64,000 bases of DNA from contig JAGTRJ010000007.1 of NCBI GenBank assembly GCA_018261755.1, forward strand, positions 1 to 64,000. Direction: 5' to 3'. The notes beneath the pieces were generated by a model. The model was not told the DNA's origin. It ran no database searches and worked only from the letters and a program-made list of their open reading frames with translations. Of the stretch, positions 1 to 64,000 are shown in pieces; within the stretch, counting starts at the first letter, position 1; the number at the start of each line of letters is the position of its first letter. The translations under genes were made by a program, and so were the position numbers. Origin of the DNA: Burkholderiaceae bacterium. Its GTDB lineage: Bacteria > Pseudomonadota > Gammaproteobacteria > Burkholderiales > Burkholderiaceae_D.

Positions 1-718
1 GTTTTTCAGCGCCTGCATCAGTTGGCCGGTTTCGTCTTTCGACCTCACCTCAATGCGAGCCGTCAAATCGCCCGAAGCTACCGTTTCTGCCACTTTGACC
101 GCCTCTCCCAGCGGGCGGGTGATCGAGCGGGTGGTAAAAAGTGCCACCAGGATACCGATGACAACGGCAACAACCGCCATCGCTATCATCAACATGCGCG
201 CCAAGGCGTAATTGTCGTCCGCCTCTTTGTTGCCCTTGTTCATTGCTTCAACCAAATAATTCTGGAACGCTTCCAATTGCTCGAAATAAGCGTACTGAGC
301 TTTGCGAAAGTCCCCCTGCATAAAGTTTAAGGCTTCGTCATATTTGGCATCGTCAAACTGCTTGATGAACTTATCGACGGCAGCCACGTAAGCAGTTCGT
401 TTTTCAACAGTGGCCTTTACCAGCTCACGCCCCTTCGGGGTTACCATCGATTTGTCCAGCTTTTCAAAGGTTTCTGCAATAACCTTGCGCGCCGCGTAAA
501 CACGAGCAATTTTTGCGAACTGAACGTGACATGACATTAAGCTGATCTTGAATTTGCTGCACTTGCATCAGCTTTGGAATACGGTTCTCCGCCATGTCTG
601 TTGACGCATTGTTAACCACCGCCAAGCGGTTGATGCCAAAAATGGCCATACCGACCATAATCAACAAAACCACCGCAAAGCCCAGCCCAAGACGTGTTCC
701 AATCTTTATGTTCTTCAT
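1..718 (-). pseudogene. Methyl-accepting chemotaxis protein, 5' part, frameshifted
   Basis: This is the N-terminal part of a chemoreceptor; it runs off the window at base 1, so the cytoplasmic signalling domain is not seen. The ATG at 718 follows AGAGG with six bases spacing. Translation gives an N-terminal membrane segment (GLGFAVVLLIMVGMAIFGI) and the start of a four-helix ligand-binding domain. The frame breaks at the T5 run 510-514: removing one base restores a continuous reading through the periplasmic helices, a second membrane segment and a HAMP domain (RSITRPLGEAVKVAETV) near 60-150. It lies 48 bases downstream of cheW, suggesting one transcript. A single homopolymer error is as likely as a true mutation. 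Confidence 0.8.
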
Positions 719-766
719 TATCAACCTCTCAATATTGTTTCTTGCTTCGGATTCACCGTCTTGCGA

Positions 767-1279
767 CTAGTACACCAATGAATCGGTCAACCCCATGTCG
801 GCGCTGCCCATCAATTTTTCGATATCAACCAGAATCAGCATCCGGTCATTAACTGTTCCCAGACCAATCAGGTAATCGGTCTTCAATGCACTGCCCATTT
901 CAGGTGCCGGCCGAATCTGCTCCGGCGTCAGTGTCGTCACGTCCGACACGCTGTCGACCACGATGCCCATAATCCGATTGCTGATATTGAGTACGATGAC
1001 CACGGTAAATTCGTCGTAAGTCGGTTTGCCCAGATTGAATTTGATGCGCATGTCGATGATCGGCACGATGGTACCGCGCAGGTTCACCACGCCCTTGAGG
1101 TAATCTGGCGCATTGGCAATTTTCGTGACGTTGTCGAAGCCGCGAATTTCCTGCACTTTCAATATTTCTACACCGTATTCTTCCTTGCCCAAGGTAAAGG
1201 CCAGAAATTCATTCTCAGCGTTGCTGCCAGACCGTGCCGACGACGACGCTCTTGCGGTATGACTACTCACTTCCTGCAT
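767..1279 (-). CDS. cheW: Chemotaxis coupling protein CheW
   Basis: CheW couples chemoreceptors to the CheA kinase in the polar signalling array. The 170-residue protein has the usual length with a short Ser-rich N-terminal tail. Family landmarks are present: [20 protein letters not shown] near residues 28-47, [15 protein letters not shown] around 66-80 and VVDSVSDV around 107-114. The ATG at 1279 follows AAGGA with six bases spacing. It precedes the chemoreceptor gene in the same direction. No CheA or flagellar gene is in the window, so this may be an accessory pair feeding a pathway encoded elsewhere. Confidence 0.95.
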
Positions 1280-1519
1280 AATTAATCCTTGTTCACAATA
1301 ATTGATGTCTTTGGTTATCGGCTGGCTTGACGTCCTTGTCGGACGATCATTACCCTTGCCTCAATTCAAGGGAACAGATTAATTAATTGCCGCGCGGAAA
1401 AATATCGGGCGAAACGGAATCACGTGTAGGGTTATCCCTACATTTCCATTAGAGGTTAATCTATCGCAGGGAAGGCGATTGTCAAGACGCTGCCGAGGGA
1501 AGAGAGCCTGCCGGAAAAT

Positions 1520-2155
1520 TCAATCCGAAGGCGTGCCCAGCTGATGCTCCAGCGAATAACGCACAAGGTCGGCATTGTTCTGGATATCCAGCTTTTCCAT
1601 GAGGCGCTTCTTGTGCGTGGTCACCGTCTTGGGGCTGATGAACAGTTCAGAGGCAATACCCTTGATGGATTTGCCCGCAACAATCATCTGCAATATCTGT
1701 TTTTCACGCTCAGACAGTTGCTCATGGGGCTGGGGTTCATTGGCGCCCGCAAAAATGATGCTGTTCGCAATCACCGGATCGATGTATCGCCCGCCCTCGG
1801 CAATTCTGGCAATAATCGACGGAAAACGTTCCGGGTCGGTATTCTTGGTGATGTAGCCATTGGCTCCGGCCTTCAAGGCTCCGGCGGCGATCAAGCCCGT
1901 GTCGTGCATGCTCATCACCAGAATCGGCAGTGCCGGTTTCACCAGCCGGATTTTCTGAATCAGTTCGATGCCTGTCATGCCGGGCATCGACATGTCCATC
2001 AGCAGTAAATCACAATCGTGCTGGCTCGCTTGTTCCAGCGCTTCGATTGCATCCGCCGCTTCCGCCATCACGGTCATGTTGCCGGAATCGTCGATAATCC
2101 GGCGCAATCCTTCCCGCATCATCGCGTGGTCATCGGCAATCACTACCTTGAGCAT
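1520..2155 (-). CDS. NarL/FixJ-family response regulator
   Basis: A 211-residue two-component response regulator: N-terminal receiver domain (acidic pair D8-D9, phospho-acceptor D54 in LLLMDMSMPG, Lys near 104 in GYITKNT) and a C-terminal LuxR-type helix-turn-helix (LSEREKQILQMIVAGKSIKG, then ISPKTVTTHKKRLMEKL). Its ATG at 2155 lies inside the 3' end of the sensor kinase gene (26-base overlap), so the two are translationally coupled and almost certainly cognate partners. Targets are not evident; the next gene downstream is cheW, 240 bases away. Confidence 0.95.
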   Translation of the reverse strand: MLKVVIADDHAMMREGLRRIIDDSGNMTVMAEAADAIEALEQASQHDCDLLLMDMSMPGMTGIELIQKIRLVKPALPILVMSMHDTGLIAAGALKAGANGYITKNTDPERFPSIIARIAEGGRYIDPVIANSIIFAGANEPQPHEQLSEREKQILQMIVAGKSIKGIASELFISPKTVTTHKKRLMEKLDIQNNADLVRYSLEHQLGTPSD

Positions 2156-5015
2156 CTTTCAATCTTACGGTTGTCCCATGTCCCGGCGTGCTCACAAACT
2201 CGATTGCTCCGCCCAGCATGGTGGTTCGCTCGCGCATGCCTGCCAGGCCGGTGGATCTTGACTTGCGTTGCTGCGCCGGTTCGAAGCCGATGCCATTATC
2301 CATGATTTCCATAACCAAATTGCCTCTTTGCCGCGACAGTGTCACTTCGACACAACTGGCTTGGGCATAGCGCGCCACATTGGTCAACGCCTCCTGCAAA
2401 ATACGAAACACACCGGTCGAGCACTCATCTGGCAAATTGAATCCCTCCTGCAAGCGATTATCGAGCCTGCATTCAATGCCGGTATTGGCGCGAAAATTCT
2501 CAATTTGCCACTGAACCGCCATGATGAACCCCATGTCCAGCGTGGCCGGGCGCAAGTTGGTCGAAATGTTTCTGACCACCGAGAGGATGTGTTCGACAGA
2601 CTCCTTCATGCGCTCAACTGCATCGGCCATCTGCTCCGGCTGCCTGCTGACCAGTTTCGGCAACATGGCCAGATTCATGCGCAGCCATGACAGCCTCTGA
2701 CCCAAATCATCGTGGATTTCACGCGCAATCCGCCTCGCTTCCTCTTCTTTGGCCGCTATCAGGCCAGTCGTCAGTGCACGAATCGTTTCCTCGTCTTCCT
2801 TTTGCTTGCTGATATCGCGAGAAATCGACACATACCGCGTCATGATGCCATTGTCATCGTAGATCGCATGCAAACTCAACCACGTAATCGAATGCCCCCC
2901 GTTCTTGCGTACGCGGGTAAACTCGCCCTGCCAGCGTCCGGTGCTGAAAAATTCTTTCTGCATCGCCTCATAAAACTCCGGACGGTACTGTTCCGGGCGC
3001 AGTATGTCAGGCCCCTGGCCGATCACTTCATCACGCGCATAACCCGTCACCACGGTGAACGCCGGGTTCACATCCGCAATCTTGGACTGATGATTTTTCG
3101 GATCGATATCAAACACCATCATCGCATCGCTGCTGTTCTGGTACACCAGCGCAGCCAGCCGCAGCTTCTCTTCGTTTGCTTTCTGCTCGGTGATGTCGCG
3201 AAAGATGGATACGTATTTGCACACACGACCTTTTTCATCGAAGATGGCCGAGATAATCAGCCATCCCAAACGGGTCGCCCCATTTTTGCACAGCGCATGG
3301 TATTCCCCCTGCCAGCCACCGGCATCTTTGACGGAGTTCTCTATCGCCTCAAAAAATGCCGGCTCATGCTTGTCTGAACGCAGCAGCTTGGCATTCTTGC
3401 CGATGATTTCGCCGGAGGCGTAACCAATCAGTGAGGTGAATGCCGGGTTGATATCAGCAACAAATGACTCGCGACTTTCTGTGTCGACATCGGCTATCAG
3501 CATCGCTTCGCTGCTGTTTTGAAACATCAATGCGGACTGGGTCAGTTTTTCTTCCGCCTGCTTGCGCGCGGTAATGTCAATGGCTGCTCCGATCAGTCCC
3601 AGGAATTTCCCTTCGTCGTTGAAACGGGGAAGTGCCGTGCTCATCAGCCAGCGGTACTGGCCGTCATGGCGGCGCACGCGGTATTCCGATCCAAACGCTT
3701 GCTGTTTCTCATGCGCAGTTCGGCGTATCGACTCATATTGCACAGCATCATCCGGATGAATGCAGGTTTTCCATCGGCGGTTGAAATCGTCCAGATTTAA
3801 CGCTCCCGTGAAATCGAGCCAGCCACGATTCACCCACAGACGCTTGCGGTTGGCGTTAGACATCCAGATCATCGCTGGCGCCGCATCTGCCATGAAGCGG
3901 AAGCGTATTTCGCTTTCTTTCAGATTTGCCGTTAACCGTTCAGCCTGCGCCTGCGCGCGAGCCCTTCCCGTTCCCAGCAGCCATGTCAGAAAAGCCAGCA
4001 GCAGACTCAGCATCAAACCCACGCCTAGAATCAGATGCGACTTGCTGGTATCCAGCCGCACTTCGAATCCGGGTATCGAATGCATTACCAGCGTCCAGGT
4101 TCGGCCGCCAAATTCGGCTTTGCGAATGCTCCTGAAATTCAGCTGACCGTCTGCATGCGCTCCTCCAGGAAAATCGTTTGAATCGAACAAACGGTTTTTT
4201 TCCGAAATTTCATCATCGTAGATCTTGACCGCTATGTTGGCCGTGATTTCGTCCTCCATGCCGGCCATTGCTTCGTTCATATACAGCGGTGCAAAAGCCC
4301 AGCCGATGAGGTGTTTTCTCCGTTCTTCCACGGTTTCATGCGGCTTGTTTTTCTGGTAGACCGGCAAAAACATCAGTACGCGAACATCATTTGCCAATTC
4401 GGTTTGGCCCAGCGGCTCGAGTTTGCCGGTCAGCGTGATCGCATTGCTGTCGCGCGACTTGCCCATTGCGGCACGCAACACAGGATCGCTGTACTGGTCG
4501 TAGCCAAGAATGTGCATTCTTGGTTCTTTTGGCAGTTCGTGCTGAACCACGACGGCGTAAACGGAACGTTCGCCTTCTGGCCTGACGACATAATTCCGCA
4601 CCCCTAGGCGTTGCATTTCAGCCATATGCTGCGCCAGTCCTTGCCTTGCAATCAGCATTGTCACACCAACATCATGCACGCCGGAATAGAGTTGACGGGT
4701 GTTCATCGCAGCAAGGAAAGATGTCAGTTCCTTGCGGTCAACGCTTATGCTCGATGCGTAAAAACCCTGAACGCCGTGCAGCACCCGGCTGTAGTGTCTG
4801 ATCCGTTCCTTGATCTGGTTTTCGATCCGCACTACGCGATAATCAAATTCGGCTTTCAGTTCTTCGATCGCCGTTTGACGCGCATTCGACCAGAGCCAGA
4901 AGGTGAGAAGCGCCCCCAAGGAAAATACGAGCAGCGCCAGGATCCAGGCAGGCGCCATCAGTTGTGCCAGTCTATGGAGTATTTCGTTGCCTGAGGGCTT
5001 GTTTGATGTGCTCAT
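2130..5015 (-). CDS. CHASE-PAS sensor histidine kinase (NarL-type partner)
   Basis: A 961-residue membrane sensor kinase. Order seen: membrane helix near 19-43, a periplasmic CHASE-like domain (about 70-300), a second membrane helix near 327-350, three PAS domains (about 365-490, 495-615 and 620-745), a HisKA_3 dimerisation segment with phospho-acceptor H768 in REIHDDLGQ, and an HATPase domain (EALTNVARYA, MDNGIGF, GLAGMRERTTMLGG). This is the NarX/DegS-like kinase class that pairs with NarL-type regulators, matching its overlapping neighbour. CHASE domains sense small extracellular molecules; the ligand cannot be inferred. The PAS domains 2 and 3 are similar to each other and look like an internal duplication. 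Confidence 0.95.
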   Translation of the reverse strand: MSTSNKPSGNEILHRLAQLMAPAWILALLVFSLGALLTFWLWSNARQTAIEELKAEFDYRVVRIENQIKERIRHYSRVLHGVQGFYASSISVDRKELTSFLAAMNTRQLYSGVHDVGVTMLIARQGLAQHMAEMQRLGVRNYVVRPEGERSVYAVVVQHELPKEPRMHILGYDQYSDPVLRAAMGKSRDSNAITLTGKLEPLGQTELANDVRVLMFLPVYQKNKPHETVEERRKHLIGWAFAPLYMNEAMAGMEDEITANIAVKIYDDEISEKNRLFDSNDFPGGAHADGQLNFRSIRKAEFGGRTWTLVMHSIPGFEVRLDTSKSHLILGVGLMLSLLLAFLTWLLGTGRARAQAQAERLTANLKESEIRFRFMADAAPAMIWMSNANRKRLWVNRGWLDFTGALNLDDFNRRWKTCIHPDDAVQYESIRRTAHEKQQAFGSEYRVRRHDGQYRWLMSTALPRFNDEGKFLGLIGAAIDITARKQAEEKLTQSALMFQNSSEAMLIADVDTESRESFVADINPAFTSLIGYASGEIIGKNAKLLRSDKHEPAFFEAIENSVKDAGGWQGEYHALCKNGATRLGWLIISAIFDEKGRVCKYVSIFRDITEQKANEEKLRLAALVYQNSSDAMMVFDIDPKNHQSKIADVNPAFTVVTGYARDEVIGQGPDILRPEQYRPEFYEAMQKEFFSTGRWQGEFTRVRKNGGHSITWLSLHAIYDDNGIMTRYVSISRDISKQKEDEETIRALTTGLIAAKEEEARRIAREIHDDLGQRLSWLRMNLAMLPKLVSRQPEQMADAVERMKESVEHILSVVRNISTNLRPATLDMGFIMAVQWQIENFRANTGIECRLDNRLQEGFNLPDECSTGVFRILQEALTNVARYAQASCVEVTLSRQRGNLVMEIMDNGIGFEPAQQRKSRSTGLAGMRERTTMLGGAIEFVSTPGHGTTVRLKDAQGSDCR

Positions 5016-5435
5016 GAATCACTTACCAGTACGATCTAAATGGCTAGCACGGCAAAGTGAGTACCGCCCATCTTCCTGTAACCAAAGAATTCCAGACGAC
5101 ATGAAATGCATGCATGCCCTTGGCATGATGCTCGCTTGCATATTTAACATTATGCCTGCATCCCTCAAGACTGCACGCATTTGTTCATACAGCACCCCAT
5201 TCGTTTGCGTAGCACCCTGCGTTGGCGATTATGCCAATGAGCTTATATACCCAAACCGGCTATTTTGCTTGCATTTGCTTGCGCAAAATCATAACGAACA
5301 CCCTATTTCTGACTCATGATTGCTTCCAGTTAATCCCCAGTCCATGCGGATGACGGTGATTCTGCTTTTTTGCGCCCCGTTCACATCTGCTGGTGAAATT
5401 GCGCAAGCCCTGTTTGTCTGTCACACGAGGTGAGA
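5016..5435. other. Intergenic region upstream of the sensor kinase and cellulose operon
   Basis: A 420-base non-coding gap between divergent transcription units (sensor kinase leftward, bcsE rightward), so it should hold both promoters. It is more AT-rich than the flanking genes. A direct repeat TTTGCTTGC occurs twice around 5269-5290 and its second copy forms a small palindrome TTTGC-N4-GCAAA. A short run of repeated GCATGC lies near 5107-5125. I see no confident -35/-10 pair, riboswitch or terminator. Confidence 0.5.
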
Positions 5436-7193
5436 ATGGGTATGCTCGACACGCTGACATCGCCGTTTCACCGCCCGCCCGCCATACACGGGCCCGCCAC
5501 CGCTGGCGACGCGATCGGAATTCCTCTCGGTATTGCCGGCCTGCCGCCGGATGCCGGCCTTTGCCCTGCCGGCTCGCTATCCGTGCTTGTGTTGCGCGAG
5601 CAGGCGTCGGCCCGTCAGATTTCACTGGCCACGGCGCGGCTGTTCCTGCAGACGATGCCGACCGCCATCGTGGCCGCCAGCCAGGATTTCATGGATCATG
5701 CGGCCGCCTTTGCCGACAGCAAGAACACCGTCTTCCTGCAACTCGCCAATGCCTGCCAGCAGGCGATTGCCCGACACGGCATGCAACGGATCTTGCATGA
5801 GCTGGATGCGTGTGGCGCAACAGAACACCATGCGCTGCTGCTGCGCGACGGACAGATGCTGTTCGACTGGCGCAATCAGGAAACGCTGTTCGACCAGTGG
5901 CGCACGTGGAAGCACTGGGCTGAAATGCAGCATGCGCCGGTACTGATCATCGTCGAAGACCTCAACGGCGCACATGGCCTGCTGCCACTGCTGCGCGGTC
6001 TGGGCAATTTGCTGCCGAACATGGCGCTGCTGGATGTCTCCGGCGATACCGGATTGCTGACGCTCGAACGATGGAACGAACAGGACAACAGCGGGCAACG
6101 GCAATTCGGCCTGAAGCGCCTGCCGGGTGAAGAAACCCTGGTGGCAGATGGCTCGGAAATCAGCCGCGACCGGCAACTGATTCTCGACGCGCCCGATCAG
6201 AAACGGGTGATCGCAACCGCTGCGGCACTAGACGGTGCCTCTTCCGCGCCAGAAGGCTGGACTGTGGTGAACAGCCTGGCCGAAATGGAGGCGGCCTGCA
6301 CCGACCTGGTGGCAGCCACACTGCTGCTGCATACCGATGGCGATGGGGATTTCGACGATGTTTCGCGCTTCATTTACACGATGCGCAAGGCGCATCCACA
6401 TACGCTGAAAATTATCGTGCGCGAAACGCGCAACAAACTCCGTTACAGCAATGAACTGGCTTTCCTGCGCATGGGCGCAAACCGCGTGGTGTACCGCGAA
6501 GTGTCGTTCTCGCGCCTGTTGCAGCTGCTCGACGAACTCGCCGATCAGGCCTTCAACCGACCATTGATCGACGATTATGCACTGGCGGTAAAAGCGGTCG
6601 CACCAAACCGGGTCGGCGGCTACCTGCAGCCAACGGCATTCTGCGATGAAGTCGAAACCATGCTGGCGCGTTCGGAACACATTCATCTGATGCATTGCCT
6701 GGTGCGGCTGCCACTGCTGTCGCGCGTGCCGCATCTGGTCGCGCTGCAAGCCTGCCGCGTACAGCGCCCCGGCGATGTGTTCACTGCCGACCACGGCAAT
6801 CTTTACCTGTTCCTGTATGCCTGCCGCGAACAGGATCTGGAGCAGATTCTCGGCCGCCTGTTCTCGCTGCCGATGACCGAACTTTTCTCGGCGCATATCA
6901 TCAAGCCGAGCAACAACCTCATCCTCAGCGTGCTGCAGCGGCTGCGGCGCATCAACGACGCTGAAACTCTGCCGGATTATTCTAGCCTGATGCCGAACCA
7001 GTCAGCACTGCGCGACCAGCCCACTACGCCTCATGCCGCGCAAGAACCGCAGAAAACCGCGGCCGACATCCTGCCACTGGCGAATGACACCGATGAAACC
7101 GGACAACCGGCCGCCGTCAGCCGCAGAACGACATGGCCCGCTCCATTGCCGCACCGCACAGTCGGCAATGCTTCTTCTGAAAGGAGTGCCTGA
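5436..7193 (+). CDS. bcsE: Cellulose biosynthesis c-di-GMP-binding protein BcsE
   Basis: BcsE is a cytosolic accessory subunit that binds cyclic di-GMP and boosts cellulose secretion through the BcsRQ/BcsF part of the complex. The protein (585 residues from the ATG at 5436, GAGG five bases upstream; GTG 5430 and ATG 5442 are alternatives) has an NTPase-like N-terminal half, a degenerate receiver-like middle (VRETRNKLRYSNELAFLRMG) and a C-terminal GIL domain. The GIL domain keeps the RxxD ligand motif as R444-P-G-D447. It heads the operon, two bases before bcsF. The C-terminal tail after about 530 is low complexity. Confidence 0.92.
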   Translation: MGMLDTLTSPFHRPPAIHGPATAGDAIGIPLGIAGLPPDAGLCPAGSLSVLVLREQASARQISLATARLFLQTMPTAIVAASQDFMDHAAAFADSKNTVFLQLANACQQAIARHGMQRILHELDACGATEHHALLLRDGQMLFDWRNQETLFDQWRTWKHWAEMQHAPVLIIVEDLNGAHGLLPLLRGLGNLLPNMALLDVSGDTGLLTLERWNEQDNSGQRQFGLKRLPGEETLVADGSEISRDRQLILDAPDQKRVIATAAALDGASSAPEGWTVVNSLAEMEAACTDLVAATLLLHTDGDGDFDDVSRFIYTMRKAHPHTLKIIVRETRNKLRYSNELAFLRMGANRVVYREVSFSRLLQLLDELADQAFNRPLIDDYALAVKAVAPNRVGGYLQPTAFCDEVETMLARSEHIHLMHCLVRLPLLSRVPHLVALQACRVQRPGDVFTADHGNLYLFLYACREQDLEQILGRLFSLPMTELFSAHIIKPSNNLILSVLQRLRRINDAETLPDYSSLMPNQSALRDQPTTPHAAQEPQKTAADILPLANDTDETGQPAAVSRRTTWPAPLPHRTVGNASSERSA

Positions 7194-7194
7194 C

Positions 7195-7362
7195 ATGGTG
7201 ATCCGTCTGATGCTGGCCATACTGATTGGCGTGCTGCTGGCTTGGCCGCTCTATCGCCTGTTGACTTGCCGCTGCTGGCGCAGGCTGTTTTACCGCAGGA
7301 ACCTGCAATGCCTGACGCCGTACCAGCCACGTCAGTCATCAACCACTCATGATGGAGGCTGA
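7195..7362 (+). CDS. bcsF: Cellulose biosynthesis membrane peptide BcsF
   Basis: A 55-residue protein with one N-terminal membrane helix (LMLAILIGVLLAWPLYRLL) followed by a strongly basic Cys/Arg-rich stretch. ATG 7195 has AAGGAG eight bases upstream. In enterobacteria BcsF is a short single-span protein that anchors BcsE to the membrane synthase; size, topology and position immediately after bcsE and two bases before bcsQ agree with that role. Sequence similarity is weak in such short proteins, so the assignment rests mainly on context. Confidence 0.75.
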   Translation: MVIRLMLAILIGVLLAWPLYRLLTCRCWRRLFYRRNLQCLTPYQPRQSSTTHDGG

Positions 7363-7364
7363 GC

Positions 7365-8147
7365 ATGTTCACGGTTGCCATCATTTCAGCGGCTGGCGGA
7401 ACGGGGAGAAGCACGCTTGTCGCCAACCTCGCCACGCTGCTGGCCAAACGCGGAACGGCGGCATTTGCGCTGGAATTCGACCCGCAAAACCTGCTGGCAA
7501 CCCTGCTGGGCAACGACGTCCCGGCAAGTGATGGCCTGTTGACCGATTTCATAGCAAACAAACCGTTTGGCGCCAGCGCGCTGCGTAATTCGGATGGCGT
7601 TACCTTGCTGCCATTTGGCTATGCCAGCAAGCAAGCAGCGGCCGGATTCGAGCAGCACCTGCGCGCAACGCCCGCATGGCTGCACGACCATCTGGCGCAA
7701 ATTGATTTCTCTGATGAGGCGATGCTGCTGATCGATACGCCGCGCCTCCCGTCGCTGTATGCCTGCCAGGCGGTGATGGCGGCCGATCTGGTGTTGTCGG
7801 TATTGATGCCGGACGTGCGCGCGATGGCGCTGCTGCCTGCGGCGCAAGACGTTGCGCTGACCGATTGCGGCTGCCAGAAACCAATGTTACATGTGATCAA
7901 TGGTCTCGACAGCACGCGCGAATACCAGCGCCAGCTGGCAGCCGAACTGCGCGAACGGTTGCAGCAAGATCTGGTGCCGGACATCGTGCATCGCGACACG
8001 GCCATCGCGCAGGCACTGGCCAATTCGGTCAGCGTGGTCGATGCCAGCCCGGATTCGCTGGTCGTGCATGACATGAATGGCGTGCTCAACGCGTTGCTGG
8101 CGCGGCGTGAAGCCGCCGGCGGAAAGGCTTGCCAATGTCAAGCATAA
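7365..8147 (+). CDS. bcsQ: Cellulose biosynthesis MinD-like ATPase BcsQ
   Basis: BcsQ is a ParA/MinD-type ATPase that helps assemble and localise the cellulose secretion complex. The 260-residue protein starts with a deviant Walker A, SAAGGTGRSTL (residues 9-19), where family members usually have KGGVGKT: the signature first Lys is replaced by Ala and the P-loop Lys by Arg. MinD-like features continue (LEFDPQNLL, LLIDTPR). ATG 7365 follows GGAGG at six bases. It overlaps bcsA by 13 bases. Arg in place of the P-loop Lys could weaken ATP hydrolysis; this should be checked against other betaproteobacterial BcsQ. Confidence 0.9.
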   Translation: MFTVAIISAAGGTGRSTLVANLATLLAKRGTAAFALEFDPQNLLATLLGNDVPASDGLLTDFIANKPFGASALRNSDGVTLLPFGYASKQAAAGFEQHLRATPAWLHDHLAQIDFSDEAMLLIDTPRLPSLYACQAVMAADLVLSVLMPDVRAMALLPAAQDVALTDCGCQKPMLHVINGLDSTREYQRQLAAELRERLQQDLVPDIVHRDTAIAQALANSVSVVDASPDSLVVHDMNGVLNALLARREAAGGKACQCQA

Positions 8148-10531
8148 AACAATGGCTGGCCCGTCAATGGGGCGTTGAAGACCCGGACAACCCGCAGCTT
8201 TGGCTGAAAAGGATGTTCTGGCTGCAGCGCGAAACGAAACCGGTCGAGGCCAAACCCGTTTGGCGCCAGTTGCTGATATGGCCAGTCACCCTCATCGGCG
8301 CCACGCTGGCAGCAGCATTCTGGCTGTTGCAGGCATCATGGCGCTCTCTGCTCAGGCTGCTGCCGGACATCGATCATGCGGCTCTGGGCCGCCGCATGCT
8401 TGGCTGGGTCGATTCGCCACTGTTCCGTTTCGCGCCGATCCGCTGGGTGCTGCTGCTGCTGGCCATCATTGTTTTCGCCATTGCCGCCACCACACCGTTC
8501 GACTGGCCCGGCCAGGCGCTGTTCGCGCTGCTGCTGTGGTGCCTGGCGATGTTCTCGCGGCAGGTAGTCGGCAACATGACCAACCTGATCCTGATGGTGC
8601 TGTCAATTCTGGCCACCACCCGCTATGCGTGGTGGCGCGTCACGCAGACGGTTCCAGCCGACGGCTGGGAATTCGCCCTCGGCGTCGTGCTGCTGGCAGC
8701 CGAAGCCTATTGCTGGATCATTCTCGTTTTCGGCTATCTGCAAACGGCCTGGCCGCTAAAGCGCGCGCCGGCGGCGCTGCCGGCGGATTCGGCCACCTGG
8801 CCGACGGTCGATATCTTCATCCCAACCTACAACGAACCGCTGGAAGTGCTCAAGCCGACCGTGCTGGCCGCGCTGGCGATGGACTGGCCGCGCGACAAGC
8901 TCAACGTCTATGTGCTCGACGACGGCCGGAAAGAAGCATGCCGGCAATTCGCCGAAGCAGCCGGCGCACACTACATCACGCGCCCGGACAACACCCATGC
9001 GAAAGCAGGCAACCTGAACCACGCGCTGGCGTTGACGCAAGGGGAATTCATCACGGTATTCGACTGCGACCACCTGCCGACCCGTTCGTTCCTGAAAACG
9101 ACGATGGGCTGGTTCCTGAAGGATCCGCGCTGCGCGCTGCTGCAAACACCGCATCATTTCTTTTCGCCCGATCCGTTTGAACGCAATCTGAACACCTTCC
9201 GCCGCGTGCCGAACGAAGGCAACCTGTTCTATGGCCTAATCCAGGATGGCAACGACTTCTGGAACGCCACCTTCTTCTGCGGCTCGTGCGCGGTGCTGCG
9301 GCGCAAGGCACTGGACGAAATCGGTGGCGTGGCGGTCGAAACCGTAACCGAGGATGCGCACACCGCGCTGAAGATGCACCGCCTCGGCTACACCTCGGCC
9401 TACATCAACATTACGCAGGCGGCTGGCTTGGCAACGGAAAGCCTGTCCGGCCACGTCGGGCAACGCATCCGCTGGGCGCGCGGCATGGCGCAGATTTTCC
9501 GCATCGACAACCCATTCCTCGGCAAGGGGCTCGATTTATTCCAGCGCATCTGCTACGGCAATGCAATGATGCACTTCTTCTATGGCATCCCGCGCCTGAT
9601 TTTCCTGCTCGCGCCGATGGCATTCCTGTATTTCGAAATTCATATTTTCCATGCCGCTGCCAGCATGGTTGCACTGTACGCGCTGCCGCACATTCTGCTG
9701 GCAAACCTGACTAATGCGCATATCCAGGGGCGGCACCGCCACTCGTTCTGGTCCGAAATCTACGAAACCGTGCTCGCGTGGTACATCATGTTCCCGACCA
9801 CGATGGCCTTCATCAACCCGAAAGCCGGCAAGTTCAATGTCACCACCAAAGGCGGCATTGTCGAACAACCCTATTTCGACTGGACCATCTCGAAACCGTA
9901 CATCGCGCTGGTCGGCATCAACCTGCTCGGACTGGCGCTCGGCATCGTGCGACTGTTTTTCTGGAACCCGCATGAAACCGGCACGGTGGTGCTGAACCTC
10001 GCATGGACCAGCCTTAACCTGGTGATCCTCGGCGCCGCCATCGGCGTTGCCACCGAAAGCAGGCAGGTGCGAATCGCACACCGCGTTTCGACCAGACTGA
10101 AAGCCGCATTGCAGTTTGCCGATGGCAGCAGCGCCATCTGCCACACCGAAGATTATTCGATGAGCGGACTGGGGCTGCAGCTCGAACGCGCGCGCCGCCT
10201 GCCTGGTGGCGAAAAGGTTTGGGTATCGCTGTGGGATGGGCTGCGCGAACATGTTTTTCCGGCGCGCGTAATCGTCAGCCACGGCAAACGGCTGGGCGTG
10301 CAGTTCGAGCCGTTGTCGCTGGCGCAGGAATCGGAACTGATTCAGTGTACGTTTGCCCGCGCCGATGCCTGGGCCAACTGGAAAAGCCGCCAGGATGGCG
10401 ACCATCCGCTGCATGGCCTGCGGGAAATCGCCGAAGCCGGCGTCAACGGTTATGCGGCGCTCGGGCGCCACATGGCGGCCGCGTTCCGGAAGCGGTCCGC
10501 TGGCAGCGCACCGAAACGAGAAGCAGTCTGA
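8135..10531 (+). CDS. bcsA: Cellulose synthase catalytic subunit BcsA
   Basis: BcsA polymerises UDP-glucose into beta-1,4-glucan and extrudes it across the inner membrane. From the ATG at 8135 (GGAAAGG seven bases upstream; TTG 8129 is an alternative) it is 798 residues. N-terminal membrane helices are followed by a family 2 glycosyltransferase with DDG (262-264), DCD (310-312), TED (405-407) and QRIRW (443-447), then more helices and a C-terminal PilZ domain (about 640-735). The PilZ domain has RIAHR (RxxxR) and DYSMSGLG (DxSxxG), the cyclic di-GMP site that lifts autoinhibition. All catalytic residues are present, so it should be active. Confidence 0.98.
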   Translation: MSSIKQWLARQWGVEDPDNPQLWLKRMFWLQRETKPVEAKPVWRQLLIWPVTLIGATLAAAFWLLQASWRSLLRLLPDIDHAALGRRMLGWVDSPLFRFAPIRWVLLLLAIIVFAIAATTPFDWPGQALFALLLWCLAMFSRQVVGNMTNLILMVLSILATTRYAWWRVTQTVPADGWEFALGVVLLAAEAYCWIILVFGYLQTAWPLKRAPAALPADSATWPTVDIFIPTYNEPLEVLKPTVLAALAMDWPRDKLNVYVLDDGRKEACRQFAEAAGAHYITRPDNTHAKAGNLNHALALTQGEFITVFDCDHLPTRSFLKTTMGWFLKDPRCALLQTPHHFFSPDPFERNLNTFRRVPNEGNLFYGLIQDGNDFWNATFFCGSCAVLRRKALDEIGGVAVETVTEDAHTALKMHRLGYTSAYINITQAAGLATESLSGHVGQRIRWARGMAQIFRIDNPFLGKGLDLFQRICYGNAMMHFFYGIPRLIFLLAPMAFLYFEIHIFHAAASMVALYALPHILLANLTNAHIQGRHRHSFWSEIYETVLAWYIMFPTTMAFINPKAGKFNVTTKGGIVEQPYFDWTISKPYIALVGINLLGLALGIVRLFFWNPHETGTVVLNLAWTSLNLVILGAAIGVATESRQVRIAHRVSTRLKAALQFADGSSAICHTEDYSMSGLGLQLERARRLPGGEKVWVSLWDGLREHVFPARVIVSHGKRLGVQFEPLSLAQESELIQCTFARADAWANWKSRQDGDHPLHGLREIAEAGVNGYAALGRHMAAAFRKRSAGSAPKREAV

Positions 10532-10559
10532 ACTGAAACCATGGTCAACTGGGGGAACG

Positions 10560-12794
10560 ATGATGTCACGCCTGATTAAACCTCTCATGCTGCTGGCAGC
10601 CCTGTGGCTTGCTCCGAGCCTGCATTCGCTGGCCGCGCCTGACAATGCGAATGCCGTCCGCCGTTCGACAATCCAGTTCAAGGAAATGGGCGCGTTCAAG
10701 CCAATCGAATTGCGCGGCGTCGAGGGCAATGCCAATTTCCCGTTCGGCGTCAGACTGGATGAGGTCGTCACCCGCGCCAAACTGGCGATCGAATACACGC
10801 TGTCGCCGGCGCTGCTGCCAGACGTGTCGCACGTCAAGGTCTACCTGAATGACGACGTGCTGGCGACAATCCCGGTCACGAAAGAAAATACCCGCACGCC
10901 GAGAAAGCTGGAACTGATGCTCGATGGCCGCCACTTCACCGACTTCAACAAGCTGCGCCTGCAATTGATTGGCCACTACACCAACGATTGCGAATTCCCG
11001 TATCACACCAGCCTGTGGGCCAACGTCAGCCAGGCCAGCACGCTGGAACTGGAACTCAAGCCGGTCGCGCTGAAAAGCGATCTGGCGCTGCTGCCGGCAC
11101 CGTTCTTCGATCATCGCGACAACCGCCTGCTGAAACTGCCATTCGTGTTTGCCGCCAAACCGTCATTTGACACGCTGCGCGCTGCCGGCGGGCTGGCATC
11201 GTGGTTCGGCGCGCTGGCCTCGTATCGCGGCGCGCGTTTCCCGACGCATCTGAATGCACTGCCGGAACGCCACGGCGTCGTCTTTGCCACCAACAATGAG
11301 CGGCCTGATTTCCTGGCAAAGATCGACCCGGTCGACGCGCCGACGATTTCGCTGATCACGCATCCGACGAACCCGACCGGCAAGCTGCTGCTGATTCTCG
11401 GGCGCGATGCGGCCGACCTGAAGATTGCCGCCGATGCGCTGGCGCTCGGCAAGGCCAGCTTGTCCGGCACCTCGGTCACCGTCAAGTCACTCGAATATCC
11501 GGCCAGGCGCGCCGCCTACGATGCGCCGAACTGGCTGCAACCTGGCCGGCCAGTGCCGCTGGGCGAACTGGTTGGCAGCCCGGCCGATCTGCAGCGCAAG
11601 GGCTACACGCTCGATCCGATCCGCGTCAATCTCCGCCTGCCGGCCGACCTGTTCACCTGGGGCCACAAGGGCTTGCCGCTGGATTTGAAATATCGTTATT
11701 CTCAGCCGGCAGATGAAGCCAATGCCAGCCTGAACATCGAGCTGAACAATGAATTCGTCGAATCGCTGAACCTGACCTCGGCCAGCGGCAACAAGGGCAA
11801 GAACCGGCTGACGCTGCCGGTGATGGAGGATGGCTTCGTGCGCGACATCAGCGGCGTGATGCTGCCGGCATTCCTGCTCGGCAGCAGCAACCAGCTGCAG
11901 TTCTCGTTCTATCTGCCGACCAGCGATACCGGCCACTGCCGTACCGTGCTGCCGCCGGACATGCGCGGCTCGATCGACCCCGATTCGACGCTCGACATGA
12001 GCGGCATGCACCACTACGCCGCGATGCCGAACCTGGCGTTCTTCGCCAGCAGCGGCTATCCGTTCACCAAATACGCCGATCTGGCGGAAACCACGGTCGT
12101 GCTGCCGGAACAGGCCGGCAATGCCGACATCGAAACGATGCTGACCATGCTCGGCCACATGGGCCGCTCGACCGGCTTCCCCGGCCTGCACTTCAAGCTG
12201 ATCTCCGGCAGCGCGGCCAAGCAGGTCAAAGATGCCGATCTGCTGGTGATCGACAGCGGCGCGGGTGAAGACCTGTCCGACATCTGGGGCAAATCGCTGC
12301 CGGCGATGCTCGACGCGGCCAAGCGCACTTTCGTCAGCATGAGCAAGCCGCTCGACATGGCGTACGAATGGTTCGGCCTCGCGCCGAAAAAGGCCGCTGC
12401 GCCCGCCGCCAGCAGCGTGCTGCTCGGTTCCGGGCCGCTGGCTGCGTTCATGGGATTCGAATCGCCGACCAGCCCGTCGCGCAGCGTGGTGGTGGTGTCG
12501 GCCAATGCGCCCGAAGCGCTGACGCTGGCGATGGACGGCTTGCTCGACAACGCCAAGGTAACTGCGATCCGCGGCGACCTGACATTGCTGCGCGGCGATC
12601 AGGTCGACAGCTTCCGCGTGAATGACGTGTATTACGTCGGCAAGCTACCGTGGTGGAGCTGGGCATGGTTCCATCTGCAAAACCATCCGCTGCTGCTGAC
12701 CATCGCCGGCATCGTGGTCGGCCTGTTCATCGCGCTGGCACTGTTTGCAATACTGCGCGCAAGGGCAGCCCGCCGCCTGACGGAACGGAAATAA
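10560..12794 (+). CDS. bcsB: Cellulose synthase periplasmic subunit BcsB
   Basis: BcsB is the periplasmic partner of BcsA that guides the nascent glucan; its C-terminal helix is needed for BcsA activity. The 744-residue protein has a cleavable signal peptide (LMLLAALWLAPSLHSLAA), tandem carbohydrate-binding and flavodoxin-like domains (NDCEFPYHTSLWANVS near 140) and a C-terminal membrane helix (LLLTIAGIVVGLFIALALFAIL) followed by a basic tail. GGGGGAACG precedes the tandem ATGs at 10560 and 10563. It sits 28 bases after bcsA in the canonical A-B-Z-C order. Confidence 0.97.
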   Translation: MMSRLIKPLMLLAALWLAPSLHSLAAPDNANAVRRSTIQFKEMGAFKPIELRGVEGNANFPFGVRLDEVVTRAKLAIEYTLSPALLPDVSHVKVYLNDDVLATIPVTKENTRTPRKLELMLDGRHFTDFNKLRLQLIGHYTNDCEFPYHTSLWANVSQASTLELELKPVALKSDLALLPAPFFDHRDNRLLKLPFVFAAKPSFDTLRAAGGLASWFGALASYRGARFPTHLNALPERHGVVFATNNERPDFLAKIDPVDAPTISLITHPTNPTGKLLLILGRDAADLKIAADALALGKASLSGTSVTVKSLEYPARRAAYDAPNWLQPGRPVPLGELVGSPADLQRKGYTLDPIRVNLRLPADLFTWGHKGLPLDLKYRYSQPADEANASLNIELNNEFVESLNLTSASGNKGKNRLTLPVMEDGFVRDISGVMLPAFLLGSSNQLQFSFYLPTSDTGHCRTVLPPDMRGSIDPDSTLDMSGMHHYAAMPNLAFFASSGYPFTKYADLAETTVVLPEQAGNADIETMLTMLGHMGRSTGFPGLHFKLISGSAAKQVKDADLLVIDSGAGEDLSDIWGKSLPAMLDAAKRTFVSMSKPLDMAYEWFGLAPKKAAAPAASSVLLGSGPLAAFMGFESPTSPSRSVVVVSANAPEALTLAMDGLLDNAKVTAIRGDLTLLRGDQVDSFRVNDVYYVGKLPWWSWAWFHLQNHPLLLTIAGIVVGLFIALALFAILRARAARRLTERK

Positions 12795-12806
12795 CGGGAT
12801 AGCGAA

Positions 12807-13991
12807 ATGATGCTTCGAGCCAGTTCGCCTGCATGTCCTGTCAGCCTGTGGCAATGGGGCTGGCGGGCGCTGGCGCTGCTGTGCTGCTGCCTGGGCACCG
12901 CGCACGCGGCGCGCACCGGCTGCCATGCGCCGCCCTGGCCGCAATGGGAAACATTCAAAGCCAGTTTCATCAGCCGGGATGGCCGCGTCATCGACCGCAG
13001 CACGTCGCGGCAGCAAACCGTGTCCGAAGGGCAGGCGTATGCGCTGTTCTTCGCGCTGGTGGCCAACGACCGGCCGGCCTTCGCGCGCATCCTGCAATGG
13101 ACCGAAGACAACCTGGCCGGCGGCGATCTGACCGACCGGCTGCCAGCGTGGCACTGGGGCCGCAAGGATGACGGCAGCTGGGGCGTGCTCGATGCGAATC
13201 CTGCGGCGGATGCCGACCTGTGGCTGGTGTATGCGCTCGGCGAGGCTGGCCGGCTGTGGCAGGAGCGCCGTTACGTCGCACTGTCATCGCTGCTGGCAAA
13301 CCGCATCCTGGCCGAAGAAACGGCGAACATCCCCGGACTGGGGCTGACATTGCTGCCGGCGCCGCACGGCTTTCGCGTCAGCCCATCGGTCTGGCGGCTG
13401 AACCCGAGCTACCTGCCGATACAACTGTTCGACTGGCTGGGCAGCAGGAGCAGCGATCCGCGATGGCGTGCGCTGGCCGCTTCATCGTTGCGCGTCATGC
13501 TCGAATCCGCGCCGCGCGGCTACTCGCCGGACTGGATCCTGTACGAAGCCGGCAAGGGATTCCGCATCGACAGTGAAGGCGAGGGCAATGGCAAGGGCGG
13601 CTACAACGCCATCCGCGTTTACCTGTGGGCCGGCATGCTGTCGCCGGATACCTCGACTCACGCCAGACTGCAGGCCGCCTTCGCGCCGATGGCCGAATAC
13701 GTCGCGCGCCGCGGCCACCCGCCGGAACAGATCGACATCCTCGACGGCCGCGCCAACGGCCCCGGCCCGACCGGATTCTCGGCCGCGATGCTGCCGTTTC
13801 TGTCTGCGCCAAACAACAGTGTCGCCTTGAAAACCCAAATCGACCGGATAATGACCCAACCGCCGCGTGCCGAAGCCTATTACGAACAGGCGCTGATGCT
13901 GTTCGCTCTGGGCTGGCGCAACGGGCACTATCGCTTCGCAAAAGACGGAAGCCTGCAGCCATCCTGGAAAACGACATGCAACCAAGCCTGA
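12807..13991 (+). CDS. bcsZ: Periplasmic endo-1,4-beta-glucanase BcsZ (GH8)
   Basis: BcsZ is a family 8 endoglucanase in the periplasm that trims mis-secreted cellulose and promotes export. The 394-residue protein carries a signal peptide (ALALLCCCLGTAHAA) and GH8 landmarks: SEGQAYALFFALVAND with the general acid Glu, WHWGRKDDGSWGVLDANPA and DADLWLVYAL with the catalytic Asp region. The start has tandem ATGs at 12807/12810. Its 3' end overlaps bcsC by 16 bases, indicating translational coupling. Confidence 0.96.
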   Translation: MMLRASSPACPVSLWQWGWRALALLCCCLGTAHAARTGCHAPPWPQWETFKASFISRDGRVIDRSTSRQQTVSEGQAYALFFALVANDRPAFARILQWTEDNLAGGDLTDRLPAWHWGRKDDGSWGVLDANPAADADLWLVYALGEAGRLWQERRYVALSSLLANRILAEETANIPGLGLTLLPAPHGFRVSPSVWRLNPSYLPIQLFDWLGSRSSDPRWRALAASSLRVMLESAPRGYSPDWILYEAGKGFRIDSEGEGNGKGGYNAIRVYLWAGMLSPDTSTHARLQAAFAPMAEYVARRGHPPEQIDILDGRANGPGPTGFSAAMLPFLSAPNNSVALKTQIDRIMTQPPRAEAYYEQALMLFALGWRNGHYRFAKDGSLQPSWKTTCNQA

Positions 13992-16900
13992 ACCGGATTA
14001 CTGCCGCACTGATCCTCGCCGGAATCATGTGCATTCCCGCCCACGCCGATCCCGAAAGCGGCGCGCCGCGCGACCTGATGCGCAGCGCGCGCCTGTGGGA
14101 TGCGAAGGAACGGCCCGATCTGGCGAAATCGATCCTCGAAAAACTGCAAAAGCTCGAAAGCAGCCCGGACGTGCTGCTGATGCTGGGCGACCTCGAAGCG
14201 CGGCTCGGAAACGCGCAGCGCGCCGGCGAATACCTGCAGCAGCTCGAACGGCAATATCCGAAGCATCCGCACATCCGCGCGTTGCGCAACCTGATCGCGG
14301 CCAACACCAGCGGCAAGGAAACGCTGACGCAGGCCCGGCTGGCGGCGCGTGCCGGCAACAACGACACCGCGGCGCAACTGCTGCGACGGCTGTATCCCGA
14401 CGGCGCGCCGCCGGGCGAAGCCGGGGTCGAATACCACCTCGTCACCGGCAGCACCGCCAAAGGCTTTGCCGCCGCCTCGTCCGCGCTGGCCAGCCTGTAC
14501 CGCAGTACCGGCGAATCGCGCTACCGCCTTGCATGGCTGAAGCTGCAGGGCGACCGCAGCGTCACGCCAGAAGTGCTGCAAGGTTTCGAAGCACTGACCA
14601 GGGCATCCGACGTTCACCGACCAAAGCTGCAGGATTACTGGTGGCAGGCGATCGTCCGGCAGGCAGCCGGGCCGGCCAAACAGAAATGGGTCGGGCGCTA
14701 CCTGAAACAGTTTCCGGACGACAGGAATGCGGCCAACTATCTGGCCGAACTGCAAAAGCTGGATGAAGAAGCGCAGCGCATGGCCAGCGATCCTGCCGTG
14801 CGCGCGCGCCGCGCCGGGCTGGCATGGCTGGAAAAGGGGCAGCTTGCGCGGGCGGAACGCGAGTTGCGCCTGTCGCTGGCAAAACGGCCGCAGGATGCCG
14901 ACGTGATCGGCGGCATCGGCCTGGTCCGTTACCGGCAGGAACGGTTCGACGAAGCCCAGGACTGGTTCCGCCGGGCAGCGAAGGCCGACCCGGACAACAA
15001 GCGCTGGCCGGGGCTGATCCGCAGTTCGCGTTTCGGCAAGGAAATGAAGCGAGTCGAGCAAATGATCGCCGACGGCAGGATGGCCGAAGCGCGCAAAGCG
15101 GCGAAGGATGCGCTCAAGATCGATCCGAGCGCCGACAGCATCGCGCAGATTGCCGGTGCGCTGGCGAAAAGCGGCGATGCCGCCGAAGCGGAAATCTACT
15201 ACCGCAATGCGCTCAAGATCGAACCGGGCAACCGCGCTGCGCTGCGCGGCCTGCTCGGGCTGATGATCCAGAGCAACCGACGCGATGAAGCGCAGGCACT
15301 GATTGCGCAATTCCAGCAGCGGAATCCGAAAGAAGCCCAAAGCCTGAATGAGGATCGCGCCCGCCTGATGCGCTACGAAGCGAAGGATTATCTGGCGGCG
15401 AAGCACCACAGCCAGGCGATGCTGACGCTCGAATCGGCGCTGCTGCTGGCGCCGAAGGATGCGTGGATCCGCTACGACCTCGCCAGCCTGTACGATGAAC
15501 TCGGCCTGCGCCCGCTGAGCCAGAAAGTGATGGCCGACGGGCTGGCGCAGGCGCCGAACGACGACGACATGAACTACGCCGCCGCGCTGCTGCTGACCTC
15601 GCACGATCGCGAACAGGATGCGATCGATCGACTGGCGCGCGTACCGCAGTCGGCACGCACGGCCGGCATGAAGGAACTTGAAACCCGCGCGCGCATCAAG
15701 CTGCTCGTGCGGCAGGCGAAGGCGCAGCAGACCGGCGGCAACGCGGCCGAGGCGCAGCGGCTGATGGAACAGGCCGAACAGCATGCGGACAGCCAGCCGA
15801 AAGCGATCGAGCAGGCGGCCGAAGGCTGGTTCGGCATCGACCAGCGCGAGCGCGGGCTGGCATTGATGCGCCGCTATCTCGATGGCGACGCGAATGCGCC
15901 GCTGACAACGCGGCTGTATTACGCCTCGCTGTTGAACCGCGCGCGCGACGATCGCACGCTGGCCGGATTGCTGCCGGCCTTGCAGCAGCGCGCCGACTGG
16001 ACCGATGCGCAGCGCGATACGCTGCTGGAAATCGAAACCGATCTGGCGGTGCGCAAAATTGAGGATTTGCAAACGCGCGGCAAGTTTTCGCGCGCCCGCG
16101 CGCTGGCTGACCAACCGGCGGCGTTCGGCAAACCCGATACCGCGCCGACGCTGAAGTCGCGCGCGCGGCTGAAGCTCGAAGCAGGGCAGCCGAAGGACGC
16201 GCTGCCGCTGTTGCAGCAGGCGCTGAAAAAAACGCCGGACGACACCGAAGCGAAGCTGTTGCTGGCGCGTGCATACGAACAGGCGGGCGATGCGCGAGCC
16301 GCGACCAGAACCATCGATGAACTGCTACCGAAGCTGCCGCCGAACGACATCGAATCTCGGCTGTCGATCACGCGCATCGAAGTGCGGCTGCGCCAGTTCG
16401 ACCGCGCGCGGGCGCAAATTGCCGAGCTGAAGCAGCGCTTCCCGAACGATCCGGACATCCTGATCCAGGCTGGCCGGATCGAGCGCAGCGCGGCGCAATA
16501 CCCGGCGGCGCTGAATTATTTCCGTCAGGCGCAGGCGCTGGAGCAGCGCAGCGCGCCAGCGGCGCAAGTGCCGGTGCTGGAAGCGAACGGCAAATCGGTG
16601 CTGCCGGCCGGGCTGGTGCTGAAACCGGCACTGAATATCCCGCCGGCCGATGCGACCGGCGCGACACCAACGCCAGCATCGGCGCCGTTCAAGGCTGCGC
16701 TGCGCGAACCGACCACGGCCGAGCGAGAAATCGCCAGCATCGAACGGCGGCGCGATCCGCGCATCGAAACCGGCTTCGATTACCTCAGCAAGAGCGCAAC
16801 CGATGGCATGTCGTCGTACCGCGGGCATGAAATCCCGGTGGTGGCATTCTGGCCTATCGGTTACAGCGGCCACGCATTCGTGCAGACCGACCGCGTCAGC

Positions 16901-17911
16901 ATCGACGCCAAGAACCTGTCGCCGGACAAGGACACGTCCTACCTGTTCGGCCAGCTTGCCGCACGCCAGTACCGGCTGACGGCGCCGCTATCGCAAACCG
17001 CCAACGGCCAGTCGGTCGCGGTCGGCTATCAGGGCGACGACCTGCGCTGGGACATCGGCCTGATCGGGCTGGGCTTTCCGGTGCAGAATGTGGTCGGCGG
17101 CGTGCGCAAGAGCTGGGAAGTGAACAAGGTCGACTATGCGGTCGAACTGGCGCGCCGGCCTGTCACCAGCAGCCTGCTGGCCTATGCCGGCACGCGCGAT
17201 CCGGCCACTGGCAAGACTTGGGGCGGCGTGACCAACACCAACATCAGTGCGCGCGCCGGCACCGATTTCGGCCCGTTCTACGGCTACGCCAGCGCGGAAT
17301 TCGGCCTGTTGCGCGGCGAAAACGTGCTCAACAACCAGCGGCTGATGCTGCGCACCGGCATCAGCCGCGATTTCATCCGCCGGCCCGACATGCGGCTGAA
17401 CCTCGGGCTGGCACTGAGCCACTGGCGCTACAAGGAAAACGAGGATTTCTTCACCTATGGCCACGGCGGCTATTACAGCCCGCAGCAGTACACCGCGCTC
17501 GCGCTGCCGTTCGACTGGTATGGCCGCCGCGACAAGCTGACCTATCTGGTGCGCGGTTCGGTGTCGTATTCGAAATCCCGCCACAAGCAGATGCCGTTCT
17601 ACCCGACCGATGCCAGCCTGCAGGCGATGGCGGCCGGCAATTTTGCCGTCGGGCCGCAGAATTATCCGGCCGGTTACCCGACGCCATTCTATCCGGCTGA
17701 CAACAATGGCGGCGGCTTCGGCCGCGCGCTGCGGCTTGCGGCTGAATACCAGTTGACGCCGCATCTGGCGATAGGCGGCGTGATCGACATCGAGCGCTCC
17801 TCCTATTACGCGCCGAATTCATTCATGCTTTACCTGCGCTACCAGTTCGAACCGGTGTACCGTCCGACGCACCTGCGGCCGGTGCCGGTCGTGCCGTACT
17901 CGCGCTTCTGA
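13976..17911 (+). CDS. bcsC: Cellulose export outer-membrane protein BcsC (TPR plus barrel)
   Basis: BcsC carries cellulose across the outer membrane. The 1311-residue protein, from the ATG at 13976 inside the end of bcsZ, has a signal peptide (ITAALILAGIMCIPAHA), a long periplasmic TPR superhelix (about 40-870; repeats such as AEIYYRNALKIEPGNRAAL), a linker rich in Pro and Ala, and a C-terminal beta-barrel (about 930-1311) ending in alternating strands and a terminal aromatic residue (VVPYSRF). The long open reading frame on the opposite strand here is a by-product of the GC-rich TPR codons. Intact by length and domain order. Confidence 0.96.
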   Translation: MQPSLNRITAALILAGIMCIPAHADPESGAPRDLMRSARLWDAKERPDLAKSILEKLQKLESSPDVLLMLGDLEARLGNAQRAGEYLQQLERQYPKHPHIRALRNLIAANTSGKETLTQARLAARAGNNDTAAQLLRRLYPDGAPPGEAGVEYHLVTGSTAKGFAAASSALASLYRSTGESRYRLAWLKLQGDRSVTPEVLQGFEALTRASDVHRPKLQDYWWQAIVRQAAGPAKQKWVGRYLKQFPDDRNAANYLAELQKLDEEAQRMASDPAVRARRAGLAWLEKGQLARAERELRLSLAKRPQDADVIGGIGLVRYRQERFDEAQDWFRRAAKADPDNKRWPGLIRSSRFGKEMKRVEQMIADGRMAEARKAAKDALKIDPSADSIAQIAGALAKSGDAAEAEIYYRNALKIEPGNRAALRGLLGLMIQSNRRDEAQALIAQFQQRNPKEAQSLNEDRARLMRYEAKDYLAAKHHSQAMLTLESALLLAPKDAWIRYDLASLYDELGLRPLSQKVMADGLAQAPNDDDMNYAAALLLTSHDREQDAIDRLARVPQSARTAGMKELETRARIKLLVRQAKAQQTGGNAAEAQRLMEQAEQHADSQPKAIEQAAEGWFGIDQRERGLALMRRYLDGDANAPLTTRLYYASLLNRARDDRTLAGLLPALQQRADWTDAQRDTLLEIETDLAVRKIEDLQTRGKFSRARALADQPAAFGKPDTAPTLKSRARLKLEAGQPKDALPLLQQALKKTPDDTEAKLLLARAYEQAGDARAATRTIDELLPKLPPNDIESRLSITRIEVRLRQFDRARAQIAELKQRFPNDPDILIQAGRIERSAAQYPAALNYFRQAQALEQRSAPAAQVPVLEANGKSVLPAGLVLKPALNIPPADATGATPTPASAPFKAALREPTTAEREIASIERRRDPRIETGFDYLSKSATDGMSSYRGHEIPVVAFWPIGYSGHAFVQTDRVSIDAKNLSPDKDTSYLFGQLAARQYRLTAPLSQTANGQSVAVGYQGDDLRWDIGLIGLGFPVQNVVGGVRKSWEVNKVDYAVELARRPVTSSLLAYAGTRDPATGKTWGGVTNTNISARAGTDFGPFYGYASAEFGLLRGENVLNNQRLMLRTGISRDFIRRPDMRLNLGLALSHWRYKENEDFFTYGHGGYYSPQQYTALALPFDWYGRRDKLTYLVRGSVSYSKSRHKQMPFYPTDASLQAMAAGNFAVGPQNYPAGYPTPFYPADNNGGGFGRALRLAAEYQLTPHLAIGGVIDIERSSYYAPNSFMLYLRYQFEPVYRPTHLRPVPVVPYSRF

Positions 17912-18025
17912 TGCGGCTGACGCCGCTGATGCTGCGACACAACTGACACTTCGTGCGCCGCCGTCACGCTGGAGCCCGAAGTACGCTTTTTCAGCCTGTC
18001 CGTCGCTGCGGCTGCCGGCTGGCAG

Positions 18026-18147
18026 CCAAAATAACTGACCGAGCGGCGGCTTTCGTTCAATTAGACCGAAAAATATACTCCGGTCAGTATTCAAAAATAG
18101 CCAGCAAAATCGTGGCCCGGAAGCACGCTTTGGCTATATACCCCCCA
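18026..18147 (+). repeat. Intergenic repeat, copy A
   Basis: A ~120-base non-coding element whose second copy lies at 20926-21049 in the same orientation. Both share the blocks CCAAAA-TAACTGA, GGTCAATTAG-like, AAAAATATACT, CAGTATT, AGCCAGCAAAA, GTGGCCCGG and CTATATACCCCC, with scattered substitutions. A small hairpin ATACT...AGTAT at its centre is retained in both. Copy A lies between convergent bcsC and bcsG, and 8-base arms ACTGACCG/CGGTCAGT occur only in this copy. It is not a family I can name. Confidence 0.8.
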
Positions 18148-18169
18148 TGAAATCCGACTTGGCTGCTGG

Positions 18170-19759
18170 TTACGGCTTGAACGCGGTCCAGTTGCCGGCC
18201 GGCGAGCGCATCAGGTAGCCATCGCCGCGCCGCATCACGACGATGTTCGCGTTTTCGCTCACAAACGGCGTTTCCGGCAGCGCCTGCAGCCGTTGCGCCA
18301 GCGGCTGGCCGCCATCGCCGGCGAACGGATTGTCGGCGACGAAGCCAGCCAGCAAGGTGCCGAGCGCGAAGTGGCTCAGCGGCTTGTCCACCACCAGCGG
18401 CTGAGCCGTGGCCGCCTGTTTGGCGCCGATCAGCTTCACGGCCGCCGGCACCAGCGTCACCGCCGGACTTGGGATTTCGCGCATGCCGGCGATCTGCATC
18501 CGGTCGCCACGCAAGCCGGCGCCGTGCTCGGGCACGAACAGCACCACCACCGGCCGGCCGCGCTGTTCCAGCTGGCTGATAAAACGGTCGAGATCGGCCA
18601 GCAGCCGGGTCAGGCGCGGCTTGAACGTGGCCAGGGTGGAAGACGAACCCGCGCCGGGCACGCGGTTGCCGTCATGCAGCGTGATGGTGTTGTAGTACAG
18701 CGCCAGCGGCCGCGCCGACTTGCCGTGCTGCTGCAGCCAGCCGGCCAGCAACGGCCCGTCGGCATACACCGGCGAATTGTCGAACGCGCGCATCGCTTCC
18801 GGCGCATGACGGTTGTCGTCCAGACCCTGTCTGAGGCCGCCATAGCCGCGCAGCGTGCGGGCGAAGTTATCGAACTCGCCATTGTGGTTCAGCAAGCCAT
18901 GCACTTCGAATCCGGCGACATCGAAATTGTGGATCAGGCTGCATTCGTTGGCCACGCCCTGATACATCTCGTCGTGCCGCGCCTGACCGCATGTGCTGCG
19001 CAGCACGCGCAGGATCGACGGCCCGCTGTAGGTCGAGGCGGCATTGAATTGGCGGAAGACCGCATCAAAGCGGTTCAACAGCGGCTGGCCGGATTCGCCG
19101 AGATAGGCGAGGTCATCCCACGACAGAGAACAGACGTGCAGCAGCACCACGTCGAACGGCGCACGGCTGCCGCGGATTGATGGCAGCGCAACCCGCCGTT
19201 GCCGCTCGGCGGCGTAAAACGCTTCCAGCTGCGCCGACGGTTCCAGCAGCGCCGGCGCGCTAGCGCTGGCACTGGCCGAGGCGCTGACAGATGCGCTGGC
19301 CGAGGCGGCGGCTGGCCGGTTTGCGTCCGGCGCGCCGCCGATTTGCCAACTGCCAATCAACGCCGCCAGCGGCACGCTGAGAATGCCGGCGAAGGCGAAC
19401 GTCGCCAGCCGCACCCGCTGGCGCAGCAGCAGATGCGCGACCGTGAGGAAAATCATGCCGGCCAGCACATACGGATTGACGAAGCGGCCCAGCAGTTCGA
19501 GCAGGTAGCCGCGATCGAATTCGAGCAGCGCGCCCGCCTGCGACGCGACCCGGCCAAACGACGGCAGCCACGAATCGTAATACAGCAGCACGATGGCCAG
19601 CGGAATCGCCAGCACCGTGCGTGCGCGACGCACCAGCGGCACTTCCAGCGGAAAGGCCAGCACGATGGCGAACACCAGGTTCGGCAGCCAGTGAAAGCCG
19701 ATGAAGCCACCGTAATACAGGCACAGTTTCGCGAAAAAATACAGGCTCCAGTCGCCCAT
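18170..19759 (-). CDS. bcsG: Cellulose phosphoethanolamine transferase BcsG
   Basis: BcsG is an inner-membrane, zinc-dependent enzyme that decorates cellulose with phosphoethanolamine. From the ATG at 19759 it has 529 residues: N-terminal membrane helices, an Ala-Ser linker near 150-170, then an alkaline-phosphatase-like periplasmic domain. Key spots are HVCSLSWDDL (zinc-site Cys region), STYSGPSILRVLRSTCGQ (nucleophile Ser region) and FVPEHGAGLRGDRM (Glu/His metal ligands). An in-frame upstream start at 19828 is possible, but the membrane segment begins at MGDWSLYFF. It converges on bcsC, unlike the divergent bcsEFG of enterobacteria. Presence of bcsE, F and G suggests modified cellulose is made. 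Confidence 0.93.
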   Translation of the reverse strand: MGDWSLYFFAKLCLYYGGFIGFHWLPNLVFAIVLAFPLEVPLVRRARTVLAIPLAIVLLYYDSWLPSFGRVASQAGALLEFDRGYLLELLGRFVNPYVLAGMIFLTVAHLLLRQRVRLATFAFAGILSVPLAALIGSWQIGGAPDANRPAAASASASVSASASASASAPALLEPSAQLEAFYAAERQRRVALPSIRGSRAPFDVVLLHVCSLSWDDLAYLGESGQPLLNRFDAVFRQFNAASTYSGPSILRVLRSTCGQARHDEMYQGVANECSLIHNFDVAGFEVHGLLNHNGEFDNFARTLRGYGGLRQGLDDNRHAPEAMRAFDNSPVYADGPLLAGWLQQHGKSARPLALYYNTITLHDGNRVPGAGSSSTLATFKPRLTRLLADLDRFISQLEQRGRPVVVLFVPEHGAGLRGDRMQIAGMREIPSPAVTLVPAAVKLIGAKQAATAQPLVVDKPLSHFALGTLLAGFVADNPFAGDGGQPLAQRLQALPETPFVSENANIVVMRRGDGYLMRSPAGNWTAFKP

Positions 19760-19974
19760 AGGTCCCCCATTCGCTGCGGGCTGGCAATAGTGCCAGCATG
19801 GCCTGCCGGGTAAATTTTGCGTTGACACCGGTCAATGCGCGCGCAATCAGTAGTCATCCGGGGGCATCCGAGCGATTGGCGGCCAATCATTGGCCCGTTG
19901 CCGGCCGACCGAACCGTTTGCATTGGCGCGGCCGACAAGGCAAACTGTGGATCCCGTAATTCTGGAAACCGGCG

Positions 19975-20874
19975 ATGAACGATTCTTCCAGCAAACTCGT
20001 GATCGGCATCGCGTCGCGCGCGCTGTTCGATCTGGCTGACAGCCATCAGGTGTTCGAGCAGCAGGGCGTCGATGCCTACTGCCGCTACCAGATCGAACAC
20101 GAAGACGCGCCGTTGGCGCCCGGCGTTGCCTTCAGTCTGGCGCGCAAACTGCTGGCGTTAAACGATGCCGATCCGGCCAACCCGCGGGTTGAGGTGATCC
20201 TGCTGTCAAGGAACAGTTCCGACACCGGCTTGCGCATCTTCAATTCGATCCGGCATCACGAACTCGATATCAAGCGCGCGGTGTTCACCAGCGGCCAAAG
20301 CCCGTTCCGCTACGTGCCGGCATTCGGCGCGCACCTGTTCCTGTCGGCCGACCCGGATGACGTGCGCCAGGCGCTCGAAGCCGGTTATGCCGCCGCCACC
20401 ATCCTGCCATCGAACGTCGGCAGCAATGAAACCGACCAGCTCCGGATCGCGTTCGACGGCGACGCGGTGCTGTTCTCGGACGAAGCCGAGCGGGTGTACA
20501 AGGAAAACGGCTTGCAGGCGTTCGCCGACAGCGAAGTGGAAGCGGCGCACAAGCCGCTGCGCGGCGGCCCGTTCAAGACTTTTCTGGCGATGCTGCACCG
20601 CATCCAGTCCGATTACCCGGCCGAAGCCTCCCCCATCCGCACCGCGCTGGTGACCGCGCGCGGCGCGCCGGCGCACGAGCGCGTGATCCGCACGCTGCGC
20701 GACTGGCGCATCCGCATCGACGAATCGCTGTTTCTGGCCGGCATGGACAAGGGGCCGTTCCTGCAGGCTTTCGGCGCCGACATCTTCTTCGACGACCAGC
20801 GCAAGCACTGCGATTCGGCCAGCCAGCATGTCGCCACCGGCCACGTGCCGCACGGGGTGGCGAATGAAGTTTGA
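19975..20874 (+). CDS. Cytosolic 5'-nucleotidase
   Basis: A 299-residue HAD-superfamily protein of the 5'-nucleotidase family (NT5C1-like), expected to dephosphorylate nucleoside monophosphates in the cytoplasm. Landmarks are VIGIASRALFDLADSH near the N-terminus, VEVILLSRNSSDTGLRIFNS near 65-82, ITRAVFTSGQ-like KRAVFTSGQSP and the C-terminal LFLAGMDKGPFLQAFGADIFFDDQ. The ATG at 19975 has GGAAA upstream. It is divergent from bcsG with 215 bases between and has no functional tie to cellulose that I can see. Confidence 0.9.
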   Translation: MNDSSSKLVIGIASRALFDLADSHQVFEQQGVDAYCRYQIEHEDAPLAPGVAFSLARKLLALNDADPANPRVEVILLSRNSSDTGLRIFNSIRHHELDIKRAVFTSGQSPFRYVPAFGAHLFLSADPDDVRQALEAGYAAATILPSNVGSNETDQLRIAFDGDAVLFSDEAERVYKENGLQAFADSEVEAAHKPLRGGPFKTFLAMLHRIQSDYPAEASPIRTALVTARGAPAHERVIRTLRDWRIRIDESLFLAGMDKGPFLQAFGADIFFDDQRKHCDSASQHVATGHVPHGVANEV

Positions 20875-20925
20875 GGTTCACGGCCAACCTCCGGCCATCG
20901 GGTGACTGGTCGCTTGCCCGCAACG

Positions 20926-21049
20926 GCCAAAAATAACTGAACGAAACGGGGTTTTCGGTCAATTAGGCCAAAAAATATACTGGGTGCAGTATTTAAAAAC
21001 AGCCAGCAAAACTGTGGCCCGGCAGCATGTTTTGACTATATACCCCCAC
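20926..21049 (+). repeat. Intergenic repeat, copy B
   Basis: Second copy of the element at 18026-18147, same orientation, about 2.9 kb away. Its central hairpin is stronger: ATACTG-GGTG-CAGTAT. It again sits at the end of a plus-strand gene (5'-nucleotidase) and the end of a minus-strand gene (methyltransferase). The last residues read from that methyltransferase frame (about 18) fall inside the repeat, so the element appears to have replaced or extended its original 3' end. Direct copies flanking bcsG and the nucleotidase could recombine. Confidence 0.8.
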
Positions 21050-21728
21050 CAATCCCTCACCGGACAGCAGGCAACCGGTCAGTTCACGGCCGAGCAGGGC
21101 GCGATAAGCCGCATCGAGAAAGGCCGCATCCGTTTCCAGCCGCAGCATCGGCTCCGGCGCGACGTGCGCCACCTTGCGCGCAACGGCCTCGAACATCCAT
21201 TCATCGACCAGCTTCAGCCGCACAATCTCGAACCCGGCCGCGCGCAAATCATCGCGCAGCGTCAGCTCGGTAAAGCCGTTGAAATGAAAATCTCCGCCCT
21301 GCCCCTGCGTGCCGTACAGACACTGGATCAGCGTCTTGTGATGGCTGACATCCTGCCATTCCTTGCGCGTGAACAATTGCAGCAGGTGGATCAGGCTCGG
21401 CACGCGCAGCACCAGCCGCCCCCCCCCCCCCCCCGCGATTGCAGCACGCGGTTCCATTCCCGCAGCGCGGTCAGCCCACGGCAGCGCTGGATGTGTTCCA
21501 GCACGTCTGCGCCACGATTTCAACACACGATTCATCGCCGAAATCGCGCAGCCAGGTCACATCCGCCACCAGATCGACCCGGTGAGTCGCATTGAAGTCG
21601 ATGTTCACGTAGCCGTCGCGGTAATCGAGGCCGCAACCAAGATTCAGCTTTGTGCCGCGCAACTCAACTTCGTCGTACTCCGTTTCTGCTGCTTCGGCCC
21701 CCACCAACCGCCGGAAATAGGAAAGCAT
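20993..21728 (-). pseudogene. SAM-dependent methyltransferase, frameshifted twice
   Basis: A class I methyltransferase of the small Methyltransf_11-like type: LNLGCGLDYRDGYVNIDF (SAM-binding motif I, residues 28-45) and VEIVAQ then, in the next frame, DVLEHI (post-motif). The frame breaks twice. Near 21500-21506 one base is missing between GCGCAG and ACGTGCTGG; then the 16-G tract (21419-21434 on the plus strand as C) leaves the downstream part (RLVLRVPSLIHLLQLF, then SHHKTLI) out of frame: tracts of 14 or 17 would restore it. ATG 21728. The substrate is unknown. It lies 98 bases downstream of comM. Confidence 0.75.
21419..21434. repeat. Homopolymer tract C16 (G16 on the coding strand)
   Basis: Sixteen consecutive C on the plus strand, inside the methyltransferase frame where related proteins have a short Gly-rich turn (VLKPGGRLVL-like). 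A tract this long is prone to slipped-strand replication and also to sequencing and assembly error. With the present length the two halves of the gene are not in frame. Confidence 0.95.
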
Positions 21729-21737
21729 CGGTACCTC

Positions 21738-21761
21738 GTTTGCGTTGTAGTTTGCGTTGTA
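21738..21761. repeat. Tandem 12-bp repeat upstream of the methyltransferase
   Basis: GTTTGCGTTGTA occurs twice back to back, 10 to 33 bases upstream of the methyltransferase ATG at 21728. It lies in the leader or promoter region. No function is assigned. Confidence 0.85.
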
Positions 21762-21826
21762 TTATCGGTATTCCTGTGCCACCTTTTGCTGCTTGCCGCG
21801 CATCGCTTATCGTCCGTAACCTTCCA

Positions 21827-22489
21827 TCACTGCTCGCGCAACGCCCGCCGGTACTGGATCGCTTCGGCGATGTGCGCCTGCCCGACCGTATCCGCGCCCG
21901 CCAGATCGGCCACCGTGCGCGCCACCTTCAGCACGCGGTGGTAAGCGCGCGCCGACCAGTTCAGCCGCGCCATCGCGCCGCGCAGCAATTGTTCGCCCAC
22001 CGCATCGGGTCGGCAAACCTGATCGATTTCCTTCGTCGTCAGCAGGTTGTTGGCCTTGCCCTGCCGCCGTTGCTGCAACGCGAATGCGCGCTCGACCCGG
22101 GCCGCAATCGCGCTTGACGGTTCGCCGTCGGATTGCTGCATCAATTCATCCTGCGCCACCGCGCCGACCTGGATTTGCAAATCGATCCGATCCAGTAGCG
22201 GGCCGGAAATGCGGCCCTGATAGCGCGCCACCCCATCCGGCGTGCAGCGGCATTTGCCGGAGGCATGGCCGAGGTAGCCGCACGGACAGGGATTCATCGC
22301 CGCGATCAACTGGAAGCGCGCCGGAAAATCGGCCTGGCGCGCGGCGCGGGAGATGGTGATCTGGCCCGATTCGAGCGGCTCGCGCAGCACTTCCAGCACC
22401 TTGCGCTCGAACTCCGGCAATTCATCTAAAAAAAGTACGCCAAAATGAGCCAAGGAAATTTCGCCCGGCCTCGGGGATCCGCCACCGCC
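21827..22489 (-). pseudogene. comM: comM (yifB), 3' part, split by the transposon
   Basis: C-terminal 220 residues of a Mg-chelatase-type AAA+ ATPase, ComM/YifB, a hexameric helicase that promotes branch migration during natural transformation. It resumes at GGGGSPRPGEISLAHFG and holds Walker B (VLFLDELPEFERKVLEVL), the NPCPCGYLGH Cys motif, PLLDRIDLQIQV and the Mg-chelatase C-terminal domain. The reading frame continues artificially into the transposon end to 22561. The 5' part is at 49879-50744. Joining both with one copy of the duplication gives 1524 bases, 507 residues plus stop, in frame, so the gene was intact before insertion. Confidence 0.97.
22485..22489. repeat. Target-site duplication CCGCC, left copy
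   Basis: Five bases immediately outside the left TGTAAT terminus, identical to 49879-49883 at the right end. Five-base duplications are the rule for Tn7-like transposons. Because CA precedes it on both sides, the shared block is 7 bases (CACCGCC), but only CCGCC leaves symmetrical TGTAAT termini. Confidence 0.92.
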
Positions 22490-22513
22490 TGTAATTTCCA
22501 ACAATAAATGTAA
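22490..22513 (+). other. Transposon left end with likely TnsB-binding site
   Basis: Starts TGTAATTTCC. The block TTCCAACAATAAATGTAA (22496-22513) matches TTCCATCGGTAAATGTAA found in inverted orientation near the right end: 14 of 18 positions agree. Such repeated 18-22-base blocks are TnsB sites in Tn7-like elements. A further shared TTCTAGC follows at 22526-22532. tnsA starts only 54 bases inside the end. Confidence 0.8.
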
Positions 22514-22543
22514 GATAAAGAAAACTTCTAGCGCAAAACGCAA

Positions 22544-23206
22544 ATGAAACTTCTCCCACAAGCTCCAGTCCGTGATATCGGCATCGCAACACGAGGTGTC
22601 ACCGGTACGGTACCGTCGTTCGGCAAATATGAATCATCGCTGGAACGCGACTTTATGGAGTTACTGCGTTTCGATAATAGCGTTGAGCAATTTACGCCTC
22701 AGCCCCTCACCATCGAGTTTGTTGACCAATCAGGTAAATCGCGAACTTATACGCCTGATGGCCTTATCCAATTCAAGCCCACCATCGACGAACAGCCCTT
22801 GCCTGTGCTTTTCGAGATTAAGTATCGTGCAGATTTCCGTAAAGATTGGAAAGCATTGCTACCGAAATTTCGGGCAGCCAAGGATTTCTGTTTTGGCAGA
22901 GGGTGGCGCTTTGAAGTATTCACCGAACGCGAAATTCGCACACCATATCTCGATAACGTGAAATTTCTGTGGCCATACAAGAACCGTTTTGTTTCGCCAG
23001 AAATTCAAACGCAAGTTTTAGAGACTTTGTGGGACCTCGATGAAGCAGACCCGGATTTTTTGCTCTGCGCTCTCTGCAAGACCCCATCCAATCGAGCCAT
23101 GCTGATTCCTGCCATTTGGCACATGATTGCCACTGGCTCAATTGGATGTGACCTGAATGCTCCCCTAACTATGCGCTCCCCCATCTGGGCAGAACAGGAT
23201 TGTTAA
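22544..23206 (+). CDS. tnsA: TnsA transposase endonuclease subunit
   Basis: TnsA nicks the 5' strand at each transposon end and, with TnsB, gives cut-and-paste movement. The 220-residue protein shows the restriction-enzyme-like catalytic set: E34 (SSLERDF), D72 (YTPDGLIQF) and E91-I-K93 (LFEIKYR). A C-terminal domain follows for TnsC contact. ATG 22544 lies 54 bases inside the left end, and no clear ribosome site is seen. It is separated by two bases from tnsB. Presence of TnsA separates this element from TnsA-less Tn5053-type relatives. Confidence 0.93.
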   Translation: MKLLPQAPVRDIGIATRGVTGTVPSFGKYESSLERDFMELLRFDNSVEQFTPQPLTIEFVDQSGKSRTYTPDGLIQFKPTIDEQPLPVLFEIKYRADFRKDWKALLPKFRAAKDFCFGRGWRFEVFTEREIRTPYLDNVKFLWPYKNRFVSPEIQTQVLETLWDLDEADPDFLLCALCKTPSNRAMLIPAIWHMIATGSIGCDLNAPLTMRSPIWAEQDC

Positions 23207-23208
23207 CC

Positions 23209-25086
23209 ATGAAAACGATTCGTCCCGGTCAACTCGTCTACTGGCGCAATCAGCCAAACATCGTTTTGGAACTCAAGGGGTTTTCTGAAGCAATCCTACG
23301 TTCCATAGATGCAGCAAATACTGACATCGCCAGCGTGACAGATTTAACATTGGCCCCAACGTCAAATGAAACAGCAGCAGCTCCACATTTGCTTGCGAAA
23401 GACAAAGAGTGGGATAAGGCCGTTGAACGTTATGAGTTGATAAGGCCGCTGCTGAATATGCCTGGTCGGTCAATGCAGGATGTAACCAATGTGGCTGATG
23501 CCGCCGGCAAGACTGCAACCACGATTTATCGTTGGTTAAAACGATTTGAGGAAACGGGACTCGTATCCTCTCTGTTGCGCGCACCTCGCTCTGATAAAGG
23601 TGAACAACGGCTTTGCGATGAGGTTGAGGAAATCGTCAGTCTGCAAATCCAGAACTACTATCTCAAAAATGAGCGCCCATCCGTTCTGAAATTATTTCGA
23701 CGAATCAAACATGAATGCATGGCCGCCGATTTAGACGTTCCGCACAAGAACACTATTTATGCTCGTGCACGAGAGATTGAAAAACGGGAATTTTTGCGCA
23801 AACGTTACAGTGCCAAGCATGCACGTGAAAAACTGGAACCGCTTCGTGGAACCTTTCCTGGCGCTGATTATCCGAATGCCGTTGTGCAAATCGACCACAC
23901 CATGGTCGATGTCATTGTCGTTGATGAAGAACATCGTCTTCCAATAGGTCGCCCCTATTTAACCATTGCCATTGATGTAGCAAGCAAAATGATATGCGGA
24001 TTCCGCATGACCCTAGACCCTCCTGGAGCGTCATCCGCTGGACTATGCGTAGCGCATGCTGTATCGCGAAAAGAGCATTGGCTGGCCAAACGAGACATCC
24101 TGGCGGAATGGCCAATTTACGGCAAGATGCAGAAAATCCATGTCGATAATGCCAAGGAATTCCGTGGCAACATGTTGACCCGTGCTTGCCAGCAGCACGG
24201 CATCATTCTAGAACACCGTCCTAAAGGGCAGCCCAACTACGGCCCTCACGTTGAACGTGCATTCCGGACGTTTATGGGGGAATGCCAAAGCCTTCCTGGC
24301 ACCACGTTTTCCAATGTAGAAGCCAAAATGGATTACGACTCGGAGGGCAGGGCCTGTATGACCCTGGCTGAACTGGAGCTCTGGTTCACAGTGTTTGTTG
24401 TGTTCTGCTATCACCATCGCGAGCACAAAGGCATTAATGATGTTCCTCCAATCAAGCTCTACCATCAGTTTGTGCACGGCTCTGCCACACAACCTGGTAT
24501 CGGCCTGCCTGCCCCCATAGAGGACGAAGAAAATTTCCGACTGGACTTTACCCCCTACGAAGAGCGCACAATACAACGCGACGGAACAGTCATTGATCAC
24601 ATCCAATACTACGCACCCGTTCTACGTCGATGGGTTGGCCAAACAGATGAAGCCACCGGCAAGGGCAAAAAATTCATCTTCGCTAGAGATCCACGAGACA
24701 TTAGCGTCGTTTATTTTCTCGAACCTGACACCGGTACATACTGCCCGATTCCATATTTGAATAACACACGGCCGGCTATCAGCCTTTGGGAATTACGTGA
24801 AATTCTAAGGCGGATAAAGGATGACCCGAACAATCATGTCGATGAAGAAATGATTTTCAAGGGCATCCAAAAGATGCGTGAAATTGAAGATCAGGCCATC
24901 GAAAAAACTCGCCTTGCCAAGCAACAACGCGCTACAGAAAAACGAAAACGGAGAATGAATGAGCGCCGAAAAGGATGGGCGAACATTCATCCAGCCAAGG
25001 CTCCCCAAAAGGCCGCTCCGGAATCGCTTGTGAGCCAGGAGGACGATGATGATATCCAACCGTTTAACGATATCCATTTGGGGTAA
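23209..25086 (+). CDS. tnsB: TnsB DDE transposase
   Basis: TnsB binds the transposon ends and performs the 3' strand transfers. The 625-residue protein has N-terminal helix-turn-helix regions (NVADAAGKTATTIYRWLKRF near 94-113), an RNase-H-like core with D229 (VQIDHTMVDV), D313 (IHVDNAKEFRG) and E349 (YGPHVERAFR), then a Mu-type C-terminal beta-barrel and a basic coiled tail used to contact TnsC. All three catalytic acids are present and length is normal (Tn7 TnsB is 702). Five bases separate it from tnsC. Confidence 0.95.
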   Translation: MKTIRPGQLVYWRNQPNIVLELKGFSEAILRSIDAANTDIASVTDLTLAPTSNETAAAPHLLAKDKEWDKAVERYELIRPLLNMPGRSMQDVTNVADAAGKTATTIYRWLKRFEETGLVSSLLRAPRSDKGEQRLCDEVEEIVSLQIQNYYLKNERPSVLKLFRRIKHECMAADLDVPHKNTIYARAREIEKREFLRKRYSAKHAREKLEPLRGTFPGADYPNAVVQIDHTMVDVIVVDEEHRLPIGRPYLTIAIDVASKMICGFRMTLDPPGASSAGLCVAHAVSRKEHWLAKRDILAEWPIYGKMQKIHVDNAKEFRGNMLTRACQQHGIILEHRPKGQPNYGPHVERAFRTFMGECQSLPGTTFSNVEAKMDYDSEGRACMTLAELELWFTVFVVFCYHHREHKGINDVPPIKLYHQFVHGSATQPGIGLPAPIEDEENFRLDFTPYEERTIQRDGTVIDHIQYYAPVLRRWVGQTDEATGKGKKFIFARDPRDISVVYFLEPDTGTYCPIPYLNNTRPAISLWELREILRRIKDDPNNHVDEEMIFKGIQKMREIEDQAIEKTRLAKQQRATEKRKRRMNERRKGWANIHPAKAPQKAAPESLVSQEDDDDIQPFNDIHLG

Positions 25087-25091
25087 CTGAC

Positions 25092-25982
25092 ATGAATAAT
25101 TTCCGTCACCTTCACCCTGATACCGAAGCACAAGCGAATTTGAGCGCCAAAGAGCGCGTCCAATGGCTCCAGAAGCCTCGGTGGATCGGCTATCCTCGCG
25201 CTCAGGACATACTGGGGAAACTTGATGATCTGGTGCATCACCCTCGCGTTGTTCGTATGCCCAATATGCTGCTCATCGGTAGCAGCAATAACGGTAAATC
25301 GGAACTGGTTCAGCGATTCGCCCAACGCTATCCAGCTGAAGAAAATCCGAGGGGCGAGCACATTGTCGCACCCGTACTTTATACCCAAGCACCACCTACA
25401 CCGAGCGAGGCTGGTTTTTATTCGGAAATCTTGGGCTCTTTGTATGAGAGGGTGCCCGCTGCATCGGTTGACGCAAAACGAGCGCGAGCTATACATGTCT
25501 TGAGAGGTGTTCAACTCAAAGTGCTGATCATTGATGAATTACACAATATCCTGGCTGGGGCGTCCGTGAAACAGCAGCAGTTTCTGAACATGATCAAGTT
25601 CATGAGTAACGAACTGCAAATATCCATTGTTGGCTGCGGAACCAGCGACCTATTACGTGCTGTCAGCATTGACCCTCAAATCCAAAACCGATTCATCCCC
25701 GAATTGCTCCCGAAGTGGCAAATGACTAAGGAGTTTCGTCAGCTTCTGATGTCATTTGAAAGAACTTTACCGCTGCGCAAACCATCAAATCTACATGAGA
25801 AGACCCTCGCCAGCAAAATTTTAGCGATGTGTGAAGGAACGATTGGTGAGCTATCGATACTTCTAAACACAGCTGCCATACATGCCATTAAGCAAGGAAA
25901 CGAATTCATATCAGCAGATATCCTGAATGCCTGCGGTTATTTGTCCCCAAGTGACCGTACTCGCAATGCATCGAGGCTTTGA
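25092..25982 (+). CDS. tnsC: TnsC/TniB AAA+ transposition regulator
   Basis: TnsC is the ATP-dependent regulator that links target selection (TniQ or TnsE) to the TnsAB transposase. The 296-residue protein has Walker A GSSNNGKS (63-70), Walker B VLIIDEL (144-150) and a sensor Asn/Arg region (SIVGCGTSDLL). It is shorter than Tn7 TnsC (555 residues) and matches the compact TniB form used by Tn6022-like and CAST elements. Its stop overlaps the region of the tniQ start. Confidence 0.94.
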   Translation: MNNFRHLHPDTEAQANLSAKERVQWLQKPRWIGYPRAQDILGKLDDLVHHPRVVRMPNMLLIGSSNNGKSELVQRFAQRYPAEENPRGEHIVAPVLYTQAPPTPSEAGFYSEILGSLYERVPAASVDAKRARAIHVLRGVQLKVLIIDELHNILAGASVKQQQFLNMIKFMSNELQISIVGCGTSDLLRAVSIDPQIQNRFIPELLPKWQMTKEFRQLLMSFERTLPLRKPSNLHEKTLASKILAMCEGTIGELSILLNTAAIHAIKQGNEFISADILNACGYLSPSDRTRNASRL

Positions 25983-25987
25983 CGAGT

Positions 25988-27133
25988 ATGTTGCCATTGC
26001 ACCCGCAACCATTAAGTGACGAAGTATTGTCCTCCTGGATGGTGCGGCTTGCTTTTGCAAACGGCTACCCATTACATACCTTTTATGCCGCACTACTGCG
26101 TCACAAGGAACCCATTTGGAATCGCGATATTGACCGCCATCCGTCCCCCTCTTTGATAAACCTGCTTAGTCAGCAAACGAGACAGCAACCAGATGCGTTA
26201 CAAGCCATGACTTTGAGCGCTTACAACGGCGTTGTGTTTGGGAACATGCCAATGATTGGTAATGCGCCGTGGATATTGCCGGTAGGCGTGTTTCATCGAA
26301 CCAGACGCCGTGCAGGCATGCAATTCTGTCCAATTTGTCTTCAGCTTGATGTTATTCCCTATTTTCGTCGCCGTTGGCGTCTGGCGTTCTATGCGATGTG
26401 CGAACACCATTTTTGCGTGATGCATGACGGTTGTCCCCGATGCCATTCATCTATCGCATTCCATCGGCATGGTGTGGGTCTGAAAAAAAGTATCCCTGAG
26501 AACGCATTACGGCTCTGCCATCACTGCATGTTTGACCTTCGATGGTCAAAACCAAAATATCTAAATTGGCCAGATCCACATTCATGGATCCAACTTCGGT
26601 CAATGTTAAATTTTTTCGATGATGGGGTATGGGCGGTAGGGTCATGCACATTACCTGTTGGTGTTCCTTTTTTCCAAGGATTGCGTGCATTGGCTCGAAT
26701 GATTTATGGGCGTCACGGCCACCACCTACGACATCAGCTCTCCAAAGAATTAGGCATTCCTGTCGCTGAGCGTTTCTCTGCAAAAAATATTGAATTCGAA
26801 TTTCTCTGCCCAGAAGACCGACTGGTACTTATGCTAACCACCTTTTGGCTGTTGGAAAATTGGCCTGCTCGCTTCGTTTCCACGTGCAAAGCCGTGCGTT
26901 TTACTCGCTCAAGGATTGCTGAAGTTCCCACTCTACTACCGTATTGGCTGGCCAGAATCGCCGACGAGCATCTGAATTACCGTCCGTACTGGCCCAACGA
27001 AGACGAGGTTGACTCCGCAGTTACATACCTTCTATCACGCGGTCAGCCAATTACCCATCATTCCTTGGGAAACGCGCTGGGTCTATCGAGAGAAAGTGCC
27101 ATCACAGCCTGGAATCTGTGGCGAGCGCAATAG
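25988..27133 (+). CDS. tniQ: TniQ/TnsD target-site selection protein
   Basis: TniQ-family proteins bind a chosen chromosomal site and recruit TnsC. The 381-residue protein (ATG 25988; TTG 25979 is possible) begins with the TniQ signature (PLHPQPLSDEVLSSWMVRLA) and carries zinc-ligand pairs CPIC (about 110), CEHHFCVMH, CPRC and CHHC. It is longer than minimal TniQ and ends with a helix-turn-helix-like segment (HHSLGNALGLSRESAITAWN). Given the location, its target is inferred to be the comM glycine-rich stretch around VALVGGGG. Confidence 0.92.
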   Translation: MLPLHPQPLSDEVLSSWMVRLAFANGYPLHTFYAALLRHKEPIWNRDIDRHPSPSLINLLSQQTRQQPDALQAMTLSAYNGVVFGNMPMIGNAPWILPVGVFHRTRRRAGMQFCPICLQLDVIPYFRRRWRLAFYAMCEHHFCVMHDGCPRCHSSIAFHRHGVGLKKSIPENALRLCHHCMFDLRWSKPKYLNWPDPHSWIQLRSMLNFFDDGVWAVGSCTLPVGVPFFQGLRALARMIYGRHGHHLRHQLSKELGIPVAERFSAKNIEFEFLCPEDRLVLMLTTFWLLENWPARFVSTCKAVRFTRSRIAEVPTLLPYWLARIADEHLNYRPYWPNEDEVDSAVTYLLSRGQPITHHSLGNALGLSRESAITAWNLWRAQ

Positions 27134-27269
27134 TCAAATATCTGCAACCACCAAACGCTTGGAAAATGCTGGGATGCTCAAGCCATGCTTAAATCCATGT
27201 ACGATAAAATAATTTATATGGTATATTTTATTATATGATACATTTGTTTGTGCGAAACAAAGGATCAAG
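27134..27269 (+). promoter_or_regulatory. AT-rich promoter/operator ahead of the Wadjet operon
   Basis: The gap between tniQ and the WYL regulator ends in a very AT-rich stretch (27208-27262) with GTATATTTTATTATATGATAC, a partial inverted repeat (GTAT...ATAC) at 27221-27241. AAAGGATC just before the ATG at 27270 serves as ribosome site. BrxR-type WYL regulators bind such operators ahead of their own operons, so autoregulation here is plausible. Confidence 0.5.
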
Positions 27270-28136
27270 ATGGCTAGGATGGATTTATCTCAGCAGCGCT
27301 TCGCAACGCTTGAATTGCTTCTGCTATGGGAAGGAGTGCTAAACAGGAGCAGGCTTTCGAGCCTGCTTGGCGTTGGCGACATCAGAGCGAGTCAATTGAT
27401 TCAGGAGTTCCGCGACCAAAATCCTCAGCGGCTAAGATGGAATACAAAATCCCGCAGCTATCACGCCACCAACGCAGCGTATACGGCTGCAAGCTTCAGC
27501 AAATTGCCGAACGATCGCGCCGCGTCGTTGGCACGATACCTGGCTTTGGTCGGGCTCCCATATGTGACCGGCGAGATGGAAACCATCGGCCCAATCTGCG
27601 CGGCGTTTCCTGAACTCAGCGCGCCGTCACCGCAAGTCTTTGCCTCCTTGTCACAGGCTATCCGGACCCGGCAATCCGTGGAAATCACTTATCGCTCCAT
27701 GGGTAACCCAATTCCACATAAACGCACACTATCTCCCCATCATTTGGTGCGCGCCGGCAGACGCTGGCATGTGCGAGCCTTTTGCGCAACGCACAAGGAG
27801 TTCAGGGATTACGCACTTGGACGGATAGTTGATGCGGTACTGATTGGCTTGAGCAGCGAACGAACCGAGATCGATGATTTATCCTGGAACACACAGGTAC
27901 CTGTTCAACTCATCGCGCATCCGAACCTTAGTCGTGAACAAGAAGATGTCATCCGGTTCGAGTATTTCAGCAACACGGCTTCCTGCACGGTCACCTCCCG
28001 CGGCGCACTGGTAGGTTACTTCGTTCAGGATGTCCGCGCGGCCATCGACCCCTCCAGGCAGACTCCGCCCGACTATCAGCTGGCGGTTTCGAATTTGGCC
28101 GAAGTCAAGCCGTGGCTATTCCATCCCTATCGCTGA
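27270..28136 (+). CDS. WYL-domain transcriptional regulator (BrxR/CapW-like)
   Basis: A 288-residue regulator with an N-terminal winged helix (LELLLLWEGVLNRSRLSSLL), a central WYL domain (SVEITYRSMGNPIPHKRTLS, then RAGRRWHVRAFCATHKEFRDYALGRI) and a C-terminal WCX extension. This architecture is typical of BrxR/CapW, regulators placed first in defence operons; WYL domains bind nucleic-acid ligands and relieve repression during stress. Only one base separates it from jetA, so it is the first gene of the Wadjet operon and probably controls it. Confidence 0.9.
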   Translation: MARMDLSQQRFATLELLLLWEGVLNRSRLSSLLGVGDIRASQLIQEFRDQNPQRLRWNTKSRSYHATNAAYTAASFSKLPNDRAASLARYLALVGLPYVTGEMETIGPICAAFPELSAPSPQVFASLSQAIRTRQSVEITYRSMGNPIPHKRTLSPHHLVRAGRRWHVRAFCATHKEFRDYALGRIVDAVLIGLSSERTEIDDLSWNTQVPVQLIAHPNLSREQEDVIRFEYFSNTASCTVTSRGALVGYFVQDVRAAIDPSRQTPPDYQLAVSNLAEVKPWLFHPYR

Positions 28137-28137
28137 C

Positions 28138-29502
28138 ATGGACTACATCCCATTACTCTCGGCAACGGCCCGCCTGCTAGACCTCCACGACTCAGAACGA
28201 GGCTACGGCGAGTCGCCGGCATTTACGCGGGAGTCGAGACCGGGGAGAGCAGATGGGATCTACGTCGATATCGCCGCGATGGTAATTCAAAGCCTCAAGG
28301 TGCAGGACGAAATGGCGCATCAGGAATACATGTCTTTCGCGGCGATCCTGCGCGACGTTCTGCTGACCAGACCGGATGTCGAAGCCAATGATGTCGCCTA
28401 TGTGCTTAACGTCCTTCGCCGGCCGACCGAGCTTTACTACTTGGCGCGACCACCAGGTTCTCCCGGAGCAGAGCGGCATTCTGAAAAACGCAGGACCGCT
28501 CTCGTCGACAAAACCGACTATGCCGACGAGTATCGTCTGTCCCAGACGGGGAGAATGCTTCCAGTACTAGTGCACGCCGCCAAGGATGCGACATATCTGC
28601 GCGGCGATGCTTATAACCTCCTTCACGCAGTCGAGTTCCGTGATTTTCAGAAGGTTGGTCTCTTCGCCGAAGAAATCGTCGTGCAACTTCGCAACGAAAT
28701 TCTCGACATCTTGGCGGCGATTGAAAAGATTGGGAAGACGGAAACGGCCGATAAGTACGTTGCCCGCTTTGAACAGTACAGCCGCGTCATCAATGAAACG
28801 ATTGATATCGCCCGCAAAGCCGAAGAAGAACTCGACAAGAAGACGACAGCTGAAGATTTCGCCGACTGGCTTGAGCGCAGCGAGGCGGATATCACGTTCG
28901 ATAGCGTAAGGGGGCATGTTCTCCGGGTGCGGCAGGTCCTTGTGATCTTCAACAGGCGCGTGGCCGAGCTCGTGCATGCCGCGACACAGGACAAGCGGAT
29001 TGCGGTGCCACCACCATCGTTCCTTGAGGTGGCAACAAACCTTCTGCGCGCCCCATTTAACGATAGACAGGAGAACCATTTCCTGCGCCAGTGGGGTGCA
29101 GTAACGTTGGAAGCGCCTTTCCATTCCGTTCTGGACGGGTTGAATGCGGTGCAGGTCAAAGCGGAAGAACCCGAGGCGACTGCACTAGAGTTTTCCGATG
29201 AAGCGGTAGAGTCGGTTGCTCAGCTGGGCAAGGTTCTCTTCGTAACACGGTATGGCCCGGAGATTGTGTCCAGACTGAAGCAAGCGCCGCTTCGCCTGTC
29301 AGAAGCAATTGGACGCGGCTGGTTCATGCTGGACGGCAAGCCGTCGATAGGTGATTTGGTCGGCGTTTTTGTGGCTCCCGATACGCTTCCCATTGAGGAT
29401 GAGCTAGAGATTCGAGTGGCCCCTGATTTGGTGGCCAGGCAGATTGACAACGGCGAATTGCTATTCAACGACCTGGAATTGGCGATAAGGAGCACGACAT
29501 GA
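28138..29502 (+). CDS. jetA: Wadjet component JetA (kleisin-like)
   Basis: First structural gene of a Wadjet plasmid-defence operon. JetA is the MukF/kleisin-like subunit that bridges the JetC heads. The 454-residue protein, ATG 28138, is mostly helical; it has charged heptad stretches (IDIARKAEEELDKKTTAEDF about 220-240) and no catalytic motif. It lacks features of the DUF3375-type JetA of subtype I that I can recognise, so a type II/III-like assignment is likely. It overlaps jetB by four bases (ATGA). The assignment depends on the ATPase and JetD neighbours. Confidence 0.78.
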   Translation: MDYIPLLSATARLLDLHDSERGYGESPAFTRESRPGRADGIYVDIAAMVIQSLKVQDEMAHQEYMSFAAILRDVLLTRPDVEANDVAYVLNVLRRPTELYYLARPPGSPGAERHSEKRRTALVDKTDYADEYRLSQTGRMLPVLVHAAKDATYLRGDAYNLLHAVEFRDFQKVGLFAEEIVVQLRNEILDILAAIEKIGKTETADKYVARFEQYSRVINETIDIARKAEEELDKKTTAEDFADWLERSEADITFDSVRGHVLRVRQVLVIFNRRVAELVHAATQDKRIAVPPPSFLEVATNLLRAPFNDRQENHFLRQWGAVTLEAPFHSVLDGLNAVQVKAEEPEATALEFSDEAVESVAQLGKVLFVTRYGPEIVSRLKQAPLRLSEAIGRGWFMLDGKPSIGDLVGVFVAPDTLPIEDELEIRVAPDLVARQIDNGELLFNDLELAIRSTT

Positions 29503-30290
29503 ATAACTCAGATCTGGGGCGGGTGCAGGCGTTTTTGCTCAAACATCGTCTTGCGGAAACAAAGTCTGTTCGCCGCAATTTGTCGCGCGAGGAGCGAGAG
29601 GTGGCGACAATCCTGCGTGATGCAGACCAGCAGATGCGCAATCTGCTCGATGAGATTCTTGATGGTCAAGGATTGGTGCTGCAGTCGTTCCGGGAGTTCG
29701 ATGTCGCTGGAATAGCAGCCGGCGCCACTGCGTTCGTTCTAGCGCGGAAACCGGATGCCAATCCTCCATTCTTCGGCACGGAGCGCCTTATCTCCCGCAT
29801 GAAGCAAATCGGCACGTACCGCGCGTCTGACACAGCGGTGAAGATATGGTTCACGCAACTCTGGTTCATCCTCCTTGATCTTCTCTATACGAAGAAAAAC
29901 CGAAGTCCAGGCGAATTGCAGGACTGGGTGGATACAGCGCTCAATCGCACTGTGTTCACCGACGCAGTCAAAAACTATATCAACGACTCAGTATTGAAAG
30001 TTGATCCTGCCACGCTTAAGACAACCGCGGTCTACGACGTGCTTACCGCTGCCAAGGAGGGCACTATTACTCAGCTTTGCGCTGCCTTCCTCGAAATCAT
30101 GGAGGATGCCGGCCTGCTTGAAAAACTGCAGGAGGACGTTTATCGCCAATCACTCTTGTTTGCGTTCGAGATGAAGATGAACTACGACCGGCAGCTTGTT
30201 CCATTACTGCCTGACCAATCGCCTTTCGAATCGGCGTCTGCCATCCTGATCGAGAAAATTGAGGAGGAGCAAAATGGCAACAATCACTAG
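29499..30290 (+). CDS. jetB: Wadjet component JetB (MukE-like)
   Basis: A 263-residue helical protein in the position of JetB, the MukE-like winged-helix subunit that binds JetA and JetC. Visible features are an Arg-rich N-terminal part (SVRRNLSREEREVATILRD), a hydrophobic helix (WFTQLWFILLDLLY) and an acidic C-terminus. Its ATG overlaps the jetA stop, and its own end overlaps jetC by 17 bases, the tight coupling expected of a stoichiometric complex. No signature motif is expected in this family; order and size are the main support. Confidence 0.78.
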   Translation: MNNSDLGRVQAFLLKHRLAETKSVRRNLSREEREVATILRDADQQMRNLLDEILDGQGLVLQSFREFDVAGIAAGATAFVLARKPDANPPFFGTERLISRMKQIGTYRASDTAVKIWFTQLWFILLDLLYTKKNRSPGELQDWVDTALNRTVFTDAVKNYINDSVLKVDPATLKTTAVYDVLTAAKEGTITQLCAAFLEIMEDAGLLEKLQEDVYRQSLLFAFEMKMNYDRQLVPLLPDQSPFESASAILIEKIEEEQNGNNH

Positions 30291-33200
30291 GATCGAAGTG
30301 GCCAATTTCCTGAGCGATGGCTATGTAGCGGGGGATGAATGGGTGCCACTTTATCGCGGAGAAACCTTTCGATTGTTCGGCCGCTCCGCAGCCCTCCAGA
30401 TCGATAACGGCGGCGGCAAGACCAGTCTCACCGAATCCGCGCTGTATCTGCTGAGTCAGGATAGGCGACTTAAGCCGAAGATTGCCGAGCGAATCGCGCC
30501 GCCCGAACAGGGATGGACCCACATTCGAATGGAGTTTGTCGAAAAACCTCACGACGAAGACATCCTCCAGCGCGATTTGATCACAATGGCGCCAGAAGAC
30601 ATTCCGGGGGTGACCTATGTGATCGGACTCGCATGGAGCCGCAGCAAGGAGCCGAACTTTTACTACTACCAAGGCCTGCTGTCGGATGCCCCCTGTTTCC
30701 ACAAGGAGCCAGACAAACTTCTGCTGGTCGATAATGAAGCGTTCAAGCGGTCGGTTGAGCGCATGCCGGGAGCACGGTGGAATAAGTGGAGAAATCAGAA
30801 GGAGTGGCACGACGAGATTCGCCAGTTCACCAACATGGAGGTAATCAAGAAGAACGTCACGTTCCAGTTAGAAGGCGCTGGAGACTACTCCGCCATGATT
30901 AACAAAGTGGAGACCGGGAACGACGAATCCTACGACGCCGCCTTCTTCCGCCAGTTTGTGGCACCAGAACTCCTCAGACAGTCCATGGGCACCGAAGGAG
31001 AGGACGATGAGGAACACTTCGAAGATACACTTTATAAGACCCTGAAACCCACCGCCGATGCGCTGGTCAACATTAACATCAGGGAGCAGGAGTTGAAGGA
31101 TGCGGAAGAAGCGCTCACAAAATTCAAACCTGTCGAAGACAAAGCACGCGTTGTCATCGAAACCAATGCTGCCTACGAAGAAGAACTAGCGTATGTTGTT
31201 CAGGACGCTGCCGTTGTACACAGCCTAACCGTTCGCCATCCGATTCCTGGCATGCCCGTCGTGTCGCAAGATGCATCATGGATAAAGGATGGCAAACTGG
31301 CTGCAGTGGTTTCCAGTCTAGTCATCGATAAGAAGGCAGGGGTTCTGATTACGGATCAGGGGCTGGCAACGCTCCTAGGAGGGGATATTGGCAGGCTTAA
31401 CCGAGATGCGCAACGGAAGGAACTTGACGCAACCGTCGTAGGGTCGCAAGCGATTGATATTTCTTGGAATCTTAAAGAATTGGGTAGCGCGGGACCGAGT
31501 CTGGCAGAGGATGGAGGTGATGCGCAAGTCATTGATTCTAATTGGAATCTTAAAGAATCGAAGCGCGGGCAGCACCGAAAATACGCAGTCAGTGGCTATA
31601 CCCTTGCCGACGCCAAGGCGATGCTTCCGCCAAGCGATGTGCAAAATCTTGCCGATTTGCTGACCCGCGCCTTCGGGATCGTGATGGATACAATCGACAC
31701 CAATCCTTACCGCAAGGAGCAGAGGCGTCTAACGATAGCGCTGGGCCAAGCGACTGCATTACACAAGACCGCCGAGGGCGATGCCAATCGTTGGGCTCAG
31801 ACATATGAAAAACTCATCGCCGAATCGCGCGAAGCGGCTGAAAATCAGGTCGCCTATGAAACATTCGTAACCCGTGCCAGCCTGTTTCTTCCCGAACACC
31901 GTAACGCACCCCGCGCTGCCAAGGAATGGGGACAAGATCAGATCGATAAAGACCGGAAAAATCTTTCCGACCACAGTAATAAGGCAAAAGAGCTCGCCGG
32001 CAAGTTTGAAACATGGAAGACAGCAAGCGCCAAATACGCTGGCCAGGCTTTGTCTGACGCACTGGCGCTCCTCGTTGAGCGCCACGATGATGCTGTTGCT
32101 GCGGGAGAAGCCGCACAAGAAGCCATGACGCGCGCATGCAATCGCAGAGACGAGCTTCGACCAAAGCACAAAATGGAGAGCGAGGCGCTCAGGAAGGCAG
32201 AAATAACCAACAAGCGCCTGTCAGGACTCGCAAAAGCGATGCCCTCCTTCCGCAATCTGTTCGGCGATGTCGATCCCCTGCAGCAAAACCCGCAGGAAGC
32301 GTTAGCAATAGCGAACCAGGAATATCAGGAGGCGAATCACCTGTTGAATGCGGCAATGGCTTGCCGTGACAAGCTGGACGGCTTGATGCCGCAGGTTCAG
32401 GTATTTGGCGAAGTATTCGGTGATGCCGACCCGGCCACACTGTCACCAGTTCAAGACTTGATCAACCAACAGGCCTTGATTGCCACAGAGGAAGGAATCC
32501 TGTCGGACCACCAGCCTTACGTCGAAGCCTTGTCTCAGTTTCATGAAGCTTATGGTGGAGAGTCGCCCGAACACAGGCTAGAAGCCATAGAGCAGCAACG
32601 TAGTGCGCTATTGGGCGAACTCAATCACATTAAAACCAGCATCAGCGATATCGACAACGAATTGAATGACCTGGACACATATGCTGTCGCGGATGGACGC
32701 ATCTATGCCGCTGCGCTCAACGTACTGACGAAAGCGGGGATACCTTTCTTGCGCCTGCATGCCGTCGCTATGGCCGAGTCAGGCGATCGGCGGGAGGCGA
32801 TTCTTTCGCTCTTCTCCGCAGCGCTCTCTGCGCCGGTCGTGGACCGCATTGAGGACGCAGACAAGGCGACCGAGATACTGGAAAAAGCCAATCTGACGGT
32901 GCCGGTGTTCCTCGCTGGGCCACTGCGACAATTTATGCAGAGGGGCGGCTACGAAGTGACAGGCAGCGTGACTCACACCATCTTCGCAGGCCGCGCTACC
33001 AGACAGGTCAAAATTCTCTTGAATCCACATCTGATTGCTGAGGAGAAGGCGCGACTGGCCGCTGAGACAGAAGCCCTATCTGGAAGGGGCACCGAGATCG
33101 CACAACTCCTGTCCAAGATTGCCCCGTCCTCCGTCTTGGTGGCCATGGTACTCAAGGCGCGTGATGCCACCAGAAGGAATTCAGAAAAGAAATACGCCGA

Positions 33201-35220
33201 AGCCGAAGGCAGACTCAATGAATTGTCGCGACCATTACCAAATCTAAAACGCCGTGCCGAAGCCAGCAATAGCATTGAATCAATGAAGGCGTTTGCCAAA
33301 CTCGGGGGCGAAGGCGCATGGCGGGAATTGGTGGCCAAAACGATTCCCCACAAAAAAGATGAAATCGCCCGGATAGAGCAGCGCATCGGACGCCTTAACC
33401 GTCTGAACAAAGAAGATGCATTGCGAGCCTTGCTCGATGCCAAGGATTTTCAGCAAGAGGGGGGCGATCACGCATTGGAGCAAGCTGAAACCGAGGTTGC
33501 ACGCCTGACATCACTGGTGACTGACCTCGCCAACGAGCTGGACGCATTGCTAGACATGATCGAAGGCCCGCTAACCAGCGACCAACGGTCGGCTGCCGCA
33601 GCACTAGAGGCGCTGAATAAGACCTTTGCGCTGGATAAGCGGGATCTCGATATCGCCATGCAGTTCGAAACCGATGGATCGGTTGGGTTCATGCAGACAG
33701 CTGACGCCAAAGAATCCGACCTGCAAGCGAAGGTATCCGCCTCCATTAATCGGCTTCAGAATATCGATTTCGAGCGCGCTCAACGGTACATTGATGCTGC
33801 CCAGGCAGACGGTCTGGCGCTTTCCGACCGGATAGCCGAGGCGAAAGCTCAGCGCGAGGCGGCGGTCGAGCGGCAGCGGGCGGCAACGTCGACAATGAAC
33901 GATCTCCGCGGTCAGATTGCCGTACTTCAACCGTTTATCGACGATCTCCACGATGCTGTAGTTGAAATTAGGCAGCAGTACGCCAAAGTTGCCTCCTTCT
34001 CAGAAGACATTCGCGGCCGCATTGCAGGGGGACAGGTGCATCCAGAAATACGAGGTTACGCGGAAATCCTGCATCTTGGTTCCCTGGGTGAGCGACCGTC
34101 GACTTCCGGCGAGACGAAGGCGGCCATTGCAAATTTGCGCGAGTCAATCAGGGAATTGAACATCGACACAAAAATGCTAGTCCAGCACAAAAAAAACAGA
34201 ATAGATGCACAGAAGGCCCTCACGGAAGAGCGCGATCGGTTCTGCGGGCAGGCTCGAAGCGGCCAGATCAAAGGATTGCAGCTTCCTGAGATTGATAGGA
34301 TTGCAGAGGCATCCACACTCGAACAACTGCGGTCGATTCATCAGATCCGGGACAAGATTAGGTCCACTATTGATGAATACGCAGGGAAACTGACGAAGCT
34401 GCGCGAGACGATGGAAACCAATAAGGCTGCCACCGTCGACAACCTTGTACGATTTGCGCGGCAGGCTGCAACCAACCTGAAAATTCTTGACGACGTGATG
34501 GCGCGTACCCCTGAGGCCCGGTTTTACGTTGAAGCAGAAGTGGCGGATGAAGATGCGATTAAGCGAATCATTGAGTCGCTGATCATCGAAATACAGGATC
34601 GCGAGCAAGCGGCTCGTGAACGCAATCCGATTGCGCATCTCAACAAGGATATCGAACGCCGCAACCAATCATACAAAGCTGAAATTCACAAGCAGATATA
34701 TGCGAACATCTTCGCAAAGGAGCGGGTGTATTTCACTCACGCCGCAATCTGGAGTGGCGCAAAATCACCTCTTTCCGGAGAAGGCGGCGGACTGTCCACT
34801 GGGCAGCGCACGGCGTTGATGATGATGTGGCTAATCAAGCAAGCGGAGTATTCGCTGACTCGCGCAGCGTTGATGTACGGTAGCCGCAAGCAGCAAAAAG
34901 CGGCCTTGAAAAACGCGCAGCGCATTATGTTTTTCGATGGTTTGTTCTCGAACCTCAGCAACGAGGACTATATCAACCACGCCTTCCAGGGACTCAAGGA
35001 TGTGGATGAAAACTTTCAGTTAATTGGGTTGATTCACAACCCGTACTATGTCAACAACAAGAACATCTTCCCGGTGCATCTGGTTGGCAAGAAAAAAGTC
35101 GGGATCAAAGAAGGGGCACGGCGCCGTTTCGTAACCGTTGAGCCATGGCAAGAAGGTAACGGGATGATTACCTACACCAGCGCCTTTAAGGAAACCAACG
35201 GGCGTGACGATCATGCGTGA
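30274..35220 (+). CDS. jetC: Wadjet SMC-like ATPase JetC, extra long
   Basis: JetC is the SMC/MukB-like motor that extrudes plasmid DNA loops and signals JetD to cut. The 1648-residue protein (ATG 30274; GAGGAGG upstream) has Walker A QIDNGGGKTS (42-51), long coiled-coil arms (about 500-720, 920-1150, 1290-1480), a middle globular region, signature motif GGGLSTGQRT near 1515 and Walker B RIMFFDGLFSN near 1555. The Walker B has DG rather than the usual DE. It is clearly longer than the roughly 1100 residues typical of type I JetC. A 26-residue imperfect tandem repeat lies near residues 391-440. Confidence 0.9.
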   Translation: MATITRIEVANFLSDGYVAGDEWVPLYRGETFRLFGRSAALQIDNGGGKTSLTESALYLLSQDRRLKPKIAERIAPPEQGWTHIRMEFVEKPHDEDILQRDLITMAPEDIPGVTYVIGLAWSRSKEPNFYYYQGLLSDAPCFHKEPDKLLLVDNEAFKRSVERMPGARWNKWRNQKEWHDEIRQFTNMEVIKKNVTFQLEGAGDYSAMINKVETGNDESYDAAFFRQFVAPELLRQSMGTEGEDDEEHFEDTLYKTLKPTADALVNINIREQELKDAEEALTKFKPVEDKARVVIETNAAYEEELAYVVQDAAVVHSLTVRHPIPGMPVVSQDASWIKDGKLAAVVSSLVIDKKAGVLITDQGLATLLGGDIGRLNRDAQRKELDATVVGSQAIDISWNLKELGSAGPSLAEDGGDAQVIDSNWNLKESKRGQHRKYAVSGYTLADAKAMLPPSDVQNLADLLTRAFGIVMDTIDTNPYRKEQRRLTIALGQATALHKTAEGDANRWAQTYEKLIAESREAAENQVAYETFVTRASLFLPEHRNAPRAAKEWGQDQIDKDRKNLSDHSNKAKELAGKFETWKTASAKYAGQALSDALALLVERHDDAVAAGEAAQEAMTRACNRRDELRPKHKMESEALRKAEITNKRLSGLAKAMPSFRNLFGDVDPLQQNPQEALAIANQEYQEANHLLNAAMACRDKLDGLMPQVQVFGEVFGDADPATLSPVQDLINQQALIATEEGILSDHQPYVEALSQFHEAYGGESPEHRLEAIEQQRSALLGELNHIKTSISDIDNELNDLDTYAVADGRIYAAALNVLTKAGIPFLRLHAVAMAESGDRREAILSLFSAALSAPVVDRIEDADKATEILEKANLTVPVFLAGPLRQFMQRGGYEVTGSVTHTIFAGRATRQVKILLNPHLIAEEKARLAAETEALSGRGTEIAQLLSKIAPSSVLVAMVLKARDATRRNSEKKYAEAEGRLNELSRPLPNLKRRAEASNSIESMKAFAKLGGEGAWRELVAKTIPHKKDEIARIEQRIGRLNRLNKEDALRALLDAKDFQQEGGDHALEQAETEVARLTSLVTDLANELDALLDMIEGPLTSDQRSAAAALEALNKTFALDKRDLDIAMQFETDGSVGFMQTADAKESDLQAKVSASINRLQNIDFERAQRYIDAAQADGLALSDRIAEAKAQREAAVERQRAATSTMNDLRGQIAVLQPFIDDLHDAVVEIRQQYAKVASFSEDIRGRIAGGQVHPEIRGYAEILHLGSLGERPSTSGETKAAIANLRESIRELNIDTKMLVQHKKNRIDAQKALTEERDRFCGQARSGQIKGLQLPEIDRIAEASTLEQLRSIHQIRDKIRSTIDEYAGKLTKLRETMETNKAATVDNLVRFARQAATNLKILDDVMARTPEARFYVEAEVADEDAIKRIIESLIIEIQDREQAARERNPIAHLNKDIERRNQSYKAEIHKQIYANIFAKERVYFTHAAIWSGAKSPLSGEGGGLSTGQRTALMMMWLIKQAEYSLTRAALMYGSRKQQKAALKNAQRIMFFDGLFSNLSNEDYINHAFQGLKDVDENFQLIGLIHNPYYVNNKNIFPVHLVGKKKVGIKEGARRRFVTVEPWQEGNGMITYTSAFKETNGRDDHA
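31446..31559 (+). repeat. Imperfect tandem repeat inside jetC
   Basis: The 36-base blocks starting at 31446 and 31524 are alike (GCAAG-N-ATTGAT...TTGGAATCTTAAAGAAT) and are 78 bases apart, i.e. 26 codons, so the frame is kept. The two copies encode QAIDISWNLKELG and QVIDSNWNLKESK. The segment is notably more AT-rich than the rest of the gene. Confidence 0.85.
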
Positions 35221-36319
35221 ACTTCACGAACGCGTCTACGCTTGGCTTTGCAAGAAGTCGAAGGCTAACGTCGCTGGCAAACTCCGTTGTGACAAGATAC
35301 TCAACAAACTTCGTGACGAGGTAATTAACGATCCAGTCTCGCTACGCAAGGTGCTGATTCACCTTCGTGCAGAGCAACTTATTGAGTACGTAGCGGGCCA
35401 GCATGGAGAGCCCATTAGCGGCTTCATGACAGTCATTCGACCTGAGCAGGAAGTACCTGCCCACGTTGATGCATGGGTAGCAGTCTTGTCGGGCTCCAAC
35501 CTTTCAAATGAAGACCAGCTGGCGCTACAGACCGTCGGCAGTGCAATGGACGGGTTGTCCGCAGGAAACATGGCTACACTGCTAAATGGGCTGATTCGCT
35601 TGCGCGACAACCAGATGCGACACTTTGGCGAGCAAGTCTTCACCGTAAGCGCGGCATATCTCATGGGTTCTTCAAAACTCTTGTCCAGCCTCGATGGAAA
35701 AGCATTACGCAGTTTTGGTATTGAGATCGACCGCTTCTTGTCCCGCCCTGCCTATGTGGTCGTGGGCGGCAATGTGGTATCCCCCATTGCGGTTGTCCTG
35801 ATTGAAAATCCGGTGTCTTTCGAGATGGCCGTAGATTCAGCGGCGGCTCGTGATTGTCTGTTCGTCTGTACGTTCGGATTTGGCCTGAGTACCTTGACGA
35901 ACGACTACGGGAATCAACTTGCAGGGGTCGTAGAGTCTGAGCAAGCCCATGTGCTTAACCGTTCTGCTGGGGTGGCACCGACTTTTCGCGACATCCTGCA
36001 GCATCAGCCAATCCAGTTCTGGGGCGACCTGGATACAGCCGGCATACAGATCTATTGCCGCCTGGCCTCAAAGGTGCCCTCTATCGCGCTGTCAGCGCTC
36101 TATCTGCCGATGATCGAAGCGATCCAACACGATGACACCAGGCATCCTTACGTTTCGGCCGTGGGCAAGGACGGCCAAGGGCGAATGGTCGTTCAGACGG
36201 ATCGAAAAGACGTTCAGGATTTGTTGCGCCTTTGCGAACACTTTGCCGTGGATCAGGAGTTTGTTAGCACCGACGATATTGCACGGTTAGCAGGGAAACA
36301 GCTCGGTAGCAGCAGCTGA
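35213..36319 (+). CDS. jetD: Wadjet nuclease JetD (Toprim-like)
   Basis: JetD is the topoisomerase VI/Spo11-like nuclease subunit that linearises plasmids after loop extrusion. The 368-residue protein (ATG 35213 overlapping the jetC stop; GTG 35204 possible) has an N-terminal winged-helix region (IHLRAEQLIEYVAGQHGEP) and a C-terminal Toprim fold of the DUF2220 type: VVLIENPVSFEMAV with the metal Glu, and QFWGDLDTAGIQIYCRL with the D-x-D pair. These residues support an active enzyme. It ends the operon; the next gene is convergent, 46 bases away. Confidence 0.88.
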   Translation: MRELHERVYAWLCKKSKANVAGKLRCDKILNKLRDEVINDPVSLRKVLIHLRAEQLIEYVAGQHGEPISGFMTVIRPEQEVPAHVDAWVAVLSGSNLSNEDQLALQTVGSAMDGLSAGNMATLLNGLIRLRDNQMRHFGEQVFTVSAAYLMGSSKLLSSLDGKALRSFGIEIDRFLSRPAYVVVGGNVVSPIAVVLIENPVSFEMAVDSAAARDCLFVCTFGFGLSTLTNDYGNQLAGVVESEQAHVLNRSAGVAPTFRDILQHQPIQFWGDLDTAGIQIYCRLASKVPSIALSALYLPMIEAIQHDDTRHPYVSAVGKDGQGRMVVQTDRKDVQDLLRLCEHFAVDQEFVSTDDIARLAGKQLGSSS

Positions 36320-36365
36320 CTCACAAACCCGGCCTCCTTGCGCTTACCATCACTTTCTTTTTCTC

Positions 36366-36959
36366 TTAATAACCCAGCCGATAAGCCATACCTTGCTCAA
36401 ACCGGTTTTGCCAGTGTTCTAAATATGAGGCCGCTACAGTTCGATTGTGCCAAATCACGATAACATTTTCGCTGTTTTTCTTGGCGGCTGCCTGGCTGTA
36501 GTTGAAGCTTCCTGTCTGAGTATGCAGTTCATCTGCAACGATGAATTTATCGTGATGGATGGCATACGTTGAGATCGTTCTGACCGGTATGCCTGCACCC
36601 ACTAAGAGGTTCAATGCTGCTAGGCTGGCTTTTGAGCGGTTCCCCTTTTCATCAACTACAACACGAACGTCAGCGCCGCGTTTCTTGGCATTCAGCAAGG
36701 CGCGAACTACCGATGGCGAGGTAAACGAGTATGCGGCCAACCGAAGGCTACGTTGTGAGGCGTTGATGATTTTTAGCACTAGGCGCTCACTTCCGCCATC
36801 TGGCGAAAACCCGGTTTCTATCTGAGCAGTTGCAGGAGCCTTGTCGGTAACCGAATGCGCATAATCAGCTACGCGCTCGGCAAAGTCGATGTTGTTTTTC
36901 CTGGCATGAACGGTAGCAGCAGATAGTGCTAGTAATGCGATGAGGAATATACGTTTCAT
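36366..36959 (-). CDS. Exported PLD-family nuclease (Nuc-like)
   Basis: A 197-residue single-domain phospholipase-D-superfamily protein. A signal peptide (MKRIFLIALLALSAATVHA) sends it to the periplasm. The HKD catalytic motif is H-H-D-K-F-I-V-A-D with downstream TGSFNYS, as in the plasmid-borne endonuclease Nuc of pKM101, which acts as a dimer on DNA. It lies nine bases after the GIY-YIG gene on the same strand. A periplasmic nuclease could degrade incoming DNA, but no experiment is implied; plasmid or conjugation origin is possible. Confidence 0.88.
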   Translation of the reverse strand: MKRIFLIALLALSAATVHARKNNIDFAERVADYAHSVTDKAPATAQIETGFSPDGGSERLVLKIINASQRSLRLAAYSFTSPSVVRALLNAKKRGADVRVVVDEKGNRSKASLAALNLLVGAGIPVRTISTYAIHHDKFIVADELHTQTGSFNYSQAAAKKNSENVIVIWHNRTVAASYLEHWQNRFEQGMAYRLGY

Positions 36960-36968
36960 TGTTTATCG

Positions 36969-37535
36969 TCACTGCTTGCCAACCATAGGGTGGAGACGCT
37001 CACGAAGAGCAGCCTCCAAAAACTCCATGCTGAAGTACGCATCAGGGGCGATATTGAATGTTATTCCGCTCACTCGGAGCTTGCAGCCTTTCAGTAGTTC
37101 CGCGCGAGAAAGCAGCTTCAGTCCGTAAGTGCCTGACTCGGCCGCACCAGTTAGATGTTGTATCACGCGGCTTCTGACATTCTTGTGCTTCCCAACGTAG
37201 AAAGGAACAAACTCGCCTGCCTCGACTTTCTTTACATGGGATGTTGCGCGCTTCGGATAGGCTCTCGAAGTGCTCTTCTGTGGGTTAGCCGTGCCTTTGG
37301 ATCCCCACATATCAATGAAATTGAGAAAATCCTTACTAGTTCTGAAAGGAAACTGAATGTCGAAGAAATAGATGCCTGGCCCACTGCCAATGTTTGGAAA
37401 GTCATTGCCGGCGACTAGCGGAAATTCACAAAGAGACGACCGAAGGAATTCCTCGACTTCTTCAACGTGTTTTGGTGTCACTATCTGCTTAGCAGCCGTT
37501 GCCGTGTTGGCGATTGCCTGAAGAAGAGATTCCAT
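36969..37535 (-). CDS. GIY-YIG-superfamily nuclease-like protein
   Basis: A 188-residue protein with GIY-YIG landmarks in order: GPGIYFFDI (GIY strand), VPFYVGKHKNVRSRVIQHL (YVG strand with conserved Arg and His), and a Glu-containing helix MEFLEAALRERLHPMVGKQ. That set corresponds to the Tyr, Arg, Glu catalytic residues, so nuclease activity is plausible. An insertion of about 40 residues separates the first two strands, longer than in UvrC-type domains. It is followed closely by the exported PLD gene. The role is not known; it may be a two-nuclease cassette. Confidence 0.7.
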   Translation of the reverse strand: MESLLQAIANTATAAKQIVTPKHVEEVEEFLRSSLCEFPLVAGNDFPNIGSGPGIYFFDIQFPFRTSKDFLNFIDMWGSKGTANPQKSTSRAYPKRATSHVKKVEAGEFVPFYVGKHKNVRSRVIQHLTGAAESGTYGLKLLSRAELLKGCKLRVSGITFNIAPDAYFSMEFLEAALRERLHPMVGKQ

Positions 37536-37558
37536 ATGCTCAATAGATCAAACGGTGA

Positions 37559-37819
37559 TTATACGGACGCTAGGACCGTATATTTATTGATAATGATGGC
37601 GTTAAATATTATCTGAAGATCATGCAGTGGCATCTCTCCGAATACGTCTGCGATCGATTCTGTTGGGATGAGTAAGGCTAAAGCAACCGGAATTGCGCAC
37701 AGCAAGGCTTTTATTTGGCACCAGCCAGACTTACCGACCTCACTAATATTTTTCATTACCGGCATTCGTATTTGAGGAAGTTTCAACGAAAAATAGTCTG
37801 ATTTATTAATGTAAGTCAC
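37559..37819 (-). CDS. Small predicted membrane protein, unrecognised
   Basis: An 86-codon frame starting at GTG 37819, or 68 codons from an internal ATG (MPVMKNISEV). It has one hydrophobic segment (KALLCAIPVALALLIPT) that could be a membrane helix. It lies between hamB and the GIY-YIG gene on the same strand, 23 bases before the latter, so it may belong to that transcript. Codon use is neutral and no family is recognised; it may be spurious. Confidence 0.35.
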   Translation of the reverse strand: MTYINKSDYFSLKLPQIRMPVMKNISEVGKSGWCQIKALLCAIPVALALLIPTESIADVFGEMPLHDLQIIFNAIIINKYTVLASV

Positions 37820-37926
37820 ACGCGCTTGCAGATCGAGCAGCGCAAGCCAGACAACGAGTAAATCTGTTTCAACCTCCCGTGGTTGCTGGCCGCGCTGACG
37901 GAAAGGATAACGGTGCTTAGTTGGAC

Positions 37927-40900
37927 TCAGTTTCCAGTCACCTTGCCAGGGCCGAGGTACTCAAGATCGAATTTCTCAACATTCGCAGTCGCTGTCGCAA
38001 CAATCAGGCCTTTGGTACTGGGCGTCCAGCGGAGCATTCCAACTTCTTGGAAATCACTTGTGAGTACGCTGCGCTCCCGACCAGGCCCACCGCCAATACG
38101 CAGGGGGGTGCCAGGGGGCATTGGAATGTCGTGCCACGTAACATTGCTCGTGTATTCGGTCGCATCCCAGGTCTGAGGGGGCTGAGCGCTATCGGATTCG
38201 TTGAACTCTACCCATAGCGTATGTGACTCCGGTGTCGGCCAATCCAGTGCTGCAGACAGAGCTGCCACCTCGTCCGACGCAAGCCACGCCATCAGATCGC
38301 GCATTGAATCAAAACTCGCACCGGTGGACGTGACTGCCTGAATTGCACCAAAACGCGAGCCAAATCCAGCTTTTATCAGCATAGCAGCGGCGACTGATAG
38401 GGTACCTGTCTCCACTGCCGCAACTGCGTGCGCCTGAGGGTACTCCGACAATTTCACTTCATCAGAGAATGGATCTTCATGAGCTTCGGCCCGAACCCGA
38501 ACGGCTTCCATCGCCCAAGGTAGGTTGTAGACGAACGCCTGTTCGATGAACTGGATGGTCTCGTCGTTATTCCTAGACGAGGCATCAGCCACGGTCTGTC
38601 CAAGAAGCCAGCGCCTCAGCAAGGCCTTCCAGCTAACGAGCAAATTTTCCGGCTTGAAAGGTGCTATGTTGAATACGATTTCGGCGAAGGCCGTGATCGC
38701 CGTGATTGCCTCTTCGTCGTCGTTGAGATCGACGTTCACGTTGGCCGCGAGAAGCAGATGCTCCAATTCCGATGCGTGCTCATCAAGAGCTTGGCCTGCG
38801 GTGAACCCGACACCGGCGAGGAAGTAACCCCGCCGTTGCGCAGTAGTAGTATTGTTCCAGATGTACTTGGCCCGAGAATGAAACCCCGCAGGCAACAGCT
38901 TGCGAACGCCTTCTTTGTAGCGAACAAGGCGCCGTTGGAACAGTGAGGCAATTAGCATCTCATCGAGCTTGGCCCCGACCTCCATATAGGACACAACGGA
39001 TTCGCCGAGCAAGCTAAAGATTGCGGTATCCAAGCTCGCCAAATACCTATCCCATCGTTTTCGTTCTTCAGTCGCCTCTTCAACCGTTTCAGAGGCAATT
39101 TCTGGGAACTCCCACGCGGCCTGTCCGGCGACGTATTCGAGAAGTTGGCCCATATCGCTCGTGTCTAGCTTCTTCGCCATTCGGGAAAGCAAAGCCACTA
39201 TCAGCCTGAGTAAACCGCTTTCCATTTCTCGACCGCCCTGATTCGAGATCAAATCCTGCCAATCGGCTCGCCGCTGCCTGTGGTTATCGAACATCGGGTA
39301 TAGCACGAGTCCTTCGACGTCAATATAGGCTCGGCCAGCTCTGCCGATCACGTTACGGAACTCTGAAATGTCGAGGAGATCCCGGCCTCGCCTCACACCG
39401 CGGAAGACAAGTGAAGTCGCTGCAAGGTTGAGCCCTTGGGCCAACGTCGGTGACGATACTGTCACCCGCAGCACACCCTCACGCAGCAGCCGCTCGATCT
39501 CTTTACGGTACGGTGTGGGTAGTGCACCATGATGCACCGCGACGCCAAGCCTCAGGCATGCAAGAAGGTCATGATCGTGGCCAAACCACTCCGCACCGAC
39601 CGCCAGTGCCGTAGCTAGCGCTGACACAGGTTGCTCAAGCACCGAATCAATGTGGCCACGTTTGTGCATCTTGATGATGGTCGCGGCCAACGGCAGCACT
39701 GATCGACGCATCGGACAGAACACAAGGACAGTCTGGCCTTCTTCCACTAGACGCCATGCTGTCGCGATGCACAACTCCGCCTGGTCGGATGGGAAAAGCT
39801 TTCTGGCACGACCGCAGCTTGGCTTCTTCGCGACCACGAACTTTGGGATGAAGGGCTTCTCGTCGCCCACGCTCACGCTTAGCTGAGCATGCAGGCCTTT
39901 CCAGTCAACCTCACCGAAACGCAATCGCGTCGGACGCCAGTCGTCCTTAATTAGTCCGTCGGATTGGTCGCATGTCAACCATGCCGCGAAATCTTCCAAC
40001 TGGCTCCCATCGGGAAGTATCGCCGAGAGGCACACGATGCGCCGCTCGGCCGCGTCGGAACGCCGCAGCAAGCGCTGAATCTGAGCCTCGTAACGCACTT
40101 CCCGCTCACCCAAGCCGATCATGTGACCTTCGTCGAGCACCACGAGGCCAACGCTGTCCAGCAACGATGAGTCGCTTCGCAGTGCGAAGTCGAGTTTCTC
40201 TGGTGTGGCGACAACAATGTCCGTTGAACGCAAAGCATCGACGTCAGCTCCACTTACGCCGATACTGCCGTACAAACTCGAAATTGTCTTTCCCAGCGGT
40301 GCGAACGTTCGCCGTAGCCCGGCTTCGGTCTGTGCCGATAGTGCCCTTAGTGGAGTAACGAAGACGATCCTTTCGCCACGCGCGAGGCTGGCCAGTATGC
40401 ATAGTTCCGCAATACGAGTTTTACCTGCACTGGTTGGCAGCGATAGCACTAAGTTCATGCCCGTATCGAGCACGCGTCGCGCTGCCTGAAGTTGCGATGG
40501 CCAGAGTTCTATCTCTGCTTTGCTTCTACGGTAGAGAGAGGCGATGAAGAGCTTGCGCAATCGTGGCCAATCGTCAAGCCCGGCGCCGGGCAGACCGCTC
40601 TGCGGTAGTACCTTGTGTAAGCTGGTATCCCAGAGATCGCCCAACAAATGGATAGTCAGGCGATGAATCCACCATGCAGGTATGAACTCAAGATCGGCGG
40701 CAACCTCGATGCCATTCTGTAGTCGCCCACGAGCTCTCAACAGCAACGCTTCATCACCGCGCTCCAGCGCTAGCGTCGCAGTCGCCAGTGCAGCCATGAA
40801 ATTGTCTTCGAGGGCGATGAACACAACGTCGATTTGCCCGTCATGTTTCTCTTCTCCTGCATCCACGCTGTTGTCCTGCGCGTTGGACAGATCCAGCGCG

Positions 40901-41421
40901 GCGACGAGTGCCTCCTCACTTCCTCGTCCAGAGGTGAACCACGCCCCAATATCCTCGGCCAAGCTATCAAGGTCGCGGAGCATGAGCTTAGCCAGCGCCT
41001 TCTCCATCGTTGAAAGATTTGTCTCTGCGAGTCCTTTGAAGAGTAGCGAGTAGGACCGAGCCGAGAATCGGCCGAGGTGGTAGGCGGCTGCGGCAACAAG
41101 ACGGTGAAAGTCGCTCTCGGCATTGTTTCCTCCTCGTTCGACCACAGCTTCGAGAGCTTCGGCAGACACTTCGAAGGCATTGCGCGCTATCGCTGCGTCA
41201 CCTCCTAGGTCGATGTAACGCATGCCATGCAGCAGCAGTGAGTAGCCATAGGACAATAAGTCATCCGACAGCTCTATGCCGAAATTTGGAGCGTCCTCCG
41301 GCAGGATGCCGTCGCGCCAAATCATTCCGCGTGCCTGTCCCCGTGCGAGCAAGCGAGCACGGAAGCCCGGCACTATGGCTGCTTCAATACTGGCCCTGAG
41401 TTCTTCAAGTGTCGCATCCAT
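37927..41421 (-). CDS. hamB: Hachiman-type helicase HamB
   Basis: A 1164-residue superfamily 2 (Ski2-like) helicase, the effector-controlling subunit of Hachiman (also called AbpB in the related AbpAB pair). After a helical N-terminal region it has Walker A LPTSAGKTRIAEL (about 340), Walker B LVVLDEGHMIG (DEGH), motif III CLSAILPD, and motif VI FRNVIGRAGRAYID. The C-terminal third is helical without a named domain. The start ATG 41421 overlaps the hamA stop by one base (TAATG), a coupled pair. Hachiman senses DNA damage or phage genome states and releases a nuclease. Confidence 0.85.
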   Translation of the reverse strand: MDATLEELRASIEAAIVPGFRARLLARGQARGMIWRDGILPEDAPNFGIELSDDLLSYGYSLLLHGMRYIDLGGDAAIARNAFEVSAEALEAVVERGGNNAESDFHRLVAAAAYHLGRFSARSYSLLFKGLAETNLSTMEKALAKLMLRDLDSLAEDIGAWFTSGRGSEEALVAALDLSNAQDNSVDAGEEKHDGQIDVVFIALEDNFMAALATATLALERGDEALLLRARGRLQNGIEVAADLEFIPAWWIHRLTIHLLGDLWDTSLHKVLPQSGLPGAGLDDWPRLRKLFIASLYRRSKAEIELWPSQLQAARRVLDTGMNLVLSLPTSAGKTRIAELCILASLARGERIVFVTPLRALSAQTEAGLRRTFAPLGKTISSLYGSIGVSGADVDALRSTDIVVATPEKLDFALRSDSSLLDSVGLVVLDEGHMIGLGEREVRYEAQIQRLLRRSDAAERRIVCLSAILPDGSQLEDFAAWLTCDQSDGLIKDDWRPTRLRFGEVDWKGLHAQLSVSVGDEKPFIPKFVVAKKPSCGRARKLFPSDQAELCIATAWRLVEEGQTVLVFCPMRRSVLPLAATIIKMHKRGHIDSVLEQPVSALATALAVGAEWFGHDHDLLACLRLGVAVHHGALPTPYRKEIERLLREGVLRVTVSSPTLAQGLNLAATSLVFRGVRRGRDLLDISEFRNVIGRAGRAYIDVEGLVLYPMFDNHRQRRADWQDLISNQGGREMESGLLRLIVALLSRMAKKLDTSDMGQLLEYVAGQAAWEFPEIASETVEEATEERKRWDRYLASLDTAIFSLLGESVVSYMEVGAKLDEMLIASLFQRRLVRYKEGVRKLLPAGFHSRAKYIWNNTTTAQRRGYFLAGVGFTAGQALDEHASELEHLLLAANVNVDLNDDEEAITAITAFAEIVFNIAPFKPENLLVSWKALLRRWLLGQTVADASSRNNDETIQFIEQAFVYNLPWAMEAVRVRAEAHEDPFSDEVKLSEYPQAHAVAAVETGTLSVAAAMLIKAGFGSRFGAIQAVTSTGASFDSMRDLMAWLASDEVAALSAALDWPTPESHTLWVEFNESDSAQPPQTWDATEYTSNVTWHDIPMPPGTPLRIGGGPGRERSVLTSDFQEVGMLRWTPSTKGLIVATATANVEKFDLEYLGPGKVTGN

Positions 41422-42182
41422 TATTTACCCACTGCCGCAAAGATTTCCTTAATGAAGTCTTGGTGTCCTTGAACCTGAAGACCCACATAGTGCTGCGGCA
41501 CCGAACCTTTATAGGCTTGGAGATTCTTCTTCAGAAGCTTTACTGGATTGTTGCCCGAAAACGTGAAGAGCATATGGGCAACTTGCGATGAGCGGATGCC
41601 GTCTTTTAGCTGAGCCTTATCCAGGATGTCACCGAGAATCGTGTCGCCGATCTGGTGCAAACGGTCGGCGACAAAGGCTAGCGCGTGCGGTGATGGAAGT
41701 TCATTGTTTGCGGAAAGGGCGGCTCTGGCTTCGGCTATGACGGCTGTGCCCATTCCCGCGCGGCTTTTCACTTCGGCTTTGAGGATTTTCAGGTCGTTGT
41801 TCTTTGGCCCGAGGTCAAAGGCAAGCACGTCCTCACCTCGCATCGACATGTTGCGATGGTCTTTCCAGCGCAGGCGCTTGATTCCTCGACTGAAAGGCGT
41901 GGCTTCGTTAACGTAAGCGTTGCAAAGGATTTCTCCGAGATCTCCGGAGCGGATGGCAGGCTGCGTTGGGAGCTTCTGCTCGATATGTGCAGCAGCAGCC
42001 GGCTTACCAAGCTTCTTCAGCAATGACGCAACGCGCTGTGGGTCTGTGTAGTAGTCGGGAACAACCTTCGCAATTGCTTTGACCGCTTGTGCCTGCGTTG
42101 CGGCATTAATGGTCATTTGGCGCAACTTGTGTTTTGCAAGTATCTCCTCAGACTCCACGCACCACACAGCAAAATTGATCAT
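41421..42182 (-). CDS. hamA: Hachiman-type DUF1837 nuclease HamA
   Basis: A 253-residue protein with the DUF1837 signature: RSGDLGEILCNAY near 98-110, LRWKDHRNMSMRGEDVLAFD and LKAEVKSRAG. The D...E-x-K pattern (GEDVLAFD, AEVKS) is that of a PD-(D/E)xK nuclease. In Hachiman the HamB helicase holds HamA until activation. The ATG at 42182 follows a G-rich but weak ribosome site; MTINAATQ at 42116 is an alternative start. It is transcribed into hamB with one-base overlap, and is the first gene of that pair. Confidence 0.85.
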   Translation of the reverse strand: MINFAVWCVESEEILAKHKLRQMTINAATQAQAVKAIAKVVPDYYTDPQRVASLLKKLGKPAAAAHIEQKLPTQPAIRSGDLGEILCNAYVNEATPFSRGIKRLRWKDHRNMSMRGEDVLAFDLGPKNNDLKILKAEVKSRAGMGTAVIAEARAALSANNELPSPHALAFVADRLHQIGDTILGDILDKAQLKDGIRSSQVAHMLFTFSGNNPVKLLKKNLQAYKGSVPQHYVGLQVQGHQDFIKEIFAAVGK

Positions 42183-42331
42183 CACCCACCCATTTCATTA
42201 TTGCGAAGAGCCTACGCTGTTCTCATGCGTGATTACCCCGCAATTTCGCACCTTTTGCAGACATTTACGTTGACACTTTTAAACAGTGGTGCTGGAAGCA
42301 CGCTCCATCTTCGTTCATGCACGGCGAAGCA

Positions 42332-44437
42332 CTAGTTCGCTGAAATCACTCGATCACATTCTTGCACAACATACTCTGGAACATTATCAAATTTATGAGG
42401 ATTGAGCTGCATTACATACTCATTCTCAATGTGAAATGATTCATTCACAAACTTGTGAAGAATATCATCATCATCGGCAGGCTGATGAACCTCTTTGTAG
42501 ATTCGGAATAGCTGTAACTTGTCGTAGCCGGCAGTTGCCTCCTGGAATCCGCGTTTCATCTCCGACTTGTCATTGATAATTGCCAATACCGCGCCATAAT
42601 CAAAATCGGGAATGAACTTTTTTATTCCCGCAACAGCCACACTGATCTCCATCGCCGTCATCGCAACATCCCCAACATCTGTCTTGCGAATCGGAACTGC
42701 CCTTGCATGCAAAAGATTAGCAAGGTAGTTGTACTCATCGCCGAGATCATTAAGTATCTCGAAGTTGCGACGTAGATAAACGCACCTAATTACTTCATTA
42801 GACAGACTGCCGACATTCTCTGTGCATATCTGCGCAAACGTCTGAATATCAGATTCCTTGATTTTCGTTTCCGTAACCATACCCGCTTTTGAGGCCAAGA
42901 AATAAGCTGTTGGCTTGGGATGCTGGAATAGACGCTTCACACTGCGAATGACATCAATTGCAGGCTCAATGTCATGTGTAAGCATAAGAACAGTGATGTC
43001 GCGTAAACTAGCCTTTCCGCGAAAAAGCTCGTTCAGAATTGCGAATTTCTTTGTTTTGTCAAAGCTTGATACTGGATCATCTAATATCACAAGTCCAGGC
43101 TTCTCACTTAACACTTGATGCATGAACAAGACAAGAGCGAAAGCATTCTTCTCGCCGTAGCTCAGATGCTGCGCAGCTGATTCAATATGTTCGTTGAAAT
43201 CTCGATGGACAAGCTTCATCTTGTAGGAATCGGCCTCTGCCTTGATAACTACGCTGTATTTGTAGCCTGCGGAGTTTAGAAAGCCGTTTATGCTTTTCTG
43301 ATTTTCAACAATGGATTTCTCTATCTGATTTTTGTGTTTGTTGATTTTTCCCTTTAGCTCGCCCACTCTGCCTATGAGCTCTTGAAGCTTCTCATTTATC
43401 GGATCAACTACCGCCTTGGTATCAGCGGAATTGAGTTTTGCAAGCAGCCCAATATCAACCTTTAACTTTGCAATTTCGTCTTCAATTTTATCCGCATCAC
43501 GAAGTGCAAAGAAAGATATAGACCTCAATGCCTCTAGCTTTGTTATGAGGGTCTCAACCTCCCCTCGAAGAGCACTCAAAAAATGGGCTTCTTCAAGTGA
43601 AAGTTCGATCTTGGATTTTGTTATCTTCTCCAAACTTTCTCGGCACGTCTGCTCAAAATACTTTCCGAGCCTCTTAATAATCGCCTGAAGAACATTTAGA
43701 TGCTCAACAGCCTTAGAATCGTATTCCTTGGCAACCCGCTTAACCGTTTCTTTCTTCTCTGGCTCTTGCAAGTCTGACGCGCAAAATGGGCAGTTATCGG
43801 ATAATTCCAAGAATGAATTGCCTTTTGCTTGCCACGAAATCCAATTGGCTGGCTGATCGCTCTTGATGAAAGCTTCAAAGGGCATTAGTTGCGGTGGAAT
43901 ATTCTCAATCTTATTGCCCGAGCCAAATGCCTTGTAGCCCTTACTAGATTTGGAAAGGGCTCCTGATTTAGTGACCCCAAAGGCGTCTCTAACCTCTTTC
44001 AAATCCGTGATCGCATTCGCCAATGTCTCATTTCCATCAAATGCAGACTTAATACCTGCAAGTAGCCCTTCAATATCAAGCATCGCCGCCTTAAATGTTT
44101 CGGTCTTAATGAAGATATCAAAACTATTTTTTAAAACTTCATCACGCTGAAAGGCGAACTGGGAAACGTAAGAATCATCAAAAACCAAAACTGACCCAAT
44201 ATCCTCGGCCCCACTCACCACCGGCTCATGCTGACCAGCGATACTTCGATATTTGAAAGGCTTCAAGTTTTGGAGCGAACCATCATTTGCAATCGATGCG
44301 ACAATTGCACGCGCAATTGTGCTCTTCCCCAACCCATTCGGGCCATACTTTATATTCAGAGCCCCTTTAGAAATCGTGATTTCAGCTTTCTCAATGCTGT
44401 TGCAGTTTTCGATTGCAATTGAATAATTGTCACTCAT
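42332..44437 (-). CDS. AAA_13-type SMC-like ATPase, RloC/PrrC-like
   Basis: A 701-residue ABC/SMC-like ATPase: Walker A YGPNGLGKST (32-41), a central coiled coil (about 225-400) with one CPFC pair near 219-222, signature LSYGEKNAFAL, Walker B LVILDDPVSSFD and H-loop LTHD. This layout matches the PF13166 group that contains the anticodon nucleases PrrC and RloC. The C-terminal part has R-R-N-F-E followed 17 residues later by H, a possible match to the Arg-Glu-His nuclease triad, but the spacing differs from what I recall for PrrC. It lies 32 bases after the methyltransferase gene in the same operon. Confidence 0.75.
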   Translation of the reverse strand: MSDNYSIAIENCNSIEKAEITISKGALNIKYGPNGLGKSTIARAIVASIANDGSLQNLKPFKYRSIAGQHEPVVSGAEDIGSVLVFDDSYVSQFAFQRDEVLKNSFDIFIKTETFKAAMLDIEGLLAGIKSAFDGNETLANAITDLKEVRDAFGVTKSGALSKSSKGYKAFGSGNKIENIPPQLMPFEAFIKSDQPANWISWQAKGNSFLELSDNCPFCASDLQEPEKKETVKRVAKEYDSKAVEHLNVLQAIIKRLGKYFEQTCRESLEKITKSKIELSLEEAHFLSALRGEVETLITKLEALRSISFFALRDADKIEDEIAKLKVDIGLLAKLNSADTKAVVDPINEKLQELIGRVGELKGKINKHKNQIEKSIVENQKSINGFLNSAGYKYSVVIKAEADSYKMKLVHRDFNEHIESAAQHLSYGEKNAFALVLFMHQVLSEKPGLVILDDPVSSFDKTKKFAILNELFRGKASLRDITVLMLTHDIEPAIDVIRSVKRLFQHPKPTAYFLASKAGMVTETKIKESDIQTFAQICTENVGSLSNEVIRCVYLRRNFEILNDLGDEYNYLANLLHARAVPIRKTDVGDVAMTAMEISVAVAGIKKFIPDFDYGAVLAIINDKSEMKRGFQEATAGYDKLQLFRIYKEVHQPADDDDILHKFVNESFHIENEYVMQLNPHKFDNVPEYVVQECDRVISAN

Positions 44438-44469
44438 AACTACCCCTTCCTCACATTATCGAATCTGAC

Positions 44470-46647
44470 TCACGTTGTAGCCAAGCCAGCAACACCATCT
44501 CCCGGTTCATTGTCGACATCGCACGCCTCCGGCCTCACCGCCAGCCTGACTACCTCAAGGTCATTCTTGATCGCATCAAAGTTCATATCTTCGGCTGCTC
44601 GTGTTATCAAAGTCTGCGCCGCGCCGATCACAAAGCGGTCGCCCGCCGAGATTCGAAGGCCAGCAGCTTCCAGCCTTGATGCAAGCGCATCAACGATCTG
44701 TCGGACATCCTGTAGTACAGGCGGCTGAGGCAAAGCAAATGCTTTCTTACGGCAGACAAGGATCGCATCAAGACTAATCGGGTCTTTTGCCGCAGTCTTG
44801 GGACTTGCCGCACGCAACTCGGCATGGACTGGATGCGCAGCAACCACGGCTAGGCCCGCCTTGTTGATCGCTTCATAGATAGCTGCCCACCCCTCGGCGC
44901 GCGAGTGATGGAAGCTAAACACCAATACCCCATCGTCCTTTAGCACGCGGCACGCCTCGGTGAACACCGAAGCAAGCTGACGGGCAAACACGCGCGCGTC
45001 TTTGTGCTGCACCTCCCCTTGGTCAGACGAGTCCTCGCGAGCCATCCACGGATAGCGCTGACGCAACACGGGTGAAAGCCAAGCAAAGAAGAAGTCGCTC
45101 AACTCCGAGTAATGAACAAAGTCGAAGTAAGGTGGATCAGTCACCACGGCATCCACCGATCCCTCGGGCAACGGCAGCTTCGAGCTGTCACCGTTGAGAA
45201 TTAGGAGGCCGTGATCCGCGACCTCCAATTCCTGCCAGGTTTCGACACGACGTGCACGGATCGGATGGCTGGCCACTGTCTTACGCGAACCAGATCGGTT
45301 GCCATCTTGGTCATACCCCAAGGCGATCTCGAACGGCTCATCAAGGTAACGCTTCGCGCGCAGCAAGCGAGACTCGAACAGCGTGCTGAACGTGCCACTG
45401 CTCTTGCCAGTGCCCCAAACGGAGTTTTCCAGTGGAGTGCGCTCTGGCTTGAGAATGTGGTTCGAGAACATATGCCGCACAGCCCCAGTTCCCTCGCCTT
45501 TGAAGCTGCAAAATAGGTTGTTGAACTCCAATGTGCTCGAGAACAAGCACAGCATCTGCTCTTGGACGGCAAGGTCGTCGATGGTCAGAATTTCTCGAAG
45601 CAGCAAGCCAAGGCACAGCTGTTGACGCGCATTGAAGAAGTCGCGCCATTGAGTGTAGTTGTAGCCCCGCGCTTGGTCAGTATTGTGGCCGGGTCGAACA
45701 AAGGTTTCCGGCAGCGGCAGCGCCTCAGTAGCGAGTCGATCCTGTGCCTCCTTATAGAGAGCCAAATCCTCATCGCGTACTGGCAGATAGACCTTTGATC
45801 CGTCAGCCCGCAAGGCCATCATCGCGTACATGCGATGGGAGGGTGGCGTACCATCCTTGGGCAGCAGCTCCTTGATGCGGTAGCGATGGCCGCTCTTGTC
45901 GATGACGTACTGACCTGCTGCAGGTCCTTCCTGCGGGTTAAAGTGGAGACCGCAGTGCTGGCAGTACAGGTCGGTTGCGTCATAGCGGTCCTCCAGCACA
46001 CTCCAACATCCGGGACACACGATCTGCGCTCGCGGCTTCTTCTTCGGGTAGGCATCCTGCGAAAACACGTACCGCGATAGCAAGGGGATGACCTCGCCTT
46101 CGGGCGTCGTCACCGTTTTAACCCAGAAGTAATACAACACCTGAATCAGCTCACCCGTCTGAGAATCTCGTGTTTGGTAGTAGCGCCGGATCTCCTGTGC
46201 CACGTCACGTTCCAGCCGTTCGAAAGCGGCACGAAGTTCAACCTCAGACACCGGCGTGAACGCCTGGCGAACAAGAAAAGTACTAACCGGATTGATGTCG
46301 CAGCCAATGACCTTGGCCCCCAGTTTGGCGGCCTCGCCAAGCGTAGTGCCACTGCCCATGAAGGGATCGAGCACCACCTTGTCTGCCAAATTGTGCGTCT
46401 GATAGAACTGCGCCCAGGTATTGGTGCCAGGCTGGCTCAACGCACCCAGGACGATGCCACGAAACACCGACCCGAGCCGGGTCGCCCACCATTTATGGAT
46501 GTGGTAGATCGGCCGATTGATCTCCTTTCGCCAGCTTTCCTGCTCGGCAATCTGGCTAATCTCAACCAGCGGGAAGTCACACTCTAGCGCGGTCGCTGCA
46601 GCTGACTGAGCGAACCCGATTTCGTCGGTGGTGGAGTTTATTCGCAT
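44470..46647 (-). CDS. Zn-ribbon adenine-type DNA methyltransferase (COG1743/DUF1156-like)
   Basis: A 725-residue DNA methyltransferase. The N-terminal PIYHIHKWWATRLGSVFRG resembles DUF1156 proteins. SAM-binding motif VVLDPFMGSGTT is at residues 91-102; a zinc ribbon (CPGC...CQHC) is near 210-240; catalytic motif IV VTDPPYFDF is near 500 and suggests N6-adenine or N4-cytosine methylation. Its start overlaps the endonuclease gene end by 10 bases, so it is the partner methylase of a restriction-modification unit. The recognition sequence cannot be read from the protein. Confidence 0.88.
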   Translation of the reverse strand: MRINSTTDEIGFAQSAAATALECDFPLVEISQIAEQESWRKEINRPIYHIHKWWATRLGSVFRGIVLGALSQPGTNTWAQFYQTHNLADKVVLDPFMGSGTTLGEAAKLGAKVIGCDINPVSTFLVRQAFTPVSEVELRAAFERLERDVAQEIRRYYQTRDSQTGELIQVLYYFWVKTVTTPEGEVIPLLSRYVFSQDAYPKKKPRAQIVCPGCWSVLEDRYDATDLYCQHCGLHFNPQEGPAAGQYVIDKSGHRYRIKELLPKDGTPPSHRMYAMMALRADGSKVYLPVRDEDLALYKEAQDRLATEALPLPETFVRPGHNTDQARGYNYTQWRDFFNARQQLCLGLLLREILTIDDLAVQEQMLCLFSSTLEFNNLFCSFKGEGTGAVRHMFSNHILKPERTPLENSVWGTGKSSGTFSTLFESRLLRAKRYLDEPFEIALGYDQDGNRSGSRKTVASHPIRARRVETWQELEVADHGLLILNGDSSKLPLPEGSVDAVVTDPPYFDFVHYSELSDFFFAWLSPVLRQRYPWMAREDSSDQGEVQHKDARVFARQLASVFTEACRVLKDDGVLVFSFHHSRAEGWAAIYEAINKAGLAVVAAHPVHAELRAASPKTAAKDPISLDAILVCRKKAFALPQPPVLQDVRQIVDALASRLEAAGLRISAGDRFVIGAAQTLITRAAEDMNFDAIKNDLEVVRLAVRPEACDVDNEPGDGVAGLATT

Positions 46648-47438
46648 CCGTCTTCCGGCAGATAGTTCTCGTCAGGCTGAACCAGAGCACCAGTCATCGA
46701 AACGGGCTTACTAGATTGGCCCTTGAGTCGGTACGCCACAAACCGATGCTGGGTGCCGGCATTAGGGTTTGGCACGCTGTCTGCACAAAGCTCGTTCGTA
46801 CGGAGGTCAAAGTTGTAGCCAACCACTAGCGTCTTAGCTTCGATGCGAGTGAGATTGCCGACCACTTGGTAGCGATCATCGCTTCCAAAATTCTCCGGCA
46901 GGATCAGGGTCATCAAGCCAGTCGAGCCCTCGGTCAGCGCAAACGGTGTCGGCGCAACGTACATCTTCCGGTCACGAATCATGATGTCGCCGTAGGTGCC
47001 GAAGCCCTTCACGCTCTTGTTCTTGTGAACATAGTTATGGTCAGCGTTCAGGAAGTCCCCGTGGCAGACCACAAGATCGACAACTGGATACTCCATGCCA
47101 TCAGGATCCTTTGGATAGCGACCAAAGACGTAAAAAATCTGACGGCCATTGTGATAGCCGGTAGGCACTTGGCTATTCGAGTCGTAGTCACGCTCCCGTC
47201 CAGGCCAAGCCAAGCCCTTGATTTCGTATCCTTCGGTGTACTCAACCAGAGAAAAATCAGGGTACGTATTTCGCCCAGCCCCCTCAAAGTGGGCGGCAAG
47301 AACTTCTAAGCGCTTCTCAAACCAGTTCTGAAAATGAAACTCTTTGTCCTTCTTGTGCTCCAGCTTGATGTTCTCGCCGGCTTCTTTTGCCTGAACGCAC
47401 TTTGCAAACACGTCAAACACGGTTGTCTTTTTGGTCAT
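46638..47438 (-). CDS. Restriction endonuclease, PD-(D/E)xK type
   Basis: A 266-residue protein with a nuclease core YPDFSLVEYTEGYEIKGLAW (residues about 58-77) in which P-D...E-I-K is the canonical restriction-enzyme triad. Length fits a type II endonuclease. ATG 47438 follows AAAGG with good spacing; the frame runs open upstream to 47621 but lacks a ribosome site there. It overlaps the methyltransferase gene downstream, and the endonuclease comes first in the operon, an unusual order that demands control of expression when the element enters a new host. Confidence 0.8.
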   Translation of the reverse strand: MTKKTTVFDVFAKCVQAKEAGENIKLEHKKDKEFHFQNWFEKRLEVLAAHFEGAGRNTYPDFSLVEYTEGYEIKGLAWPGRERDYDSNSQVPTGYHNGRQIFYVFGRYPKDPDGMEYPVVDLVVCHGDFLNADHNYVHKNKSVKGFGTYGDIMIRDRKMYVAPTPFALTEGSTGLMTLILPENFGSDDRYQVVGNLTRIEAKTLVVGYNFDLRTNELCADSVPNPNAGTQHRFVAYRLKGQSSKPVSMTGALVQPDENYLPEDGCE

Positions 47439-47949
47439 GATGGCCTTTGTTGAGTTCCTTGTAATATTGTCTGATGCAATGGCAATTGTCTTCTCATGTG
47501 GCAGGGGCAAAGGCCAATGAAAGTCTCCAAATATCGTGCCCCATGGGTCGGATGGATGACGCCCCCAAGTTCGACATGCGCCCATGCATATTTCACAATT
47601 GCAGAGTACTGCTTCGGTCATACCCTGATTGTTCCTATGGCTGTGCCTGGTCGGGAGTTTGCGCTAGATTGTATCCGTGACGGCAATACAACCCCGGCAT
47701 ATTTATAAAACAATGGTTTTCAAACTCCATAACGACAGGCTACCGAAGCGACTGGAATATTTGGATCACTCAAAAGTACCTTGAGCTCGCGCGCACCTGC
47801 TATGTTAGCAAAGCGAGTGCGCACTGTTACGCCCCATAGCAGCAGTAATGCCTACTCGTAATGACCTAAAAACTGCACAGGTTAAGCGGCCAAATCAAAA
47901 ACTTTGGCCTGAATCGCCAGTTTTAGCGCATCACATCAAAGGACAGGTT
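47439..47949. other. Gap between the TnsE-like gene and the restriction operon
   Basis: About 510 bases without a convincing gene. Short frames exist on both strands but have no ribosome sites or recognisable motifs. It should hold the promoter of the endonuclease-methyltransferase-ATPase operon and the 3' end of the TnsE-like transcription unit. AT-rich segments occur near 47700-47760. I see no strong terminator hairpin and no second methylase-regulator (C-protein) gene. Confidence 0.5.
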
Positions 47950-49800
47950 TTATATCTCGAGAAGAATCTCGCCCTTTATTCCTTCAATGATCTTTTCGCT
48001 CCAAATTTTAGGATCTGGCTCCTCTCTTTGCATTGCATTCTTGCCATCGTCTTTCTTGCGCGCACCTGGCGGATGATTAATTCTTGCCATCTTGATTTTG
48101 GCAAAAAATTTTTTCGCCCGAGCTGCATCGGAATCATTTTTCCATTCGTTTTCTGAGCTTGCCCACCTGTTCTGCATTGCGGTCAAATACAAAAGTTCTT
48201 TTATGGTGTCATTTTCGACTGACGCTTGTTCCCCCGAGTACAGCAAGATGGTGCATTGCCCTGATTCATTGGGTCTAAGCTCCATCTCTAGCAGATAAAA
48301 ATATTGGTCTTTTGTTTTTGACTGCACTTCAACGCAAACAACTTGGCGCGACCGTTTGATCCCGTCTTCCCCAAGGACTAAATGCCACGTTCTTCGTTTG
48401 CCGATCTTCAATGGAAAGAACGTAACCCATTCACCATTCTCAACCACACCTTCATCTAGTTCCCTAGTCGTTACATTCCATTCTCCGCTCAGCGCTGAGC
48501 GCAGATGCTTAAGCATGGCTATGAAATTACTCAGTTTTCGCTCAATTTTTCCTGGGCCGACCTGATGTTCGTTTATTCCTAAATTTCCTTGCGCATCTTC
48601 TGAGTTCGAGCCGCCATTCATTGTCAGCTTATTGACGTCAACGTCTACCACCCTTTGAAAGTGACGTCCATTACCTGACCCTTTGGCATGGTATGTAGTC
48701 TTTACTTGGTTGAAGCTTGGAAAAGGATTTGATATCTGGTTGACAATCAAGCGAGGCATCCGTTTGTTTGCCGGCACATCAGCTAATTCGGACTCGGTTT
48801 CATCATCAACCACACCCCTGTGCTTGGGAGGAATATCACTGCCTCCGCCGGTTCTGCCACCTTGTCCACGGAAATTTAATTCTTCGAATTCGTACGTAAC
48901 CTCGGAAAATCCGAATGGGCGCGAGCAGGACATAATTTCCATAGCAAGCACAGCCCATTCAGTTTTGGCGTCAGTAAGTGGCATGCGTTTGCCAAGCACA
49001 TACACTGTCGTAATTCCCTTAAAAGGAAAACTAACTTTAATGGATAACGGTTTCTGCTCGGAGTCCTTATTAGCCTTGTTGTTTGCGTGAGTAACTTCAA
49101 TATGTTGACGTATTTTTTTGAGCTCCACCCTGGCATCCTGTGATGCAACTAATCTGCTCAATACGGCAGCTTCTTTCCTGAATATTGGCCTCTTAAGGTG
49201 AATTATTGGAACGCCTTCCTCCATCCGGCTTTTCTTGGGATCATATAATTTATCAAGTGCCTTCCGAAGGGTTGCGGTCAGCATTCGTGTCGAAGTTCCA
49301 TAGTAAAACCGGAGCATTTCGGCCGCAGGTATAACGAGCCACTTCGTCCTTGAATTCCGCAATACCGGCACAATGACATAGTATGTTTTTGCCAAATGAT
49401 CACGGTTCTCGCCGAGAGAAAAATATTTTTCCGGCACTACGGTCGACACCGCATGCCCATTAAGAATTATTTCTTCATCCAACGTTACCAGCTTGGCTCG
49501 ACTCGCATCGATTTCATATCTATCGCTTAGCAAAATTGAGCGCAAAATACGCTCACCATCACGCCATATAGATCCAACCCTGAAATGATGTAGTGAAGCT
49601 GTATGAACGGGGAAGTGTAGGTGTTCCCCATTAGAGGCAAGCGAGTGGTACGGATCTAAGTGAGGCCCAACGCCGTTAAGGCCGGAGAAATGAATTACTG
49701 TTCGAGACCCCGGATGTTCGGAGTCTCTAAGATAGCCAACACCATCGACTCTCCAAATGCCGGCATGTTTTGCTAGTTTTTTGTATTTTCGCGTCGCCAT
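47950..49800 (-). CDS. tnsE: TnsE-like transposition protein
   Basis: A 616-residue protein placed at the right end of the element, reading inward. Its C-terminal third resembles Tn7 TnsE as I recall it: IGKRRTWHLVLGEDG (Tn7 has VGRSRLHLCKDG), a FYLLEMEL strand (FVLLEVD), ARINHPPG (VNHPKG) and a final W-x-E-K-I helix (WAERVV). The middle is a variable, acidic and Gly-rich linker (RGQGGRTGGGSDIPPK). In Tn7, TnsE directs insertion into replicating or conjugating DNA through the sliding clamp. Start ATG 49800. Tn7 TnsE is shorter (538 residues). Confidence 0.82.
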   Translation of the reverse strand: MATRKYKKLAKHAGIWRVDGVGYLRDSEHPGSRTVIHFSGLNGVGPHLDPYHSLASNGEHLHFPVHTASLHHFRVGSIWRDGERILRSILLSDRYEIDASRAKLVTLDEEIILNGHAVSTVVPEKYFSLGENRDHLAKTYYVIVPVLRNSRTKWLVIPAAEMLRFYYGTSTRMLTATLRKALDKLYDPKKSRMEEGVPIIHLKRPIFRKEAAVLSRLVASQDARVELKKIRQHIEVTHANNKANKDSEQKPLSIKVSFPFKGITTVYVLGKRMPLTDAKTEWAVLAMEIMSCSRPFGFSEVTYEFEELNFRGQGGRTGGGSDIPPKHRGVVDDETESELADVPANKRMPRLIVNQISNPFPSFNQVKTTYHAKGSGNGRHFQRVVDVDVNKLTMNGGSNSEDAQGNLGINEHQVGPGKIERKLSNFIAMLKHLRSALSGEWNVTTRELDEGVVENGEWVTFFPLKIGKRRTWHLVLGEDGIKRSRQVVCVEVQSKTKDQYFYLLEMELRPNESGQCTILLYSGEQASVENDTIKELLYLTAMQNRWASSENEWKNDSDAARAKKFFAKIKMARINHPPGARKKDDGKNAMQREEPDPKIWSEKIIEGIKGEILLEI

Positions 49801-49834
49801 CCGCAAAGCGCATTAAGCAAAATATGCTAGAAAT

Positions 49835-49878
49835 TTACATTTACCGATGGAACATTGCAAATAAATTTAGATATTACA
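49835..49878 (-). other. Transposon right end with likely TnsB-binding site
   Basis: Read from the right tip inward it starts TGTAATATCT. The block TTCCATCGGTAAATGTAA (complement of 49835-49852) matches the left-end block at 14 of 18 positions and lies 26 bases inside the tip, against 6 bases at the left end. A second, weaker copy may overlap the terminal 26 bases. TTCTAGC follows, again as at the left end. Asymmetric spacing of such sites is normal in Tn7-like elements. Confidence 0.78.
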
Positions 49879-49883
49879 CCGCC
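49879..49883. repeat. Target-site duplication CCGCC, right copy
   Basis: Identical to 22485-22489. It directly follows the ACA that ends the transposon (complement TGT). Together with the left copy it fixes the insertion point in the Gly-rich VALVGGGG codons of comM. Confidence 0.92.
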
Positions 49884-50744
49884 AACCAGCGCGACCGCGG
49901 AAGCAGTGTGATGAGGTGATCGATATGGCCTGACCTTCCAACGCGCGGGGTTGAAACTGCCGGCCAGCGATTGCACCGCCGCCGATTCCAGCGCTTCGCC
50001 ATCGGTCATCGGCGGCAGGATGCCGGCAAAGCGCGAGGCCAGCATCGTCTTGCCGCTACCGGGCGGGCCGACCATCAACACGCTGTGGCCGCCAGCCGCG
50101 GCCACTTCCAACGCGCGCTTTGCCTGCTGCTGGCCCCTGACCTCGGCCAAATCGGGGTACGATGGCCGGACCGCATCCTGCACCAGCTTCATCTGCGCCA
50201 GCCTCGAATCTTCTTCCGTAGCGGCGAAGTGGGCGCAAACTTCGAGCAGCGAACTGGCGGGCAGCACGGCGGCGCCCGTTACCAGTGCCGCTTCGTCGGC
50301 GCTGCCGCGCGGCAGGATGAACGCGCGCGTCTTGCCCTGGCGGGCGGCGCTTTGCTGCATCGCGTACGTCATCGCCAATGCACCGCGAATCGGCAGCAGC
50401 TTGCCGGAGAGCGACAGTTCGCCCGCGAACTCATATTCATCCAGCCGTTCAATCGGAATCTGGCCAGAAGCGGCCAGAATGCCGAGCGCGATCGGCAAAT
50501 CAAAGCGGCCCGATTCCTTCGGCAATTCGGCCGGCGCGAGGTTAACCGTAATCCGCCGCGCCGGGAATTCGAAGCGCGAATTCTGCAACGCGGCCCGCAC
50601 CCGATCGCGCGCTTCCTTCACTTCGGCTTCCGGCAGGCCGACGATGGTCAGCCCGGGCAAGCCATTGGCCAGATGCACTTCGACCGTGACTTCGGGAGCA
50701 TGCATGCCGGCCAGCGCGCGGCTTTTGAGGATGGCAAGGGTCAT
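49879..50744 (-). pseudogene. comM: comM (yifB), 5' part, split by the transposon
   Basis: N-terminal 288 residues of ComM: MTLAILKSRALAGMHAPEV, the Lon-protease-like fold with GLPGLTIVGLPEAEVKEARDR, then the AAA+ domain with Walker A MVGPPGSGKTMLASR near 215-230, followed by RPYRSPHHTASAVALVGG. Right at the second Gly pair the transposon begins and the frame continues a few codons into it (stop at 49827). ATG 50744. Loss of the C-terminal AAA+ half with Walker B should abolish helicase activity. In naturally competent bacteria comM mutants transform poorly. Confidence 0.97.
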
Positions 50745-50754
50745 CGGTATGCGG

Positions 50755-51201
50755 TCAATCCTTGCTCGCAAAGACGGTGCGGACAAATAGCCGGTCGCTG
50801 GTGTATTGCGGGCAGGCCCGGGCCGATTCCGGCCCCAGGCGCGGCAGGATGTCGCCACCACGCCGCAGGTAGGACACATAGGTGCCGAGCGTCTTGCCAT
50901 CGCTTTCGCGCACGATGGTGTAGGTCGTCTTGTCTATCGTCGGCGAGCTGGTTTTGATTTTTTCATTTTTGGCGAGAAACAGGTAATCGCCGCTTTCTTC
51001 ATTCCAGGATTTGAAAAATTTCGGGTCGCCGTGCGGGCTCAGTTGCTCTCTCGGCAGCAGCACCTTTTCATGCACCTTGATTCCGCCATCCTGCCGGCAC
51101 AGCGCGGCCACCTGTTCGTCAACATTCATCTGCTCGCAGCCGACGAGCATCAGTGCGGCGAGAGATAGCCCAAGACCTGACAGCATTTTTCGGCAGACCA
51201 C
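50755..51201 (-). CDS. Predicted lipoprotein, unknown function
   Basis: A 148-residue protein with a lipoprotein signal: LSLAALMLVGC gives a lipobox with the Cys near residue 21. GTG 51201 is preferred because AGGAG lies six bases upstream; ATG 51186 is an alternative. The mature part is soluble, mixed charge, with no known domain (VAALCRQDGGIKVHEKV near the start). It is 10 bases upstream of the comM start and co-directional, so it was in one transcription unit with comM. The role is unknown. Confidence 0.75.
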   Translation of the reverse strand: MVCRKMLSGLGLSLAALMLVGCEQMNVDEQVAALCRQDGGIKVHEKVLLPREQLSPHGDPKFFKSWNEESGDYLFLAKNEKIKTSSPTIDKTTYTIVRESDGKTLGTYVSYLRRGGDILPRLGPESARACPQYTSDRLFVRTVFASKD

Positions 51202-51441
51202 TTCAATCTCCTCTGGAAAACGGTACGCTTGCCACCACCACCATCGCCTCGACAAAATCCCCTGCAAGGTCACCATTGATGCACAGTATGCAATATACAA
51301 GAAGTACGCCGCCACGCGCCAATCTTGCCGCAACTATCGAGAAAGAAAAGCAGGCGTGCCCATTTGCCTGTAAACTTATTGCCCTGAATTAACGCACCAA
51401 CTTCATTCCAGCCGCATTCACTAATCTTATCCATTCCGCTC

Positions 51442-52461
51442 ATGCGCTCAGAACGTCAGCAACTGATTCGCGCACTATTTGACGAATACATCGAAATGTA
51501 TGCGTCGCGCGACGACCGTCTGACAACACGCTTCAGCCATAATTTCAGCGGCTATGCCGGCAGCAGCAATATCCTGGTCAAGGATCGGGACGAATGGATC
51601 AAGGTCACGCGGCAGGACTTTGCGCAAGTTCCCGGCAGGATTCGTATCGAAATGCTGGATCTGTCGATGCAGGATCTTAGCGACGATGTGGTCATCACCA
51701 CCGCCTTCTTCCATATCCACCTGCCGATTCCCGACATCTTCCTGTCACGGGACACGGCGCGACTGGTGCTGGTTTTCCGGCTTGAGGACAATGAGTGGAA
51801 AATCGTCCACAGCGGCATCTCGGTTCCCTACCGGCAGGCAACGCCAGGCGAGGTATACCCGCTTCAGAGCCTGCATGAACGGAACCGTGAGCTGGAAGAA
51901 CTGGTCGAGCAGCGCACCCAGGCGCTGAAAAACGCCAACCAGCAACTGGAGCGACTCAGCAATACCGATGGGCTGACCAACATCGCCAACCGGCGCTTCT
52001 TTGATCACCAGTTGCAGCAAGAGTGGAACCGTGCCAGACGCGCCGGGTTGCCGCTGTCACTGCTAATGCTCGACGTTGACCATTTCAAACACTATAACGA
52101 CCTGTACGGCCACTTGGCCGGCGATGCCTGCCTGCAAACGCTGGCAACGACACTGACCGCCACCATGCGGCGCGGTGGAGAACTGGTGGCGCGATACGGC
52201 GGCGAAGAATTCGTTGCGCTGTTACCGGGAGTGAATGAAGGTGAAGCGGAGGAAACGGCCAGGCGCATTCAACAGGCGGTATGGTCGCTGGCACTGCCGC
52301 ACACGCAAACTTCCCCCGGCATCATTACCGTCAGCATCGGCGTGGCCAGCATCGTGCCGTCACTCGACCACACACCGGAAGACTTGTTGCGGCAAGCAGA
52401 CTGGGGGCTGTATCGGGCCAAAAAATCGGGGCGCAACACGCTGCAGTCGTCGTCTGAATAA
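51442..52461 (+). CDS. Diguanylate cyclase with NTF2-like N-terminal domain
   Basis: A 339-residue cytoplasmic diguanylate cyclase. Residues 1-130 look like a SnoaL/NTF2-like domain (IRALFDEYIEMYASRDDRLT, then DNEWKIVHSGISVPY), a pocket fold that could sense a small molecule. A coiled coil (about 145-175) leads to the GGDEF domain with SNTDGLTNIANRRFFD and catalytic GGEEF (253-257). The product-inhibition site normally RxxD is R244-G-G-E247 here, so feedback inhibition may be altered. Its product would activate BcsE and BcsA PilZ, though the genes are not linked. Confidence 0.9.
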   Translation: MRSERQQLIRALFDEYIEMYASRDDRLTTRFSHNFSGYAGSSNILVKDRDEWIKVTRQDFAQVPGRIRIEMLDLSMQDLSDDVVITTAFFHIHLPIPDIFLSRDTARLVLVFRLEDNEWKIVHSGISVPYRQATPGEVYPLQSLHERNRELEELVEQRTQALKNANQQLERLSNTDGLTNIANRRFFDHQLQQEWNRARRAGLPLSLLMLDVDHFKHYNDLYGHLAGDACLQTLATTLTATMRRGGELVARYGGEEFVALLPGVNEGEAEETARRIQQAVWSLALPHTQTSPGIITVSIGVASIVPSLDHTPEDLLRQADWGLYRAKKSGRNTLQSSSE

Positions 52462-52599
52462 TGGCCGCTTTGCGCCATCTGGAACCGATATCGCCACTAC
52501 CCGCGCAATCATGCTGGCAGTGCCGCGCACCTCAAGCGATCAAACCAGCGGCACCAACCGCGCACAGCATGCCCCATTTTGGAATCTGCCCCAACCCTT

Positions 52600-52854
52600 T
52601 CAATGCCGCACTTGGGCCTGTCGCAGTTGCGTCTCCAGTTCCTCGATGCGCTTTTCCAGCCGGTCGAGCCGCGCACGGATGTTGGCCAGCTGCAATGCCT
52701 GCGCATCGAATTCCTCGCGCGTAACCAGATCGAGTTTGGCGAATCCCTGCGTCAGCAGCGCCTTGACGTTTTTCTCGATGTCCTTCGCCGGCGAGTCTTC
52801 CAGCACTTTGCCGAGCTTGGCCTGCAAGTCGTCGAAAAACTGTTTCGTTTCCAT
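52600..52854 (-). CDS. ubiK: Ubiquinone biosynthesis accessory factor UbiK
   Basis: An 84-residue protein of the BMFP/YqiC family, an accessory factor that binds UbiJ and helps ubiquinone synthesis. It has the N-terminal FFDDLQAKLGKVLEDSPAKD and a C-terminal coiled coil (RARLDRLEKRIEELETQLRQ). ATG 52854. Length is typical. It is divergent from the porin-glnK-amtB operon, and its location beside glnK is a common betaproteobacterial arrangement. Confidence 0.93.
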   Translation of the reverse strand: METKQFFDDLQAKLGKVLEDSPAKDIEKNVKALLTQGFAKLDLVTREEFDAQALQLANIRARLDRLEKRIEELETQLRQAQVRH

Positions 52855-52894
52855 GCGCCTCCTGTCCGCACCATCTTGATGCATTGCAATGCAG

Positions 52895-52911
52895 GCATTC
52901 AATTTGGTGCA
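52895..52911 (+). promoter_or_regulatory. Possible NtrC-binding site
   Basis: GCATTCAATTTGGTGCA, whose right half (TGGTGCA) matches the NtrC half-site; the left half is degenerate. It lies about 95 bases upstream of the sigma-54-type promoter, the usual range for NtrC enhancers. Support is from one half-site only. Confidence 0.4.
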
Positions 52912-53003
52912 TATTTTTTCAATTGTGCCGTCTCCATCATAGCCGCCGCCATGCCGGCTGGCAAAATTTTCTTCATTCTGGGGCGCATGCTCGTTTTCGA
53001 GGC

Positions 53004-53020
53004 TGGCACAAGTCATGCTT
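53004..53020 (+). promoter_or_regulatory. Sigma-54-type promoter for porin-glnK-amtB
   Basis: TGGCACAAGTCATGCTT: the -24 GG (53005-53006) and -12 GC (53017-53018) are spaced by exactly 10 bases and the -24 element TGGCAC is a perfect match. It lies about 70 bases upstream of the porin ATG at 53091. With glnK and amtB in the operon, induction under nitrogen limitation by RpoN and NtrC is expected. Confidence 0.75.
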
Positions 53021-53090
53021 TATTGAGTCTGAAACCAGCGCGGTTCCAAATATTCATCATTCAAACAAGCAAACGAGAGGAAATAACGAT

Positions 53091-54228
<1,138 letters not shown>

Positions 54229-54237
54229 GAGATTGAC

Positions 54238-55758
54238 ATGAAAAAGATTATCGCAAGCATGGCCGCAATCTTTGCGCTCGTGGCCGCTCTGGGATTCTCG
54301 CTGCCGGCACTGGCAGCCGATGCACCGACTACGCCTTCGGCATCGGCGACAGTATCCACGGCTTCCGCTTCCACCCCGGCTGCCGTCACGGCCGCGGCAC
54401 CAGCTGCTGCTGCCGAAGCGCCTGCACCAACACCGAACAAAGCTGACACCGCGTGGATCATGGTCTGCACCGTGCTGGTGATCCTGATGAGCCTGCCCGG
54501 CATCGCGCTGTTCTACGGTGGCCTGGTGCGCTCGAAGAACATGCTGTCGGTGCTGATGCAGTCGTTCTCGATCTTCGCCCTCATCATCGTGCTATGGTGC
54601 ATCTACGGCTATTCGCTCGCGTTCACCGAGGGCAACAGCTTCATCGGCGGTTTTGATCGCCTGTTCCTGAACGGCATCTTCGATTCGGCCAAGGCATCGT
54701 TCTCGACCGCCGCCACTTTCAGCAAGGGAGTGGTACTGCCAGAATACGTATATGTCGTGTTCCAGGGCGCATTCGCTGCCATTACCTGCTGCCTGATCAT
54801 CGGCTCGTTCGCCGAACGCATCAAGTTTTCCGCACTGATGGTGTTCATCATCCTGTGGTTCACGTTCTCGTACCTGCCGATGGCGCACATGGTCTGGTTC
54901 TGGACCGGTCCGGATGCGATCAAGGATGCGGCCACGCTGGCGACCGAAACCGAAAAAGCCGGCCTGCTGTTCCAGAAGGGCGCGCTTGACTTCGCTGGCG
55001 GCACCGTGGTTCACATCAACGCCGCCATCGCTGGCCTGATTGGTTCCTACTTCGTCGGCAAGCGCATCGGCCTGGGCAAGGATTCGATGGCGCCGCACTC
55101 GCTGACGATGACGATGATTGGCGCTGCGCTGCTGTGGGTGGGCTGGTTCGGTTTCAATGCCGGTTCCGCGCTGGAAGCAAACGACACCGCTGCGCTGGCT
55201 TTCGTCAACACGCTGTTGGCTACCGCCGCCGCCACCTGCTCGTGGGTCATCGGTGAGTGGTTCATCAAGAAACATCCGTCGATGCTCGGCGGCGCATCTG
55301 GCGCGGTGGCCGGCCTGGTAGCCGTCACCCCGGCCTGCGGCTTCATCGGCCCGATGGGCGCGCTGGTCATCGGCCTGCTGGCTGGCCTGGTCTGCCTGTG
55401 GGGCGTCACCGGCCTGAAGAAACTGCTGGGCGCAGACGATTCGCTCGACGTATTCGGCGTGCATGGCGTCGGCGGCATCATGGGCGCACTCTTGACCGGC
55501 GTGTTTGCGGCACCGTCGCTCGGCGGCCAAGGCATCTTCGACTACGTGATCAACAAAGCTTCGACCGATCCGTACTCGATTGCCAGCCAAGTGTGGGTAC
55601 AGTTCCAAGCCGTGATCATCTGCGCCATCTGGTCGGCCGTGGTATCGATCATCGCCTACAAGCTGATCGACATGGTCATCGGCCTGCGGGTGTCGGAAGA
55701 CGAGGAACGCGAAGGTCTGGACATCACCACCCACGGTGAATCCGCCTACAAGCTGTAA
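54238..55758 (+). CDS. amtB: Ammonium transporter AmtB
   Basis: A 506-residue ammonium channel. An N-terminal signal-like helix is followed by an Ala/Thr/Pro-rich periplasmic segment (about 27-70) longer than in enterobacteria, then 11 membrane helices of the Amt fold: NKADTAWIMVCTVLVILMSL, ALFYGGLVRSKNML, GGTVVHINAAIAGLIGS with the pore His, and the second pore His in VFGVHGVGGIMGALLTG. The C-terminal tail (VSEDEEREGLDITTHGESAY) is the GlnK-contact region. GGAG lies seven bases upstream of ATG 54238. A strong terminator follows. Confidence 0.97.
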   Translation: MKKIIASMAAIFALVAALGFSLPALAADAPTTPSASATVSTASASTPAAVTAAAPAAAAEAPAPTPNKADTAWIMVCTVLVILMSLPGIALFYGGLVRSKNMLSVLMQSFSIFALIIVLWCIYGYSLAFTEGNSFIGGFDRLFLNGIFDSAKASFSTAATFSKGVVLPEYVYVVFQGAFAAITCCLIIGSFAERIKFSALMVFIILWFTFSYLPMAHMVWFWTGPDAIKDAATLATETEKAGLLFQKGALDFAGGTVVHINAAIAGLIGSYFVGKRIGLGKDSMAPHSLTMTMIGAALLWVGWFGFNAGSALEANDTAALAFVNTLLATAAATCSWVIGEWFIKKHPSMLGGASGAVAGLVAVTPACGFIGPMGALVIGLLAGLVCLWGVTGLKKLLGADDSLDVFGVHGVGGIMGALLTGVFAAPSLGGQGIFDYVINKASTDPYSIASQVWVQFQAVIICAIWSAVVSIIAYKLIDMVIGLRVSEDEEREGLDITTHGESAYKL

Positions 55759-55805
55759 GGGTTCTCATGTTGTAATCCCCCATGCCTGCGCGAACAGGCC
55801 TTCTC

Positions 55806-55832
55806 AGCGCCCCCTCGGGGGCGCTTTTTTTG
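55806..55832 (+). terminator. Rho-independent terminator after amtB
   Basis: A nine-pair GC-rich stem, AGCGCCCCC with GGGGGCGCT, joined by TC and followed by seven T. It lies 48 bases past the amtB stop and ends the porin-glnK-amtB transcript. The convergent gene downstream ends at 55863. Confidence 0.95.
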
Positions 55833-55862
55833 CTGGCGGGGAAGGGTTCGGTGGGTGAAGGA

Positions 55863-56330
55863 TTAATGCGACCAGAAACCAAACATGGCGCTGATCGGAT
55901 GGGCTTCGTCATACGCATGGTACGAGAGCTGCACCCGCTTCAGCGCTTCCGGGTCGGCGGCGCAGATAGCCAGCATCGCCTCGGCCTCGCTGTAGGTCAG
56001 CATCCTTCCCTGCTGCTTCACCTTGTTGCAATACGCGACCACAGCCGGAATGCCGGAACAGATCAGCGCATCCGGGGTTTCCGGCCCGCAGGTGTCAACC
56101 CGCCGCGCCCGCTTCATCAGGCGCACGAAACTGAACAGGCAAAACAGCACGATGCCAGCCGGCACCAGCCAGATGGCCGGTTCCAGTCGATCATGCATCA
56201 GCCCGAAAAACAAAAACGAACCGATGCAGACAGCAAAAGAGGCAAACAGCCTGGCGCTGTTATTCCTGCGCCAGGATTCCAGTTGCGCCTGCGTGGCCGG
56301 CGCGGCATAGATGTTGATGTTGTGCATCAT
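55863..56330 (-). CDS. Two-helix membrane protein of unknown function
   Basis: A 155-residue protein with two membrane helices (LFASFAVCIGSFLFFGLM and AIWLVPAGIVLFCLFSFVRL) and a soluble C-terminal part of about 80 residues (SEAEAMLAICAADPEALKRV). It starts with tandem ATG codons at 56330 and 56327. No family is recognised. It is convergent with amtB and divergent from gshA; the intergenic space to gshA is about 100 bases. Confidence 0.7.
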   Translation of the reverse strand: MMHNINIYAAPATQAQLESWRRNNSARLFASFAVCIGSFLFFGLMHDRLEPAIWLVPAGIVLFCLFSFVRLMKRARRVDTCGPETPDALICSGIPAVVAYCNKVKQQGRMLTYSEAEAMLAICAADPEALKRVQLSYHAYDEAHPISAMFGFWSH

Positions 56331-56434
56331 CAAAATGGCGGGCTGATTTGCTTGTCACTTTAACACGTTGCTCTTGATTAATACCGCGTTCGACCGCATC
56401 ATTGAAAAATCACACTCACAATAACAAGGATCAT

Positions 56435-57730
56435 ATGGTTCCCCATCTCGTTACGGCGCTCAACGGCCCGCTGCTCGACCTGGAAAAGAAAATCCTCGAC
56501 GCGACGCCTGCCATCGAGCGCTGGTTCCGGCTCGAATGGCAGGATCACACGCCGCCGTTCTACTGTTCGGTCGATCTGCGCAATGCCGGCTTCAAGCTGG
56601 CGCCGGTCGATACCAATCTGTTCCCCGGCGGTTTCAACAACCTCGCGCATGAAATGCTGCCGCTGACGGTGCAGGCGGCGATGGCGGCGATCGAAAAATA
56701 CTGCCCGGATGCAAAAAACCTGCTGCTGATTCCGGAGAGCCACACGCGCAACACGTTCTACCTGCAAAACATTGCGCGCCTGATCAAGATTTTCCGCCAG
56801 ACCGGCCTGAACGTGCGCCTCGGCTCGCTCTCGCCCGACATCAAGCAGCCGACCGCAGTCACGCTGCCGGACGGCTCGACCATCCTGCTGGAACCGCTGG
56901 TGCGCTCGAAAAATGGCCGCCGCCTCGGGCTGAAGGATTTCGACCCCTGCACCATCCTGCTGAACAACGACCTGAGCGCCGGCATTCCGGCGATTCTGGA
57001 AAACCTGCACGAACAGACGCTGCTGCCGCCGCTGCATGCCGGCTGGGCCGTGCGCCGCAAAAGCAACCATTTCGCAGCCTACGATGAAGTCGCGCGCCGC
57101 TTTGGCCGGCTGATCGGGGTTGATCAATGGATGCTGAATCCGTTCTTCGCCCGCTGCGGCGAGATCAATTTCGCCGAGCGCAGCGGCGAGGAATGCCTGG
57201 CAGCCCAGGTGAACGCGGTGCTGACCAAAATTCGCCGCAAGTACAAGGAATACAAGATCAACGAAACGCCGTTCGTGATCGTGAAAGCCGATGCCGGCAC
57301 CTACGGCATGGGCATCATGTCGGTCAAGGATGCGAGCGAAGTCAAGGATCTGAACCGCAAGCAGCGCAACAAGATGGCAGTGGTGAAAGATGGCTTGCAG
57401 GTGAATGACGTCATCATTCAGGAAGGCGTGCATTCGTTCGAGCGCATCAACGATGCCGTGGCCGAGCCGGTGGTGTACATGATGGATCGCTACGTCGTCG
57501 GCGGCTTCTACCGCGTGCATGCCGATCGCGACATCGACGAGAACCTGAACGCGCCAGGCGCGCATTTCGTGCCGCTGGCATTCGCGCAGCAGCACGCAAT
57601 TCCGGATTTCCGCGCCGCACCGGGCACGAATGCACCGAACCGCTTCTACATGTACGGCGTGGTGGCGCGCCTGGCCTTGCTGGCAGCGGCGATCGAACTC
57701 GAAAAAACCGATCCGAACCCGGAAACGTGA
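56435..57730 (+). CDS. gshA: Glutamate-cysteine ligase (proteobacterial TIGR02049 type)
   Basis: First step of glutathione synthesis, joining Glu and Cys with ATP. The 431-residue protein is not of the E. coli GshA fold but of the short type found in Acidithiobacillus and Burkholderiales. Recognisable blocks: FRLEWQDHTPPFYCSVDLRN near 25-45, VDTNLFPGGFNNL, FVIVKADAGTYGMGIMSVKD near 280-300 and MDRYVVGGFYRVH. ATG 56435 has AAGGA seven bases upstream; the frame extends to a TTG at 56402. It overlaps gshB by one base (TGATG). Confidence 0.93.
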   Translation: MVPHLVTALNGPLLDLEKKILDATPAIERWFRLEWQDHTPPFYCSVDLRNAGFKLAPVDTNLFPGGFNNLAHEMLPLTVQAAMAAIEKYCPDAKNLLLIPESHTRNTFYLQNIARLIKIFRQTGLNVRLGSLSPDIKQPTAVTLPDGSTILLEPLVRSKNGRRLGLKDFDPCTILLNNDLSAGIPAILENLHEQTLLPPLHAGWAVRRKSNHFAAYDEVARRFGRLIGVDQWMLNPFFARCGEINFAERSGEECLAAQVNAVLTKIRRKYKEYKINETPFVIVKADAGTYGMGIMSVKDASEVKDLNRKQRNKMAVVKDGLQVNDVIIQEGVHSFERINDAVAEPVVYMMDRYVVGGFYRVHADRDIDENLNAPGAHFVPLAFAQQHAIPDFRAAPGTNAPNRFYMYGVVARLALLAAAIELEKTDPNPET

Positions 57731-58677
57731 TGAAACTCGCGTTCCTCGCCGATCCGCTGTCCAGCTTCAAGGTCTGGAAAGATTCGACCTTCGCCATGAT
57801 GGCCGAGGCCGCCAGACGCGGCCATGAAATCCACGCGTTCGAACAACAGCACATGGCGATGGAGAACGGCGCCATCGTCGCCAATGTGTCGAAAATCGCG
57901 CTCACCGGCAGCGAGCATCCGGACGAAGGCTGGTACGTTGCCGACGCGCCGGTAGCACAGCCGCTAACTGCGTTCGACGCCATCATCAAGCGCAAGGATC
58001 CGCCGTTCGACATGGAATACGTGTATTCGACCTACCTGCTCGAATTGGCCGAGCTGCAGGGCGCACGCGTATTCAACCGGCCAGCGGCGATCCGCAACCA
58101 CAATGAAAAGCTGGCGATTGCGCAATTCCCGCAGTTCACCGCGCCGACAATGGTCGCGTCAGACGAAGCACGGCTGCGCGCCTTTCATGCCGAACAGCGC
58201 GACGTGATCCTCAAGCCGCTCGACGGCATGGGCGGCAGCGGCGTGTTCCGCGTGCGCGAAGATGGCATCAATCTGGGCGCGCTCATCGAAACGCTGACCG
58301 CCAACGGCACCCGCACCATCATGGCGCAACGCTACATCCCCGAGATCGCGCTCGGGGACAAACGCATCCTGCTGATCGGCGGCGAAGTGGTGCCGTACGC
58401 GCTGGCGCGCATCCCGCAAGCGGGCGAAGTACGCGGCAATCTGGCAGCCGGCGGCACCGGCGTGGCGCAACCGCTGTCGGCGCGCGACCGCGAAATCGCC
58501 GAAACGCTGGCGCCGATCCTGTTCCAGCGCGGACTGCTGCTGGTCGGACTGGACGTGATCGGCGACCACCTGACCGAAATCAACGTCACCAGCCCGACCT
58601 GTTTCCGCGAAATCACGCAGCAGACCGGATTCGACGTCGCCGCGATGTTCATCGATGCGCTCGAACGCGCCGTTTGA
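57730..58677 (+). CDS. gshB: Glutathione synthetase
   Basis: Adds glycine to gamma-glutamylcysteine with ATP. The 315-residue ATP-grasp protein has MKLAFLADPLSSFKVWKDST at the start, the ATP-binding LKPLDGMGGSGVFRV near 160-175, IMAQRYIPEIALGDKRILLI, and the metal ligand region ITEINVTSPTCFREI near 285. Length matches E. coli GshB (316). Coupled to gshA by TGATG. All key residues are seen. Confidence 0.97.
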   Translation: MKLAFLADPLSSFKVWKDSTFAMMAEAARRGHEIHAFEQQHMAMENGAIVANVSKIALTGSEHPDEGWYVADAPVAQPLTAFDAIIKRKDPPFDMEYVYSTYLLELAELQGARVFNRPAAIRNHNEKLAIAQFPQFTAPTMVASDEARLRAFHAEQRDVILKPLDGMGGSGVFRVREDGINLGALIETLTANGTRTIMAQRYIPEIALGDKRILLIGGEVVPYALARIPQAGEVRGNLAAGGTGVAQPLSARDREIAETLAPILFQRGLLLVGLDVIGDHLTEINVTSPTCFREITQQTGFDVAAMFIDALERAV

Positions 58678-58702
58678 ACGCCAAGCCATTACAATAGAAA
58701 CC

Positions 58703-59092
58703 ATGATTGGCATACTCTTAATCATGCATGCGCCGCTCGGGCAGGCTTTCATGGCCACCGCCACGCACATGTTTTCCGGCAAACTCGAACGGGTCGAGGT
58801 GATCGACGTGATCGCCGATCAGGAACCGTACGAAGTGCACAAACAGGCACGGCAGGCAATCGAGCGGCTTGATGACGGCTCCGGCGTGCTGGTATTGACC
58901 GACGTGCTCGGCGGCACGCCTTCGAACTGCTGCCACACGCTGTTCACCGACAGCCATGTCGAGGTCATCGCCGGCGGCAGCCTGCCGATGCTGTTGCGCG
59001 CGCTGACCTACCGCGACAGCGATCTGGAAACCGTGGTCGAAAAGGCGCTGACCGGCGGCAAGAGCGGCGCGGTCCGGGTCGATCATTGCTGA
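58703..59092 (+). CDS. PTS mannose-type EIIA component
   Basis: A 129-residue EIIA of the mannose family, which accepts phosphate from HPr on His9 (ILLIMHAPLG). The rest of the fold is typical: VLVLTDVLGGTPSNCCHTL and VIAGGSLPMLLRAL. There is no EIIBC permease in the window; in many beta- and alphaproteobacteria a lone EIIA-HPr-EI set works as a regulatory phosphorelay. ATG 58703. It precedes ptsH by 39 bases. Confidence 0.93.
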   Translation: MIGILLIMHAPLGQAFMATATHMFSGKLERVEVIDVIADQEPYEVHKQARQAIERLDDGSGVLVLTDVLGGTPSNCCHTLFTDSHVEVIAGGSLPMLLRALTYRDSDLETVVEKALTGGKSGAVRVDHC

Positions 59093-59131
59093 CCAACCAC
59101 TGACATACGAATCACGCACACACTGACAAGC

Positions 59132-59401
59132 ATGGCAAAAATCGACATCGAAATCATCAACAAGCTCGGTCTGCATGCGCGCGCATCAGCCAAGCTGACG
59201 CAGCTGGCGGCAAGATTCAAGAGCGAAGTCTGGATGAGCCGCAACAAGCAGCGCATCAACGCCAAATCGATCATGGGCGTGATGATGCTGGCCGCCGGCA
59301 AGGGCGCCATCGTCACTATCGAGGCGACGGGCGAGGATGAAAACGAATGCATCGCCGCACTGCAAGGTTTGATCAATGACAAATTTGGGGAAGATGAGTA
59401 A
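59132..59401 (+). CDS. ptsH: Phosphocarrier protein HPr
   Basis: An 89-residue HPr. The phospho-His is H15 in LGLHARAS and the regulatory Ser is S46 in NAKSIMGVMMLA, so HPr kinase control is possible if HprK exists elsewhere. ATG 59132. It sits between the EIIA and EI genes and completes the phosphorelay. Confidence 0.96.
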   Translation: MAKIDIEIINKLGLHARASAKLTQLAARFKSEVWMSRNKQRINAKSIMGVMMLAAGKGAIVTIEATGEDENECIAALQGLINDKFGEDE

Positions 59402-59490
59402 TTCAGCTGCTGCCAAAACGGGTAAGATAGCCAGTTAAGGTTCTTCGCTTCAGACGCTACAACACCAATTCAGCCCCCTTCGATCCAGAC

Positions 59491-61242
59491 ATGGCTTATT
59501 CATTCACACTGCACGGCATCCCGGTATCACGCGGCATTGCCATCGGCCGCGCGCACATGATCGCGCCGGCGGCGATGGATGTGCAGCACTACCTGATCGA
59601 ACAGGAACAGGTGGAAGCCGAGGTGCAGCGGCTGGAGAATGCAATCACCACCGCACACAAGGAACTGGAAAACCTGTGGGCCGACTTGCCGAAGGATTCG
59701 CCGGTCGAGCTTGGCGCCTTCATCGACGTGCATGCGATGATCCTGTCCGATCCGCTGATTTCGGAAGCGCCACTCGACATCATCCGCAAGCGGCGCTACA
59801 ACGCCGAATGGGCGCTGGTGACGCAACTGGAAGAGCTGACCGAACATTTCGACGGTATCGACGACGCCTACCTGCGCGAGCGCAAGGCCGACATCCAGCA
59901 GATTGGCGAACGCGTGCTGAAAGTGCTGACCGGCACCGCCAGGACGCTGCTGCCGACAAGCGCCGAGCATGACCGCGCGCACATGATCGTAGTCGCGCAC
60001 GACATTTCGCCGGCCGACATGATCCAGTTCCGCGAACACACGTTCAGCGGCTTCCTGACCGACCTCGGCGGGCAGAACTCGCATGCGGCGATTGTCGCCC
60101 GCAGTCTCGACATTCCGGCGGTGGTCGGCATGTCGCACGCTTCCGATCTGATCGAGCAGGACGACTGGGTGGTGATCGATGGCGATGCCGGCGTGGTGAT
60201 CGTCGATCCGTCGCCGCTGGTGCTCGATTATTACCGCAACCGCCAGAACACGCTGCTGAAAGCGCGCAAGAAACTCAGCAAACTGAAAAAAGCGGCGGCT
60301 ATCACGAAGGATGGCACGCCGATCACGCTTCTGGCCAACATCGAGTTTCCGGAAGACTGTCCGGCTGCGCTTGATGTCGGCGCGCAAGGCGTCGGGCTGT
60401 TCCGTTCCGAATTCCTGTTCATGAGCCGCCCGCCCGGCACGCCCAAGCTGCCGGGCGAGGAAGAACAGTTTGAAGCGTACCGGAAGGCAGTGGTAGCGAT
60501 GCGCGGCCGGCCGGTGACGATTCGCACGCTCGACATCGGCGGCGACAAGCAGATCGAAGCCATTGACCAAAACACGCTGAACCCGGCGCTTGGCCTGCGC
60601 GCGATCCGCTACTGCCTGACCGAGCCCAAACTGTTCCTGGCGCAATTGCGCGCGATACTGCGCGCCTCGGCCTTCGGCAAGGTGAAACTGCTGGTGCCGA
60701 TGATCGCGCACGCATTCGAAATCGATCAGACGCTGGCGATGATCGAACAGGCGAAAACCCAACTGCGCAACACCGGCCACAAATTCGATGCCGACATCGA
60801 AGTCGGCGCGATGATTGAAATTCCGGCAGCGGTGCTGGCCCTGCCGATGTTCATCAGCCGGCTCGATTTCCTGTCGATCGGCACCAACGACCTGATCCAG
60901 TACGCGCTGGCGATCGACCGCGGTGACCACGAAGTCGCGCACCTGTACAACCCGCTGCATCCGGCCATCCTGCAAATGCTATCGATGACCATCCGCGCCG
61001 GTGCGAAATCCGGCATCCCTGTTTCGATGTGCGGCGAAGTAGCCGGCGACGCCAAACTGACGCGACTGCTGCTCGGCATGGGCTTGCGCGAATTCTCGAT
61101 GCACCCGTCGCAACTGCTGGCGGTGAAGCAGGAAATCCTGAATTGCGACCTGCAGCAAATCGCTTCCCGCTCGAAGCGCATCATCAACCTGTATGAACCC
61201 TCGGCCATCGAGCACGAGATGGAACAGTTGCGGGCGATGTGA
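59491..61242 (+). CDS. ptsI: PTS enzyme I (phosphoenolpyruvate-protein phosphotransferase)
   Basis: Transfers phosphate from phosphoenolpyruvate to HPr. The 583-residue protein has the N-terminal HPr-binding domain, active-site H198 in LGGQNSHAAIVARS, and the C-terminal PEP-binding barrel with GLFRSEFLFM, VTIRTLDIGGDKQ and IPVSMCGEVAGDAK. ATG 59491 lies 89 bases after ptsH. Length is typical, and no lesion is seen. Confidence 0.97.
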   Translation: MAYSFTLHGIPVSRGIAIGRAHMIAPAAMDVQHYLIEQEQVEAEVQRLENAITTAHKELENLWADLPKDSPVELGAFIDVHAMILSDPLISEAPLDIIRKRRYNAEWALVTQLEELTEHFDGIDDAYLRERKADIQQIGERVLKVLTGTARTLLPTSAEHDRAHMIVVAHDISPADMIQFREHTFSGFLTDLGGQNSHAAIVARSLDIPAVVGMSHASDLIEQDDWVVIDGDAGVVIVDPSPLVLDYYRNRQNTLLKARKKLSKLKKAAAITKDGTPITLLANIEFPEDCPAALDVGAQGVGLFRSEFLFMSRPPGTPKLPGEEEQFEAYRKAVVAMRGRPVTIRTLDIGGDKQIEAIDQNTLNPALGLRAIRYCLTEPKLFLAQLRAILRASAFGKVKLLVPMIAHAFEIDQTLAMIEQAKTQLRNTGHKFDADIEVGAMIEIPAAVLALPMFISRLDFLSIGTNDLIQYALAIDRGDHEVAHLYNPLHPAILQMLSMTIRAGAKSGIPVSMCGEVAGDAKLTRLLLGMGLREFSMHPSQLLAVKQEILNCDLQQIASRSKRIINLYEPSAIEHEMEQLRAM

Positions 61243-61347
61243 TTTCGGGCATGAAGCATGCGTAAGCACTACTGCGCGCGAGCACCAAAATACCAAAAAC
61301 CTTGCGCCAGCTGACAACGGAGTGAGAAAAAATACGGGCCATTCGGG

Positions 61348-62541
61348 TCACTGTTGTTTCAGCTTCCAGATGGTTGTGTCCCTATCACTCCCGGTCGCCA
61401 GATAACGGCTATCCCTCGACACCGCCAAACTGCTGATCGCTCCCGGAATGTGCTGCAATTGCTTGTTGTGCGTACCATCCCATATCCGGGCGCCCAAAGC
61501 AGTGCCGCGATCGTTCATGTCGCTTTCGATCAGGTATTTGCCGTCAGGCGTATAGCGCACATACAGCAAGCTCACCCGCCCCCAGATGTAGGCTGCCAGC
61601 AACCGGCCTGAGTGCGCATCGAATGTCATGATATTTTCCGGTCCGCCGGTATAAGCCAAGCCATCCCATCCGCGTCGGCCAATGGCTGTCAGGCGCGCCC
61701 CATCAGGGCTCCAGGCAAGATGGCCAAATGCAAAATCAACCGTATTGGGAATCGTTCTGGTTGCCATGCGCTTTTCCATGTCAACGATGATGCTCTGATG
61801 TTTTATTCCACCGCCGTATGCGTATCCACCGATTGCAGCCCATTTGCCATCTGGACTGATGGCTAAAGCGTACGGACGGAAAGGTGACAACTGTAATGTC
61901 CAGATGGTTTCCCATGTCGTCGTATCGTACACATGCAAAATATCAGTGGAATATTTGGGATTGTGGTGCGCAATTCGCACCAGATGCTTTCCGTCCGGAG
62001 TGAAGTTGATCGCATTGCATCCTGAGCCAGGCATCGGATCTGTGATTTCGTGCAATACCTCCCAGGTATCCGTGCGCCATATGCGTATCACAACACGATT
62101 CGTAGCTAAGTCATGGCAAGTGGCAAGCATATGCCCATCCGGACTGAACTTGAGCAACTCTCTGACAAGGCCAATATTGCTACCTTGCAATCTGCCCAAG
62201 GTACGCACAACCCGAGCATTCTGCCAGTCCCATACTTTTACGCCGTCTTTGTGCGTCACGGTTGCGAGGTATTTGCCATCCGGACTGAAATCAAGACCCT
62301 TTACCCAATTCCTCCTTTCACCCGGAAGGGAGATGATTTTTGTGGCGACATCTTCCATGTTCCGTCCCTCCGAGCCGAAAAGATTGCCGAGCTGGTTGTA
62401 TTCGTCGTTGCACCATCCGATGGCCGGTATGCATGCCGTAAACAGCAACAGCATTGAGAGGAATACAGGCAGGCAAATTTCGGGAACCTGCCAGCGCCTG
62501 CAACGGAAATTTGTCGCTTTAACCGGTTGGAAGGTTTTCAT
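61348..62541 (-). CDS. Exported WD40-like beta-propeller protein
   Basis: A 397-residue protein from ATG 62541. It has a signal segment (VFLSMLLLFTAC, possibly a lipobox with F-T-A-C) followed by about seven WD40-like repeats, each with a FSPDGKYLAT- or WSPDGARLT-type strand and a ...IRIWRTDTWE- or VKVWDWQNA-type end. It forms a predicted beta-propeller, probably a protein-interaction scaffold in the periplasm or outer membrane. Neighbours give no clue: ptsI converges on it. The frame is open further upstream, but no start there has a better ribosome site. Confidence 0.8.
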   Translation of the reverse strand: MKTFQPVKATNFRCRRWQVPEICLPVFLSMLLLFTACIPAIGWCNDEYNQLGNLFGSEGRNMEDVATKIISLPGERRNWVKGLDFSPDGKYLATVTHKDGVKVWDWQNARVVRTLGRLQGSNIGLVRELLKFSPDGHMLATCHDLATNRVVIRIWRTDTWEVLHEITDPMPGSGCNAINFTPDGKHLVRIAHHNPKYSTDILHVYDTTTWETIWTLQLSPFRPYALAISPDGKWAAIGGYAYGGGIKHQSIIVDMEKRMATRTIPNTVDFAFGHLAWSPDGARLTAIGRRGWDGLAYTGGPENIMTFDAHSGRLLAAYIWGRVSLLYVRYTPDGKYLIESDMNDRGTALGARIWDGTHNKQLQHIPGAISSLAVSRDSRYLATGSDRDTTIWKLKQQ

Positions 62542-62779
62542 GGATTTAGACTCCAAAGTGGCCGTGTTTGCATCTCGGGCGAAGGAACAACAGCAAGTGG
62601 TTCCATCGTAAAGATGGGATAAGGTTTCCTGCCCGACAGTGTAACGAAGATGTTGCCTCCCAAACAACCTGTTGGCGTATGATAATCGCCATGAGTGCTG
62701 GCAAAAGAAATGATGGCTTTCGCACGGACCAGCCACTGGACCGATTTGACGACCCTGCCCGAGTTGGTTATGCTAGGCA

Positions 62780-62860
62780 CTCGCGCCGATTTGAACTGAA
62801 CAGCTTGCGGGCGCGTGGGGAGCAAGAACGCTTCCCTGACAAATGCGGCTAAAGCGAGCT
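62780..62860 (+). ncRNA. SAM-II riboswitch upstream of metX
   Basis: Shows the SAM-II pseudoknot elements in order: P1 arm CGCGCC (62782-62787), GATTTGA, CTTGCG, P1 return arm GGCGCG, then TGACAAATGCGGCTAAAG, the conserved block that binds S-adenosylmethionine. Compare the known motif with GAUUUAA and AUAAAUG-AGCUAAA. An extra hairpin (GGGGAGC...GCTTCCC, about 20 bases) is inserted between P1 and the conserved block. High SAM would shut metX expression, here probably through the terminator just downstream. Confidence 0.88.
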
Positions 62861-62864
62861 TTAC

Positions 62865-62897
62865 AGCCCGACATGCCCGCCGCATTCGGGCTTTTTG
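62865..62897 (+). terminator. Attenuator terminator between riboswitch and metX
   Basis: AGCCCGA pairs with TCGGGCT, with an inner ATGC/GCAT pair set and a CCGCC loop, followed by TTTT-GC-TTTTTT. It starts only a few bases after the SAM-II conserved block and ends about 20 bases before the metX ATG. This placement fits transcription attenuation controlled by SAM. Confidence 0.85.
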
Positions 62898-62916
62898 CTT
62901 TTTTGAACTGAACATC

Positions 62917-63878
62917 ATGGCTTCCATCGGTATTGTTTCCGCCCAGGCGATGCACTTCGCCGACCCGCTGCCGCTGCAAGGCGGCGCGAGCATTGCCGCC
63001 ATGCGCTGAATGCATCACACCACGTAGCCGGCGTGTATGCCGACGAGCCGAATAACGTCGGCTGGTGGGACAACATGGTCGGCCCCGGCAAATCGCTCGA
63101 TACCGACCGTTTCTTCGTCATCGGCATCAACAACCTCGGCTCCTGCTTCGGTTCGACCGGGCCAATGCACACCAACCCGGCCACCGGCAAGCCTTACGGC
63201 GCCGATTTCCCGGTGGTCACGGTCGAGGACTGGGTCAACGCGCAGGCGCGGCTGATCGAGGCGCTCGGCATCACGCAACTGGCGGCGGTGATGGGCGGTT
63301 CGCTTGGCGGCATGCAGGCGCTGGCATGGAGCACGCTGTACCCGGATTGGCTGCGGCACTGCATCGTCATTGCTTCGACCGACAAGCTCTCGACCCAGAA
63401 CATCGCGTTCAACGATGTCGCGCGGCAGGCGATCCTGACCGACCCGGATTTCCACGGCGGCGATTTTTATGCGCACGGCGTGGTGCCGAAGCGCGGCCTG
63501 CGGGTAGCGCGGATGATCGGCCACATCACTTACCTGTCGAACGACGCCGAATATTTCGATGCCAACACTTACCTGCTGATCACGAAGGCGCTTGATTATT
63601 TCGATCCGGCGGCCGCGCATGATGGCGACCTGACCCGCGCGCTGGCCGGCACGAAGGCCAAATTCCTGCTGGCATCGTTCACCACCGACTGGCGCTTTTC
63701 GCCCGAGTGCAGCCGCAACATCGTGCAGGCGCTGATCAAAAACCGGCGCGACGTCAGCTATGCCGAAATCGACGCGCCGCACGGGCACGATGCATTCCTG
63801 CTGGAAGACGAGCGCTACCACCGCCTGATAGCCGCCTATTACGACCGCATCTGGCAAGACCTCGGGAGGAAAGCATGA
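62917..63878 (+). pseudogene. metX: Homoserine O-acyltransferase MetX, two internal deletions
   Basis: MetX acylates homoserine in methionine synthesis. ATG 62917 begins [20 protein letters not shown], but after GGASIA the frame ends; the next frame resumes at [18 protein letters not shown] (63000), so about 20-30 residues including the usual YETYG-LN block are missing. A second, in-frame gap lies at about 63545, where YLSNDA joins [10 protein letters not shown] directly and the usual ~45 residues (MAEKFGR... region) are absent. The nucleophile Ser ([12 protein letters not shown]) and His ([10 protein letters not shown]) are kept. The coding sequence as given cannot make a normal enzyme. Confidence 0.85.
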
Positions 63879-64000
63879 CACCCTTGATGTCGGCTGCGGC
63901 GACGGCGCGATGCTGGCCCATCTGCAGGCGGCCAAGCACTGCACCGGCTACGGCATTGAAATCGAGGACGACCGGGTGCTGGCCAGCACGAAAAACGGCA
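63875..64000 (+). pseudogene. metW: MetW methyltransferase-like protein, 5' deletion, truncated by window
   Basis: MetW follows metX in proteobacteria and is needed for MetX activity. An ATG at 63875 overlaps the metX stop (ATGA), as expected, but two codons on the sequence jumps into [20 protein letters not shown] in another frame, the SAM-binding motif that normally sits near residue 25-30. About 25-30 N-terminal codons appear deleted. The rest (YGIEIEDDRVLASTKNG) is a good match up to the window end. Confidence 0.8.

Follow-up and report, generated by a model that had tools for sequence, protein, structure and literature searches.

Organisation of the operon and its restriction-modification pair

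The window, a stretch of 64,000 nucleotides from a Burkholderiaceae bacterium (contig JAGTRJ010000007.1), carries three tightly packed genes on a single strand, encoding in this order a putative restriction endonuclease, a DNA methyltransferase and a Rad50-like ATPase (Table 1). The endonuclease gene stops at 46638 and the methyltransferase gene starts at 46647, an overlap of 10 nt (ATGCGAATAA). The methyltransferase end (44470) and the ATPase start (44437) are separated by 32 bases, as the earlier note had it, and this gap holds a ribosome-site-like stretch (GGAAGGGG). For the endonuclease, the start at 47438 was preferred because homologues align from there. The same trio is present in Lysobacter maris (L002) with 83-87% protein identity, and thus the arrangement goes beyond chance.

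Table 1. Positions of the genes and sequence features discussed in the text
Feature	Position	Strand	Description
Type II-like restriction endonuclease	46638..47438	-	266 aa; PD-x10-ExK (P60-D61...E72-x-K74)
DNA methyltransferase	44470..46647	-	725 aa; N6/N4 class, zinc ribbon, DUF1156/COG1743-like
Rad50-like zinc-hook ABC ATPase with helical C-terminal domain	42332..44437	-	701 aa; PDC-S06, AAA_13
CPFC codons (residues 216-219), candidate zinc hook	43781..43792	-	both Cys in 68/68 rows
R556-x3-E560 codons, candidate catalytic Arg-Glu	42758..42772	-	each residue in 66/66 rows with letters
K662-x6-H669 codons (KFVNESFH), candidate catalytic His motif	42431..42454	-	K and H each in 66/66 rows with letters
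Decayed serine-resolvase remnant	47678..47791	-	60.5% over 38 aa to Acidiphilium resolvase, one internal stop

The PD-ExK endonuclease proposed in the earlier note is well founded: the motif is invariant in the 8 homologues aligned. Nothing in Pfam, PADLOC, NCBIfam or the PDB sequences matched the protein significantly and, judged by its sequence, it appears to belong to no known family; its structure model was unusable (pLDDT 39). Its relatives are sparse (4 plasmids and 2 viral contigs), with none in the phage records searched; two sets of 398 and 369 genomes yielded no hit besides the window. In one phage contig (L064), a nuclease relative occurs without a methylase.

In the methyltransferase we read the motifs DPFMGSGT, CPGC...CQHC and DPPY. 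Of the "Zn-ribbon COG1743-type methylase" proposed before, the zinc ribbon and the enzyme class hold (CPGC...CQHC; 60.9 bits on N6_N4_Mtase), but the DUF1156 match falls below its cut-off. The enzyme thus resembles the DUF1156/COG1743 methyltransferases of BREX, Hma and anti-phage clusters by its N6_N4_Mtase domain, weak DUF1156 similarity and zinc ribbon, while it differs from them by its length of 725 aa and by its partner, a small PD-ExK endonuclease. Methylase relatives of lower identity (L158, L159) are placed in other gene clusters, the archaeal one (L159) being adjoined by DUF499. The adjoining nuclease and methylase are kept together in seven loci (window, L002, L053, L054, L055, L056 and L063). 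Such motifs in adjoining genes that are conserved together identify a predicted type II restriction-modification (R-M) pair.

Upstream of the endonuclease lies the resolvase remnant; in L002 and L053 a complete resolvase directly adjoins the endonuclease. Identity among the resolvases of these two loci and L052 is 83-91%, though the R-M genes of L052 are unrelated. A resolvase-borne cassette was considered as the carrier, but plasmids often carry this resolvase (617 records at E 1e-40) and its sharing is therefore not specific evidence. Behind the window operon comes Hachiman, within a Tn7-like element.

The ATPase and its C-terminal domain

The ATPase matches PADLOC PDC-S06 (model PDLC04889, 975 bits over residues 6-699), a single-gene phage defence candidate, but in the present loci it forms part of type II R-M operons. 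An alternative ATPase from Acidiphilium scores 637 bits on PDLC04891, also under the PDC-S06 umbrella name. The AAA_13 assignment made from the translation was confirmed (64.5 bits, cut-off 36). With hhalign, the ATPase region scored 99.7% against 13 RloC-like proteins and 58% against PrrC. The predicted structure aligns with the Rad50 head (Z 17.8, rmsd 6.4, 291 residues aligned), and Foldseek and VIA-align returned Rad50/SMC/ABC-type heads; PrrC and RloC are absent among the matches listed, which were obtained with the ATPase model rather than its C-domain alone and exclude neither. Likewise, the best 60 of 108 PDB sequence matches include no solved PrrC or RloC structure. The CPFC motif sits between helices in the predicted model, consistent with a candidate zinc hook. 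Residues of the ATPase part are invariant as well, like those of the hook and of the C-domain.

RloC is described in excerpts of PMC2610378 as a wobble-excising anticodon nuclease of 658-897 aa, a range that includes the 701 aa of the window ATPase. Both have a Rad50-like ATPase with a CxxC zinc hook in a coiled-coil insert, and in both the C-domain carries R-x3-E, followed by an x6-H motif close to the C-terminus. PrrC is smaller (341-416 aa), whereas the window ATPase has a zinc hook and is not in an hsd locus: no hsd genes lie beside it and its partners are type II. The PrrC-model genes inspected abut hsd-like genes, recognised by eye. We therefore rejected its identification as PrrC on size and context. 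It shares with PrrC, encoded with the type Ic system EcoprrI, the combination of an ABC ATPase and a candidate RNase domain encoded with R-M genes.

A possible R-E-H triad had been suggested, and residues 560-620 named for comparison with PrrC/RloC. The invariant R556-x3-E560 upholds its first two members, but H577, the sole His of that segment, is variable (H in 49/66 rows, K in 17/66) and was rejected as the catalytic His; the invariant His is H669. It lies at x108 from E560, outside the RloC rule Arg-x3-Glu-x36-52-His and unlike the 13/13 RloC-like references (x37-41). Moreover, the window protein has K seven residues ahead of this His, where 9/13 of these references have R. The protein has an invariant K-x6-H rather than R-x4-6-H, the motif of HEPN RNases, and [RK]-x5-S-H is found at the catalytic His of 10/13 RloC-like references and 14/15 PrrC.

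In contrast to the ATPase region, the C-domain has no significant profile match to RloC or PrrC, with probabilities of 0.1-3.1% in local and global mode (local: RloC 0.9-2.8%, PrrC 0.2-0.5%; global: 0.1%), against 65% (local) and 25% (global) in a control between RloC and PrrC C-domain profiles. Tested apart, its segments align on the RloC motifs (1/60 and 4/60 column shuffles equally good), whereas on the PrrC motifs they do not (37/60 and 6/60), and the motif order agrees with RloC. Since the His is at x108, the profile match is not significant and H577 is not conserved, the evidence for an anticodon nuclease is only suggestive.

Exchange of partners in both directions

The earlier note envisaged an undescribed layered system of three genes and named ATPases occurring independently of the R-M genes as the contrary observation. 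Such ATPases are what we found: 44 of the 50 loci fetched have no recognised R-M next to the ATPase, and the window's own pair stands beside the ATPase in just one (L002). The trio was thus rejected as one obligate system or fixed three-gene unit, while the recurrence of the ATPase beside type II R-M genes stands. Indeed, it directly adjoins seven dissimilar type II arrangements scattered over its tree. Besides the PD-ExK pair, we found a type IIG enzyme (L001, PADLOC 794 bits), an EcoRI-type methylase with GmrSD/HNH (L010/L016), Eco57I-type methylases with XamI (L040) or BsuBI/PstI (L052), a C5 methylase with Eco29kI (L047) and, on Enterobacteriaceae plasmids, a C5 methylase with a REase. Mapping R-M linkage on the tree needs 7 changes, at least 5 of them forced by well-supported branches. 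This differs from RloC, for which PMC2610378, as excerpted, maps 8 of 72 to type I or III loci.

The pair in turn changes the gene behind it. Across its seven loci this is the present ATPase (2), a RloC-motif ATPase (1), DUF262 with a HEPN nuclease (2), an OLD/AriA-like ATPase (1, L055) or nothing (1), so that 6/7 have an effector. The alternative ATPase of L053 (CVLC; R775-x3-E779-x48-H828) fits the RloC motif rule; between L054 and L063, DUF262 and HEPN show 82% and 66% identity. Shared DNA blocks stop at or close to gene ends, covering only the R-M part in L053, only the ATPase in L001 and both in L002. Relatives of the Acidiphilium ATPase were inspected in five plasmid regions, and none has R-M genes directly adjoining; in one region (L171), an Eco57I-type gene lies about 4 kb off on the opposite strand.

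DUF262 is ParB-like. HEPN toxins linked to R-M were proposed in 2012-2013, and MAE_28990 is such a toxin in an operon with a ParB nuclease and a DNA methylase, according to excerpts of PMC3710099. The order methylase, DUF262, HEPN in L054 and L063 is similar, with a toxin gene in an R-M operon. The present case differs from what those excerpts describe in that one pair is followed by effectors of four kinds, while one of these effectors stands beside seven type II arrangements. As partners are exchanged both ways, the gene behind the pair is a modular effector slot.

These associations could also arise if an autonomous PDC-S06 gene met R-M genes merely through defence islands and plasmid cassettes, which we regard as rather unlikely. 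The predominance of loci without recognised R-M would fit, as would the varied operon-like neighbours elsewhere (RES in L019, Shedu in L024, ABC-F in L030, Tra genes in L006) and the Hachiman and Tn7-like setting of the window. In E. coli, moreover, 746 of 841 places of one relative's gene (L068) are on plasmids. However, in all six R-M-linked genome loci the R-M genes are co-directional with the ATPase, with gaps of about 13-237 bp, and the pair has an effector behind it in all but one locus. Methylases of three families lie within 3 kb in 4/50 loci against 0.42 expected, a figure based on genome-wide density and not island-matched, whereas defence genes cluster in islands.

A possible second line behind type II restriction

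We tentatively favour, at somewhat less than an even chance, a type II R-M pair followed by a break-sensing effector that can be exchanged. The endonuclease would cut unmodified phage DNA, and the Rad50/SMC-like zinc-hook ATPase would sense the outcome, most likely persisting DNA ends; these could come from restriction, from phage DNA break-down or from host DNA when modification fails. An ATP-driven rearrangement may then free the C-terminal domain (R556, E560, H669), a putative RNase that would halt translation, so that the infected cell makes no more phage.

Alternatively, the R-M proteins might silence the ATPase by contact until a phage anti-restriction protein releases it, as is known for PrrC, the guard of EcoprrI, from excerpts of PMC2610378 and PMC3506569. 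The tight operon and the relatedness of the ATPase part to RloC and PrrC are in line with this, but we consider it unlikely. Indeed, the R-M partners belong to different families (PD-ExK, type IIG, XamI-like, BsuBI/PstI-like, GmrSD/HNH with EcoRI-type methylase, Eco29kI-like) and most ATPases have no recognised R-M beside them, which makes it difficult to envisage a conserved contact surface. Unlike PrrC, no ATPase in the part of the loci placed on our tables, compared by eye, has an HsdM-class methylase (N6_Mtase, at least 100 bits) within 8 kb. Unrelated partners thus speak for a common DNA signal and against contact with one specific protein, which is why sensing of DNA ends is favoured.

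Finally, the Rad50/SMC-like head and zinc hook, together with the SbcCD-like genes that adjoin a relative on two Arcobacteraceae plasmids, would suit an SbcC- or McrB-like restriction helper that processes DNA and carries no toxin. This is very unlikely: the window operon has no Mre11-type partner, the near-invariant extra C-domain carries catalysis-like residues, and a RloC-motif ATPase or a HEPN gene takes the same position in other loci of the pair.

Type II R-M systems are usually pictured as two-gene and self-contained, guards being known for type I (PrrC). In the open-access literature searched, we found no report linking this ATPase family to type II R-M; this linkage, like the swapping of partners in both directions, looks new. 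A family that PADLOC lists only as a candidate thereby gains a genomic setting and a candidate active site. The family is widespread: DNA similarity points to relatives in 798 of 5426 complete E. coli genomes, with at least 80% of the query gene covered in 608 of these. More broadly, and more doubtfully, type II R-M operons may hold a general interchangeable second-line slot, whose effector would read DNA breaks or unrepaired restriction rather than an R-M protein and shut down translation; restriction would then serve as an abortive-infection alarm, and the window ATPase would represent a new RloC-like nuclease lineage with a displaced active-site His. If true, the repeated capture of such an effector by unrelated type II pairs would open the question of what the second line senses to direct testing.

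The trio and the Tn7-like element that carries it

The endonuclease and methyltransferase genes overlap by 10 nt and the ATPase gene starts 32 nt past the methyltransferase stop, preceded by the ribosome-site-like GGAAGGGG; the gene order described in the earlier note is thus confirmed. Searches of Pfam, PADLOC, NCBIfam and PDB sequences gave no significant match for the endonuclease (one Pfam match, E 0.05, lies under the cut-off), and its P60 to K74 motif is unchanged across 8 homologues. The methyltransferase shows sub-threshold similarity to DUF1156. Residues 6-699 of the ATPase are matched with 975 bits by PDLC04889, a model of the PADLOC phage defence candidate PDC-S06.

The trio sits inside a Tn7-like element with defence cargo, inserted in comM/yifB, whose two parts flank it on either side. 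In the Wadjet-like gene set, only the last ORF was recognised (JetD-like, 45 bits, PADLOC) and the 1653-aa protein has a weak LmuB match (33 bits); these genes are possibly a very diverged Wadjet. From its position, our guess is that the 618-aa ORF is a TnsE-like or other transposition gene.

Coordinates of the trio, of the surrounding Tn7-like element and of its insertion site
Feature	Position	Strand	Remarks
comM/yifB C-part	21827-22561		outside element; recognised by eye
TnsA, TnsB, TniB, TniQ	22544-27133		Tn7-like element genes
WYL regulator, then four ORFs (490, 263, 1653, 371 aa)	27270-36319		Wadjet-like layout
PLD-family nuclease; protein with sub-threshold GIY-YIG similarity	36366-37535		between Wadjet-like and Hachiman genes; nuclease has signal-like start
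HamA/HamB (Hachiman)	37927-42185	minus	directly downstream of ATPase; PADLOC 334 and 1664 bits
ATPase	42332-44437	minus	AAA_13, 64.5 bits; PADLOC PDC-S06
Methyltransferase	44470-46647	minus	N6_N4_Mtase, 60.9 bits
Endonuclease	46638-47438	minus	P60-D61-x10-E72-x-K74
618-aa ORF	47950-49806		far end of element; no significant family (Pfam, PADLOC, NCBIfam)
comM/yifB N-part	49827-50900		outside element

R-M genes beside the ATPase and its relatives

A genome scan for ATPase relatives gave 50 loci, some with partial or broken copies (L040, L044, L046, L048-L050) or on short contigs. Co-directional type II R-M genes lie about 13-237 bp from the ATPase in six of the 50, a lower bound, as neighbours were profiled for a selection flanking the ATPase (9 + 10 + 9) and motif-screened for the remainder; in the other 44, R-M genes were not recognised, which does not imply their absence. 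The ATPase adjoins a 1091-aa type IIG enzyme in L001, the same endonuclease-methyltransferase pair as in the window in L002 (Lysobacter maris), an EcoRI-type methylase with a GmrSD/HNH protein in L010 and L016 (the latter assigned through homology to L010), an Eco57I-type methylase with XamI in L040, and a C5 methylase with Eco29kI in L047. A type III pair lies on the ATPase strand in L042, but farther away.

Among 14 chosen annotated plasmid regions around ATPase matches (L052, L057, L058, L091-L093, L160-L167), R-M genes directly adjoin the ATPase in four: an Eco57I-type methylase with BsuBI/PstI in L052 and, in a single lineage (L058, L093, L167), a C5 methylase 300-odd bp downstream with the REase on the opposite strand. 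L162, whose methylase genes start 1.4 kb off on the opposite strand, was left out of this count. SbcCD-like genes adjoin the ATPase in L160 and L163. In total, seven distinct R-M arrangements were found, window included.

Methylases of three families (63, 89 and 85 stretches in the 50 genomes, ~229.3 Mb, some genes contributing two pieces; EcoRI-type methylases not counted) lie within 3 kb of the ATPase in four loci (L001, L002, L040, L047), against 0.42 expected from density. This excess (Poisson P ~9e-4) is relative to a genome-wide baseline that does not control for defence-island clustering. No HsdM-class gene (N6_Mtase, at least 100 bits) was found within 8 kb of the ATPases that were placed, a part of the 50, when tables were compared by eye. 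On a tree of 48 ATPases (8 rows carrying the R-M label, the partial L040 omitted), the label needs 7 changes, at least 5 of them forced by starred branches; since 166 of 500 label shuffles were equally low, it is scattered and not clustered. The label is absent from all 17 rows of the Actinomycetota clade.

Other neighbourhoods deserve mention. In L001 (Castellaniella), a second methylase match (842-aa frame, 256-645 region) lies ~7 kb upstream of the ATPase, which suggests that this island holds several R-M systems. ABC-F-like proteins stand on both sides of the ATPase in Leucobacter L030, and a relative of these on one side in L043. Phage-tail-like genes, judged by eye, surround ATPase relatives in L066, L068, L069, L071 and L072. 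DNA similarity to the L068 gene turns up in 798 of the 5426 complete E. coli genomes, and plasmids account for 746 of the 841 places; the gene is a common, uncharacterised candidate for a role in defence.

The endonuclease-methyltransferase pair itself is present in seven loci. It is followed by a PDC-S06 ATPase of the window type in the window and L002, by a small ORF then an 868-aa ATPase in Acidiphilium L053, by DUF262 and HEPN proteins in L054 (Tabrizicola) and in L063 (the four proteins being 92, 85, 82 and 66% identical between these two loci; Pfam HEPN match in L054) and by a 643-aa AriA/OLD-like ATPase in Tomitella L055; in Rhodococcus L056 the pair has no downstream effector. On a phage contig (L064), positions 8001-8705 code for a relative (38%) of the endonuclease; it has the PD-ExK motif but no adjacent methyltransferase. 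The 868-aa ATPase scores 637 bits on a different PDC-S06 model, and its CVLC (383) and R775-x3-E779-x48-H828 fit the published RloC motif rule (PMC2610378), this R-x3-E being picked by fit among others present. DNA homology to the window covers 47448-44518 only in L053, 44446-42332 only in L001 and both in L002, with block edges coinciding with, or falling near, gene ends. R-M and effector modules are thus reciprocally exchanged.

Comparison of the C-domain with RloC and PrrC

Across 68 aligned ATPases (identity down to ~31%), C216 and C219 are kept in all 68 rows, and R556, E560, K662, E666, H669 and N672 in all 66 rows with letters. In the predicted structure (pLDDT 84, pTM 0.68), R556/E560 lie on helix 548-561 and N665/H669 on helix 658-672. 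The reference set comprised 15 PrrC open frames and 13 RloC-like proteins. Of the PrrC frames, 13 came from the PADLOC PrrC search and 2 were chosen by context; those opened have hsd-like genes alongside (recognised by eye). The RloC-like proteins all have CxxC and R-x3-E-x37-41-H. The motif [RK]-x5-S-H occurs in 14/15 PrrC frames, and 10/13 RloC-like proteins have it at their catalytic His.

The ATPase part gives profile matches of 99.7% to RloC and 58% to PrrC. The helical C-domain, the candidate RNase domain, does not match either (0.9-2.8% to RloC and 0.2-0.5% to PrrC locally, 0.1% globally), while the RloC and PrrC C-domains, taken as control, match each other (65% local, 25% global). Against RloC, two C-domain segments land on the expected motifs, LRRNFE on RRFLE and KFVNESFH on RFADEGSH, with 4/60 and 1/60 column shuffles as good, respectively; against PrrC, neither reaches its motif and 6/60 and 37/60 shuffles are as good. 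These alignments suggest, without proving, that the domain is a diverged one of RloC type whose spacer is longer.

Possible mechanism and relation to known couplings

Because the R-M partners are dissimilar, we favour a Rad50-like head that would sense DNA ends over a single specific R-M contact, such as that of PrrC, described as held by EcoprrI (PMC2610378, PMC3506569). Double-strand breaks were reported as the activator of an Acinetobacter RloC (PMC12707154). Beyond gene order and conservation, all steps of this mechanism are what we infer.

A 2012 paper (PMC3506569) proposed a coupling of R-M systems to suicide genes, with toxin displacement in type I and III loci. In 2013, at least 16 HEPN clades were tied to diverse R-M systems, RloC-like proteins were placed in mobile neighbourhoods containing R-M components, and MAE_28990 was associated with a ParB nuclease and a DNA methylase (PMC3710099). 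RloC was reported as rarely R-M-linked (8/72, type I or III; PMC2610378). As such precedents are known and we found no report in the open-access literature linking this ATPase family to type II pairs, we consider the linkage a new form of an already proposed coupling between R-M systems and effectors.
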